Part shown: piece after piece, positions 1-35,276 of the stretch
Layout: the number at the start of each line of letters is the position of its first letter
How positions within the stretch are numbered: the stretch's first letter is position 1
Source of the DNA: a virus
Direction: 5' to 3' (one strand)
Length of the DNA: 35,276 bases
Virus record (IMG/VR): IMGVR_UViG_3300047562_004460
Location: 1-35,276 of that record
Program-made: the position numbers and the translations under genes
The notes under the pieces: generated by a model
Seen by the model: the letters and a program-made list of their open reading frames with translations, nothing else
What the model was told of the DNA's origin: nothing
The model's database searches: none

Positions 1-320
1 CCTCTAGGCCTAGTGCGCATTGCTTGCAGCGGCAGGCCAATTGTCACAACGGGGGGTAGGGGGTTACACAACCTGGTAACAAATGTGACAGTGCTATGCT
101 AAACAGTCACGCTTTTTGTGTGTTTCTACATGTCTTTAAACGATGATTTTTGTAGTATGTGACAATTATACTCCATAGAGGCCGGTCTTGTCAATGGGCG
201 GGTAGCCACTTCGTGGCACCCAAAACCAGCTCGTGGATTGTCACAATATTGACACATTTAGATACATTTATTGACACAAAAAATACCCCCTTCACAAGCG
301 GCCGACCCCTTCACATGGCC

Positions 321-383
321 ACCCCCCCTCACATTTTTGGCCCAAAAACTGCACAAAAATGCACTAAAAAATGTGAAGGGGGG
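321..383. repeat. Inverted repeat, C-run/TCACATTTTT hairpin 1
   Basis: The arm at 321-338 (ACCCCCCCTCACATTTTT) pairs with the arm at 366-383 (AAAAATGTGAAGGGGGGT) with one mismatch in 18, leaving a 27-nt loop. The same arm sequence recurs at 511-562, so this is a family of repeats and not a single chance palindrome. It has no U-run exit, so it is a poor terminator. Confidence 0.75.
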
Positions 384-510
384 TCTGCGGATTTGCAACT
401 TTGCGGTAAAATATAGCCAATTCGGGCCTTGCATCGGATGGCCGGCCATAGCGGCGTCCGGCTTGTTACTCCGGGAATTTTTGGCGCTGCGCTCTATTCT
501 ATACATGTAG

Positions 511-562
511 ACCCCCCCTCTTCACATTTCTTTTTTAGCTAAAATGTGAAGGGGAGGGGGGT
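511..562. repeat. Inverted repeat, C-run/TTCACATTT hairpin 2
   Basis: The arm at 511-529 (ACCCCCCCTCTTCACATTT) pairs with 542-562 (AAATGTGAAGGGGAGGGGGG plus T) around a short T-rich loop. It has the same motif as hairpin 1, about 180 bases upstream, and lies just ahead of the promoter of the first gene. It could act as a DNA cruciform or binding site, or end a transcript entering from the left. Confidence 0.7.
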
Positions 563-592
563 AGGGTTTTTAGGGGATTTTCGGCTCTCTCC

Positions 593-598
593 TATAAT
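593..598 (+). promoter_or_regulatory. Putative -10 box (TATAAT) for the 664 gene
   Basis: A perfect TATAAT lies 65 bases upstream of the first gene. No good -35 is seen 16-18 bases before it, which is common to most promoters in this window. Confidence 0.5.
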
Positions 599-663
599 TT
601 CTGAGGTGGACATTTGGCTACTTTTTTGTCCACAGTTTAAAGTTAACTATACTACCAAACTAC

Positions 664-1761
664 ATGGCTAAAGACTCTGAAATAGTTTTGCTGCAGGATA
701 GTTATGAGTTGGATGATATAACTACGCCTGAGTCTAGGGAAAAGTTAGTCAGAACTCTACTGGAGCTGGATCAGAAGTCGCTCACTGAGCTGGAGCTTCG
801 CCGCTACTTCAGCGGATTAAAATTAGCCATGGGTGCCTTTATACAAAAGGTCACCATACTAGAATCGAGTATTGTCACCATACGCCGTGAGCAGGCCGCA
901 GCGGAGAGCCGGATGGAAGCTATGTACTTAAAAGCCCAATTAGAAATCCAGGAACTACGCTCTGAGATATCTGAGATCAAATTAAGCAAAGGCCGGATCA
1001 ATCAAATCGTCAAGGTGGCCAAAGCTCTCCAGGGTAATGCCTATGCCCCTTACGCAGTAAAATCCTTAGTCGAAGGTGTTATGAAAACTCCTCGGCAAAA
1101 TAGTAAAGTAGCAAAACTAGATACTACAAAACTACCAAGCGATTTTACTACAAGACTAGAGTTTGCTCAAGAGAATGGATTTAAGTGGAATCAGAATAAT
1201 CGCATACCAAGCAAAGCTACCAAGCAACTAGAGGTGTTAGAGGAATGGGAAAATCAATTCTGCAAGGTGGAAGAGATGACGCTCGAGGAGGTACTGGATA
1301 AGTCCTATGTTGTTAAGATTGGGCCAGGGGCAGTGGCTGGTGCTCTGATGATGCTCGAGAGGGAATTAGGCGCGCTCCTGTCGGAGCGCAAGACCCACTC
1401 GATATTCAATTGCTACCAAAAAGCCATCAAGATGCTACAAGATCGCCAGGCCAGTATCGCCGCCCTGCCTCCTTGTAATTTTGACGTTAAAAGCCTAGTT
1501 TCGGCGGCTTTTTGCCATCTACCTATAGAAGATATACAAGAGGCAGAAAACCGGCTTAAAAGTAGAGTTTTAGGCACGACGGAGCAGGTAGTCTCGGCCA
1601 TAAAAAAACTGGTATCAAAGTCAATTCTCCCCGCTTTTGTCACTTGGCGGAAGGAAGATGGCTCTGATACCGAAAAACTATATGCTTTGCAGGCTGGGGT
1701 TTATGATTCCCAGCTCGAAGAATTTGTCAGCAGATACTGGATTGATTGTCAGAATACGTGA
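664..1761 (+). CDS. Hypothetical coiled-coil protein (365 aa)
   Basis: I do not recognise this protein. Residues about 60-110 are rich in E, K, R and regularly spaced hydrophobics (a run around LKAQLEIQELRSEISEIK), so a coiled coil is likely. The C-terminal two thirds look globular, with no signal peptide and no membrane segment. The gene is a single long frame with typical codon use. It begins after the repeat-rich left region and a TATAAT box, and its 3' end overlaps the converging 425-aa gene by 13 bases. Its position next to a possible origin would fit a DNA-binding or replication-associated role, but that is only position-based inference. Confidence 0.75.
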   Translation: MAKDSEIVLLQDSYELDDITTPESREKLVRTLLELDQKSLTELELRRYFSGLKLAMGAFIQKVTILESSIVTIRREQAAAESRMEAMYLKAQLEIQELRSEISEIKLSKGRINQIVKVAKALQGNAYAPYAVKSLVEGVMKTPRQNSKVAKLDTTKLPSDFTTRLEFAQENGFKWNQNNRIPSKATKQLEVLEEWENQFCKVEEMTLEEVLDKSYVVKIGPGAVAGALMMLERELGALLSERKTHSIFNCYQKAIKMLQDRQASIAALPPCNFDVKSLVSAAFCHLPIEDIQEAENRLKSRVLGTTEQVVSAIKKLVSKSILPAFVTWRKEDGSDTEKLYALQAGVYDSQLEEFVSRYWIDCQNT

Positions 1762-3026
1762 GTTGATTCATCTATTGTGATGATTTTACGCATAGAACAG
1801 GAGCGGAATAGGAGGTTGTTGGTAATACCTTCTTTTTCAAAAATGGCCTCATTTACGTCATTTATGATTTGGTACTTATAGTCACTAGTACCTATACTAA
1901 CCCAGTCCCCTATGCTTTTTGCCTTCGCAAAGAATTCCTTTACTTTGATATCGCATTTACTTAGTGCCTCTATAGATCGTTTTCCTCTTAACGTCAATCC
2001 TGTCTCCGCCAAGTCGGTTCCCTCTATGTGATTAGAGGTGGCATACTCTACAAGGGAGGTAAGCAACTCCGGTGCATGATCGTAACCCAGGTGCGTGTGC
2101 CATCCCTCGTCTTCTATGGAGTTAGCGCAATTCCCTTGGTTTAAAAACCTGATTTGTAGATAGTACGACACAACTCTTCCAATAGTATTCCAGTGGACGA
2201 TTTTAAGCGTTCTCAATTTATGAGAAAGTTTAATTCGCATCATCACCTCTACAAAAAACTCACCACTCCACTCCATAAGAGTTTTTCTACCTTCGATCCT
2301 TGAGACAACCCAAGTGAGAACGTGTGATCTGCAAACAGCGAGGATTTTTATGATTAACTTTGTGATATTCTCATCATGGGTCTTTCTATAAAGATCGAGG
2401 AGCTGATCGGTGGTTTTAATAAAAACATCTTTGGCGCATGATACTGACCCTGCGCCGTACCACTTAAGACCCTCTGAGAGGTAGTCCTCGTTAATAACGC
2501 CTTCCTTATACAAGAAGAGGATCGTTTCAAATTCAAAAGGCCAGACTTCCGTCTCCGATTTTAGAGACTGAGTATAGAGAAACTTAATTTTTTCTCTTAC
2601 TTTCTCATTTTTTACGGCTCTTCTGAATGTTAAGGCACTGATCCTCAACACCACTCTATTGAGAGCAAAAGAAGTCAACTGGGGACTGAGCAAACAAGCC
2701 CACAGACAATTATCCAATGACTTCTCCCGTGAGAAGTAGTAATGACCCTGCTCCACGTACTCTTCTGGGGAGGAGTAGGCCAGACTAACCTTCTTAATCC
2801 ACGGATCATTGTCATTGAACAACTCCAGCATTGCGAACCCCGGATTGCCTAGGACTTCCTCTAGGTACAATCTAGCAGCGGCTCTTAGGACATCGGGACC
2901 TGCGTTTGGGTTTTTTGCAATCGCCTTCCGAACTGTTATAGAACGACTTTTCCCCCAAAGAGCTTTTAATTTCTCTTCGGGGGTATTTTCGTCCTGAGCA
3001 ATCATCAGATCCTCAGAAGCTTTCAT
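1749..3026 (-). CDS. Hypothetical protein with N-terminal HEAT/leucine-rich-variant-like repeats (425 aa)
   Basis: Residues about 5-75 read like the short helical repeats of the leucine-rich-variant type (a run near KALWGKSRSITVRKAIAKNP, then NPGFAMLELFN). Such repeats bind proteins or nucleic acids. The rest is mostly helical with no motif I can name. It is the last gene of a leftward operon of three: the 74-aa zinc-ribbon-like gene ends one base before its start. Its 3' end converges on and overlaps the 664-1761 gene. No enzyme signature is visible. Confidence 0.75.
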   Translation of the reverse strand: MKASEDLMIAQDENTPEEKLKALWGKSRSITVRKAIAKNPNAGPDVLRAAARLYLEEVLGNPGFAMLELFNDNDPWIKKVSLAYSSPEEYVEQGHYYFSREKSLDNCLWACLLSPQLTSFALNRVVLRISALTFRRAVKNEKVREKIKFLYTQSLKSETEVWPFEFETILFLYKEGVINEDYLSEGLKWYGAGSVSCAKDVFIKTTDQLLDLYRKTHDENITKLIIKILAVCRSHVLTWVVSRIEGRKTLMEWSGEFFVEVMMRIKLSHKLRTLKIVHWNTIGRVVSYYLQIRFLNQGNCANSIEDEGWHTHLGYDHAPELLTSLVEYATSNHIEGTDLAETGLTLRGKRSIEALSKCDIKVKEFFAKAKSIGDWVSIGTSDYKYQIINDVNEAIFEKEGITNNLLFRSCSMRKIITIDESTHVF

Positions 3027-3027
3027 T

Positions 3028-3252
3028 TCAACGACCCCGCTTACGCTCGGTCATCAGTTTTACGAAGATGTCATACCACATTTCTTGAGAGCATTCTTCA
3101 GAGCAGCAATGCTCTGCTGCATAGACAGATTTGTAGTAAGTTTTTTTGCCACACACTCCACAATACCCATGAGTGGGTTGTTGGCGATAGATATCATTCT
3201 GATACTCTACCCAGGCTTTTTCACGGAAAAGATTTTTAGATTGTTGGGCCAT
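3028..3252 (-). CDS. Small putative zinc-binding protein (74 aa)
   Basis: The sequence carries CGVCGKK around residue 31 and a second cysteine cluster (HCCSEEC) about 17 residues later, the spacing of a small treble-clef or zinc-ribbon module. No catalytic motif is present. It is the middle gene of the leftward operon 3537-1749, starting 9 bases after the ribbon-helix-helix gene and ending directly before the repeat protein. A protein- or nucleic-acid-binding adaptor role is likely; nothing more specific can be read. Confidence 0.7.
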   Translation of the reverse strand: MAQQSKNLFREKAWVEYQNDIYRQQPTHGYCGVCGKKTYYKSVYAAEHCCSEECSQEMWYDIFVKLMTERKRGR

Positions 3253-3261
3253 AAATCAGGC

Positions 3262-3537
3262 TTAACTCTGTTCTGATTCTACTCCATCTTTTGACTCTTG
3301 GTCAACCAGTGGTTCGGCTTTTTTACGAGTTGTTACAAATCTATCCCGCGCCTTTCTTTTCTTATCTCTCACCCTCTTCAACTCCCTACGCGCAAGCGCA
3401 AAAATACGCCATAAAACCTCGGACATGGAGGCATCCTCAAAAAGATCTCTCCACTCATCGAGTTGTTGAGCGACTTCCTCGCGTACTCTTATCGTTCTGT
3501 ACTTAACAGATTTTTGATTAGATTCTTTGATTAGCAC
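3262..3537 (-). CDS. Putative ribbon-helix-helix DNA-binding protein (91 aa)
   Basis: Residues 12-54 fit a ribbon-helix-helix fold: a short strand (YRTIRVREEV), a helix with LDEWRDLF, then a turn with SMSEVLWRIF. The C-terminal half is very basic (RRELKRVRDKKRKARDR) and ends in an acidic tail. Such proteins bind operators as dimers and often repress their own promoter. The start is GTG at 3537. It is the first gene of the leftward operon, and its promoter overlaps the rightward promoter of the 3598 gene, so it is well placed to control both. Auto-regulation is inference. Confidence 0.65.
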   Translation of the reverse strand: MLIKESNQKSVKYRTIRVREEVAQQLDEWRDLFEDASMSEVLWRIFALARRELKRVRDKKRKARDRFVTTRKKAEPLVDQESKDGVESEQS

Positions 3538-3545
3538 TGGATTAA

Positions 3546-3572
3546 TTGAAAACTACGGTTTATGGTATTATA
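3546..3572. promoter_or_regulatory. Overlapping divergent promoters
   Basis: The string TATTATA at 3566-3572 serves both strands. Rightward it reads TGGTATTAT, an extended -10, with TTGAAA at 3546-3551 as a poor, too-close -35. Leftward it reads TATAAT (3572-3567). The gene starts at 3598 and 3537 lie about 25-35 bases away on each side. Only one direction could be used at a time. Confidence 0.5.
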
Positions 3573-3597
3573 TCCTGATCTACCTTAACCCGTATAT

Positions 3598-3951
3598 ATG
3601 AAAAAAGAAAGGCAATGGCCGGAGATTTATGTCGATGCGGGATTCCTAAAGCGACAAGACGTTATCAATAAGATTTTGCGGGTTGATGAGGAAACCTATA
3701 ACGTAAATTTTGAGCACCCGGTTCTTGGGCAGGTTGTGGAGATTTTTGAGATTATGGATAAGAACACCCTGTGCTTGAAGTCCGTATATCCTATTGAGAT
3801 GCAAGAAGAAGAGGAGGGCATTGAAATCTGCAAAGACTACTACAACAACCATCTTCTAGACGGCCAGGAAACTTACCTCGATTACTACAACCCTGAGGTG
3901 GGCTACTTCCTTCTGTCAAGAAATGTTAAAGAGGTGGGTACTCTTTTCTGA
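3598..3951 (+). CDS. Hypothetical protein (117 aa)
   Basis: I do not recognise it. It is acidic overall, rich in E, D and Y in the C-terminal half (a run of EEEEG near residue 73, then several DYY). It has no signal peptide and no membrane helix. It is the first rightward gene after the divergent promoter and is followed after 35 bases by the topoisomerase gene, which has its own -10 and Shine-Dalgarno. Confidence 0.65.
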   Translation: MKKERQWPEIYVDAGFLKRQDVINKILRVDEETYNVNFEHPVLGQVVEIFEIMDKNTLCLKSVYPIEMQEEEEGIEICKDYYNNHLLDGQETYLDYYNPEVGYFLLSRNVKEVGTLF

Positions 3952-3955
3952 TTTG

Positions 3956-3972
3956 TGATATGATAAAAGGAG
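3956..3972 (+). promoter_or_regulatory. Extended -10 and strong Shine-Dalgarno for the topoisomerase gene
   Basis: TGATATGAT at 3956-3964 is an extended -10, followed directly by AAAGGAG (3966-3972). The first usable start is GTG at 3987, since an in-frame TGA at 3981 closes the frame upstream. The gap from Shine-Dalgarno to GTG is 14 bases, longer than usual. If the -10 is used, the transcript leader is very short. Confidence 0.45.
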
Positions 3973-3986
3973 TTATCGATTGAATT

Positions 3987-5912
3987 GTGGTAGCAAAAGT
4001 CATCCCCCCATCCACGGAGACATCCGATATCATCCAGGTATCCCTCACCCAGGAACTTCGTACAAGTTACCTCTCCTATTCTGTCTCTATTTTTAATAGG
4101 GCTTTGCCTAGTGTCTCCGATGGGCTTAAAACTGCTCAGCGGAGAATTATCCTAGGCCTCAAGGATCTAAACCTTAAACCCAATGGACAATATAAGAAGG
4201 TCTCAAGGCTCGAAGGCCACGTCCTCGGCTCCTACCACCCTCAAGGTGGATGCGCAGGAACCGCCATCAACATGGGCCAAGCTACTTCCTTTCGTTACCT
4301 ACTTACTGATATACACGGGAATGTTGGTGGTAGCATTCAATCCGGGCCGAGTGTTGGACAATCAATTTCTGAGGACGCTCCAGCCGCTGCACGATATCTT
4401 GAGGTCAAGTCCTCAGCGTTAACTCAGCGTCTCTTTGTAGAAGAGATTGATAAATACGCCTGCGAGTGGCGAGATAATTATGACGGATCGACTCAAGAAG
4501 TCGTAGAGATCGTTCCCGTGCTCCCCGCCCTGCTCATCAATGGGGCGCAGGGCATTGCTGCTGGCTATGCTTGCCATCACATCTCATATAATCTTGGCGA
4601 AGTCATCAAAGGCGTAGTTGAATATATTAAAAATCCCAAAATCACACCTAAGTCGCTCTTTAAATACATCAAAGGACCCGACCTACCCAACGGGGCCCGA
4701 ATTCTCAACGACGACGGAATCTTCCAAGCCTTTGAAAAGGGTTGCGGATCGTTGAAGTTGTATGGCAACTGGGAAGTTAAAAAAATCCAACACGGTAAAC
4801 GTTCTACTCGCGATGCTATTGTTATTACCTCTCTGGCTTCAGGCAGCTCCGAAAGATTCCTTGAAAGACTCAAAGAAGGAGTGGAAAGTGAAAAAATTGT
4901 CGGAGTTATCGACGCCTCTGACCACTCGTCCCGCGCGGGTATTGAAATCCAAGTCGTCCTGAAAACTGGAACAGACGCAAATTCTGTAGTCAGTCAGCTT
5001 CTTGCCTTTACCAACCTCCACGATACGATTGGTGTTAATGCGACAGCGATCTCCAATGGCCTACCGACTGTTTTCGGTGTAAAAGACATCATTGAGGAGT
5101 GGTACGGGGCAAGATGCAAAGCTCTCAAGAATCGCTATAGCGCAGAATGTGAGTCACTTGGGGATAAAATTCACATCCTCGATGGCCTTCTTACCATTCT
5201 GGCGGATATTGATGAGGTAATCAAAATCATCCGCAGTTCTAAGACGAAAGAAACTGCGACGGAAAAGCTTAAAAAGCGCTGGAAGTTGAGCGATGTTCAG
5301 GTCCAAGCCGTACTTTCCATGCCACTCAGCCGATTGGTGAATGCCGAACGACTCGAATTGCAGTCCCAAAAGTCCGAATTGGAAGCCCGAGTTATTCTTC
5401 TCCGTGGATTTATCGACGATGAGGCTAAAATGGATGCCCATATCATCGAGCAGATCCAGTCCTTCAAAGAATTTACCGACTCGCGCCGCTCTATTATCGT
5501 TGAAAAGGCAGAAATCGGCGTCGAAAAGGCCAAAACTACCACAAAATCAGGCACTCGTAGGGTGAAAATGCCCTCGGCCAAGGACAAAATCAAGGAGGAG
5601 GGGAAGAAGATTGGCATGAAGAGGACAGAGTTGGCAAAATTCTTTGCCGACAATGCCGGGAATACGGATCTCAAGGCAAAATGGGTCGAATTTAAGGAAG
5701 ATTGGGAGCATAATCGATCTCTCACCACCCGAGAAGGGCGCGCAAAGCGCAAAACCCAACTCGAAGAAATGAAACAAGCCGCGATTAAGCGCGGACTACC
5801 CAAACGAGGTCAACATTGCTGGAATAAGTTCATGGAGGGCCGGGAAAAAGACAAAATTAAAGACCTAGAAGCGGCACTTAAGGACTGGATGGCAAATATA
5901 ACAGCCATCTAG
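3987..5912 (+). CDS. Type II DNA topoisomerase A subunit (GyrA/ParC/T4 gp52-like, 641 aa)
   Basis: This is the DNA cleavage-religation subunit of a type II topoisomerase. Visible motifs are PSVSDGLKTAQRR (about 41-53), GSYHPQGG (81-88; the GyrA form is GKYHPHGD) and APAAARY (131-137), with Tyr137 as the DNA-linking tyrosine. NGAQGIAAGYACHH follows near 190, and a long helical coiled-coil arm lies near 390-490. There is no GyrA-type C-terminal beta-pinwheel; instead residues about 515-641 form a Lys/Arg-rich tail with two similar segments. That layout recalls T4 gp52, which works with a separate ATPase subunit; no such subunit gene is in this window. The start is GTG. It is followed by the glucosyltransferase gene after 33 bases. 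Confidence 0.93.
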   Translation: MVAKVIPPSTETSDIIQVSLTQELRTSYLSYSVSIFNRALPSVSDGLKTAQRRIILGLKDLNLKPNGQYKKVSRLEGHVLGSYHPQGGCAGTAINMGQATSFRYLLTDIHGNVGGSIQSGPSVGQSISEDAPAAARYLEVKSSALTQRLFVEEIDKYACEWRDNYDGSTQEVVEIVPVLPALLINGAQGIAAGYACHHISYNLGEVIKGVVEYIKNPKITPKSLFKYIKGPDLPNGARILNDDGIFQAFEKGCGSLKLYGNWEVKKIQHGKRSTRDAIVITSLASGSSERFLERLKEGVESEKIVGVIDASDHSSRAGIEIQVVLKTGTDANSVVSQLLAFTNLHDTIGVNATAISNGLPTVFGVKDIIEEWYGARCKALKNRYSAECESLGDKIHILDGLLTILADIDEVIKIIRSSKTKETATEKLKKRWKLSDVQVQAVLSMPLSRLVNAERLELQSQKSELEARVILLRGFIDDEAKMDAHIIEQIQSFKEFTDSRRSIIVEKAEIGVEKAKTTTKSGTRRVKMPSAKDKIKEEGKKIGMKRTELAKFFADNAGNTDLKAKWVEFKEDWEHNRSLTTREGRAKRKTQLEEMKQAAIKRGLPKRGQHCWNKFMEGREKDKIKDLEAALKDWMANITAI

Positions 5913-5945
5913 GCTGTTTAAAGCGTAACATACGCTTCAGTCCTA

Positions 5946-7217
5946 ATGAAATTACCTAAAGTAGCCATATTGATGCTGCGTGGAGTGGAAGGGTGTGGGG
6001 TTAGTACCTACGCCCGCCACTTCAAAGCATTTTTTGACCAGAAAAAAGCAGTTTGTGATATTTTTGCCTTAAATATCAACATAGGAAGACCGGATACCTC
6101 GACGGATATCGACGTATCCATATTTTCTTTCTCTGAAAGTGCAGAGTTGGTCCGTAAAATTAATGACTCCTATGATTTAGTCCTTGTTTTTAGCGTTCCG
6201 GCAAAAAACGCCTCTCCAAGTATCGTAAATAACTACGTTGAGTTCATCCTTGAGCCGATTTCGGTGCCAAAGTGGATGATTAATCACGATCATCATTTTT
6301 TAAGCATTGGAAGAAACGCAGATTACGCTAATGCCATAGAAGTTTGTGATGGTCTTCTCTGCCACTCACTCACTGAGACAAAATCTGGCTTTATTAAGTG
6401 GTTGAAGCGTAAAAATATTACCAAGCAAGCAAAAAAGATGGATGTGTTTTTTCACATACCATTTATCCAGCATCTTATCTCTCTAGATAGGGAGGGTAGA
6501 GAGAAACGTCTCATCAATGCTGCTAGAGCCGTGGCGTGGAAGCGTGGTAGTTTGGTTTTGAACTTACATAAGCCTCTTGCCGATAAAGGATTTGTCACTG
6601 AGATGATAGGGTTTGAGCGATCTATTGCTGGTTACTCTCAACTAAAAAACTATGAAGACAATCTAACGTGGTTTACTTCAGGTAGGTTTTATAAACCGAT
6701 AAAGGGACCTTCTGCGTTCTCATCCGCTAAAGTAAACAATGAATTGTTTGATTTCCTCGACGAGGAGGGTCAAAATCCTGACTATATGTACGTAATCGGC
6801 TCATATGACTACAAACGAGGATTAGAAAGAATCTCAAGAAGTGCATTTGCCACCCACCCGCGCTCATTTGAGCATAATCACCTTGACTATGGTAATAATT
6901 TTGAGTATCAGGGTCTAGAGGCCGCATTGCTTGCGGTGCCAATCTTCCATCGTCACTTCTTGGAGACAGTTACACTACCAGACTCAACAACTACATTAGC
7001 TCAGACTGGAGTGTTTTTATCCATCGACGATGACAATCGCCACCTTAATGACGGAGGGCCTCGAGTCCTCGAGTCGGAAAAGTTTGCGCAGTTGCTCGAT
7101 GAGATTTGGAATGACGTATCTGAGTACCATAGAATGCGTAAAAACTCTGTCGACTTAATCAAGACTCACTACTCCTCAGAGCGAGTGATCCCCGACCTAC
7201 TCTCTCATTTGTCTTGA
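5946..7217 (+). CDS. agt: DNA alpha-glucosyltransferase homologue (T4 Agt-like, 423 aa)
   Basis: T4 Agt transfers glucose from UDP-glucose to 5-hydroxymethylcytosine in phage DNA, protecting it from host nucleases. From memory of the T4 protein, this one shares several landmarks in the same order and place: an N-terminal LRGVEGCGVS (T4: ARGLEGCGVT), a central NHDHHFLSIGRN (T4: QHDHSVLSLRRN) whose His114-Asp115 fall at the T4 catalytic positions, then CDGLLCHS (T4: ADVIFSHS) and a C-terminal FEYQGLEAALLAVPIF (T4: LEYTHLELGACGTIPVF). The length is close to T4's roughly 400. It lies 33 bases after the topoisomerase gene, probably in one transcript. No hydroxymethylase or hydroxymethyl-dCTP gene is in the window, so the acceptor base is unknown. 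A general GT-B glycosyltransferase acting on another substrate is the alternative. Confidence 0.82.
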   Translation: MKLPKVAILMLRGVEGCGVSTYARHFKAFFDQKKAVCDIFALNINIGRPDTSTDIDVSIFSFSESAELVRKINDSYDLVLVFSVPAKNASPSIVNNYVEFILEPISVPKWMINHDHHFLSIGRNADYANAIEVCDGLLCHSLTETKSGFIKWLKRKNITKQAKKMDVFFHIPFIQHLISLDREGREKRLINAARAVAWKRGSLVLNLHKPLADKGFVTEMIGFERSIAGYSQLKNYEDNLTWFTSGRFYKPIKGPSAFSSAKVNNELFDFLDEEGQNPDYMYVIGSYDYKRGLERISRSAFATHPRSFEHNHLDYGNNFEYQGLEAALLAVPIFHRHFLETVTLPDSTTTLAQTGVFLSIDDDNRHLNDGGPRVLESEKFAQLLDEIWNDVSEYHRMRKNSVDLIKTHYSSERVIPDLLSHLS

Positions 7218-7253
7218 TTCCATGACATTAGGTTAAAGATTGTTACAGGTCTG

Positions 7254-7281
7254 TTTAAGGTCCCCGGTTTTATCCTATAAT
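7254..7281 (+). promoter_or_regulatory. psbA promoter
   Basis: TATAAT at 7276-7281 lies 60 bases upstream of the psbA ATG. A weak -35 (TTTAAG, 7254-7259) is 16 bases before it. The leader contains a small GGGA-GCC-TCCC hairpin near 7291-7301 and no clear Shine-Dalgarno. Confidence 0.6.
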
Positions 7282-7341
7282 AGATACATCGGGAGCCTCC
7301 CAGCCCCTGATTTACATACTCCTGAACATCGAAATCTTAAT

Positions 7342-8424
7342 ATGACTACTTCTGTCGTCTCCCGGCAGCAAGTTGCCAATACTTGGGAGTCGTTTTGCGA
7401 GTGGGTAACCTCCACTAACAATCGTCTCTATGTTGGTTGGTTTGGGACTCTCATGATCCCAACTCTGCTTGCTGCAACTGTTTGCTTTATCGTGGCGTTT
7501 ATCGCTGCTCCTCCTGTCGATATCGACGGCATCCGTGAGCCTGTGGCAGGTTCGCTAATGTACGGAAACAACATCATCTCTGGTGCTGTTGTGCCTTCTA
7601 GCAATGCTATCGGCCTTCACTTCTACCCCATCTGGGAAGCAGGTTCGCTTGACGAATGGCTCTACAATGGCGGCCCGTATCAGTTGGTTGTTTTTCACTT
7701 CCTGATCGGCGTTTTCTGCTACATGGGCCGTGAGTGGGAACTTTCCTACCGTCTCGGTATGCGTCCTTGGATCTGCGTGGCTTACAGCGCCCCCGTGGCT
7801 GCTGCTTCGGCCGTGTTCCTTGTCTATCCTTTTGGCCAAGGTTCTTTCTCCGATGGTATGCCCCTCGGGATTAGTGGCACCTTCAACTTCATGTTGGTGT
7901 TCCAGGCTGAGCACAACATCCTGATGCACCCCTTCCACATGCTGGGTGTGGCCGGTGTGTTTGGAGGTAGTCTGTTTTCCGCAATGCACGGCTCACTCGT
8001 GACTTCTAGCCTTGTTCGCGAGACTACTGAAACTGAGTCTCAAAACTACGGCTACAAGTTTGGCCAGGAAGAGGAGACCTACAACATTGTTGCTGCTCAT
8101 GGGTATTTTGGTCGTCTGATCTTCCAATACGCCTCGTTCAACAACTCTCGTTCACTTCACTTCTTCCTTGCCGCTTGGCCCGTGGTCGGTATTTGGTTCG
8201 CTGCTCTTGGTGTTAGCACCATGGCATTCAACCTGAACGGCTTCAACTTCAACCAGTCGATCATCGCCCCTCAAGGGCAAGTGGTTAATACCTGGGCTGA
8301 CATCCTCAATCGCGCCAACCTTGGTTTTGAGGTAATGCATGAGCGGAATGCTCACAACTTCCCCCTCGATCTGGCCAGCGTTGAAGCAACTCCGGTAGCT
8401 TTGACTGCTCCGGCAATTAGTTGA
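7342..8424 (+). CDS. psbA: Photosystem II D1 reaction-centre protein
   Basis: D1 is the light-damaged core subunit of photosystem II, and phage copies keep host electron transport running during infection. At 360 aa it is full length with the usual five membrane spans. Numbering is one ahead of the standard host form: Tyr162 (YZ), Asp171 and Glu190, His191, the quinone-site region and the Mn-cluster ligands His333, Glu334, His338, Asp343 and Ala345 are all present. Residue 131 (standard 130) is Glu, the form associated with high-light D1 variants in Synechococcus. The ATG at 7342 is chosen because it gives the family N-terminus MTTS; the frame stays open further upstream without D1 similarity. 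The tail is APAIS where I would expect about APSING or APAIG in hosts. It is monocistronic with its own promoter and terminator. Confidence 0.99.
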
Positions 8425-8446
8425 TTAATAGATAAAAATACTAAAT

Positions 8447-8471
8447 AGGAGCCTCATGGCTCCTTTTTTTT
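8447..8471 (+). terminator. psbA terminator
   Basis: The stem AGGAGCC (8447-8453) pairs with GGCTCCT (8458-8464) around a TCAT loop and runs straight into a T-run. It isolates psbA from the next unit. Confidence 0.92.
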
Positions 8472-8473
8472 AT

Positions 8474-8481
8474 GGTATAAT
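8474..8481 (+). promoter_or_regulatory. Extended -10 promoter of the 8509-12847 gene run
   Basis: TGGTATAAT lies directly after the psbA terminator, 28 bases upstream of the next ATG, which has GGAG at 8498-8501. The terminator's T-run occupies the -35 position, so the extended -10 probably does the work. Confidence 0.65.
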
Positions 8482-8508
8482 AGATTAAAAATCTATCGGA
8501 GCTAAAAA

Positions 8509-9021
8509 ATGAATGACGATCCTGAAATTTTGCATATTTCAGCTCGAGAGGCTCCGAAAGATAGCGAATATAGATGGTTGGAAGTAAATATAGTTTTTAA
8601 GGTTTACGCAGAAGACGACACTGCGGTATGCGAGGGTTATTCTGACGAATGGAGTCGTTCCCGGCTCTATGAGGTAGAGTCTCCAAAGCAGATAGATGAG
8701 TATTATCTAAATACCACACATAAATTTGAAAAAATTGAGGGCACAGAGTTAAGTAAACTAGTGTCAGTATGCACCGATCCTGAGTACGATATTTCTGATA
8801 AAGAACGTAAAGGTTGGTCATATAATCACTTTTGCATCCTTCAAAGGACAAAAAAGCCCGGAATATATCGGTATAGAGAGTTTGTAGAAGACAACGTAGT
8901 CACCCGCGCAGCTCTTCAACTTCTCCAGGAGTTAAAAGATAAGGGGGAAAATACTTCTAGATTTGTTCCCTTCTCCACCCTATCTAGAAGTTTACTCGTA
9001 TTAAATATTTTCTGGGACTGA
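8509..9021 (+). CDS. Hypothetical protein (170 aa)
   Basis: I do not recognise it. It is a soluble, acidic protein with alternating strand-like segments in the first 120 residues and a helical C-terminus ending in a hydrophobic RSLLVLNIFWD. It is the first gene of a long rightward run of small, closely spaced genes, starting behind a clear promoter and GGAG. Confidence 0.7.
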   Translation: MNDDPEILHISAREAPKDSEYRWLEVNIVFKVYAEDDTAVCEGYSDEWSRSRLYEVESPKQIDEYYLNTTHKFEKIEGTELSKLVSVCTDPEYDISDKERKGWSYNHFCILQRTKKPGIYRYREFVEDNVVTRAALQLLQELKDKGENTSRFVPFSTLSRSLLVLNIFWD

Positions 9022-9026
9022 TTGTT

Positions 9027-9293
9027 ATGTATAATTCTTACTACTATTCTCTTTTAATACTATTTGGAGTTGGATTATATATACTATCGGTAGATCAAAA
9101 TGCCTCAGATTACCTCCTACTTACTCTGAGTAGAATTCGTATAAATCTCTCAAGATTTTGGTTTCTTTTAAGAATGTATCCTAGACTACGCTATGAAACC
9201 TTTCTATTAAAGAGGAGTATGCATAAAGTCTCTAAAAAACACATTAAAATGGCCGAAGAACTCCTCCAGGATCTTAATAAAGATGAACAATGA
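9027..9293 (+). CDS. Small membrane protein (88 aa)
   Basis: Residues about 5-22 (YYYSLLILFGVGLYILSV) form one membrane helix. The remainder is basic and helical (several RIRINLSRF/RYETFLLKRS-like stretches) and should lie on the cytoplasmic side. There is no family match. It starts 5 bases after the preceding stop, and its own 3' end overlaps the next small ORF by 11 bases. Confidence 0.6.
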   Translation: MYNSYYYSLLILFGVGLYILSVDQNASDYLLLTLSRIRINLSRFWFLLRMYPRLRYETFLLKRSMHKVSKKHIKMAEELLQDLNKDEQ

Positions 9294-9453
9294 CGAGTGG
9301 AACAAACTTAATAAAATGCACAGCCTCCTCGCTGAAACGGGATTGATGTCATTTGACTCCACTTTTCTTGAATGTTATTCTGAACTATTGGCAAAATCTC
9401 TTGAGGGTAAAAGTGATGAAAAACCAGACTCCTACGGCCTTACCAGCGCTTGA
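9283..9453 (+). CDS. Small hypothetical protein (56 aa)
   Basis: This short frame begins with ATG at 9283 inside the end of the previous gene and stops at 9451-9453. The protein (start MNNDEWNKLNKMHSLLAETG) is helical and acidic. It overlaps the next small ORF by 38 bases in another frame. The overlap with the upstream neighbour and the amino-acid-like composition favour coding, but no homologue is recalled. Confidence 0.45.
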   Translation: MNNDEWNKLNKMHSLLAETGLMSFDSTFLECYSELLAKSLEGKSDEKPDSYGLTSA

Positions 9454-9577
9454 TCCCACCACCCCGTGGTATGAGTGGTTGTCGTATGTTGAATGTTGTA
9501 ACAGTCTCGGGATAAAACCATCACTTTCCCGATTTATCCGATATAATGAGTATTATAGATCTGTATCCGATTCTTAA
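9416..9577 (+). CDS. Small hypothetical protein (53 aa)
   Basis: The ATG at 9416 follows GAGG at 9403-9406 at good spacing and gives MKNQTPTALPALDPTTPWYE. An earlier ATG at 9353 would add 21 residues, but they lie within the overlapping 56-aa frame and lack a ribosome site. The aromatic-rich middle (PWYEWLSYVECC) looks like a genuine folded mini-protein. Its stop overlaps the next ATG (TAATG). Confidence 0.5.
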   Translation: MKNQTPTALPALDPTTPWYEWLSYVECCNSLGIKPSLSRFIRYNEYYRSVSDS

Positions 9578-9765
9578 TGTCTATGTACGATAACCTTTCA
9601 GATTTTGAAAGGGCACTAGCCAGATTCGGCGATAAAGTAGCCTTGATTACTGGTCTTGAGGTAGGTGGTAAAATGTCCTCCGAGGACGCATATCTTGAAA
9701 TCAAAACATTATACAAAGAATTAAAGCAACTCCGTAAAAACGAAAAAGCTTCCTCCGATGAATAA
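9577..9765 (+). CDS. Hypothetical helical protein (62 aa)
   Basis: A short, charged, mostly helical protein with a C-terminal coiled-coil-like stretch (LYKELKQLRKNEK). It starts on the last base of the preceding stop codon and overlaps the next gene by 8 bases, so the three are translationally coupled. No function can be named. Confidence 0.55.
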   Translation: MSMYDNLSDFERALARFGDKVALITGLEVGGKMSSEDAYLEIKTLYKELKQLRKNEKASSDE

Positions 9766-10252
9766 AGAACTTTGGCAATTAATGAACGATCTGGATGATC
9801 AAATCTCGGATCTATGCGTCATCAAAAGGATTTTAGACTCCGCAGCGGCCGGGGTCGAATCAAAAAAAGATGATGATGTGCTTAACGCCATAATTGGAGC
9901 CCAACGATTTATCGACTATCTCCAAGATGAAATGAACGCTAACTTTAAAAAGATCTGGAATAAAACAATCTCTCCCGAGTCTAAAAAATACACCACCACC
10001 ATCGATGAGAACGGGGTCCTCACCATCCCCGATGAGATCATGGAGCAGATGGGCTGGGATGAGGGTACCATTCTAGATATCAGTGTAGCTAATGATGAGA
10101 TGTCTCTGATCATTAGAGAAGTAGAGGTAGAAGACGATTTCGGTGGCGGATGCATGGGAGACGAACTATCTCCCGAAGAAATAGCCATTCTAGACTCTGA
10201 GGGACTTCCCGGGCTTTGGAAATATCACTCATCTAGGGTTGTGTCAAAATGA
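9758..10252 (+). CDS. AbrB/SpoVT-like swapped-hairpin protein (164 aa)
   Basis: Residues about 77-121 (KYTTTIDENGVLTIPDEIMEQMGWDEG, then LDISVANDEMSLIIRE) match the swapped-hairpin AbrB fold of transition-state regulators and MazE-type antitoxins. The N-terminal 70 residues are helical, and the C-terminal 40 are acidic with GGGCMGDELSPEE. The fold normally binds DNA as a dimer. No toxin-like partner sits beside it: the upstream 62-aa and downstream 94-aa proteins show no RelE/MazF motif. A phage transcription regulator is the best guess. Its stop overlaps the next start by four bases. Confidence 0.7.
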   Translation: MNKELWQLMNDLDDQISDLCVIKRILDSAAAGVESKKDDDVLNAIIGAQRFIDYLQDEMNANFKKIWNKTISPESKKYTTTIDENGVLTIPDEIMEQMGWDEGTILDISVANDEMSLIIREVEVEDDFGGGCMGDELSPEEIAILDSEGLPGLWKYHSSRVVSK

Positions 10253-10533
10253 AAAGAGAGACGTTTTATTGCCTTTGTGGGCACTTAGAGCATCAACTGA
10301 TTGCCGATGTCATCGATGATGACGTAGATACCACGGTGGTATATCTAAGTATGAATCTTTCTAATGAATTTTCCTTCTTCAAAAGACTGAAGTTAGGAAT
10401 TAAATACATTTTCGGATATAGGTCAAAATTCGGAATGTTTTCTGAGGTTCTTCTAGATGAGATTGAAACAATAAAATTTATTAGATTTTTAAATCAAGCT
10501 CTACTCGACAAGAAGATGGATGTCCCTAACTAA
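10249..10533 (+). CDS. Conserved phage hypothetical protein (94 aa)
   Basis: It resembles a small protein family I recall from many phages, marked by the segment FKRLKLGIKYIFGYRSKFG followed by a short helix ending in an IRFLNQAL-like stretch. The N-terminus has a CLCGHLEHQ cysteine pair that may bind metal. The function is unknown. It is coupled to the genes on both sides by overlaps of 4 and 14 bases. Confidence 0.65.
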   Translation: MKRETFYCLCGHLEHQLIADVIDDDVDTTVVYLSMNLSNEFSFFKRLKLGIKYIFGYRSKFGMFSEVLLDEIETIKFIRFLNQALLDKKMDVPN

Positions 10534-11173
10534 TCTTATTACTACTCACCTTCCGGATCTTTCAGAAGAAGATACTTCATTACACGGAGTAGATCCTTGC
10601 ATAATCAAAGATTCCGCCGAAATTCGCTCGAGTGTTTTTTCTGGTGGGAAATTCAGAAGAGCCCGCGTTTGTAACCTATCAGTCCCTGATAAATTTACCG
10701 CAGAGACGTTAGTCATCTATCCGGACTTTGGATATGACTTTCCTATTTTTGGCACAGAGTATCTCAGGATAGGAAGTAAGAAGTATTTTGGAGCGACAGA
10801 TTTCCACCCTATATCCTCAAATATGGATTATGCCGAACTCTATTTAAAAGATTTTCCTGATAGTGAGGCTCTTGGATCTAAATTTTATGATCTATCTAAA
10901 TTCTTTTCCTCCAAGTTCTCTCTTAAAAAATCCGAAGAAGATTTTTATGAAGAATATCTTAAAGAGGTCTCAAAGTTCCTTGGGGCATACCATACCTGCT
11001 CGGAAGAAGCATTACCACCCCCCACGGACTCTGAATCTTCTCAGAGAGAATACGACGTCCATATGGCAGAAAACGATCCCGCCCGTGGTATCTTAAAGGC
11101 CTACTTTTCTCCCGATTTTGCCGAAACTTACATCCACAATTTTCTTTTCACCCTCGCCAACGGACAAAAATGA
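10520..11173 (+). CDS. Ferredoxin-dependent bilin reductase (PcyA/PebS/PcyX family, 217 aa)
   Basis: These enzymes reduce biliverdin to phycobilin chromophores using ferredoxin electrons. The family core is visible: a strand-rich centre with LVIYPDFGYDFPIFGTEYL (64-82), then KKYFGATDFHPI (87-98), where Asp94 aligns with the central catalytic Asp, and a C-terminal YDVHMAENDPARGILKAYF (178-196), where Asp186 falls where PebS has its second Asp. The end (AETYIHNFLFTL) also fits the family. At 217 aa it is slightly shorter than the roughly 233 of PebS. Two aspartates favour a PebS-type four-electron reaction giving phycoerythrobilin, but the subfamily cannot be fixed by eye. It overlaps both neighbours slightly. 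Confidence 0.82.
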   Translation: MSLTNLITTHLPDLSEEDTSLHGVDPCIIKDSAEIRSSVFSGGKFRRARVCNLSVPDKFTAETLVIYPDFGYDFPIFGTEYLRIGSKKYFGATDFHPISSNMDYAELYLKDFPDSEALGSKFYDLSKFFSSKFSLKKSEEDFYEEYLKEVSKFLGAYHTCSEEALPPPTDSESSQREYDVHMAENDPARGILKAYFSPDFAETYIHNFLFTLANGQK

Positions 11174-11541
11174 AAGTATTTACGCGATCGGATACCTATG
11201 AGCAGGTGAAACCAGATAAGATCATTGCTCTAAGAGAGAAAATGAAGGATGCCAGTAGGTATTCGAGGTATCCTTTTAGACTTATTCCATCATTCCGCAA
11301 AAATGAGACTTGGGCTGTAAATACTCTGACTTACACCATCCAAGATGTCTATGAGTTACTGAATAAAGCAATTCGTATCGTAGAAAATACAGAAGAGTAC
11401 ACAGAGTATCTACTCAATAAGACTTTTGGGAGTCCTACCGATTCGGGTCGCTATTCAATCCCTCCTGGTACTCTTAGGTTTTATGCCCCAGACCTGATCT
11501 GCTTTTATAATGGAAAAACCTGGAGAAAAATTAAACTCTGA
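11170..11541 (+). CDS. Hypothetical protein (123 aa)
   Basis: I do not recognise it. It is a soluble, basic N-terminal and mixed alpha/beta protein with a C-terminal aromatic stretch (LRFYAPDLICFYNGKTWRKI). It starts within the stop region of the bilin reductase gene (ATGA overlap) and overlaps the next gene by 32 bases, so all are likely translated from one mRNA. Confidence 0.6.
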   Translation: MKVFTRSDTYEQVKPDKIIALREKMKDASRYSRYPFRLIPSFRKNETWAVNTLTYTIQDVYELLNKAIRIVENTEEYTEYLLNKTFGSPTDSGRYSIPPGTLRFYAPDLICFYNGKTWRKIKL

Positions 11542-12340
11542 TATTTTTACCTTCAAATATCCTGGTAGAGAACCATTATTAGTGGAAGAGTTTCTTTCAC
11601 TTCGCCCCGACGTCTTAGATCTCTACATTTACGATGTAGGACTAAGCTCGGGGCAACTTCTATATAGATGCAAAGGAGGCATAGGAGTTACAAAAGAGCG
11701 GTTTATTGTGGATATGCATAAATCGTTAAGTATTCCGACGTTTTCCACGGTATTAAGAGAGTTATACTCTGAGGTTTTTAGCGATTCTCCCACGAGAAGG
11801 AAATATATCAGTCTGAGAGAAAAATTTAATGAGAAGTCCTTTGCTACGCTAGATTTAAGAAATTCTGCCTTGTTATATTTGCTATGGGCAATGTCTTCAT
11901 ACACCCATAGATATAGAGGACGGGGTTATGATGCTCTATATCTACCAACTACGCCGCCTTTTGACAAGATAAAGAATGCATCCATACTCTCTAGAAAAAA
12001 GAATCTTTTATTTAGAAAAGAAGATTTTTATACCATGTCGGAGAGTATAATATCTGAAAACGTAGTTATTTATACACATTTGCCACGTACCTACGGAATT
12101 TATGGTTCCAATTTCCTATGGGGCGAAAAACCTTTTAAATCAACGATATCCATGATGAATGAGTTTCATAACTTAGGATATAAAGTCTGCGTTTCAACGC
12201 CGGGTTCTAAGTACCAACTCAAGTACAGTGATATTTCTAATCTCTTTCCCTCATTCGATCGTATCATGATCCCCGGGTTTAAAGGTTCAGAGTTAACTAC
12301 AGAGCCGTCCTTCTCTGAAATATATTTTTTAAACTTTTAA
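11510..12340 (+). CDS. Degenerate Dam-fold (D12 class) adenine methyltransferase-like protein (276 aa)
   Basis: The order of segments matches Dam-type N6-adenine methyltransferases. FKYPGR (15-20) stands for the N-terminal KWPGGK-like motif, YDVGLSSGQLLYR (41-53) for the SAM-binding EPFxGGG motif, and VDMHKSL (67-73) for the D-I-N step. YISLREKFNE (99-108) plus ALLYLLWAMSSYTHRYRGRGY (120-140) match the helical core, and the end (SFSEIYFLNF) matches T4 Dam's EVYIFN. The catalytic DPPY site reads THLPRTY (189-195), and the glycine motif is also worn. Methylation is therefore unlikely. It could bind DNA or SAM, or block a host system. It overlaps the previous gene by 32 bases and ends just before speD. 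Confidence 0.55.
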   Translation: MEKPGEKLNSDIFTFKYPGREPLLVEEFLSLRPDVLDLYIYDVGLSSGQLLYRCKGGIGVTKERFIVDMHKSLSIPTFSTVLRELYSEVFSDSPTRRKYISLREKFNEKSFATLDLRNSALLYLLWAMSSYTHRYRGRGYDALYLPTTPPFDKIKNASILSRKKNLLFRKEDFYTMSESIISENVVIYTHLPRTYGIYGSNFLWGEKPFKSTISMMNEFHNLGYKVCVSTPGSKYQLKYSDISNLFPSFDRIMIPGFKGSELTTEPSFSEIYFLNF

Positions 12341-12341
12341 G

Positions 12342-12671
12342 ATGGGAAAACATTTTTTGCTCAATCTCTACGGCGTGGATCCGCTTCTTCTTCGCGAGAT
12401 GGATTGTTTTGTTGAATATATTAATCCAGAGTTAAAGGATTGCATGGCGGAAATACTGGACGAGTGTAGTCATAAGTTCCCTGGTGGAGGAGGATATACT
12501 TATCTTGCCTTGTTATCAACGTCTCACTTTTCTATTCATACGTGGCCAGAGAATAGTTGTTGTGCTATTGATATGTTTTCCTGTGGAGAAATTATGTCCG
12601 AAGCGCTCATTGACAGAGTAACAAAATTTTTCGCCCCCTCCTCATACGATCTAAAAATGGTCAATAGATGA
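12342..12671 (+). CDS. speD: S-adenosylmethionine decarboxylase proenzyme
   Basis: SpeD makes decarboxylated SAM for spermidine synthesis. It self-cleaves before a serine to form the pyruvoyl cofactor. At 109 aa it has the size of the bacterial class 1B enzymes. Motifs: GKHFLLNLYGVDP at the N-terminus, SHFSIHTWPE at 61-70, with Ser61 as pyruvoyl precursor and His66 as processing histidine, and CGE with Cys81 as the catalytic cysteine. The residue before the cleavage serine is Thr60 where Glu is usual. The gene starts one base after the Dam-like gene and its stop overlaps a new -10 box. Confidence 0.93.
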   Translation: MGKHFLLNLYGVDPLLLREMDCFVEYINPELKDCMAEILDECSHKFPGGGGYTYLALLSTSHFSIHTWPENSCCAIDMFSCGEIMSEALIDRVTKFFAPSSYDLKMVNR

Positions 12672-12677
12672 TATAAT
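12669..12677 (+). promoter_or_regulatory. Extended -10 promoter of the 47-aa gene
   Basis: TGATATAAT overlaps the speD stop codon and lies 27 bases before the next ATG. The small basic protein can therefore be expressed separately from the long upstream run. Confidence 0.6.
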
Positions 12678-12703
12678 AAAGATTCAAATACCATTTATCA
12701 CGC

Positions 12704-12847
12704 ATGGCACGAGTAACTGTTAAGAATGGAAGAAAGTTAATTATTTCTACTCCTAAAAATACTTCTCAGGGACAATCGCGAAATACTAGATTGGCCGCTA
12801 CAAGTCGTAACGGCCGAAAGAAGAGGTATCGTGGTCAGGGGCGCTAA
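12704..12847 (+). CDS. Tiny basic cyanophage protein (47 aa)
   Basis: The frame runs MARVTVKNGRKLIISTPKNT at the start and ends NGRKKRYRGQGR, with 14 Lys or Arg in 47 residues. I recall similar short basic proteins in marine cyanophage genomes, often ending in KKYRGQG. It could bind nucleic acid. It has its own extended -10, and its stop codon lies in the loop of a terminator hairpin, so it looks like a compact single-gene unit. Confidence 0.7.
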   Translation: MARVTVKNGRKLIISTPKNTSQGQSRNTRLAATSRNGRKKRYRGQGR

Positions 12848-12862
12848 GCCCCTTTCTTTTTA
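12838..12862 (+). terminator. Terminator after the 47-aa gene
   Basis: GGGGC (12838-12842) pairs with GCCCC (12848-12852), followed by TTTCTTTTT. The loop GCTAA contains the TAA stop codon of the 47-aa gene. It separates this unit from the converging structural gene. Confidence 0.85.
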
Positions 12863-14533
12863 TCAATCGACAAGAGAAATTCTTGTTACTTTAACATCAA
12901 CTATTGAGTTTGCTGCCACTGTAGCCGCTGTGGCCATGAAAGTTAAATTAACATTATTTCCACTAACTGCAGCGTCTAGTGTTCCTAGGATCGAAGAATT
13001 CCACACTGCGGCATATTCGGTCATAAACGCTCCCGAACCATCATGGATAAGAAGGACTTCAGCAGAGTGGTAGTTTGATCCCTGTTTCATCTGTATTAAA
13101 TATTTTCCGGTTATAAACTCTGTTTTATCAAAGGTATTAATTACTGTTGCAGTGGCAGTTCCCGCCGGTATGATTACATGAGATGTCTGAACTCGAGTAT
13201 TATCTTCATAAGTACCACTTCCGTTAGGATTTGCTTTAATATCAATAAAGTCTTCAAAACTAACACCGCCTTGGACTGTAAGATCACCTGCAGCAACGAT
13301 ATTACCGCTCTTATCTACAGAAAACTTACTTACAGAGCCTACTTGTAAATCTAGTAGTAAAGAATTTATATCCGACGAGGTATCAGTTACGTCTAGCTTA
13401 ATTGCTGTTTGAGTCGTACCTCCAGTAAACTCTACATTGCTCTCAATGTTACCATAGGCACCTACAGAGAAACTTCTATCTACCGAGCCGGAAAGATTGA
13501 TAAGTTTTGATCCTGCAGCAAAAGCAGTCTCGGTTACTTGAAGATCTATACCATAAAATACCTCGGTAACATCATTCCAAGTAGCAGTACCTTTAATCAG
13601 AGTTGTTTCATCAATAGAACCCTGATTAACATTTAATACCGCCCCATATGAACTAGAATTGAGTGATAACGCTCCGTCCTTACGGAGTAAGAGTTTCTGT
13701 TGTCCTCCTACAGCTATATCTAATAAATTAGAACTAGGATCAGAGGCAGTATCAACAATATCTATTTCTATTGCTTTAAATATACTAGCAACATCATCCC
13801 ATGTTTGGTCAATGTCTATGGCAGGTACATTACCTATTAAAGCAGCACTTGGTTCAAGTTTAATGTACTTAGCTTCTAAGCCTCCTTTGGCCCCAGTGAA
13901 CACTGGCGAGCCTACATCACCTCCGTCATCGGACCCAGAATAGGAAGTATTTAAAAGGAACGTAAAATGACCTGTGGAATCCTTGTATCCAAAGAATCCC
14001 TTTTGAGGCACTCCGTCAACATAATTGAACTCAATACCAAGATCTTGGTTAAGATCACGTAGTGGATTTAGGGTGAATAGCTGAGAGCCGAATCCAGCAC
14101 TAGCAATGTTTTCTGGAGATCCACCCTTAACCAAGCTAATGGTGATTGTTAAATAATCATCAGATGAAACATCTGGTTCTCTACTAACTACGTAGTATAC
14201 CGTTCCATCCGCCAATCCTGTGGCAATTGTACCGCCAACTCCTACTTCATATTTTATTGCATCACCGACCGCGATATCTGAAAAATCCTCTTTTGAGAAT
14301 TTGATACGTCCTGGCGTTCCTGGTATTATTTCTGTGGAGGTATAAGTCTTACCAGATACACCTAGGCTGATTACCGGATCTACAGACGTAATGGTCCTTG
14401 TATCGATGATGGTTGATACACCTTGAACCGTTAAGTCATTAACAATAACGTTTCTTTGTCCATCTACAAAAGGTAGGCCATTGACTGTAAGTCCGTGCTT
14501 TACGTCAAACTTCCTGTAGGTGGCAGTGGCCAT
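12863..14533 (-). CDS. Virion structural (probable tail-fibre-type) protein (556 aa)
   Basis: The composition is that of a beta-rich virion protein: low charge, many S, T, G, N, D and repeated motifs such as DVTDTSSDINSLLLDLQVG and DIVDTASDPSSNLLDIAVG, about 120 residues apart, each preceded by an IKL/IEI strand. The C-terminal 120 residues (TRVQTSHVIIPAGTATATVI, then GKYLIQM..., AEVLLIHDG, TEYAAV) match a domain I recall at the end of cyanophage tail and fibre proteins. No enzymatic motif is present. It stands alone, leftward, away from the main virion operon, with its own promoter at 14575-14580. It likely forms a fibre, appendage or whisker-like part. Confidence 0.75.
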   Translation of the reverse strand: MATATYRKFDVKHGLTVNGLPFVDGQRNVIVNDLTVQGVSTIIDTRTITSVDPVISLGVSGKTYTSTEIIPGTPGRIKFSKEDFSDIAVGDAIKYEVGVGGTIATGLADGTVYYVVSREPDVSSDDYLTITISLVKGGSPENIASAGFGSQLFTLNPLRDLNQDLGIEFNYVDGVPQKGFFGYKDSTGHFTFLLNTSYSGSDDGGDVGSPVFTGAKGGLEAKYIKLEPSAALIGNVPAIDIDQTWDDVASIFKAIEIDIVDTASDPSSNLLDIAVGGQQKLLLRKDGALSLNSSSYGAVLNVNQGSIDETTLIKGTATWNDVTEVFYGIDLQVTETAFAAGSKLINLSGSVDRSFSVGAYGNIESNVEFTGGTTQTAIKLDVTDTSSDINSLLLDLQVGSVSKFSVDKSGNIVAAGDLTVQGGVSFEDFIDIKANPNGSGTYEDNTRVQTSHVIIPAGTATATVINTFDKTEFITGKYLIQMKQGSNYHSAEVLLIHDGSGAFMTEYAAVWNSSILGTLDAAVSGNNVNLTFMATAATVAANSIVDVKVTRISLVD

Positions 14534-14574
14534 AATAACCGCATTCTATATCTCCCCTATCTTTAAACGAGGAC

Positions 14575-14580
14575 ATTATA
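14575..14580 (-). promoter_or_regulatory. -10 box for the leftward structural gene
   Basis: On the minus strand CATATAATG contains a perfect TATAAT about 42 bases before the ATG at 14533, with GGGGAG in the leader. It lies in the 69-base gap between divergent genes. Confidence 0.5.
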
Positions 14581-14602
14581 TGGGGTTTAAGGTAGATATT
14601 AG

Positions 14603-15463
14603 ATGATAAAGAGCGCAATGAATATACCCTCAGGTTGGAGAAGCACCTCCTACTCCGATGAACTCGTACCAGAGGCTATAAGAAAGTCGGCGGTTCCAGG
14701 CCAAGTTTATCGTAATCCGCAGACCGGTAGTACACTTCGCAAAGAGGCTAATGGCCACTGGGTGAGCGTCGGTGGAAATGATAGAGTGGAGGAGCGAGGC
14801 CCTAAGCAACCCGAATCAATGCCAGACATCTCTAAGATGAAAAAATTGGCAGAGGGAAATTATGGCGTTGTGTATCAAGACCCCAAAACCGGCCATGTTG
14901 TAAAAACCTTAAAAGAAGGGAAGAAGTGGGGAGAACATGAGGTTGAGTTGGGACGTAAAATGGGAGAACTGGGACATTCTCCGAAGATCTATAGCGCCTC
15001 CGACTCACACATAGAAATGGATTTTTCTAAAGGCAAACCCCTATGGTCTGGTGGGTTTAATCGCACAGACGAGGAAAAAGAACGCGACTTAAAAATGTCT
15101 CCCGAGCAGGCCCAAAAAGCTTTAGCCGCAATCAAAGACCTTCATAAGATGGGCTTTTATCACGGTGACATGCATAATGAGCAATTTCTAACTGACGGAG
15201 AAGGGGGTAAGGAAGCAATTCTTATTGACTATGGTCTTTCTGGCAAGATTAAAGACCAACCCCATAAGGCTATTGTCGACTTCAATAAGGTAGGAAAACT
15301 TATTGATATTTATCGCCCAGAACTGGATAATGATCCATATGTCCAACTCGTGAGAGAATCCGTAGATGCCTATAAAGCCACTAAAGGCCAGTCTAAGGCC
15401 GCTGTAGCTAAACGTTCTCAAATTGGTTTAGAGTACTTAGATCGAGTCGAAAATCTCGATTGA
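14603..15463 (+). CDS. Protein-kinase-fold protein (286 aa)
   Basis: Residues about 80-215 show the protein kinase core: glycine loop GNYGVVY (85-91), VVKTL with Lys101 as the ATP lysine, a Glu near 111-113 for the salt bridge, IKDLHKMGFYHGDMHNEQ (177-194) as the catalytic loop with Asp189, and LIDYG (207-211) as the DFG equivalent with Asp209. The compact layout recalls RIO/Bud32-type and aminoglycoside-phosphotransferase-like kinases. The metal-binding Asn expected at the end of HGDxHxxN is Gln194 here, which may weaken activity. The N-terminal 75 residues are a separate segment with a VYRNPQTGSTLRKEANGHW motif. It may phosphorylate host or virion proteins; the substrate is unknown. Confidence 0.7.
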   Translation: MIKSAMNIPSGWRSTSYSDELVPEAIRKSAVPGQVYRNPQTGSTLRKEANGHWVSVGGNDRVEERGPKQPESMPDISKMKKLAEGNYGVVYQDPKTGHVVKTLKEGKKWGEHEVELGRKMGELGHSPKIYSASDSHIEMDFSKGKPLWSGGFNRTDEEKERDLKMSPEQAQKALAAIKDLHKMGFYHGDMHNEQFLTDGEGGKEAILIDYGLSGKIKDQPHKAIVDFNKVGKLIDIYRPELDNDPYVQLVRESVDAYKATKGQSKAAVAKRSQIGLEYLDRVENLD

Positions 15464-15488
15464 CAAACTAGGTAACATTTGATATAAT
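15460..15488 (+). promoter_or_regulatory. Consensus sigma-70-type promoter (tRNA-Gly/porin)
   Basis: TTGACA at 15460-15465, a 17-base spacer and TATAAT at 15483-15488, with TG just before the -10. This is a perfect match to the vegetative consensus and the strongest promoter in the window. It overlaps the stop codon of the kinase-like gene and reads into tRNA-Gly and then the porin. Confidence 0.9.
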
Positions 15489-15545
15489 ATCACTATCAAT
15501 ACTCCTCAAGCATAACCACTTCGGAGCTCAAACAGAGGAGTCACT

Positions 15546-15616
15546 GCGGGCATGGTGTAGCGGTAACATCTGAGCCTTCCAAGCTTCAGTCACCGGTTCG
15601 ATCCCGGTTGCCCGCT
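15546..15616 (+). tRNA. tRNA-Gly (anticodon TCC)
   Basis: Acceptor GCGGGCA pairs with TGCCCGC. The anticodon loop is CTTCCAA, and the T arm is ACCGG-TTCGATC-CCGGT. CCA is not encoded. It is the first product of the consensus promoter and is separated from the other ten tRNAs by the porin and hli genes. Confidence 0.93.
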
Positions 15617-15617
15617 T

Positions 15618-15678
15618 AGGGGATAACAGTGTAGTCGTTGAGCAGATAGCTCAGAAAGACGCATAACCCCTTTCTTTC
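15618..15678 (+). other. Nested hairpin between tRNA-Gly and porin
   Basis: AGGGG (15618-15622) can close with CCCCT (15667-15671) around an inner GAGC-AGATA-GCTC hairpin, followed by TTCTTTC. It may be an attenuator or processing signal that uncouples tRNA from porin expression. The same architecture recurs in other tRNA spacers. Confidence 0.45.
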
Positions 15679-15698
15679 ACATAAAATATTAAAAAAGT

Positions 15699-17177
15699 AT
15701 GAAACTTTTCAAATACTTGATGGTTGCTCCAGTTGCCTTTGGAGTTGCGACCCCTATGGCAAATGCTGCTGACCTCAAGCTTGATGAGGTTAGTAAGTAC
15801 TCTGCGTCAGAACAAGTTACAAGCATTTCCCAGTTTTCAGACGTTCGTCCTACCGACTGGGCTTATCAGGCGCTTAGCAATCTTGTAGAGCGTTATGGTT
15901 GCGTAGCAGGTTATCCTAATGGCACCTATAAGGGTGGCCAGGCAATGACTCGCTATGAGGCTGCTGCTCTGCTCAATGCTTGCCTCGACCGTATTACTGA
16001 AGTGACCGATGAAATTCGTAAACTTCAGGAAGAGTTCAAGGCAGAACTGATTGTTCTCCGCGGCCGTGTTGATGGCTTGGAAGCAAAGGTTGGTGTGCTT
16101 GAGTCGCAACAATTCTCTACTACTACCAAACTCAAGGGTGAAGCTACCTTTGTTCTTGGTGGAGTTCCTGGTCTTGATACGAATGACGGTGGAAACGTTG
16201 GCAACACCGCATTTAATTACGATCTCCGTCTGAACTTTGATACTTCGTTTACGGGTAAGGATCTGCTTCGTACTCGTCTGCGTTCTGGGAACTTTAGTAC
16301 CGATCCGTTCGGCTCTAGTTCTTCTCTGTTCAAACTGGACAAAGCAGAAACCACTGACAATCAGGTAGAAATTGATCGTCTCTACTATCAATTCCCTGTA
16401 AGCGTCGGTGGCGCGGATCTGACTTTCACCGCCGGTCCTCTTGTCCGCAACACTGAGATGGCATGGGTTCCTACTGCTTATAAGTCGGAAATCCTTGACT
16501 TCTTTGCCGTTGCAGGTACCCCTGGTGTCTATAACAAGGCAACTGGTGCTGGTATCGGTGTTCAGTATGGTGGTAGCAAGGGATTCGTTGCTGGTCTGAA
16601 TTATGTTGCCCAAGAAGGCGATGATAGTTCCACTGGTGTATTTGATTCCGATGGCGCTCTGAACTTTATGGCCCAACTTGGTTATCGTGATACCAACTGG
16701 GGTATTGGTGTGGGTTATCGTTATGGTTCTGAGGGCACCCGTCCTCGTACCTACAATGGTCTCCTGGGTGCCAATGGTGCTCTGGTTGATGGTCAGGAGT
16801 CGAATGCCATTGCAGTTAATGCTTATTGGCAACCTTCTGAATCTGGTTGGGTTCCCTCCATCTCTGCTGGTTATGGATATAACTGGGTGAGTGGTTCCAC
16901 TGGTGCTACTGATGCTACTGATAGTCAGTCTTGGATGGCAGCACTTCAGTGGAGCGATGTGTTTGCTAAGGGCAACTCTGCTGGTGTTGCTGTTGGTCAA
17001 GCACCCACTGCTGACACTGCTGGTGTAGATGATGCTACGCTGCTTGAGATCTTCTACAAGTTCCAAGTATCTGACAACATCAGCATCACTCCTGCTCTGT
17101 TCTACGTTGACAACAATCAGCGTTATCAGGACAGCAGCAAGTGGGGTGGCGTGATCCAAACCAAATTTACGTTCTGA
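15699..17177 (+). CDS. Cyanobacterial outer-membrane porin with SLH domain (SomA/OprB type, 492 aa)
   Basis: Such porins form the main diffusion channels of the cyanobacterial outer membrane and bind the cell wall through an SLH domain. A signal peptide ends at about residue 23 (MANAA). Residues 46-98 are an SLH domain (FSDVRPTDWAYQAL, CVAGYPNGTYKGGQAMTRYEAA), 100-136 a short coiled coil, and 140-492 a beta-barrel with alternating residues and a C-terminal Phe, the outer-membrane assembly signal. The length fits host porins of about 500 aa. Codon use is smoother and richer in host-like triplets than in the small genes nearby, pointing to capture from a host. Transcription is likely from the consensus promoter at 15460. 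Possible roles are nutrient uptake during infection or masking of the phage receptor. Confidence 0.95.
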   Translation: MKLFKYLMVAPVAFGVATPMANAADLKLDEVSKYSASEQVTSISQFSDVRPTDWAYQALSNLVERYGCVAGYPNGTYKGGQAMTRYEAAALLNACLDRITEVTDEIRKLQEEFKAELIVLRGRVDGLEAKVGVLESQQFSTTTKLKGEATFVLGGVPGLDTNDGGNVGNTAFNYDLRLNFDTSFTGKDLLRTRLRSGNFSTDPFGSSSSLFKLDKAETTDNQVEIDRLYYQFPVSVGGADLTFTAGPLVRNTEMAWVPTAYKSEILDFFAVAGTPGVYNKATGAGIGVQYGGSKGFVAGLNYVAQEGDDSSTGVFDSDGALNFMAQLGYRDTNWGIGVGYRYGSEGTRPRTYNGLLGANGALVDGQESNAIAVNAYWQPSESGWVPSISAGYGYNWVSGSTGATDATDSQSWMAALQWSDVFAKGNSAGVAVGQAPTADTAGVDDATLLEIFYKFQVSDNISITPALFYVDNNQRYQDSSKWGGVIQTKFTF

Positions 17178-17191
17178 TCAGGATATCCTGA
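17178..17191. repeat. Perfect palindrome after the porin
   Basis: TCAGGATATCCTGA is a perfect 14-base palindrome starting at the base after the porin stop codon. It has no T-run, so it could protect the mRNA end or be a protein-binding site. Confidence 0.5.
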
Positions 17192-17203
17192 CAAATTGGC
17201 TAC

Positions 17204-17226
17204 GGGGCTCTTGACGGGGCCCCTAT
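17204..17226 (+). terminator. Porin terminator
   Basis: GGGGCTC (17204-17210) pairs with GGGCCCC (17217-17223, one G-T pair) over a six-base loop, followed by TATTTCT. The T-run is imperfect, so some read-through into hli is possible. Confidence 0.65.
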
Positions 17227-17231
17227 TTCTA

Positions 17232-17240
17232 TGATATAAT
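17232..17240 (+). promoter_or_regulatory. Extended -10 promoter of hli
   Basis: TGATATAAT lies 24 bases before the hli ATG and directly after the porin terminator. Confidence 0.65.
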
Positions 17241-17264
17241 GTTTAAGAAACAACAAGGTTCTTT

Positions 17265-17483
17265 ATGACTGTAACTACTAATGAACATGGGCAAATGAAC
17301 ATGTTCGCCAAAGAACCCCAAATGTATATCGATCCTACCATCCAAGAACAAATGGAAAAAAACGTGTATCAGACTCATAACGAACGTGCTGAAATGCTCA
17401 ATGGTCGTCTTGCGATGATTGGGGTAATGGCAGCGCTTCTCAACTACGCCTCCACTGGTCAAATCATCCCGGGTGTGTGGTAA
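17265..17483 (+). CDS. hli: High-light-inducible protein (single-helix chlorophyll-binding)
   Basis: Hlips bind chlorophyll and carotenoid near photosystem II and dissipate excess light; cyanophages often carry them with psbA. The chlorophyll-binding helix is ERAEMLNGRLAMIGVMAALL (residues 40-59), with the diagnostic ExxNGR. The C-terminus TGQIIPGVW is also typical. At 72 aa it is slightly longer than many phage forms because of a polar N-terminal extension of about 38 residues. It has its own extended -10 promoter between the porin terminator and the candidate small RNA. Confidence 0.97.
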   Translation: MTVTTNEHGQMNMFAKEPQMYIDPTIQEQMEKNVYQTHNERAEMLNGRLAMIGVMAALLNYASTGQIIPGVW

Positions 17484-17500
17484 ATAGTTTATAGATATAG

Positions 17501-17506
17501 TATGAT
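17501..17506 (+). promoter_or_regulatory. Putative -10 for the candidate small RNA
   Basis: TATGAT lies 18 bases after the hli stop and would start transcription near 17513. No -35 consensus is evident, so this is tentative. Confidence 0.35.
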
Positions 17507-17512
17507 CAACAC

Positions 17513-17654
17513 GCAATCTATTACTACAAATAGACCATCGTCAGATAACCCCAATTATCTGATCATGGCCCCTATTGCCTGGTAGTAGATCGCAAAGACT
17601 ATATCAAAGGTAATAAGAGGGGCAGGGTCAAAAAGACTCTCCCCCTCTTTTTTT
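17513..17654 (+). ncRNA. Candidate structured small RNA downstream of hli
   Basis: No open frame fits here. A perfect hairpin with arms TCAGATAA (17539-17546) and TTATCTGA lies inside a longer pairing between ATCTA...CTAC near 17516-17528 and GTAGTAGAT near 17582-17590. A strong intrinsic terminator closes the segment at 17616-17654. The -10 at 17501 lies just upstream. The segment may instead be only a long 3' untranslated region of hli. I do not recognise it as a known RNA family. Confidence 0.45.
17616..17654 (+). terminator. Strong intrinsic terminator
   Basis: AGAGGGG (17616-17622) pairs with CCCCTCT (17642-17648), enclosing a second stem GGGTC-AAAAA-GACTC, and ends in seven T. It separates hli and the candidate RNA from the tRNA cluster. 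Confidence 0.9.
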
Positions 17655-17708
17655 ATGGTAGCCACCCGATCAACTGGCTACGGGGCCATTCCCAAACCAC
17701 ACCGACTC

Positions 17709-17717
17709 TGATATATT
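17709..17717 (+). promoter_or_regulatory. Extended -10 promoter of the tRNA cluster
   Basis: TGATATATT is a near-consensus extended -10 located 119 bases before the first mature tRNA of the cluster. A TGGCTACGGGG string lies 40 bases upstream, as also before the hli -10. Confidence 0.5.
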
Positions 17718-17791
17718 AGTCTCATGGTCAAAGGAGACGGACTTTTCCGGTTCCTCTGATCCCCGAACCTTGAAAATTTAAACCTACTATG

Positions 17792-17830
17792 CCACTTTGC
17801 GCCGGAGCTGATAATCCGGAATGCCGGTGG
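17792..17830 (+). other. Nested hairpin in the tRNA cluster leader
   Basis: CCAC (17792-17795) pairs with GTGG (17827-17830) around an inner CCGGA-loop-TCCGG hairpin, ending six bases before tRNA-Ser. It may guide 5' processing of the tRNA precursor. Confidence 0.4.
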
Positions 17831-17835
17831 TATAT

Positions 17836-17918
17836 GGAGAGGGTCCGGTTGGTCGAGGACGCAGTCTTGAAAACTGTTGGGTGTAAAAACCTCGGGGGTT
17901 CGATTCCCTTCTTCTCCG
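17836..17918 (+). tRNA. tRNA-Ser (anticodon TGA)
   Basis: A class II tRNA with a long variable arm. Acceptor GGAGAGG pairs with CTTCTCC, the anticodon loop is CTTGAAA and the discriminator is G. The T arm contains GGGTTCGATTCCC. Confidence 0.93.
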
Positions 17919-17980
17919 CTGCGGTTAGTCTCACCGTCCTGCTTCCGGCAGGTAGCTCGAAGGAAAACGAGACAGATAGA

Positions 17981-18036
17981 GCTTATGTCCCTGTGCAGGC
18001 AATTTTATTCTGTAAGACCTGATCTCACACATAAGC
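17981..18036 (+). other. Long hairpin in the Ser-Pro tRNA spacer
   Basis: GCTTATGT (17981-17988) pairs perfectly with ACATAAGC (18029-18036). The interior holds CCTG-TG-CAGG and a weak third stem. It resembles a stripped-down tRNA in outline but has no T arm or usable anticodon arm, so I do not call it a tRNA. Confidence 0.45.
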
Positions 18037-18041
18037 CATCT

Positions 18042-18117
18042 CGGGATATCGCCTAACTTGGTCATGGCACTTGCTTTGGGAGCAAGAATAATCTTGGTTC
18101 AAATCCAAGTATCCCGA
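18042..18117 (+). tRNA. tRNA-Pro (anticodon TGG)
   Basis: Acceptor CGGGATA pairs with TATCCCG. The anticodon arm is CTTGC-TTTGGGA-GCAAG and the T loop is TTCAAAT. The discriminator is A and CCA is not encoded. Confidence 0.93.
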
Positions 18118-18119
18118 CT

Positions 18120-18160
18120 AGGGGCCTTCAAGGAATGAAGGCTTAAACGAAGGGTCCCCT
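18120..18160 (+). other. Nested hairpin in the Pro-Arg tRNA spacer
   Basis: AGGGG (18120-18124) closes with CCCCT (18156-18160) around CCTTC-AAGGAAT-GAAGG. It has the same outer stem and layout as the element after tRNA-Gly (15618-15671). Confidence 0.5.
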
Positions 18161-18217
18161 AAGCCGCATCGTAGACGCACTGTTAAAGTGACCGTAGGCG
18201 GATACCCTCGCCCATAT

Positions 18218-18293
<76 letters not shown>

Positions 18294-18366
18294 GGGAGTA
18301 TAGCTCAGTTGGTAGAGCACACGACCGATAATCGTGTTGTCACTGGTTCAAGCCCAGTTATTCCCA
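18294..18366 (+). tRNA. tRNA-Ile (anticodon GAT) with C33
   Basis: Acceptor GGGAGTA pairs with TATTCCC (one G-T). The anticodon arm is CACGA-CCGATAA-TCGTG, so the base before the anticodon is C, not the almost universal T. The rest is normal. It abuts tRNA-Arg with no spacer. Confidence 0.88.
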
Positions 18367-18572
18367 TTAGAGGCCGACGGGTCTCTAAAGAGCATGGCAG
18401 AATAATCCTTATGGTTATCCACGGGATAATGCTGTGAGTTAGGGGTGGTGCCCGCTGAGTCGCTAGGAAACTAGAGGCCCAGAACCCTTTACCAAAGGGA
18501 ACTCATGATCGAGAGATACAGTTGTCAGTGTGACCCTCTCGTTGTTGGTATGACAGAATCCAACTGCTCAAT
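18367..18572 (+). other. Structured 206-base spacer in the tRNA cluster
   Basis: I see no gene or tRNA here. It contains several hairpins: AGAGGCC...GGGTCTCT (18369-18386), CTAG-GAAA-CTAG (18463-18474, with a GNRA loop) and CCCTTT-ACC-AAAGGG (18485-18499). It may be a small RNA, a processing spacer or decayed tRNA sequence. Confidence 0.45.
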
Positions 18573-18646
18573 GCCTCCTTAGCTCAGCTGGATAGAGCAA
18601 CGGTTTTGTAAACCGTAGGTCGCCGGTTCAAGTCCGGCAGGGGGCT
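18573..18646 (+). tRNA. tRNA-Thr (anticodon TGT)
   Basis: Acceptor GCCTCCT pairs with AGGGGGC. The anticodon arm is ACGGT-TTTGTAA-ACCGT and the T arm is GCCGG-TTCAAGT-CCGGC. It is directly followed by tRNA-Asn. Confidence 0.95.
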
Positions 18647-18718
18647 TGGGGTATAGCTCAATGGCAGAGCTGACGGCTGTTAACCGTCCGGTTGCAGGTT
18701 CGAGTCCTGCTACCCCAG
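18647..18718 (+). tRNA. tRNA-Asn (anticodon GTT)
   Basis: Acceptor TGGGGTA pairs with TACCCCA, with discriminator G as usual for Asn. The anticodon arm is GACGG-CTGTTAA-CCGTC and the T arm is GCAGG-TTCGAGT-CCTGC. Confidence 0.95.
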
Positions 18719-18805
18719 TTTTTAGTCTTTTAGTTTAAAGACTAGGCTCAAATTGCCTAGTGTTGAAAGATATATGAATAGCTATTTGTATCCATTTATA
18801 CCCCA

Positions 18806-19261
18806 ATGGTTAATTTTTCCTCGCTTAAAGACGCCGGAGTAAGAATGGCAGTGTTAGAAGAAAAACTAACGGTGTACGAGGAACTCTCCAAGGAAATGTT
18901 ATCTAAGTTAGAATCAGCGGTTGATAAGATTTCTGAAGCTAATCAAAATGTTGCAAAAATTCTTGTCAGGCACGAAGAGCGACTCGATCAGTCAGTGCAG
19001 ACCGAGATGACGATGATGAAACTACTCGATGAGTTAAAAGAACAAAGAAAAGAAGATATAAAAGAAGTAAAACATGAGATACAGCGTTTAGAAGCTGCTA
19101 TGAGTAGGGCTCATGATCGTATCTCCGAAATATCTAAATATCGTTGGATATTTGCAGGAGCGCTATTAATTTTTTCATTTCTTATCTCAGAAAGCAACAT
19201 AATCGCCAATTACTTCAGAGAATCACCCCAGTCCCCTCCGACCCAAATCCAACCAAGATGA
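18806..19261 (+). CDS. Coiled-coil protein with C-terminal membrane anchor (XhlA/holin-accessory-like, 151 aa)
   Basis: Residues about 12-110 form a long charged coiled coil, 113-128 (RWIFAGALLIFSFLIS) a single membrane helix, and the last 20 residues are polar and proline-rich. This is the layout of hemolysin XhlA-type and other tail-anchored phage proteins that act at the membrane during lysis. There is no sequence motif beyond the layout, so the lysis role is inference. The leader (18721-18800) contains two small hairpins after the tRNAs. Its stop overlaps the next ATG (ATGA). Confidence 0.65.
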   Translation: MVNFSSLKDAGVRMAVLEEKLTVYEELSKEMLSKLESAVDKISEANQNVAKILVRHEERLDQSVQTEMTMMKLLDELKEQRKEDIKEVKHEIQRLEAAMSRAHDRISEISKYRWIFAGALLIFSFLISESNIIANYFRESPQSPPTQIQPR

Positions 19262-19428
19262 GACATAGGGACCTTGTTAAATACTGGGATGGGGAGTTCT
19301 GGAGGTTGGGGATATTACGCTCTATGATTGCTGACTTTCCTGGATACTACGCAATTTTTCTTGTTAAAGATTTAAAATCCGGAGAAGACCTAGTAAAAGA
19401 TTCCAGAAAGGTCACCTTTGTGATATAA
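19258..19428 (+). CDS. Small hypothetical protein (56 aa)
   Basis: The ATG at 19258 overlaps the preceding stop codon, giving MRHRDLVKYWDGEFWRLGIL as the start. The frame is open further upstream, but that part is antiphase with the coiled-coil gene. The protein is a small beta-rich domain, perhaps Tudor/SH3-like given W-DGEFWR and GYYAIFLVKDL, but this is weak. It ends inside a promoter for the next tRNA group. Confidence 0.55.
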   Translation: MRHRDLVKYWDGEFWRLGILRSMIADFPGYYAIFLVKDLKSGEDLVKDSRKVTFVI

Positions 19429-19429
19429 T
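19421..19429 (+). promoter_or_regulatory. Extended -10 promoter of the second tRNA group
   Basis: TGATATAAT lies 17 bases before mature tRNA-Ile(TAT) and overlaps the stop codon of the 56-aa gene. Confidence 0.65.
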
Positions 19430-19445
19430 ATTATAGTCCTTGCAT

Positions 19446-19517
19446 GGGGGTATAGCTTAATGGTTAGAGCGGCCTGCTTATAACGGGTTAGTCTGGGTTC
19501 AACTCCCAGTATCCCTA
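19446..19517 (+). tRNA. tRNA-Ile (anticodon TAT)
   Basis: Acceptor GGGGGTA pairs with TATCCCT (G-T at both the first and fifth pairs). The anticodon arm is GCCTG-CTTATAA-CGGGT and the T arm CTGGG-TTCAACT-CCCAG. It would read AUA directly; most bacteria use a lysidine-modified CAT tRNA instead. Confidence 0.85.
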
Positions 19518-19520
19518 TTA

Positions 19521-19593
19521 GCTCCTTTAGCAATCTGGTGAATGCAGTGAACTCATAATTCACCTTAGGCGTGTTCGATCCACGCAAGGAGCA
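19521..19593 (+). tRNA. tRNA-Met or tRNA-Ile2 (anticodon CAT)
   Basis: Acceptor GCTCCTT pairs with AAGGAGC. The anticodon arm is GTGAA-CTCATAA-TTCAC and the T arm contains GTGTTCGATCCAC. A separate tRNA-Ile(TAT) next to it favours elongator Met, but the lysidine-type Ile2 cannot be excluded by eye. Confidence 0.85.
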
Positions 19594-19597
19594 CCTA

Positions 19598-19680
19598 GCA
19601 CGAGTGGCGGAATTGGTAGACGCCCAGGTTTTAGGTACCTGTGCCCTCGCGGCGTGGAGGTTCAAGTCCTCTCTCGTGCA
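19598..19680 (+). tRNA. tRNA-Leu (anticodon TAG)
   Basis: A class II tRNA with a long variable arm. Acceptor GCACGAG pairs with CTCGTGC, the anticodon arm is CAGGT-TTTAGGT-ACCTG, and the T arm has GAGG-TTCAAGT-CCTC. Confidence 0.94.
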
Positions 19681-19727
19681 TCCGAGATAGCAAAATTAAG
19701 TTTAAAGCTATCTCAATCGGAGACAAT

Positions 19728-20036
19728 ATGCTTTCCACGGAAACACGGCTTCGTCTAGAGGCCATTGCCAAAAAGATCCAAAATCACGAAGACGTCTCAT
19801 TTGAAGAGATGCAATGGGCCCAGAAATGGGCAGATCATAATCGCTCAGCAGCCTCAATTATGAGCAAAGCAAGGCGTATAGCAATTCAGGGCGAAGGCGC
19901 CGAAGGCTCAATGGACAAGTTCCTCCAAGATCTAGACATTGGCGATCCCGATCCATCCAACCACCTCATTGGCCCCCAAGATCCTGAAACGCTTGCTAGA
20001 TGGTTTAAAGCTCCACCGTGGATGAGAAGAGACTGA
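19728..20036 (+). CDS. Conserved cyanophage hypothetical protein (102 aa)
   Basis: The ATG at 19728 follows CGGAGAC at good spacing; the frame extends upstream into tRNA-Leu but that part is not coding. The protein opens MLSTETRLRLEAIAKKI and carries FEEMQWAQKWADHNRSAA and DLDIGDPDPSNHLIGP, segments I recall from a protein widespread in cyanophages with no known function. It lies between two tRNA genes. Confidence 0.8.
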   Translation: MLSTETRLRLEAIAKKIQNHEDVSFEEMQWAQKWADHNRSAASIMSKARRIAIQGEGAEGSMDKFLQDLDIGDPDPSNHLIGPQDPETLARWFKAPPWMRRD

Positions 20037-20146
20037 CAGAAGAAGATTTTCAGGCCCTTCTAGAGAGGGCTAACTCTCTAAAGCTTAGAGAGCTTTTTGA
20101 GGAGCCATCGACTTATGAAGATGAGCATCCTCTCCCGGGCGATTAG
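20018..20146 (+). CDS. Small hypothetical protein (42 aa)
   Basis: A GTG-started frame (MDEKRLTEEDFQALLERANS at the start) that overlaps the preceding gene by 19 bases and ends inside tRNA-Val. The protein is acidic and helical with a LTEEDFQALLE pattern typical of small phage proteins. Its stop codon lies in the D-arm region of the tRNA, so mRNA and tRNA cannot both be kept from one transcript. Confidence 0.4.
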   Translation: MDEKRLTEEDFQALLERANSLKLRELFEEPSTYEDEHPLPGD

Positions 20147-20208
20147 CTCAGCGGTAGAGCGCTTGCCTTACAAGCAAGATGTCACTGGTTCGATCCCGGT
20201 ATCGCCCA
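20137..20208 (+). tRNA. tRNA-Val (anticodon TAC)
   Basis: Acceptor GGGCGAT pairs with ATCGCCC. The anticodon arm is CTTGC-CTTACAA-GCAAG and the T arm ACTGG-TTCGATC-CCGGT. It is the last of the eleven tRNAs. Confidence 0.95.
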
Positions 20209-20225
20209 TGGTTTAAATACCTTAT

Positions 20226-20375
20226 ATGGAAACAATTACATTCTCCGATTCACAAGATACTGAAAATAACGGCTTAATTTTTTCAGAAGCAGAAGAGCAA
20301 TCCTCGACTCTAAGTCTTGAGGAGTATTGCAAACGCCATCCGGACTCTGTTGAGTGCCTAGAGTACGACGTATAA
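20226..20375 (+). CDS. Small hypothetical protein (49 aa)
   Basis: It starts METITFSDSQDTE and ends LEEYCKRHPDSVECLEYDV. The CKRHPDSVEC ending with two cysteines nine residues apart resembles the tails of small cyanophage proteins I recall. No Shine-Dalgarno is evident; the start lies 18 bases after tRNA-Val. The function is unknown. Confidence 0.5.
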   Translation: METITFSDSQDTENNGLIFSEAEEQSSTLSLEEYCKRHPDSVECLEYDV

Positions 20376-20410
20376 ACTGTCCACTCAATAACCGGACCTT
20401 TTCTCCTCTG

Positions 20411-20419
20411 TGATAGAAT
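20411..20419 (+). promoter_or_regulatory. Putative extended -10 before the 20446 gene
   Basis: TGATAGAAT deviates from TATAAT at one position and lies 27 bases before the GTG start. AGAGG at 20430-20434 serves as ribosome site. Confidence 0.45.
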
Positions 20420-20445
20420 CATACTATCCAGAGGCTTTTTAGTAA

Positions 20446-20970
20446 GTGAACATTTTTGTCCTTGACTTAGATCCTAAGCTTGCTGCTCAGTATCATTGTG
20501 ATAAACACGTCAATAAAATGATTATTGAGCATTTGCAGATGATGAGTGTGGCCTTGGCCCATCACGGCCTCGATCCAGCTCGGAAGAAAGACGGAAAGTT
20601 CTATTCCGTAAGAGCATATAAAAACCATCCTTGCACTAAGTGGGTGAAAGAGTCAGCAGATAATTTCGAGTGGACGTTTAGTCTTACCTGGCATCTTTGC
20701 AATGAATTTGAAAAAAGATATGGAAAAGAACACGCTGGTAGACAAAGTCTCAACTCCATCAATCAACTAGGGGTAATGAATATTTTCCCCAAAATAGGAC
20801 ATACTGAACCCGCTCAAGCAATGCCATTCTTCTGCAAACACAGTAACCCAGTACAAGCATATCGTAATTACTATAATTGGATGAAATGGGAATTTGCCAC
20901 ATGGAAAACAAAACCACCCCATTGGTGGGCACCAGGATGTTGTCTTCTCACCCGAGGTGAATATGAGTAA
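20446..20970 (+). CDS. Conserved phage protein, histidine- and tryptophan-rich (174 aa)
   Basis: It belongs to a family I recall from many tailed phages, opening NIFVLDLDPKLAAQYHCDKH and followed by a YKNHPCTKWVKESADNFEW block and a C-terminal PVQAYRNYY and WWAPG. Conserved His, Cys and Asp residues suggest a metal site or nuclease/glycosylase-type activity, and some relatives are labelled DNA repair enzymes, but I cannot confirm this. The start is GTG with AGAGG upstream. It overlaps the next gene by 8 bases. Confidence 0.7.
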   Translation: MNIFVLDLDPKLAAQYHCDKHVNKMIIEHLQMMSVALAHHGLDPARKKDGKFYSVRAYKNHPCTKWVKESADNFEWTFSLTWHLCNEFEKRYGKEHAGRQSLNSINQLGVMNIFPKIGHTEPAQAMPFFCKHSNPVQAYRNYYNWMKWEFATWKTKPPHWWAPGCCLLTRGEYE

Positions 20971-21607
20971 AAAATATTGCTTAATTGGAGATCTGCATGG
21001 TCGGATTGATACCCTAGATAAGATCATTGAAAAATCTGATGGATACCACTACATTTTCATGGGTGATATTATCCATCACAAACCATTTTTTCGCAGGGCA
21101 AAAAGAACGTCTCCAACTAGAATGCTATTCAAAGTAAAAAAATTAGTTGATGAGGGGATCGCAACTTTGATTATCGGGAATAACGAAAATTATATACTTA
21201 AAAATCTTGTACTTCCTAAAATACAAGTAAAACAAAAGGAAGTAAAATTTACACTCCAATGTCTTAAAGACCTGAAATTTGAGCAGAGATTGGACATTTT
21301 ACATTGGCTAAATACCTCACCATTGACGTTAGAGTTTGAATCATTTGGAAAAATATATCGTTGTGCCCATGCTTACTATGACTCTCAATACACCCCCGAA
21401 ACGCGAAATAATGTCCTAACCGGTCTAGGGTACCCTTGGTTCAGACAGGATCCGCTGGAAGATCATATTGCGACAGATGCAGAGTATTTCTTTGGCCATT
21501 ATGGTTATCCGTATTTCCGCAAAAATCTTCACATTATAGATGCTACAAACTTCGAAGGAGTAGGCGTGTATTATACAGATCGAGAGGAGTTTTTAATTTA
21601 CTATTGA
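20963..21607 (+). CDS. Calcineurin-like phosphoesterase, degenerate active site (214 aa)
   Basis: Metallophosphoesterase blocks are visible in order: GDLHGRIDTL (9-18, with Asp10 and His12), MGDIIHHK (33-40, Asp35), IGNNENY (71-77, Asn73), CAHAYYD (134-140, His136) and FGHYGYP (177-183, His179). Two usual features are missing: the second Asp-Arg-Gly of GDxxDRG, and the catalytic His of GNHE, which is Asn74 here. Metal binding may persist while catalysis is altered. The ATG at 20963 is chosen because GAGGTGAAT precedes it; the frame stays open upstream within the previous gene. Substrate unknown. Confidence 0.78.
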   Translation: MSKKYCLIGDLHGRIDTLDKIIEKSDGYHYIFMGDIIHHKPFFRRAKRTSPTRMLFKVKKLVDEGIATLIIGNNENYILKNLVLPKIQVKQKEVKFTLQCLKDLKFEQRLDILHWLNTSPLTLEFESFGKIYRCAHAYYDSQYTPETRNNVLTGLGYPWFRQDPLEDHIATDAEYFFGHYGYPYFRKNLHIIDATNFEGVGVYYTDREEFLIYY

Positions 21608-21637
21608 GTAGTCGGTTACCAGCCTGGCCATTTGGCC

Positions 21638-21666
21638 TTGATTTAAACTCCTATTTGTGGTATCAT
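21638..21666 (+). promoter_or_regulatory. DNA polymerase promoter
   Basis: TTGATT (21638-21643), a 17-base spacer and TGGTATCAT with -10 TATCAT at 21661-21666. It lies just ahead of the polymerase ATG, after a GGCCATTTGGCC palindrome at 21626-21637. Confidence 0.6.
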
Positions 21667-21688
21667 AGTTTTAAAGGTCAATTCATCT

Positions 21689-24376
21689 ATGTCAAAGCTT
21701 AATTCCCTGGGTTATGTAGTCCTTTCCGACTCTATGAATTCTAAAGTCTTCGGAGAGGGTATTAATGCCACCAATCCAGAGACAAATAAGCTCTCAGAAG
21801 TAAAGGAAGAAATGCAAAAATTCGGGGTGGAGTTTCCTATCAAAAACCCCGAAAATTTCTTTATTAAAGATTTTTCTCTTCCCGAACTTGAAGCAGATAA
21901 TATCAAATCTCACTTCGACTCGATTTCTCAGGACGTATGCAAATCCCGAGTCACAAAAATGAAAGACTTTGCATATACAGAAATCCCTGATCCCCCGGAT
22001 AAAACTAAGTATTTCTGCTATGCTGGTTGGGTCAAGTATCCATTTGACGGATCTCCTGAAGTTGTGGAAGGTATCGAGGAGGATGCCGGGGTGTTTGACT
22101 GCGAGACTTTCGTGAAGGGGAGTGATTTTGCCCATCCAATCCTCGCAACCGCAGTGACGGATAAGGCATATTATATTTGGATGCATCCAAGTTTTGTAAA
22201 TCCAAAACTGCCCTATGAGCCGATGCTCGTTCCGCTTGGTCGGAAAGATGGCATCTTTGTCGCTCATAACGTAGCCTATGATCGCCCTCGGACGCAGGAA
22301 GCCTACGTCCTCGGAAAAACCAACTTGTGGTTTGATACGATGTCGGCGCATATCAACGTCTCCGGATTGGCCTCTGGGCAGAGGTGGTGGTATGTTCAGA
22401 AACAGACTAAAAAATCCACCTATAAAGCAGATCCTGTGTGGGCGGATAAGGGAGCAATGAATAACCTCATCGATTGCTATAACTTCCATTGCCGACCTGC
22501 AATCCCTCTCGAGCCGGAAGATAAAAAGATCCGTGATGCTTTTGTTGAGGCAAACTCAATGCAGGATCTGATGCCTCAAAGGGACGAACTTATTCAATAT
22601 GCTCTTAATGACGTTAAGATTACGTTTGAATTGTATTCAATCCTTGTCCTCAAATACCTCCAGAATAATCCTTCTCTGACTACTCTGGCTGGTCATTTTG
22701 GTATCTCTGGCGCTAAACTCCCCGTCGTTTCTGACTGGAAGCGATGGTTTGATAACTGCGAAAAGCAATGGGAGCAAAGCATCGCCCGTCAGGAAGAGAT
22801 CCTTGGCGAAATGGCCCAGGAGGTGTATGACGCATGGAATGAAGGAGAGATCACCGAAGAAGAGATTGCCGATGATCCTTGGCTTTCTCAACTGGATTGG
22901 GAGGCTAATTTCAAACTTACAAAAGCGGGTAAACCCAGCTCTAAATGGTATGGGGTTCCTAAGTGGGTGAGAAGCGTATCCGCAAAAAATCTTATCGATG
23001 GAAAACCTGTTATCGAGGGTATTTCGACAAAGAATCGCTTATCCCATCTCCTCCTCCGCCTCAAGTGGGATGATCAGCCGATTAAATTCTTTACTGATAA
23101 GGGCTGGTGCTACATGGACGAGGATACCGGATCCTATGTGCGGATTCCACATAAAGACGGAGAAGGTGTAAATGTCGGCGGAGTTCTGACCAAGGATTAC
23201 GTCGAAGACTTTGAGTCAGGGATTCTGAGTTCCGATCTTCCTCAAGCAAAAGAACTTATCTCTCTCGCCGTGAATGTTGCTTATTGGACGAGTGTTCGTT
23301 CTCGTGTGAGAGAACAGAACGTGGAAAGTGTTCTTGCTCCAAATGGCAAAGAATTCTCACTAGTTATTCCTGCAACTGTTCCCCATAACACTTCCACAAA
23401 TCGAGCAGGTGAAAATCTCTGGTTGACTGTGCCGGATCCCAAGTACGATAAAATCGGTAGTGAAATCAAGACCCGTGTTCAAGCACCTGAAGGCTATGTG
23501 TTTGTCGAATCGGACTTTGATGCCCAAGAAGCCGTAGTTGCATCCATCTTCGCCGACTCATATCACAAGTTGGCCGGAAGTACACAGTTCTCCCACTCCA
23601 TCCTTGCCGGATCGAAAGATGACGGAACGGATATGCATTCAATGACAGCAAAAGCAATCGGAATCTCTCGAGCTGTGGCTAAGGGATGTAATTATGGTAT
23701 GTTGTATGGATGCGGAGCCAAGACCCTGGCCAATACCATCCGCAAGGGGAATAAGAGTATTCCTATGAAAGAGGCTATGGAAATGGGCAAAAAACTCATC
23801 AAAATCAAGAAGGGTGAGAAGGCATCTCGGCTCTCGCAAACTCTTATCGGCGGATCTGATTCCTATGCCTACAATGAAATGGCAAAGATTGCAAATATGC
23901 CTTGCCCAATCAATCCTCTTAGCGGGACTAAAATGTCTACTTCTTTCCGTCCCTCGAGTGTGGGGACAGACTTCTGGACCATGAGGAATAACTGGTGCAT
24001 TCAATCCACCGGAAGTGCCATGCTCCATGCCTTTATGACTGCGATGGAATGGCTCATTGATAAATATGAGTTGGAGGCAGAGTTCTGCATGTCTGTTCAT
24101 GATAGCATCTTGTATCTCTGTCCCGAATCCCAGGCCGAAAAGGTCGCTGCACTCTTTCAGGTGGCTCATGCCTGGTGTTGGGCCTGGATGAGGTATAATT
24201 ATGGTATCTATGAACTCCCTGTGGCCAATGCCTGGCTTTCCTCTATTGAGATCGATAAGATCTTCCGTAAATCTGCCACCTCAAGCACAAAAACCGTCTC
24301 TCAGCAACAAACCGAAGAAGATGGAAAATCGGTAACTGTGCAGGATCTTATTCCAGTGTTCAATTCTATGTTTTAA
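21689..24376 (+). CDS. Family A DNA polymerase, mitochondrial Pol gamma-like, with 3'-5' exonuclease (895 aa)
   Basis: Replicative or repair DNA polymerase with proofreading. Exonuclease: ExoI FDCET (Asp137, Glu139), ExoII AHNVAYDR (Asn194, Asp198), ExoIII YALNDVK (Tyr304, Asp308). Polymerase: motif A ESDFDAQE (Asp609, Glu614), motif B SRAVAKGCNYGMLYG (Arg661, Lys665, Tyr669, Tyr673), motif C VHDS (Asp805). By memory it matches human POLG closely: GSEIKTRVQAPEGY against GSELKAMVQAPPGY, GTDMHSMTAKAIGISR against GTDLHSKTATTVGISR, and the C-terminal LPVANAWLSSIEIDKIFRK against LPQSVAFFSAVDIDRCLRK. Motif C has Ser806 where HDE is usual. A spacer of about 200 residues separates the two domains, as in Pol gamma. 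It is a single long gene with its own promoter. Confidence 0.95.
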   Translation: MSKLNSLGYVVLSDSMNSKVFGEGINATNPETNKLSEVKEEMQKFGVEFPIKNPENFFIKDFSLPELEADNIKSHFDSISQDVCKSRVTKMKDFAYTEIPDPPDKTKYFCYAGWVKYPFDGSPEVVEGIEEDAGVFDCETFVKGSDFAHPILATAVTDKAYYIWMHPSFVNPKLPYEPMLVPLGRKDGIFVAHNVAYDRPRTQEAYVLGKTNLWFDTMSAHINVSGLASGQRWWYVQKQTKKSTYKADPVWADKGAMNNLIDCYNFHCRPAIPLEPEDKKIRDAFVEANSMQDLMPQRDELIQYALNDVKITFELYSILVLKYLQNNPSLTTLAGHFGISGAKLPVVSDWKRWFDNCEKQWEQSIARQEEILGEMAQEVYDAWNEGEITEEEIADDPWLSQLDWEANFKLTKAGKPSSKWYGVPKWVRSVSAKNLIDGKPVIEGISTKNRLSHLLLRLKWDDQPIKFFTDKGWCYMDEDTGSYVRIPHKDGEGVNVGGVLTKDYVEDFESGILSSDLPQAKELISLAVNVAYWTSVRSRVREQNVESVLAPNGKEFSLVIPATVPHNTSTNRAGENLWLTVPDPKYDKIGSEIKTRVQAPEGYVFVESDFDAQEAVVASIFADSYHKLAGSTQFSHSILAGSKDDGTDMHSMTAKAIGISRAVAKGCNYGMLYGCGAKTLANTIRKGNKSIPMKEAMEMGKKLIKIKKGEKASRLSQTLIGGSDSYAYNEMAKIANMPCPINPLSGTKMSTSFRPSSVGTDFWTMRNNWCIQSTGSAMLHAFMTAMEWLIDKYELEAEFCMSVHDSILYLCPESQAEKVAALFQVAHAWCWAWMRYNYGIYELPVANAWLSSIEIDKIFRKSATSSTKTVSQQQTEEDGKSVTVQDLIPVFNSMF

Positions 24377-24381
24377 ATGCC

Positions 24382-24621
24382 ATGAATGAAAGAAACTCTG
24401 AATTTTTTAAGGAAACAGAAACACTTATCGATCCTGATGAGTTTATCCTAGATGACGTAGATTCTTATCACTACGAAGTCATGGAAGAAGGCAATCATGT
24501 CTGGATGGGATTTTATATGTCAAATGGTAAAATTGGCCACCTCAACATTTTCCTTAACGATGGTAAAATTAGAACAAGATACGAGGAGTTTGATAGTGCA
24601 AACTTTCAAGGATGTAAATGA
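24382..24621 (+). CDS. Hypothetical acidic protein (79 aa)
   Basis: I do not recognise it. It is strongly acidic and beta-rich in its second half (VWMGFYMSNGKIGHLNIFLN). It starts 5 bases after the polymerase stop and overlaps the next small gene by 26 bases, so it probably belongs to the polymerase transcript. Confidence 0.55.
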   Translation: MNERNSEFFKETETLIDPDEFILDDVDSYHYEVMEEGNHVWMGFYMSNGKIGHLNIFLNDGKIRTRYEEFDSANFQGCK

Positions 24622-24874
24622 TTACTTTAGGGCCACGTATGGTTTCTCTCTAATCTACAGAGAGGAACCTACTTTAATGTCAAGGCATAAACGCCCTTCT
24701 CAGTGGGTGGGGGCCGAGCCGGAAGACGTGGTGCTACTCCGCCGAACTGGCTACCCCCCGACCAAATACCCAAAGTCCCATGGTATAATTAGTAATGGTG
24801 GATACCGACTTATATCCCTCTCGACTCTTCTCTCAAACATGAAAGAAGGTCGGCAACTATTCCTCAAGCTTTAA
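24596..24874 (+). CDS. Hypothetical protein (92 aa)
   Basis: GTG at 24596 follows GAGGAG (24583-24588) at good spacing and is preferred over the ATG at 24497, which would run antiphase through the previous gene. The first 60 residues (MQTFKDVNDYFRATYGFSLI and a PSQWVGAEPEDVVLLRR stretch) look like real protein. The last 30 overlap a TGGTATAAT promoter signal and may be less constrained. The function is unknown. Confidence 0.5.
   Translation: MQTFKDVNDYFRATYGFSLIYREEPTLMSRHKRPSQWVGAEPEDVVLLRRTGYPPTKYPKSHGIISNGGYRLISLSTLLSNMKEGRQLFLKL
24782..24789 (+). promoter_or_regulatory. Putative extended -10 inside the 92-aa gene
   Basis: TGGTATAAT (24781-24789 with flanks) is a strong match. A transcript from here would carry about 210 bases of leader to the RlpA-like gene, with a possible GCCCGG...CCGGGC long-range stem (near 24877 and 24936). 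Confidence 0.4.
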
Positions 24875-24943
24875 AAGCCCGGAATTAGTTTAAAGTTAAA
24901 TTCAGCCGTCTGTCAATCCAGGCTTCTGTGTATTGCCGGGCGG

Positions 24944-24973
24944 TTGTCATAGCATCTCTAACTCATCTATAAA
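24944..24973 (+). promoter_or_regulatory. Promoter of the RlpA-like gene
   Basis: TTGTCA (24944-24949), an 18-base spacer and TATAAA (24968-24973), about 55 bases before the start codon. Both boxes differ from consensus by a single base. Confidence 0.6.
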
Positions 24974-25028
24974 CAATTGCAGATTGCAAAGATGACCCTG
25001 GAGTGTTATGCCCTTTACACTGGAGCTC

Positions 25029-25379
25029 ATGAAAAAAACTATTGTTACCCTCGGTCTGGCCATTTTCTCCTTCCTTCCACTGTCTGCATACGCTGGAAAA
25101 CAATGTGGAGGAGCAAGCTATTACGGCCTAGGGGACGGATATCAAGGAGGAATTACCGCCTCAGGTAGGCGTTTTGATACCTGGTCAAATCAAGCAGCGC
25201 ATAAGTGGCTACCCTTTGGGACGGTTGTTACAGTGTCTGCTAATGGCCGGAGCACTAAGGCTGTGATTACGGACCGCGGACCATTTGTTGGCGGACGAGT
25301 AATCGACCTTTCTGCTAAATCCTTTAGCGATCTGGCTCCTCTCTCACGAGGTGTGCAGAATGTTTGCATCTCTTGGTGA
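25029..25379 (+). CDS. Secreted RlpA-like double-psi beta-barrel protein (116 aa)
   Basis: A signal peptide (MKKTIVTLGLAIFSFLPLS, cleaved near AYA-GK) leads a single RlpA domain. GGASYYG, ITASGRRFD, AAHKWLPFGT, ITDRGPF and GRVIDLS are the family blocks. RlpA proteins cut peptidoglycan glycan strands or bind it. The His of AAH and the Asp of TDRGPF are kept, but the Glu that usually follows TASG is Arg here, so lytic activity is uncertain. ATG 25029 and ATG 25008 both have a nearby GGAG; the later one gives a more typical signal peptide. Likely role: cell-wall degradation at lysis, or wall remodelling in the periplasm. A strong terminator follows. Confidence 0.88.
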   Translation: MKKTIVTLGLAIFSFLPLSAYAGKQCGGASYYGLGDGYQGGITASGRRFDTWSNQAAHKWLPFGTVVTVSANGRSTKAVITDRGPFVGGRVIDLSAKSFSDLAPLSRGVQNVCISW

Positions 25380-25408
25380 GTGAGAGTTAATTACAACTGA
25401 ATAAAAGG

Positions 25409-25440
25409 AAGCCCCGAGTTTGCGCCCGGGGCTTTTGTTT
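25409..25440. terminator. Bidirectional terminator between RlpA-like gene and dps
   Basis: GCCCCG (25411-25416) pairs with CGGGGC (25427-25432) and is followed by TTTTGTTTT rightward and an A/T-rich TTCCTTTTATT leftward. It lies between converging genes and can serve both. Confidence 0.92.
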
Positions 25441-25444
25441 TATG

Positions 25445-25858
25445 TCAAACTTCTTCGTTTACTGACTTTAAAAGATAACAAATTTTATTGCAGTCCATAA
25501 GTAAATCTTCTATTGCCGCAATAAATCCGTAGTTTTGATCTTCTTCTGCTTCTTCTCTTGCCCTTTTCAACCCTGCCTCCAATTCTTCCACCAATCCGCA
25601 AAGTTTTTTACAGAGTTCGGCCGGAGTTGCCCATTCTAACTCCGGGACTGAGTTCATGATAGATGCCGGAATTTCAATCCCAAGACCACGAACCTGTTCG
25701 GCCATCGGGTCAAATTTTTCCGCAAATGTCTCATAAACCTTCTCAAATAAGAGGTGGAAGTGATAGAAATCGACTCCTGTAACGTTCCAATGCGCGAGAT
25801 GAGCTGCCTCAATGATATTATGTTGGAATTCTAGTACCTGGATATATACTGGGTTCAT
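25445..25858 (-). CDS. dps: Dps-like ferritin-fold protein (137 aa)
   Basis: Dps proteins form 12-subunit cages that oxidise and store iron and protect DNA from peroxide. The signature AHWNVTGVDFYHFHLLFE is at 22-39. Relative to E. coli Dps the ferroxidase ligands map to His23, His35, Glu39, Asp50 and Glu54, all present and correctly spaced. At 137 aa it is short of the usual 150-170, mainly at the N-terminus, so the DNA-binding tail is missing. It is the last gene of the leftward virion cluster and overlaps the stop of the gp37-like gene by four bases (ATGA). It may protect phage DNA from photosynthesis-derived peroxide or supply a virion component. Confidence 0.85.
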   Translation of the reverse strand: MNPVYIQVLEFQHNIIEAAHLAHWNVTGVDFYHFHLLFEKVYETFAEKFDPMAEQVRGLGIEIPASIMNSVPELEWATPAELCKKLCGLVEELEAGLKRAREEAEEDQNYGFIAAIEDLLMDCNKICYLLKSVNEEV

Positions 25859-26787
25859 TGGTCTTGATAGGCTGGATTAGTGGAAAGATTTAGGTCTTGA
25901 CGCGCGGAAGTGAGAGGATTAGAGTTTGGAACAGTTCCGATTTTATTCCTCCAGAGTCCTGCATCGATATTTAACTTGAACCATGGCGGATATGGATCTG
26001 TATTACCTTTAATACATTTCCAGACTTTTTGCAATGATCCTGAAGTAACTTTTGATTGATCTACTATTCTATTACCCTGCGAATCAAAGATATATGCTAC
26101 TCTAGGAATAAACTCATAGGTGGCTGTTCCATCTAGTTGTGGATTACATGTGGTATTTAATGTATCTGAAACTTCCCTCTCGCATCGTATATCTTCCACG
26201 ACATACTCTTCAAAACTATCAACTCCGAGTTTTCTTCTCCAGATAGCCAATCCGGTAGTTTTTCCATCATTTGTGAGTAGGCAACTTCTTTGGGGTAAGA
26301 AGTCTTCAATAGAGATCGGATCAAATGCAGCACAGGGTTGGGAGTAAAATCTACCATCGGAGATGGTCACTTCAACCGTGAAGTTCATCTCATATATGAA
26401 CTGAGATGCTTCAGTGACTTGGACAAATCGTCCCGCTCCTGGTTCAAATCCTGTCTGAAACTCTAATCCGGGTATTTCTGGCACCCATCCAGTTACAGAG
26501 TCATAGATAAGATCCATGATAGGTAGGGCAAAACTATGCCCTTCTCTCTGAACCTGTTTTTGGATGATTGTGATCGAGTAGTTAAGAGATCTATTCCTCA
26601 CTGTAGGAATATAGGCGCCCTTGTTTGGATTGTTTGTATTTTCACTAGCATAACTAACGATAATCATCGTTTGCTCTGCCACTCTGCCAGATTCATCCAA
26701 CTCCTCTGCAAGACGAAGTACCACAGCACTTTGGCCTATAGTCTGATGAACTCTCTTATGAAGTTGATTTTCAATCTCTAAAAGCAT
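25855..26787 (-). CDS. Mu gp37/DUF1834-like head-tail completion protein (310 aa)
   Basis: The opening EIENQLHKRVHQTIG followed by a beta-rich middle (MIIVSYASEN, LNYSITIIQKQ, ALPIMDLIYDSVTGW, GLEFQTGF, YEMNFTVEVTI) matches the gp37-type proteins of Mu-like phages, which act at the head-tail junction or tail end. Mu gp37 is about 180-200 aa; the extra C-terminal 130 residues here are unassigned, with a GNTDPYPPWFKLNIDAGLW stretch. It lies in the same order as in Mu, after the gp36-like gene, with one extra gene between. Confidence 0.65.
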   Translation of the reverse strand: MLLEIENQLHKRVHQTIGQSAVVLRLAEELDESGRVAEQTMIIVSYASENTNNPNKGAYIPTVRNRSLNYSITIIQKQVQREGHSFALPIMDLIYDSVTGWVPEIPGLEFQTGFEPGAGRFVQVTEASQFIYEMNFTVEVTISDGRFYSQPCAAFDPISIEDFLPQRSCLLTNDGKTTGLAIWRRKLGVDSFEEYVVEDIRCEREVSDTLNTTCNPQLDGTATYEFIPRVAYIFDSQGNRIVDQSKVTSGSLQKVWKCIKGNTDPYPPWFKLNIDAGLWRNKIGTVPNSNPLTSARQDLNLSTNPAYQDQ

Positions 26788-26790
26788 GCG

Positions 26791-27132
26791 TTACCACTCT
26801 CCACCACTGATAAAGTTTTGTAGTTCCCAGTTACCAGTTAGATAATTATAGAGTAGAGCGTCGCCGGGCTTCACGCCTCTTACAAAATTTACATTAGAAA
26901 GATCCTGAATTCTCCTAGTATTTTCTAAAGCAAGGATGTATTGACGTAATTCTGCTACAGATTGCTTATATTCCGTACCATCAGGGAATACTCCTATTTT
27001 CCCGCCAAATTGCCCATATATACCATTGGAGTAATAACATCCTCCGTCATCTCCACTCTGCAGAAAGAGAAATCCTGACCCGTCCGCGGGCCCGGGATTG
27101 AATGGATCGTAGCCGTATGGTTGATTGCTCAT
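26791..27132 (-). CDS. Hypothetical virion protein (113 aa)
   Basis: The N-terminus is Gly/Pro/Asn/Tyr-rich (NQPYGYDPFNPGPADGSGF) and the C-terminus carries LSNVNF, then GVKPGDALLYNYLTGNWE, a motif found in many phage tail and fibre proteins. It is packed between the gp36-like and gp37-like genes with 2- and 3-base gaps, so a structural role is likely. I do not know a named family. Confidence 0.65.
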   Translation of the reverse strand: MSNQPYGYDPFNPGPADGSGFLFLQSGDDGGCYYSNGIYGQFGGKIGVFPDGTEYKQSVAELRQYILALENTRRIQDLSNVNFVRGVKPGDALLYNYLTGNWELQNFISGGEW

Positions 27133-27134
27133 GG

Positions 27135-27929
27135 TTAGAATGTGTCGCCTTCTTTCAGGCCATTAAAGTTGTCAAATTCTCCGTCAGTAGATTCCGTCTC
27201 ATTAACAGAGATAAAGATATCTCCATGGTGGGGATCTACTGCTTCGGAAGTGTTTGTAAAAGAGGCAAGGTCCCTTGTGGTTTCCAACGCATCAAATAAC
27301 TCATTGGCCTCAAGTACCGACTCAGGCATGAGTCCTTCGATTCCACTAACAGAAGCTGAGAGTCTCTCAGAATCGTAGCGAGTGGCCTTTGTGGCCTCCT
27401 TACGTGGGAGTTGCCACCAACGATTATTCCCACCCTCGCGAAGGACCCAGCGGCTTGTGGAAGGTTCTGTGAAGCTCCTGCCTCTGCTGTGAGAACTGCG
27501 GGTCATGGTGCATCCGCTTTTCCAGTATCTATAGGCCTCTTGCCACTTTAGACCCGAGGAAGGAGTTGACTTTGCTGCCCACAACTCTAATTGCTCTAGA
27601 GCTTTTTCTGCAGCGTCAATGACCTGCTGACGAGGGCGAAGTATATCTAAATACCAGCGGGCAATTATGGCTTGAGTGCGACGATAAGATCCTGCAATAA
27701 GAATCTTACCCTGAGGTGGAGCTGTGATAATGTAATTATTGATTAACGTAGCAGCGTCATTAAGAGCAACTTGGATCTTATCGACATTAATCTGATTACC
27801 TGTTGGATTATCGATATTTGAGAGTTCGACTGCTTCTTGGTAACCAAATACTTCTACAAAGTATTCCACAGTGGCGGGATTGCAATTATCTGCAATACCA
27901 AACTCATCTGGGTAGGGGGAATTGGGCAT
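27135..27929 (-). CDS. Mu gp36/DUF1320-like protein (264 aa)
   Basis: The first 125 residues fit the DUF1320/Mu gp36 pattern: TVEYFVEVFGYQEAVELSNI, then NVDKIQVALNDAATLINNYI, GSYRRTQAIIARWYLDI and a closing VIDAAEKALEQLELWA helix. These proteins belong to the head-tail connector set. The C-terminal 140 residues are a polar, Ser/Arg-rich addition not found in the short Mu protein. ATG at 27929 is preferred over an upstream TTG at 27935 because AGG lies at normal distance from it. It starts a second leftward unit, after the capsid operon's terminator. Confidence 0.75.
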   Translation of the reverse strand: MPNSPYPDEFGIADNCNPATVEYFVEVFGYQEAVELSNIDNPTGNQINVDKIQVALNDAATLINNYIITAPPQGKILIAGSYRRTQAIIARWYLDILRPRQQVIDAAEKALEQLELWAAKSTPSSGLKWQEAYRYWKSGCTMTRSSHSRGRSFTEPSTSRWVLREGGNNRWWQLPRKEATKATRYDSERLSASVSGIEGLMPESVLEANELFDALETTRDLASFTNTSEAVDPHHGDIFISVNETESTDGEFDNFNGLKEGDTF

Positions 27930-27984
27930 AATCAACGCCTATCTATCTTTTACTTTAAACCAAGCAACATTTCTCACCTCTATA

Positions 27985-27993
27985 TGATATAAT
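27985..27993 (+). promoter_or_regulatory. Extended -10 promoter almost touching the ATG at 28000
   Basis: TGATATAAT ends seven bases before the ATG. Transcription would start at or next to the A of the ATG, so the message would be leaderless. Confidence 0.65.
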
Positions 27994-27999
27994 TTCATC

Positions 28000-28317
28000 A
28001 TGCACTTTAAGTCTTTAGCTTATGCCTTAGACAGAGACCTAAGGAGGGATAGGTTTGTTTTTAGAAGAACCGCCAGGGCGATGACTTCTATGCTAGAGAA
28101 TGGTACATCTAATGTAACCTTTAAAGAATTAGAAGAACTAGAGAATCTATTGATATCCAAGGAAAATTTTACTGATGAGCATCTCATGGAACATCAATTA
28201 AATGATCTTTTTGGAAATGAATCTAATAACAAATTGTTTGCAATTAACCTAGAGGCTGGTGTAAAACTCCTTGAAGTAATACGCAATAAAAAAGAGGCCC
28301 TAAGGCCTCCTTTATAA
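28000..28317 (+). CDS. Hypothetical protein, rightward, inside the leftward virion cluster (105 aa)
   Basis: I do not recognise it. It is a charged, helical protein (FKSLAYALDRDLRRDRFVFR at the N-terminus). It is the only rightward gene in the last 10 kb and has its own extended -10 so close that the mRNA would lack a leader; no Shine-Dalgarno is present. Its last codons contain the terminator hairpin of the leftward capsid operon. A small regulatory or early-expressed protein is possible. Confidence 0.65.
   Translation: MHFKSLAYALDRDLRRDRFVFRRTARAMTSMLENGTSNVTFKELEELENLLISKENFTDEHLMEHQLNDLFGNESNNKLFAINLEAGVKLLEVIRNKKEALRPPL
28284..28309 (-). terminator. Terminator of the capsid operon (leftward)
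   Basis: On the minus strand GAGGCC (28309-28304) pairs with GGCCTC (28299-28294) around TTAG and is followed by TTTTTTATT. It lies 26 bases beyond the capsid gene and inside the end of the rightward 105-aa gene. Confidence 0.88.
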
Positions 28318-28334
28318 TCTCGAGTAGGTTAAAC

Positions 28335-29321
28335 TCAGCTTCCAACGGGGTTGTTGAAGATGAAGCCGGAACCACACTTACCAGTTTCGCCCATGCCCAC
28401 GAGCTCGAAGCTACGCTCGACAAGGATATCACCGGTGAACACTCTACGCTCAATGTTGAAACGCTCAGGAGTGGCGATAGGATATCCGCTTAGGGTGTAG
28501 GTGTAAGCGAAAGCAGGGTTACCGTAGTTGGCGTCCATGGCGGGCATGAAGCCATCAGTCGAACCCGAAGGATGATAGAAGAGAACAGCAATGTTATTGT
28601 AGATGTTCTCAAGCGCACCAGTTTCCTGATTGAGCTTAAGTCTACGGGCAACACGGATCTCGTCAAGACCGAAGATCTGAGCTAGGGTCTTCTCATCAAC
28701 GAGAACACCACGCTGCATGAAATCACGGATACGCTTGTTACGCTTGAGGGCGTTGAAAGCGTCAGGTGAGATCACCATCTTGTTAGGATAGATACCGATT
28801 TGTGAACGGACTTGCTCTTTGGCATCATCCATCAGAACTTCAACGTCAGCGGTAGGTGAGTTGAATTGATCGGCTCCTCCGTTATAGGTGGCAAGATTGA
28901 GAACGTTACCAGTCTCATACTGAGTATTATCGGTTACTTTCTCGGCCACTTGGACTTCCCAAGATTGCATGAGACGATTAGCGGCGTCCTTAGCAGCAAA
29001 CTGACGAAGGTCAATTTGAGCGGCGCCATTCTTGGCCTCAGCAGCTACCTCTTCGGCGATTTCCCAGCTGATCGCTTCCTGACGGAGGGCGAACGAACGG
29101 GTTCCGAATTGGTTCTGGATTTTCTGGATGTTGGTTCCAGGGCTGCGCAGGAATGACTGAGCAGCAAAAGCTTCTTTGCCGAACACGAGTGTACGACCAG
29201 CTCTGGTATTCATAGATACCGAAGGAGCAAAGAAGGTTGCTACGCCTTCAGAGTTTTTGTAACCCTGGGCGAGTTGCGTAAGAATAGGGTCAATTACGCG
29301 TACCTGATCTAAATTCATCAT
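28335..29321 (-). CDS. Major capsid protein, HK97 fold (328 aa)
   Basis: The capsid shell subunit. The sequence has the traits of a Mu/lambda-E-like capsid protein: an N-terminal arm (MNLDQVRVIDPILTQLAQGY), an E-loop region near 60-110, a helical spine with EVAAEAKNGAAQIDLRQFAAKDAANR, the segment PTADVEVLMDDAKEQVRSQIG, a strand PNKMVISPDAFNALKRNKRI, and a C-terminal VFTGDILVERSFE. It has a strong ribosome site (AAGGAGAG) and sits after the protease-scaffold and decoration genes, the normal order. At 328 aa it is far shorter than T4-type gp23 (over 450), which separates this phage from T4-like cyanophages. Confidence 0.9.
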   Translation of the reverse strand: MMNLDQVRVIDPILTQLAQGYKNSEGVATFFAPSVSMNTRAGRTLVFGKEAFAAQSFLRSPGTNIQKIQNQFGTRSFALRQEAISWEIAEEVAAEAKNGAAQIDLRQFAAKDAANRLMQSWEVQVAEKVTDNTQYETGNVLNLATYNGGADQFNSPTADVEVLMDDAKEQVRSQIGIYPNKMVISPDAFNALKRNKRIRDFMQRGVLVDEKTLAQIFGLDEIRVARRLKLNQETGALENIYNNIAVLFYHPSGSTDGFMPAMDANYGNPAFAYTYTLSGYPIATPERFNIERRVFTGDILVERSFELVGMGETGKCGSGFIFNNPVGS

Positions 29322-29347
29322 GATTGTTTACTCTCCTTTAGTACCTA

Positions 29348-29851
29348 TCAAGCTCCAGCTTCGTTACCGAGCTTAACGCGAATATACTGACCGGCACCAG
29401 CCGAAGTAACCGCATCAAGGGCACGACCTAGAACCACACCAGAACCACCGTCATTAGCTTGGCCAGAGGCATTAGCTACAACAGCGTCATCTACAGCAAA
29501 AGTAGCGGTGGGGTCGACTTCAACAATCACAATACCTGAAGTTACCACAGAGGCGAGACCCTGGTAGGGGAATACGCTGGGCTTCAGAGGAGTGGTTGAA
29601 GGATTGAGTTGGCCTTCATAGACCAGGGTTGAACCGTCATCTACTTGATAACCTTTGGCGGTAAGTTCGCCTTGGCCATAGATGCGGTATACATTCACAC
29701 CAGCGGCATAACCACCAGCGGAGGGGTAAGCGCCATCGCGCTTAATGAAACGATGAGCTTCGAGACCATTGGTGAGAGCCGTAGCGTCAGTGACAGTTAC
29801 GGTCTCTACATACTGGTGATCGAAGGACATATAACGTGGATCAGTTGCCAT
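29348..29851 (-). CDS. Capsid decoration/cement protein (DUF2190-like, 167 aa)
   Basis: A glycine- and alanine-rich all-beta protein with the DUF2190 look: TALTNGLEAHRFIKRDG, VYRIYGQGELTAKGYQVDDG, TSGIVIVEVDPTATFAVDDAV, GGSGVVLGRALDAVTSAGAGQYIRVKL. Such proteins sit on the capsid surface and stabilise it. It has AAGGAGAT upstream and lies between protease-scaffold and capsid genes, the usual place for decoration proteins. Confidence 0.82.
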   Translation of the reverse strand: MATDPRYMSFDHQYVETVTVTDATALTNGLEAHRFIKRDGAYPSAGGYAAGVNVYRIYGQGELTAKGYQVDDGSTLVYEGQLNPSTTPLKPSVFPYQGLASVVTSGIVIVEVDPTATFAVDDAVVANASGQANDGGSGVVLGRALDAVTSAGAGQYIRVKLGNEAGA

Positions 29852-29863
29852 GTTTTAATCTCC

Positions 29864-31753
29864 TTATGAGTCAGATAAGATAGCCTTCAGAGCAATGGTA
29901 TATTCAACGCCCTTTTCCTCAGCGTACTCCAGTGCTTGGACGTGGAGATCAGCAGTGGCTGGATCGTAGACATACCCCGCGGCCGAAGGAGTCGGTTGCT
30001 TCTTGGCAGCAGGTGCCGAAGCGGGGGTGGCAAATTCTTCAAAGCTTACCATCGAAGGTAGCTTGTCAAGTACGCCTTTGAAGAAATCAAATTGAGAGGC
30101 TTTGCCTGTCTCGGAGAAATTTACCGAGTTTTTATTGTTAAGGGTTTCCATGAATCTCACAAGATCGGCTTTAGCAACGATCTGCTGAGTCAGTTTGCCC
30201 TCGGAGTAGAGAACCTCACAGAAATCGGAAATTTCCTTCTCTCTCATGAGTTTTCTCTGTCTCGCAAGTTCCTCTTCCAATTCGGCTACCCGGGCTTGAA
30301 GGTCATTCTGTCCCTGAACTCCCATAGCACGCTCGCTATGATCCAGAGTTCCTGTAGCCTCTGCGCTCTCTTCGGAGTGCTCGGAGGTGGCTTTCATGCG
30401 GTTTTTCTCTTCTTCATCCTCTTCTTCTTCATAGCTCTTGCATCCTTCACCATGCTCAGAAGTTGTATCTTCTTCAGCATAGACCTCTTCTCCCTTGGGT
30501 TCTTCAGCTCCTTTTACATCCTCAGAGCTGGGCTTTTCCGCCTCGGAGGGCTTTTCACCTTCCTTAACAGCTTCTCCCATGTCTTCGGTCTTCTCTTCAC
30601 CATCCTCTTCTTCTTCTCCCTTTTTAGCTTCAATAGCCTTTTTAAGTCCTTCGGGCATTTCGCCGTAAGACATTCCTCCTTTATCTTCCATCATGGAAGC
30701 AGCATCGGTCTTAAGAGCTAACGCCTTGATTAACTCTTCAATTTCATATTGGGAGGCAAGTTCAGCGATCTTTTCGTCTCCGCCTTCTACCTCACCGGAG
30801 ATGTCCTCGGTATCCATGTCTGATCCCTCATCTCCGCCTTCAGCAGGCATTTCAGAATCGGTATCATCACCTTCCATACCTTCTCCCTCGGCATCTTCAG
30901 CGGGCATTTCTCCGCCTTCGTCCTCGAGTCCTAGATCATCTCCTCCTTCTTCCTCTTCCATGCCCACTGACGGGGTCATAGAATCTCCGCCCATTTCAGA
31001 CTCCATTCCGGAATCCATGGCATAATCCATGTCATAATCGGCGGGGGCACCGGTCTCTGAAACCTGATTACCACTGTCGTCATATACATTGGCTTTAGGA
31101 GTTCCGCCACCGGCTCCCCCACCAATATTGATATTTACAGTCATTCCCCCTTCGCCGTGGTCAACAATTGTGGATTCCACCGAAGCAGGAGTTTCTGGTT
31201 TGGTTTTTTTCCTAGCCATAGTTACATTTTTTCCTAGATGTTCTTTAAACGAAATAGAAGACTCCCCTTCGGAGGGGGTTATTGTTATCGTTTCTTGTTC
31301 GGATTTCTCCGAAAAAGCAGTTAGCCCCTTTACAGCAGGGATAGAAACCAAACCAAGATGGCGTAGGGAGAGTTTCCCAGGTGTAGGATTCGTTTCTGCC
31401 TCTGGCAAATAAAATGAACTACTTACTTTTTTAAACACCCCATCTTTGATGAGTTGTTCAGCCTTAGGGGTAAGTTCGACCTTACCCCAAAGTTCTTTAC
31501 CCTTTCTCCAAACTTTTTGTACCCAGCCAAGAGCAGGTGTACCGTCTTGTTGATCGTGACCGATGATCAAAGGGGCCTCGTGGTGTCTAGGATCGTAGGA
31601 ATTAACGACCTGATCGAGGTCTTGTTCGGTGAAGACGAGCTTTTGGCCCGTAGAAGAGATCTGCGGGCCTGCTCTGAACATCTCCACAAAAACAACCTTT
31701 TTAGGTTGCTGAGTGGAGAGAGGTTCATTAGCGTTGAGTACTTGTTCTTTCAT
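29864..31753 (-). CDS. Prohead protease-scaffold fusion (Mu gpI-like, 629 aa)
   Basis: Residues 1-175 match the Mu I-type prohead protease: FVEMFRAG, LIIGHDQQDGTPALGWVQKV, LWGKVELTPKAEQLIKDG, FKKVSSSFYLPE and LSLRHLGLVSIPAVKGL. Residues about 200-470 are a very acidic, low-complexity scaffold with runs of E and D, followed by a coiled coil (about 490-520) and a C-terminal helical domain (560-629) of the type that touches the capsid protein. In Mu the scaffold Z is made from an in-frame internal start of I. Here a Met at base 31219 (MARKKTKPE) with AGGA 12 bases ahead could do the same. It starts 3 bases after the sheath stop. Confidence 0.85.
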   Translation of the reverse strand: MKEQVLNANEPLSTQQPKKVVFVEMFRAGPQISSTGQKLVFTEQDLDQVVNSYDPRHHEAPLIIGHDQQDGTPALGWVQKVWRKGKELWGKVELTPKAEQLIKDGVFKKVSSSFYLPEAETNPTPGKLSLRHLGLVSIPAVKGLTAFSEKSEQETITITPSEGESSISFKEHLGKNVTMARKKTKPETPASVESTIVDHGEGGMTVNINIGGGAGGGTPKANVYDDSGNQVSETGAPADYDMDYAMDSGMESEMGGDSMTPSVGMEEEEGGDDLGLEDEGGEMPAEDAEGEGMEGDDTDSEMPAEGGDEGSDMDTEDISGEVEGGDEKIAELASQYEIEELIKALALKTDAASMMEDKGGMSYGEMPEGLKKAIEAKKGEEEEDGEEKTEDMGEAVKEGEKPSEAEKPSSEDVKGAEEPKGEEVYAEEDTTSEHGEGCKSYEEEEDEEEKNRMKATSEHSEESAEATGTLDHSERAMGVQGQNDLQARVAELEEELARQRKLMREKEISDFCEVLYSEGKLTQQIVAKADLVRFMETLNNKNSVNFSETGKASQFDFFKGVLDKLPSMVSFEEFATPASAPAAKKQPTPSAAGYVYDPATADLHVQALEYAEEKGVEYTIALKAILSDS

Positions 31754-31756
31754 TTA

Positions 31757-34700
31757 TCAGAATACAGTAGTTGTATCAAGGAAAGAACTGAATCTCTCTT
31801 CATTTCTGGAGAAAGAATCACTTAGTTGGGCAACTTGACCAGCCGGAGTTCTTACAATGGTAACGAGTAGACGCTCAAGGGTTGGGCTTGTGGCCACGTA
31901 TACATCGAGTCTTACCGTTCCATTTTCTAGATCGGTTGGGTTGTTGTTTGCAGAAGAGCAGATAACCATATAGGCTTGCTCAGGTCTCGAGCCAAACAAA
32001 GCACCTTGGCGGAAGAATTGACCAAGGATCTGAGAGGCAATAGACTTCACGCGGGCATATACCGTGCCTGCGGAATCGATCTGCTCGAAAAGAATGTCAT
32101 CAAAGCTTCTTCCCATAACGTCAATAAGGACGTTGAGGATGGCGCGAGTGTTGACAAACTTAAAGAGTTGATTGGAGGATAGTGTTCTAGCACCCCAAGC
32201 AACAATGCCTCTGTTGGGAAGAGAGCGGATCGGATTGAGTCCGAGGGCATAAGTGACTTCTTGTTGTTGGGCAGAGATCTCAAACTTAAGCCCAGTTGCA
32301 CCACGTAGTGGGTATCTAGCACCCGCGGGAGGCGCTTGGAATCCTTCATTGATGTAACGTGAGCAAGCAATACCTGCCACGAAGCTTGAAGGAGCAACAA
32401 ATCTATCGTCAAGATTTCTTACATAAGGAGCGTAGTATGCGGCATGGCCGAATGGCACCCCAACAGTGCTCTTGATTAGATCAAGCTCATCCTGGACTTT
32501 AGATAGAGATACTTCATCGGCACCACAGTCAATGAGTGCGATGTGCTGAGTACCAACAATGCCTTCGGTTGGACCAAGCTTACCTTCAGCGGCCTTAGTT
32601 AGAGCCTGGGTAATCTTGAGACGCTCTTGACGAGCTTCGAAAGCACTTGCAAAATCCCCAGATCCAACTTCATAAGTTAGAACGGTATATGCTTCAGGGG
32701 CAAAGAGGAAGCCGGGGGAAAGTACCTTGGAGTCCATACCTTGCTCAATAGCATACACAAAATCATTAGCTTTTGCGGTAGCAGTTAGCTTATATGATTC
32801 ATATTGTGGATTTTGATCTAAAGATACAAGTTTAACAACATTCTCATCGGCAACTCCGAATCTATTACGACCTGGATTCACTGGTGATGAGATACCATTA
32901 TTAGATGTAATCTTGAGTTTTAGAACATAGTCAAATGAGAAGAAGCCATTAGGAATTGACTTATCTAGAGCAAAAGGAGCTCCAGCAGCAATTGTTACAT
33001 CCTTTGGAAGAACGGTGGCTAAAGTATCAGAAGAGACGGATACGATAGTAAATCTGATTCCATTAGCTACAATCACATCTCCAGGGGCAATTTCTGTAAG
33101 GAACTTAGTTCCAGTACCATTAACTGTTCCGCTTAATGCTCCGGGGACAACTTGAATTGTTCCAGTGAGTGAGATATCGGAAAGCTCTGGACGGATGTAA
33201 GGAGAACCTGCTTCTGAGATTAGATTAGAATATTTATGTCCGTTATTTGGAGCATAAACAGTACCCCCACTTGCAATAGGATCATAATCAATGGCCTCTA
33301 CGGTGTAATAACCGTCGAGTTCTTTTTCCACAAGAATCTTATTGATTTCGGTGACAAGACCGTCGGTCAACTCTTGAGGTGTTCCGCCATTGACGATAAT
33401 GGCTCTATCCTCTCCAGCAACGTTTACATAGAATACTTGGACGGAATCTGGAAGATATCCGGTACGTGTATCTACGTCACCTGTTGGAATTTCAGTGCCA
33501 CCAGCAAATTCGGTAAATGTAGCAGTTCCACTATCATACTGCCAGTATGAAGCATCTCCATCAGCCCACTTAAGAGGAGCAGGATGACCTGAAGTTACAT
33601 CTTTTGAGATAGCAATAATCTTCTGATCAGGAATAGAACCCGCAGAAGAATATACGTTTTGATCAACAAGGAATGCTTTGAGGATATCTGATTGCTCGGA
33701 AGTTGGAAGATACGCAAGCTTACGTATTACTACTTCAGCGCCAGGAGCTCCGGTGAATGTCTCTGGAAGACCACCTAATGTGCTTGATAGTTGAACTACA
33801 TCTCCGACTTTATTAACTACATAATATGTGGTATCAAAGTCAAGACTTAATGTCCCTTGAGTAGTACCTTGAAGAACTACAGCATCTCCATCGCTCAATC
33901 CAACAGACGAAGTAAGTGTGATCTCATCATCTGCGTCATTAAACCCTGCCACTGGAGCAGCATAGGCTGTAGAAACCTCAAGCAAATATGCGCTTAATGC
34001 GCTACCTGACTGGAAAAGAATAGGTTCACCGGTGGTAGTATCTCTAGATACACATTTGAAATTGATTTCTTTTACAGGAGCAAAAGATTTAACAATGATT
34101 TGATTATTCAAATCAAGAGGAGCAGCGTACGTAGTATCGCTAAATTGATAAGCAACAAATCTATCTACAGAAGGAAGATTTCTTGTATCACGTGAAAAAA
34201 TTCTAAATTGACCGGCTAGAGCCTCAGTAGCGTCTTGTTCAATGCGATAGAAATCAGAGAATCCATCACCATTCCCCGCGAGGAACAGATAAAGATCTCT
34301 AGCATTATCAGCTTGATCAAGAGCAGTAGTAGTAATTACGCGAATTGGATCACCATCGGCATCATTTACGCCGATAGGTGTACCAAAATATCGCCCATTT
34401 ACCTTGATGGCAAACGCATTGTAACCAGCACCAGCACTTGAAGCACCCAGATCAATTACAGTTTCCGGGGTCGGAGATACTCTGGTGAAGTATAGGATAC
34501 CGTTAACTCCCACGTTATCAAAGAAAGCCTTTACCGCGTCATAGGAGGCGAGAGCCCCTCTATTAGTATCAGGGATTGTTCCGCCAATCTTTTCAAGATA
34601 TTCGGCAGGAGATCCTACTTGAGTTGGGATATAAGGTTCGTAGATAGAGTAAGCGTTTACAGCATCTTCACCATAATAGTCCTCCGTGGGAGTCGTACCA

Positions 34701-34819
34701 AACATATATCCCACAGCATGAGTAGCAATGGGTTGTGGCAGACCACCAGTTGAGGCTTGGGTTACAAAAACGCCGGGCCGATTCAATGTCGAAGCATTGA
34801 TTCTAATAGGATTGGCCAT
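31757..34819 (-). CDS. Contractile tail sheath protein (1020 aa)
   Basis: The sheath subunit that contracts to drive DNA injection. The N-terminus (NRPGVFVTQASTGG) and the C-terminal third (PLRGATGLKFEISAQQQEVT, GIVAWGARTLSSN, FKFVNTRAILNVLIDVMGRS, FFRQGALFG) hold the conserved sheath core. At 1020 aa it is about twice Mu L and longer than T4 gp18 (659). The excess, roughly residues 150-700, is made of beta-rich inserted domains such as those with DGDAVVLQGTTQG and GDVIVANGIRF, which probably cover the outer surface. It leads the leftward operon sheath, protease-scaffold, decoration, capsid. In Mu the sheath gene lies downstream of the head genes. Confidence 0.92.
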   Translation of the reverse strand: MANPIRINASTLNRPGVFVTQASTGGLPQPIATHAVGYMFGTTPTEDYYGEDAVNAYSIYEPYIPTQVGSPAEYLEKIGGTIPDTNRGALASYDAVKAFFDNVGVNGILYFTRVSPTPETVIDLGASSAGAGYNAFAIKVNGRYFGTPIGVNDADGDPIRVITTTALDQADNARDLYLFLAGNGDGFSDFYRIEQDATEALAGQFRIFSRDTRNLPSVDRFVAYQFSDTTYAAPLDLNNQIIVKSFAPVKEINFKCVSRDTTTGEPILFQSGSALSAYLLEVSTAYAAPVAGFNDADDEITLTSSVGLSDGDAVVLQGTTQGTLSLDFDTTYYVVNKVGDVVQLSSTLGGLPETFTGAPGAEVVIRKLAYLPTSEQSDILKAFLVDQNVYSSAGSIPDQKIIAISKDVTSGHPAPLKWADGDASYWQYDSGTATFTEFAGGTEIPTGDVDTRTGYLPDSVQVFYVNVAGEDRAIIVNGGTPQELTDGLVTEINKILVEKELDGYYTVEAIDYDPIASGGTVYAPNNGHKYSNLISEAGSPYIRPELSDISLTGTIQVVPGALSGTVNGTGTKFLTEIAPGDVIVANGIRFTIVSVSSDTLATVLPKDVTIAAGAPFALDKSIPNGFFSFDYVLKLKITSNNGISSPVNPGRNRFGVADENVVKLVSLDQNPQYESYKLTATAKANDFVYAIEQGMDSKVLSPGFLFAPEAYTVLTYEVGSGDFASAFEARQERLKITQALTKAAEGKLGPTEGIVGTQHIALIDCGADEVSLSKVQDELDLIKSTVGVPFGHAAYYAPYVRNLDDRFVAPSSFVAGIACSRYINEGFQAPPAGARYPLRGATGLKFEISAQQQEVTYALGLNPIRSLPNRGIVAWGARTLSSNQLFKFVNTRAILNVLIDVMGRSFDDILFEQIDSAGTVYARVKSIASQILGQFFRQGALFGSRPEQAYMVICSSANNNPTDLENGTVRLDVYVATSPTLERLLVTIVRTPAGQVAQLSDSFSRNEERFSSFLDTTTVF

Positions 34820-34833
34820 AAGAAATTGAAGAC

Positions 34834-34839
34834 ACTATA
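34834..34839 (-). promoter_or_regulatory. Possible -10 for the sheath operon
   Basis: On the minus strand GATATAGTG contains TATAGT 15 bases before the sheath ATG. The match is modest and no -35 or Shine-Dalgarno is seen. Confidence 0.3.
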
Positions 34840-34881
34840 TCTTTCACTTTATCCTTAAACAAACAGCGGTTTTAAACTCGT

Positions 34882-35127
34882 TTATACAGACGTCTCTTCT
34901 GATTTATACTGCTGAAAGAGCTCATTCATCAGCCAATCAGGACATGACATACTTCCGCATCTTCTGATCTCTAGGATTTTCATTGCCTTCCTAAGGATCT
35001 TATTAAAGTCATTTGTATCAACGTATCTTGCACTTACCTTTATAAAGGATTTTAATTCCAGCGTGTCCTGCTTCAGACAGATGGAGCAGAGTATAAGAAT
35101 GAGTTTTAAATGCTCCGAATCTGTCAT
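34882..35127 (-). CDS. Hypothetical protein (81 aa)
   Basis: I do not recognise it. It is helical, with three cysteines in the N- and C-terminal thirds (LCSICLKQ and GSMSCPDW). Its ATG overlaps the stop of the gene entering from the right edge (TAATG), and it ends 62 bases before the sheath start, so it probably belongs to the transcript preceding the sheath. Confidence 0.6.
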   Translation of the reverse strand: MTDSEHLKLILILCSICLKQDTLELKSFIKVSARYVDTNDFNKILRKAMKILEIRRCGSMSCPDWLMNELFQQYKSEETSV

Positions 35128-35276
35128 TATGTGTCTTTATTAATTGAATCTATTGCATCTTTATGGATTTGTGTCATTGCGATAAATTTGGTCATTGGCA
35201 CTTTTTCCATTTGTGATATTCCAAAAAAAGAACCTTTTTGAATGGAGTAACACTGTATCAACCAATTATATTTAGG
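35127..35276 (-). CDS. Partial gene running off the right edge (last 49 residues)
   Basis: On the minus strand a frame is open from the window edge to a TAA at 35129-35127. The C-terminus reads PKYNWLIQCYSIQKGSFF at its start and ends AIDSINKDT. The fully open 49 codons and the stop-start overlap with the 81-aa gene support coding. The product cannot be named from the tail alone. Confidence 0.6.
   Translation of the reverse strand, partial: PKYNWLIQCYSIQKGSFFGISQMEKVPMTKFIAMTQIHKDAIDSINKDT

What the first reader, a model, noticed from the sequence alone, without database searches (positions are those of the whole stretch)
15699..17177. Phage-borne outer-membrane porin with SLH domain behind a perfect promoter
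A complete host-type porin with signal peptide, SLH anchor and terminal Phe is unusual cargo for a phage. It is driven by the only perfect TTGACA-N17-TATAAT promoter of the window, so it may be made early and in large amounts. Replacing host porins could change phosphate or nutrient uptake, or hide a porin receptor from competing phages.
Basis: partly seen in the sequence, partly recalled or inferred. Interest (0 to 1): 0.75.

Follow-up and report, generated by a model that had tools for sequence, protein, structure and literature searches.

The report
Cyanophage outer-membrane tether porin operon
This virus of photosynthetic bacteria carries its own long-established copy of the protein that pins the host's outer membrane to its cell wall, in a genome slot where related viruses carry a smaller membrane protein on the same kind of anchor, and the transcript that should make it starts with an RNA resembling the antidote of a bacterial anti-virus toxin.

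Summary
ORF 15699-17177 encodes a complete 492-aa SLH + OprB porin (signal peptide, coiled coil, 16 predicted strands, terminal Phe). The perfect promoter (15460-15488) is real, but it lies upstream of an abiF-like RNA and tRNA-Gly(TCC), so it drives RNA, then tRNA, then porin.

The porin is neither an assembly chimera nor a recent pick-up. At least 134 IMG/VR contigs and isolate S-SRM01 carry relatives. All 40 phage copies sampled form one clade beside Cyanobium-type host porins, under purifying selection.

New here: the same slot holds one of two SLH-anchored outer-membrane proteins. One is this 16-strand porin. The other is an 8-strand protein (S-PM2 "S-layer protein") found only in phages. 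Long records carry exactly one (14/14). The closest phage found (DNA polymerase 82% identical) has the 8-strand type between the same tRNA-Gly and hli. The shared part is the anchor, not the pore, so I favour an outer-membrane tether and surface-remodelling role over nutrient uptake.

The hairpin between promoter and tRNA is an orphan abiF-type antitoxin RNA. It recurs in about 30 phage loci, nearly always abutting a tRNA. The phages lack the Abi_2 toxin; some host relatives have it with the same RNA. Likely counter-defence.

The parts
14603..15463 (+). Upstream ORF, weakly kinase-like; conserved in S-TIM5; its stop codon overlaps the promoter -35 box
   Evidence: 62% identical to an S-TIM5 ORF; weak ABC1/Pkinase hits below cut-off
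15460..15488 (+). Perfect sigma-70-type promoter TTGACA-N17-TATAAT (with TG before -10)
   Evidence: similar promoters (TTGAC, 17-19 bases, TATAAT) upstream of 24/115 distinct phage SLH-OMP genes against 27/847 other ORFs
15499..15545 (+). abiF-like RNA hairpin (orphan, no Abi_2 toxin gene found), abutting the tRNA
   Evidence: CM built without the window finds it at 43.5 bits, E=2.6e-10; Rfam RF03085 only 23.5 bits, gathering 37; covariation in the family
15546..15616 (+). tRNA-Gly(TCC)
   Evidence: same tRNA just upstream of the SLH-OMP gene in 54/115 distinct phage loci, 1/847 other ORFs, 0/34 host porins
15631..15662 (+). Small recurring motif GTAGTCGTT-hairpin-AGAAAGACGC between tRNA and porin
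   Evidence: also in L207, L049, L133, L153 and a variant in L170; hairpin letters co-vary
15699..17177 (+). Phage SLH-OprB porin / outer-membrane tether, 492 aa
15699..15767 (+). Signal peptide (residues 1-23)
   Evidence: sequence, by inspection
15834..15965 (+). SLH domain (residues 46-89)
   Evidence: PF00395, 35.5 bits; most conserved region, pN/pS 0.18
15951..16106 (+). Coiled-coil stalk (residues 85-136)
   Evidence: one long helix in the model; PDB profile hit to OmpM1
16119..17171 (+). 16-strand OprB-type beta barrel with L3 constriction loop (residues 251-281)
   Evidence: model with 16 strands; Foldseek to OprB 4gey and OmpM1 8bys
17204..17223 (+). Terminator-like hairpin closing the transcription unit
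17211..17240 (+). Separate promoter of hli, overlapping the terminator
   Evidence: TTGACG-N18-TATAAT, 11 of 12
17265..17483 (+). High-light inducible protein (hli), right border of the slot
   Evidence: phrog_178, 2.1e-29

Best explanation
The gene is a phage-resident member of the cyanobacterial SLH-OprB (OmpM-type) outer-membrane porins. It is transcribed as part of a unit from the strong promoter at 15460: abiF-like RNA, then tRNA-Gly(TCC), then porin, then terminator. Inferred mechanism: host messages fall away during infection. The phage then supplies its own protein, exported by Sec and Bam, whose barrel sits in the outer membrane and whose SLH head binds the cell wall. This keeps the outer membrane pinned to the wall for the long latent period and renews the cell surface with phage-specified loops. 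In this 16-strand version a host-like small-ion channel is also kept. Shown here: the protein architecture, phage residence, purifying selection and the slot with two alternative barrels. Inferred: export, tethering in the infected cell, timing and benefit.
For: Domain and profile scores. 16-strand model, closest to OprB and to the tether-porin OmpM1 (54 by sequence). OmpM is the demonstrated outer-membrane tether with a porin barrel (PMC10628300). Loss of an abundant cyanobacterial SLH/OprB protein causes hypervesiculation and low iron (PMC8707739). One phage clade. pN/pS is 0.36 overall, 0.18 in SLH, 0.20 in L3 and 0.5-0.85 in most outer loops. An alternative 8-strand OMP shares only SLH + coil. 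It is absent from 299 host genomes. The two types never occur together in 14 long phage records. The closest phage found, with DNA polymerase 82% identical, carries the 8-strand type between a 96%-identical tRNA-Gly and hli. The feature common to both is the anchor.
Against: L3 is as conserved as SLH in the porin type, so permeation matters at least there. The 8-strand form may do something else entirely, and common position is not common function. No expression or localisation data exist for this phage; the S-PM2 statement comes from a review. In S-TIM5 a phosphate-transporter gene (pstS) lies just upstream of hli, which hints at nutrient cargo. Models have mean pLDDT of only 66-68, low in the SLH region.
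Confidence: 0.55

Rival explanations
1. Superinfection exclusion: the phage protein replaces or crowds host porins and other surface receptors, so that later phages cannot adsorb; the barrel type is irrelevant as long as the surface changes.
For: Outer loops L1, L4-L8 are the least conserved parts and differ most from host porins (phage to near host 11-43% identity, against 83% in SLH). Whole-gene exchange in one slot between related phages fits selection for surface change. A protective role was already suggested for the S-PM2 protein (PMC2984593).
Against: Variable outer loops are normal for any outer-membrane protein. No pN/pS above 1 in any region. No porin is shown here to be a receptor for these phages.
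Confidence: 0.25
2. Auxiliary nutrient uptake: the porin raises inorganic ion (iron, phosphate) flux into the infected cell.
For: NF033921 'iron uptake porin' family. Slr1908 loss lowers cell iron (PMC8707739). L3 constriction conserved and host-like. S-TIM5 has pstS just upstream of hli. S-SRM01 has a Dps gene three genes downstream of the porin.
Against: The slot more often holds an 8-strand barrel (361 contigs against 134), which should have no wide pore. Outer-membrane porin flux is seldom limiting for small ions (general knowledge).
Confidence: 0.17
3. Neutral host cargo or an assembly chimera.
For: The gene is host-like in sequence (about 60% to Cyanobium).
Against: 134 independent contigs, an isolate genome, one phage clade, purifying selection, conserved slot.
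Confidence: 0.02

Closest known systems
S-SRM01 'porin' (QPX48248.1, MW015081)
   Same: Same 16-strand SLH-OprB protein, 69.6% identical over full length, behind tRNA-Thr and tRNA-Gly(TCC) and a TTGACA-N17-TATAAT promoter
   Different: S-SRM01 belongs to Kyanoviridae, and its record holds a family-B DNA polymerase and no family-A one. The window's polymerase is the S-TIM5 type (72.5%). The S-SRM01 paper does not mention the gene.
S-PM2 'putative S-layer protein' and S-CREM1 'iron uptake porin'
   Same: Signal peptide + SLH + coil + outer-membrane barrel with terminal Phe; S-PM2 slot just after tRNA-Gly(TCC), hli close downstream
   Different: 8-strand barrel unrelated by sequence to OprB; the names in the records are misleading
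Cyanobacterial SLH-OprB porins (SomA/SomB, Slr1841, Slr1908)
   Same: Same architecture and family; best host match about 60-66%
   Different: Host copies have no tRNA-Gly upstream (0/34) and outer loops differ
Veillonella OmpM1 (8bym, 8bys)
   Same: SLH head, stalk and 16-strand porin; proven outer-membrane tether (PMC10628300)
   Different: Cellular, 15-16% identical barrel; binds polyaminated wall rather than pyruvylated polymer
Lambdoid phage PA-2 Lc porin (from memory, not checked)
   Same: Phage-encoded porin reported to change the host surface and exclude phage
   Different: OmpC-type, lysogenic, no SLH
abiF RNA (Rfam RF03085) and AbiF system of C. difficile (PMC12373285)
   Same: Hairpin core AAGC...GCTCAAA with covarying outer stem; that antitoxin RNA works in trans
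   Different: Orphan: no Abi_2 gene in 24 phage records; nearly always abuts a tRNA; the window copy is below Rfam's own cut-off

Membership tests
Cyanobacterial SLH-OprB porin (NF033921 / OmpM type) | N-terminal SLH domain over curated cut-off | tested here: met
   35.5 bits, cut-off 20.8
Cyanobacterial SLH-OprB porin (NF033921 / OmpM type) | OprB barrel over curated cut-off | tested here: met
   84.3 bits, cut-off 22.9
Cyanobacterial SLH-OprB porin (NF033921 / OmpM type) | NCBIfam NF033921 over cut-off, full length | tested here: met
   322.9 bits, cut-off 100, profile 1-485/485
Cyanobacterial SLH-OprB porin (NF033921 / OmpM type) | 16-strand barrel, L3 loop, terminal aromatic residue | tested here: met
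   prediction only, mean pLDDT 68; terminal F
Cyanobacterial SLH-OprB porin (NF033921 / OmpM type) | Sec signal peptide | tested here: met
   by inspection only; no predictor available
Cyanobacterial SLH-OprB porin (NF033921 / OmpM type) | Binds cell-wall polymer and tethers the outer membrane | not testable with these tools
   needs binding assay or microscopy
Cyanobacterial SLH-OprB porin (NF033921 / OmpM type) | Forms an ion channel | not testable with these tools
   L3 conserved and host-like but no flux data
8-strand phage SLH-OMP (S-PM2 type) | Small 8-strand barrel after SLH and coil | tested here: not met
   16 strands; only SLH and coil align
Phage superinfection-exclusion porin (PA-2 Lc) | Blocks adsorption of other phages | not testable with these tools
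   needs superinfection assay
abiF RNA RF03085 (for 15499-15545) | Score over Rfam gathering cut-off | tested here: not met
   23.5 bits, gathering 37; other phage copies, S-SRM01 and S-SZBM1 included, score 46.8-58.7
abiF RNA RF03085 (for 15499-15545) | Same covarying hairpin as relatives that do pass | tested here: met
   model built without the window: 43.5 bits, E=2.6e-10; covariation 0/500 shuffles
abiF RNA RF03085 (for 15499-15545) | Upstream of an Abi_2 toxin gene | tested here: not met
   no Abi_2 in 24 phage records; host Abi_2 loci do have it

The most novel reading that the evidence does not exclude
The perfect promoter drives a host-takeover transcript with two arms. The first is an orphan antitoxin RNA of the AbiF type, freed at its 3' end by RNase P cutting at the abutting tRNA, which neutralises the host's AbiF abortive-infection RNase in trans. 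The second is an exchangeable SLH-anchored outer-membrane protein (16- or 8-strand barrel), swapped between unrelated cyanophage lineages in the tRNA-Gly to hli slot, which keeps the envelope pinned and changes the surface.
Probability: 0.45. Interest if true: 0.8.

Novelty: new variant of a known kind. Interest (0 to 1): 0.62.

Why it matters
If right, cyanophages commonly take over the host's outer-membrane anchoring during infection, a step not listed among their auxiliary functions in the papers found. The swap between a pore and a pore-less barrel in one slot offers a natural experiment that separates tethering and surface change from nutrient uptake. The orphan abiF-like RNA in cultured phages (S-SRM01, S-SZBM1) would be an RNA antitoxin mimic that can be tested directly against host AbiF.

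Tried and rejected
Recent host transfer or chimera: rejected.

Domain shuffling of one SLH chassis between barrels: the SLH + coil tree puts all 45 small forms in one clade (100*) apart from porin + host. So whole genes were exchanged; there was no barrel swap on one chassis.

tRNA-Gly there to help translate the porin: rejected. The porin uses GGT/GGC for 49 of 55 glycines, not GGA/GGG.

Host origin of the 8-strand barrel: no match in 299 genomes of the host order.

Phage-specific pore: L3 is host-like, and only two fixed phage-specific residues were found.

Known paper on a cyanophage porin: none found. The T4-GC 425 'S-layer domain protein' of other cyanophages (PMC3037559) was not reached by sequence.

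Two of my first motif regexes were faulty (last part) and are not used.

Full report
OBSERVATION. The window is a virus record of 35,276 bases. It carries psbA, hli, ten tRNAs, topoisomerase II and a family-A DNA polymerase. The polymerase is 72.5% identical to cyanophage S-TIM5. ORF 15699-17177 (+) is intact, 492 aa, and passes curated cut-offs for SLH, OprB and NF033921. The promoter TTGACA-N17-TATAAT at 15460-15488 is perfect and the only N17 case. A second perfect pair with an 18-base spacer lies at 165-194 on the minus strand, and chance expectation is 0.03. Between promoter and ATG lie an RNA hairpin (15499-15545) and tRNA-Gly(TCC) (15546-15616). After the porin comes a terminator-like hairpin (17204-17223) that overlaps a second strong promoter for hli. 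The unit is therefore promoter, RNA, tRNA-Gly, porin, terminator.

PROTEIN. The AlphaFold model from 39 phage sequences (mean pLDDT 68, low in the SLH region) shows one long stalk helix and 16 strands. Its nearest solved structures are OprB and the Veillonella tether-porin OmpM1, and a profile search finds OmpM1 and SlpA through SLH and stalk. OmpM is an experimentally shown outer-membrane tether plus channel, and cyanobacterial SLH heads bind pyruvylated wall polymer (PMC10628300). In Synechocystis, disruption of slr1908 gives hypervesiculation and low iron, and slr1841 is essential (PMC8707739).

DISTRIBUTION AND HISTORY. 134 IMG/VR stretches encode relatives, and isolate S-SRM01 has one at 69.6%. 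In a tree with 33 host porins the 40 phage copies form one clade (SH-aLRT 99, quick method), beside Cyanobium-type host copies. Pooled pN/pS among phage copies is 0.36. SLH (0.18) and the constriction loop L3 (0.20) are most constrained; outer loops L1, L6 and L7 least (0.64-0.85). L3 is host-like, while L1, L7 and L8 share only 11-25% identity with near host porins. The gene has therefore long lived in phages and is kept as a functional tether-porin.

TWO BARRELS, ONE SLOT. S-PM2 and S-CREM1 carry 279-292 aa proteins named 'S-layer protein' and 'iron uptake porin'. Their SLH and coil match the porin, but the rest does not (hhalign; Pfam). The model of that rest is an 8-strand barrel with terminal Phe, most like OmpA, OmpX and Ail. 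361 IMG/VR stretches encode relatives. The 8-strand part has no match in 299 genomes of the host order; SLH and coil do match host porins. Fourteen long phage records each hold exactly one SLH-OMP, eight the 16-strand type and six the 8-strand type.

tRNA-Gly(TCC) lies within 400 nt upstream of 54 of 115 distinct phage SLH-OMP genes (21/59 porin, 33/56 small). It lies there for 1 of 847 other ORFs of the same loci and 0 of 34 host porins; relatedness makes the P value only indicative. The best case is G128 (L193/L207), whose DNA polymerase is 82% identical to the window's. It is collinear over psbA to polymerase and carries the 8-strand protein between a 95.9%-identical tRNA-Gly and hli. S-TIM5 itself has pstS just upstream of hli. 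Most other carriers have a family-B, T4-like polymerase (21 of 28 records, against 1 with family A), so the genes move between unrelated phage lineages. SLH + coil sequences of the two types fall in separate clades, so whole genes were exchanged.

MECHANISM. What the two alternatives share is export, the wall-binding head and the stalk, not a wide pore. I therefore favour outer-membrane tethering and surface remodelling during infection (about 0.55), over superinfection exclusion alone (0.25) and nutrient uptake (0.17). Expression is inferred. The S-PM2 gene of the slot is stated to be among the earliest and most abundant transcripts (PMC2984593), and the porin's glycine codons are 49 of 55 GGT/GGC, unlike the polymerase.

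THE RNA BEHIND THE PROMOTER. Rfam gives abiF RNA at 15502-15541 with 23.5 bits, below the gathering score. The same hairpin in other cyanophage loci passes (46.8-58.7 bits). A covariance model built without the window finds the window copy at 43.5 bits, E=2.6e-10. The outer stem co-varies (26 cells changed on both sides, 0/500 shuffles as high). Thirty phage loci carry it, and in 28 a tRNA (Gly-TCC, Arg-TCT or Met) starts within about 4 nt of its 3' end. In L025 and L028 it stands directly before the porin without a tRNA. No Abi_2 gene was found in 24 phage records. Twelve of 299 genomes of the host order have Abi_2, and seven of those loci carry the same RNA just upstream of the toxin gene. 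The C. difficile AbiF RNA neutralises its toxin in trans (PMC12373285). An orphan antitoxin RNA released by tRNA processing is the natural reading; it is inferred, not shown. Host-infecting isolates S-SRM01 and S-SZBM1 carry it, as do mycobacteriophages such as Thibault.

LIMITS. IMG/VR records are fragments; host genomes were sampled; the trees are quick ones; structures are predictions; several expected papers are not in the open library.

Noticed in passing
15499-15545 (+); also L129:2911, L035:5742, L138:1353, L189:3356, L132:3058, L164:8452, L170:5800, L013:12, L001:14162, L207:5148: Orphan abiF-like RNA abutting a tRNA, in about 30 cyanophage loci without Abi_2 toxin; host Abi_2 loci L215-L221 carry the same RNA upstream of the toxin gene. 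Candidate RNA antitoxin mimic (counter-defence).
   Followed up: partly
L266:1203-1239 (Mycobacterium phage Thibault and about 35 related mycobacteriophages): abiF RNA above Rfam gathering (54.9 bits), no Abi_2 annotated nearby, about 270 nt before a tRNA-Gly(TCC)
   Followed up: no
15631-15662 (+); L207:5468, L049:209, L133:5375, L153:896, L170: Short recurring motif GTAGTCGTT-hairpin-AGAAAGACGC near tRNAs with covarying hairpin letters; no Rfam family
   Followed up: partly
18367-18574 (+): manA RNA (RF01745, 110 bits) embedded exactly between tRNA-Ile and tRNA-Thr in the tRNA cluster; also in L129, L132, L144
   Followed up: no
17836-17918 (+): Borderline tRNA-like match (29.3 bits, gathering 29) not called by ARAGORN; possibly a decayed tRNA
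   Followed up: no
L083 (CALGUV010000018.1): A Microbacteriaceae MAG contig carries a phage-clade porin: probably a cyanophage contig binned wrongly
   Followed up: partly
10520-11173 and 12342-12671 (+): Ferredoxin-dependent bilin reductase and S-adenosylmethionine decarboxylase genes: further host-like metabolic genes of the phage
   Followed up: no
165-194 (-): Second perfect pair of sigma-70 hexamers, 18-base spacer
   Followed up: no

Follow-up and report, generated by a model that had tools for sequence, protein, structure and literature searches.

An S-TIM5-type marine cyanomyovirus with a Mu-like head cassette of the RcapMu/RR1-B branch, a tail sheath of different ancestry and a conserved Dps gene

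A gpI-type protease and a scaffold guide prohead assembly, the capsid protein forms the shell and the cement protein stabilizes it; gp36 and gp37 join the head to the tail, and the sheath contracts. In phage Mu the order is I ... gp36-gp37, and in Rhodobacter phage RcapMu and Rhizobium phage RR1-B it is protease-DUF2190-capsid-hypothetical(s)-gp36-gp37. In RR1-B, gp37 is followed by a P2-like sheath gene, and no sheath is annotated in the stretch of RcapMu that was read. Cyanophage S-TIM5 represents a cyanomyovirus lineage, described in 2012, that shares cyanophage metabolic genes. Its genes run sheath-protease-cement-capsid-gp36-like-111 aa-314 aa, with a convergent gamma-type DNA polymerase behind them, and the gene order of S-TIM54 is the same. 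According to the passage of PMC4928673 that cites Sabehi et al. (2012), S-TIM5 is without a T4 structural module.

The window (the whole stretch of DNA analyzed here, 35,276 bases) is IMG/VR record IMGVR_UViG_3300047562_004460 and comes from an uncultured marine cyanophage; the fragment holds no portal, no terminase and, beyond the sheath, no further tail genes of the TIM5 type. The minus strand, read from 34819 to 25445, carries genes for a sheath (1020 aa), a protease (629 aa), a cement-like protein (167 aa), a capsid protein (328 aa), a gp36-like protein (266 aa), products of 113 aa and 310 aa, and Dps (137 aa). The features are as follows.

7240..8424, plus: psbA (photosystem II D1; PF00124, Photo_RC, 1.4e-89; 90% identity to S-TIM5 psbA)
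21689..24376, plus: gamma (mitochondrial-type) DNA polymerase, lineage marker and convergent neighbor (PF18136, 7.9e-52; 72.5% identity to S-TIM5)
25409..25434, minus: terminator-like hairpin directly after Dps (10-pair stem, T-rich tail)
25445..25858, minus: Dps-type miniferritin, 137 aa (PF00210, 2e-8; PHROG 3636, 1e-16)
25855..26787, minus: probable gp37-type protein (tail-terminator-like), 310 aa, with a C-terminal extension (PHROG 209, which holds RR1-B gp37, 3.6e-4)
26791..27132, minus: conserved 113-aa protein (56% identity to S-TIM5 gp155, annotated there as a virion structural protein)
27135..27935, minus: gp36-type head-tail adaptor, extended at its C terminus (PHROG 195, to which Mu gp36 belongs, 5.9e-31; residues 20-117 aligned with Mu-type gp36 in hhalign, 94.5%)
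28000..28317, plus: 105-aa gene between capsid and gp36 (by alignment, homologues with 61% identity in locus L005 and 35-36% in L015 and L018)
28290..28312, minus: terminator-like hairpin behind the capsid gene (GAGGCC TTAG GGCCTC, then TTTTTTA; read from the sequence, as the terminator scan lists only the plus-strand reading, 28294-28309)
28335..29321, minus: major capsid protein, 328 aa, RcapMu/RR1-B type (PHROG 1005, 6.5e-68; PDB 3bjq, 1.8e-19)
29348..29851, minus: cement/decoration-like protein in the DUF2190 position, 167 aa (sub-threshold PF09956, 0.003, and PF22758, 0.08; DUF2190 place as in RcapMu and RR1-B)
29864..31753, minus: head maturation protease of the Mu gpI type (N-terminal part of about 185 aa) that continues into an extended acidic C-terminal part (PF10123, Mu-like_Pro, 3.7e-10; PHROG 976, 5.6e-70)
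31757..34819, minus: tail sheath, 1020 aa, with a conserved C-terminal core (about 690-1020) and a variable middle (PHROG 17610, 7e-288; PHROG 23, 1e-30)
34882..35127, minus: small conserved gene ahead of the sheath, 81 aa, orthologue of S-TIM5 gp149 (58% identity; S-TIM5 record L001, 33513-33746; same place in relatives)

All genes listed in the initial annotation were real, in frame and correctly placed; its list omitted the Dps gene (25858-25445) and the plus-strand 105-aa gene (28000-28317).

The nearest isolates by DNA and protein search were S-TIM5 and its sisters. The left part of the window was collinear with S-TIM5 (topoisomerase, 66% identity; AGT, 66%; psbA, 90%; polymerase, 72.5%), and the likeness to Aurunvirus (S-TIM5 and S-TIM54/61/66) extended over the head and sheath genes and their order, the adjoining gamma-type polymerase, the topoisomerase-AGT-psbA block and a tRNA cluster. 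The capsid protein was 85% identical to that of S-TIM5, and the sheath 54% over the C-terminal 640 aa. The order sheath-protease-cement-capsid-gp36-113 aa-gp37-like, with a TIM5-type capsid and sheath, was present in the window as it is in S-TIM5, on the same strand. Among IMG/VR loci collected by capsid similarity, many of them partial, the best 80 of 144 showed this order wherever it could be read (4 to 8 of 8 genes visible per locus), and three seeming exceptions among these 80 were traced to cross-hits by a domain of the sheath. Mixed ancestry of this kind could also arise if sequences of a Mu-like phage and a cyanophage had been joined by misassembly; however, cultured isolates show the same joins, as do dozens of independent contigs, and misassembly was rejected on these grounds as having next to no probability.

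The window differed from S-TIM5 in the block from psbA to the polymerase, which holds zwf, gnd, talC, ptox and petE in S-TIM5, whereas that of the window holds a bilin reductase, an SLH-OprB porin, tRNAs and a manA RNA; speD was present in both. The ferredoxin-dependent bilin reductase (10520-11173) had no match in the S-TIM5 genome, and the porin (15699-17177), also absent from S-TIM5, was 70% identical to that of Synechococcus phage S-SRM01. The manA RNA motif (18367-18574, 110 bits) was flanked by the tRNA-Ile and tRNA-Thr genes of the tRNA cluster. We hold it highly probable that the window is part of the genome of an S-TIM5-type (Aurunvirus-related) marine cyanomyovirus and, jointly, that its head and sheath have the ancestries given below. 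The initial annotation was correct in describing a psbA-bearing non-T4 cyanomyovirus that shares AMGs with T4-like cyanophages. The separate cyanomyovirus lineage that it proposed is real but already known: it is S-TIM5/Aurunvirus, since S-TIM5 had been described as a non-T4 cyanomyovirus with shared metabolic genes.

Profiles built on the TIM5 family were compared with a panel of proteins from Mu, RcapMu, RR1-B, T4, P-HM2, P2, Nostoc phage N1 and S-CBWM1. The TIM5-family capsid profile matched S-CBWM1 (1e-62), RR1-B (5e-35) and RcapMu (2e-30) and nothing else in this panel, while the protease profile matched S-CBWM1 (2e-46), RcapMu (2e-29) and RR1-B (3e-27). The capsid protein was 40% identical to that of S-CBWM1 and 28% identical to that of RcapMu (E value of 1e-24). 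In hhalign, the protease scored 98.8% against the RcapMu/RR1-B protease; a direct search with it additionally matched numerous phages of Pseudomonas, along with the remaining Mu-like relatives of the capsid. Thus, within the Mu-like head modules, both the capsid protein and the protease fall in the RcapMu/RR1-B branch. Mu itself shares gpI-type protease and gp36 homologues with the window, but its gpT capsid protein showed no similarity (hhalign, 0.3%; Mu gpT is in PHROG 371), so that "Mu-type" is valid for the broader group only. The gpI-type protease, the RcapMu-type capsid and gp36 were present in that order in the window, and the portal of S-TIM5, encoded on the opposite strand about 10 kb past the sheath, matched Portal_Mu (4e-74); by analogy with S-TIM5, the genome would have a TIM5-type portal and terminase. 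Taken together, the profile matches, the gp36 match, the shared order and the S-TIM5 portal mark the whole head as Mu-like and as belonging to the RcapMu/RR1-B branch. RcapMu and RR1-B resemble the window in gene order and in their capsid proteins (28-29% identity), but they differ in having small genomes (37-39 kb), no cyanophage genes and other tails.

Could this instead be a T4-like cyanomyovirus with virion genes too divergent to be easily recognized? The shared AMGs and a sheath core related to T4-like gp18 (P-HM2, 1.7e-16; T4, 8e-5) would fit such an origin. However, the capsid, protease and adaptor matched Mu-like families and not gp23, gp21 or gp13/14, and the S-TIM5 portal is Mu-type. 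Searches of PHROG, Pfam and the profile panel and with hhalign gave no match of the capsid and protease to T4 gp23 and gp21, and best matches of the virion proteins to the T4 gp20/gp21/gp23 families, which were looked for specifically, did not occur. We therefore rejected a T4 ancestry of the head and regard a T4-like phage as scarcely tenable.

The gpI-like protease and the 328-aa capsid protein named in the initial annotation were both recovered, and its Mu-like morphogenesis set was upheld by the protease, gp36, the gene order and the S-TIM5 portal, but with a capsid of the RcapMu/RR1-B type in place of Mu gpT. By analogy with Mu gpI/Z, the acidic C-terminal part of the protease is probably the scaffold. 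The DUF2190-like protein stood by its position between protease and capsid, but not by a sequence match at threshold (PF09956, 0.003); the cement assignment is thus weak by sequence and draws on position and sub-threshold matches. In four relatives, group I introns (Rfam RF00028, 71-91 bits) lay directly before capsid codon 9 (L006, 9678-9968; L064, 1525-1819; L067, 5609-5874; L080, 9704-9969), accompanied in L006 and L067 by GIY-YIG endonuclease ORFs, and in L066 an insert of ~1 kb before capsid codon 21 had no gathering-level match.

Behind the capsid, the gp36-like protein was recovered by its family and alignment matches, as the initial annotation had it, with the ATG at 27929 being the likelier start (264 aa, not 266; most relatives have 263-265). 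The gp37-like protein was less straightforward. The 113-aa product had no match to gp36, gp37 or gp38 in hhalign and was rejected as gp37 because the 310-aa product fits better. The latter gene follows gp36 as in Mu, RcapMu and RR1-B, save for the intervening 113-aa gene, and its product matched PHROG 209; hhalign of its family with three gp37 sequences gave a non-significant 4%, and its AlphaFold model (mean pLDDT of 70) showed helices, then a strand-strand-helix-strand-strand arrangement. The gp37-like protein is most likely this 310-aa product (26787-25855), although it is weak by sequence, so that the gp37-like protein of the initial annotation stands as probable for this gene and not for the 113-aa one. 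The label "portal protein" that PHROG would give the 310-aa product was rejected, since PHROG 209 holds RR1-B gp37 and PHROG 490 holds Mu gp37, both under that name. RefSeq likewise labels gp37-type proteins "portal protein" (Mu, L089, 5955-6503; RR1-B, L096, 9047-9538), a misleading annotation.

The sheath told a different story from the head. Its TIM5-family profile matched the sheaths of Nostoc phage N1 (1e-55), S-CBWM1 (4e-36), P-HM2 (gp18, 2e-16) and T4 (gp18, 8e-5), and hhalign gave 99.9% for the N1 sheath and 97.3% for T4 gp18; against Mu gpL, neither the profile panel nor hhalign (0.2%) gave a detectable match. Mu gpL also falls in another PHROG than the sheath of the window, and it thus joins gpT as a virion protein of Mu not detectably related to its counterpart here. 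The initial annotation had described the gene order as rearranged, which would mean a whole Mu-type virion module with its sheath gene moved from behind gp37 to the front. The head genes are indeed arranged as in Mu-like phages, and Mu lacks a sheath gene at the place where it stands here, but a displaced gpL was rejected, as the best matches were to Nostoc-phage and T4-type sheaths, and RR1-B, with its related head, has a sheath of the P2 kind; we consider such a move very improbable. In a sheath tree, a long-branched one used here only alongside other evidence, the RR1-B sheath grouped with P2 FI. Because RR1-B combines this head with a P2-like sheath, the RcapMu/RR1-B head type occurs with different sheaths. 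Moreover, the sheath came ahead of the head genes in every relative examined. This includes S-CBWM1 (Synechococcus phage, Aokuangvirus), which resembles the window in its capsid (40% identity), its protease (43% over the N terminus), its sheath gene ahead of both and its adjoining gp36-like and gp37-like genes, but differs in having the portal between sheath and protease, adaptor genes some 65-70 kb away (circular map) and no Dps after them. Gene order compared across non-T4 cyanomyoviruses thus gave one pattern in S-TIM5 and S-TIM54 and the same forward sheath in S-CBWM1. The "rearranged Mu order" is better read as a Mu-like head combined with a sheath of different ancestry and kept across the lineage; sheath-first order holds as a rule across the S-TIM5-type lineage, and the combination looks like module mixing. 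Within the sheath, residues of about 265-370 were missing in several relatives in the alignment. Residues 534-614 resembled both tail-fiber PHROGs and a segment inserted into the cement protein in other relatives (L048, L049 and L064), a likeness that suggests an exchangeable displayed domain.

The sheath was said to lead the operon. It does precede the head genes, but it is not strictly the first gene, because the 81-aa gene (35127-34882), conserved in S-TIM5, comes before it. The genes were tightly packed apart from one gap of 399 bases that separates capsid and gp36 and contains the opposite-strand 105-aa gene and a terminator-like hairpin; because this hairpin, read on the minus strand, lies past the capsid gene and ends in a run of T, the block need not be one operon and may form two transcription units, from sheath to capsid and from gp36 to Dps. 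The same gap was an insertion hot spot, exceeding 250 bases in 32 relatives, with opposite-strand genes of ~105 aa or NUMOD3/GIY-YIG homing-endonuclease-like genes, and a second insertion spot in relatives was the gap ahead of the gp37-like gene.

The block ends with the Dps gene, whose ATG overlaps the stop codon of the gp37-like gene (ATGA, a 4-base overlap). The product has no long N-terminal tail, and its ferroxidase ligands H23, H35, D50 and E54, the His, His, Asp and Glu that Dps proteins carry at the dimer interface, aligned to Helicobacter pylori NapA and were invariant in 20 sequences; relatives were about 37-57% identical to it, with one at 83%, and synonymous sites were saturated. 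In a scan with patterns from the Dps alignment, drawn from the TIM5-type family so that other phage Dps would be missed, the gp37-like gene lay directly upstream of Dps in all 66 newly fetched loci that matched over most of the gene, some of these being other cuts of contigs already found by the capsid search. One further locus (L163) matched only residues 6-42 and had none of the cassette genes. Among loci with room to show it, Dps was missing only from the S-TIM5 clade, and no profile match to it was found elsewhere in S-TIM5 in six frames. On the head-protein tree its presence or absence was a single change (SH-aLRT of 99; unrooted, as the outgroup S-CBWM1 had a branch length of 10). Because bacterial Dps proteins are distant (best local matches of 32-53% over short stretches), recent capture from a host was rejected. 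Searches of phage records gave no Dps at an E value of 1e-5. Dps is known from Lactobacillus and gut phages, where it is read as an oxidative-stress enzyme (PMC8008677); these likewise carry a ferritin-like Dps in the phage genome, but that of the window is in a marine cyanophage and keeps a constant position after the last head gene, an arrangement in marine cyanophages for which we found no description in the literature. What is new is thus a Dps with invariant ferroxidase ligands locked to the end of the head cassette in most wild relatives.

Its position raises the question of whether Dps is part of the particle. A Dps packaged in or attached to the virion and carrying iron, or delivered at infection, would fit the way in which all relatives with Dps have the gene at one set position closing the head genes and the 4-base overlap in the window, and is in keeping with the lack of recent host capture. 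However, the S-TIM5 clade is without the gene, so Dps is not needed for a TIM5-type head, and the other phage Dps proteins are read as oxidative-stress enzymes (PMC8008677); a virion-borne Dps thus seems unlikely. It is quite unlikely that a large wild TIM5-type clade produces Dps as a component of its head module and bears it, together with iron, inside or on its particles, S-TIM5 then belonging to the one clade without it. A free protective enzyme is the role we moderately favor from the sequences.

What we infer of function and timing builds on the homology, gene order, conservation and ferroxidase ligands described above. By descent, the phage has a head cassette of the RcapMu/RR1-B branch (protease with a probable scaffold, cement, capsid, gp36 and gp37-like protein, with a Mu-type portal elsewhere in S-TIM5), joined to a T4/Nostoc-phage-related sheath and to cyanophage metabolic genes. 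As is usual for Mu-like phages, the cassette would direct assembly and maturation of an icosahedral head, and it would attach a contractile tail, which the sheath gene implies for this uncultured phage known here from its genes. Because photosynthesis would be kept going by the phage psbA, oxidants and released iron are expected in the host; Dps would bind and oxidize Fe(II), probably late, and sequester free iron in the dying photosynthetic cell, and removal of this iron would shield phage DNA from Fenton damage. As the best overall explanation, we have strong confidence in an S-TIM5-type lineage with a head of the RcapMu/RR1-B branch, a sheath of different ancestry and a Dps coupled to the cassette.

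The structural genes of the TIM5 lineage were reportedly called "entirely unique" by Sabehi et al. in 2012, and they can now be placed in a known group of head modules. What this analysis adds is the Dps gene and a precise ancestry for both head and sheath, the rest being mostly known already. Overall, these results present a cyanophage lineage as a mosaic of a Mu-like head, a foreign sheath and shared metabolic genes. If the iron-laden virion were true, the phages of the Dps-bearing clade would be marine particles that carry iron. Conservation of Dps suggests that, late in infection, oxidative stress and iron are of importance to most of the TIM5-type group, an importance that is invisible in the cultured isolates because they are without the gene.
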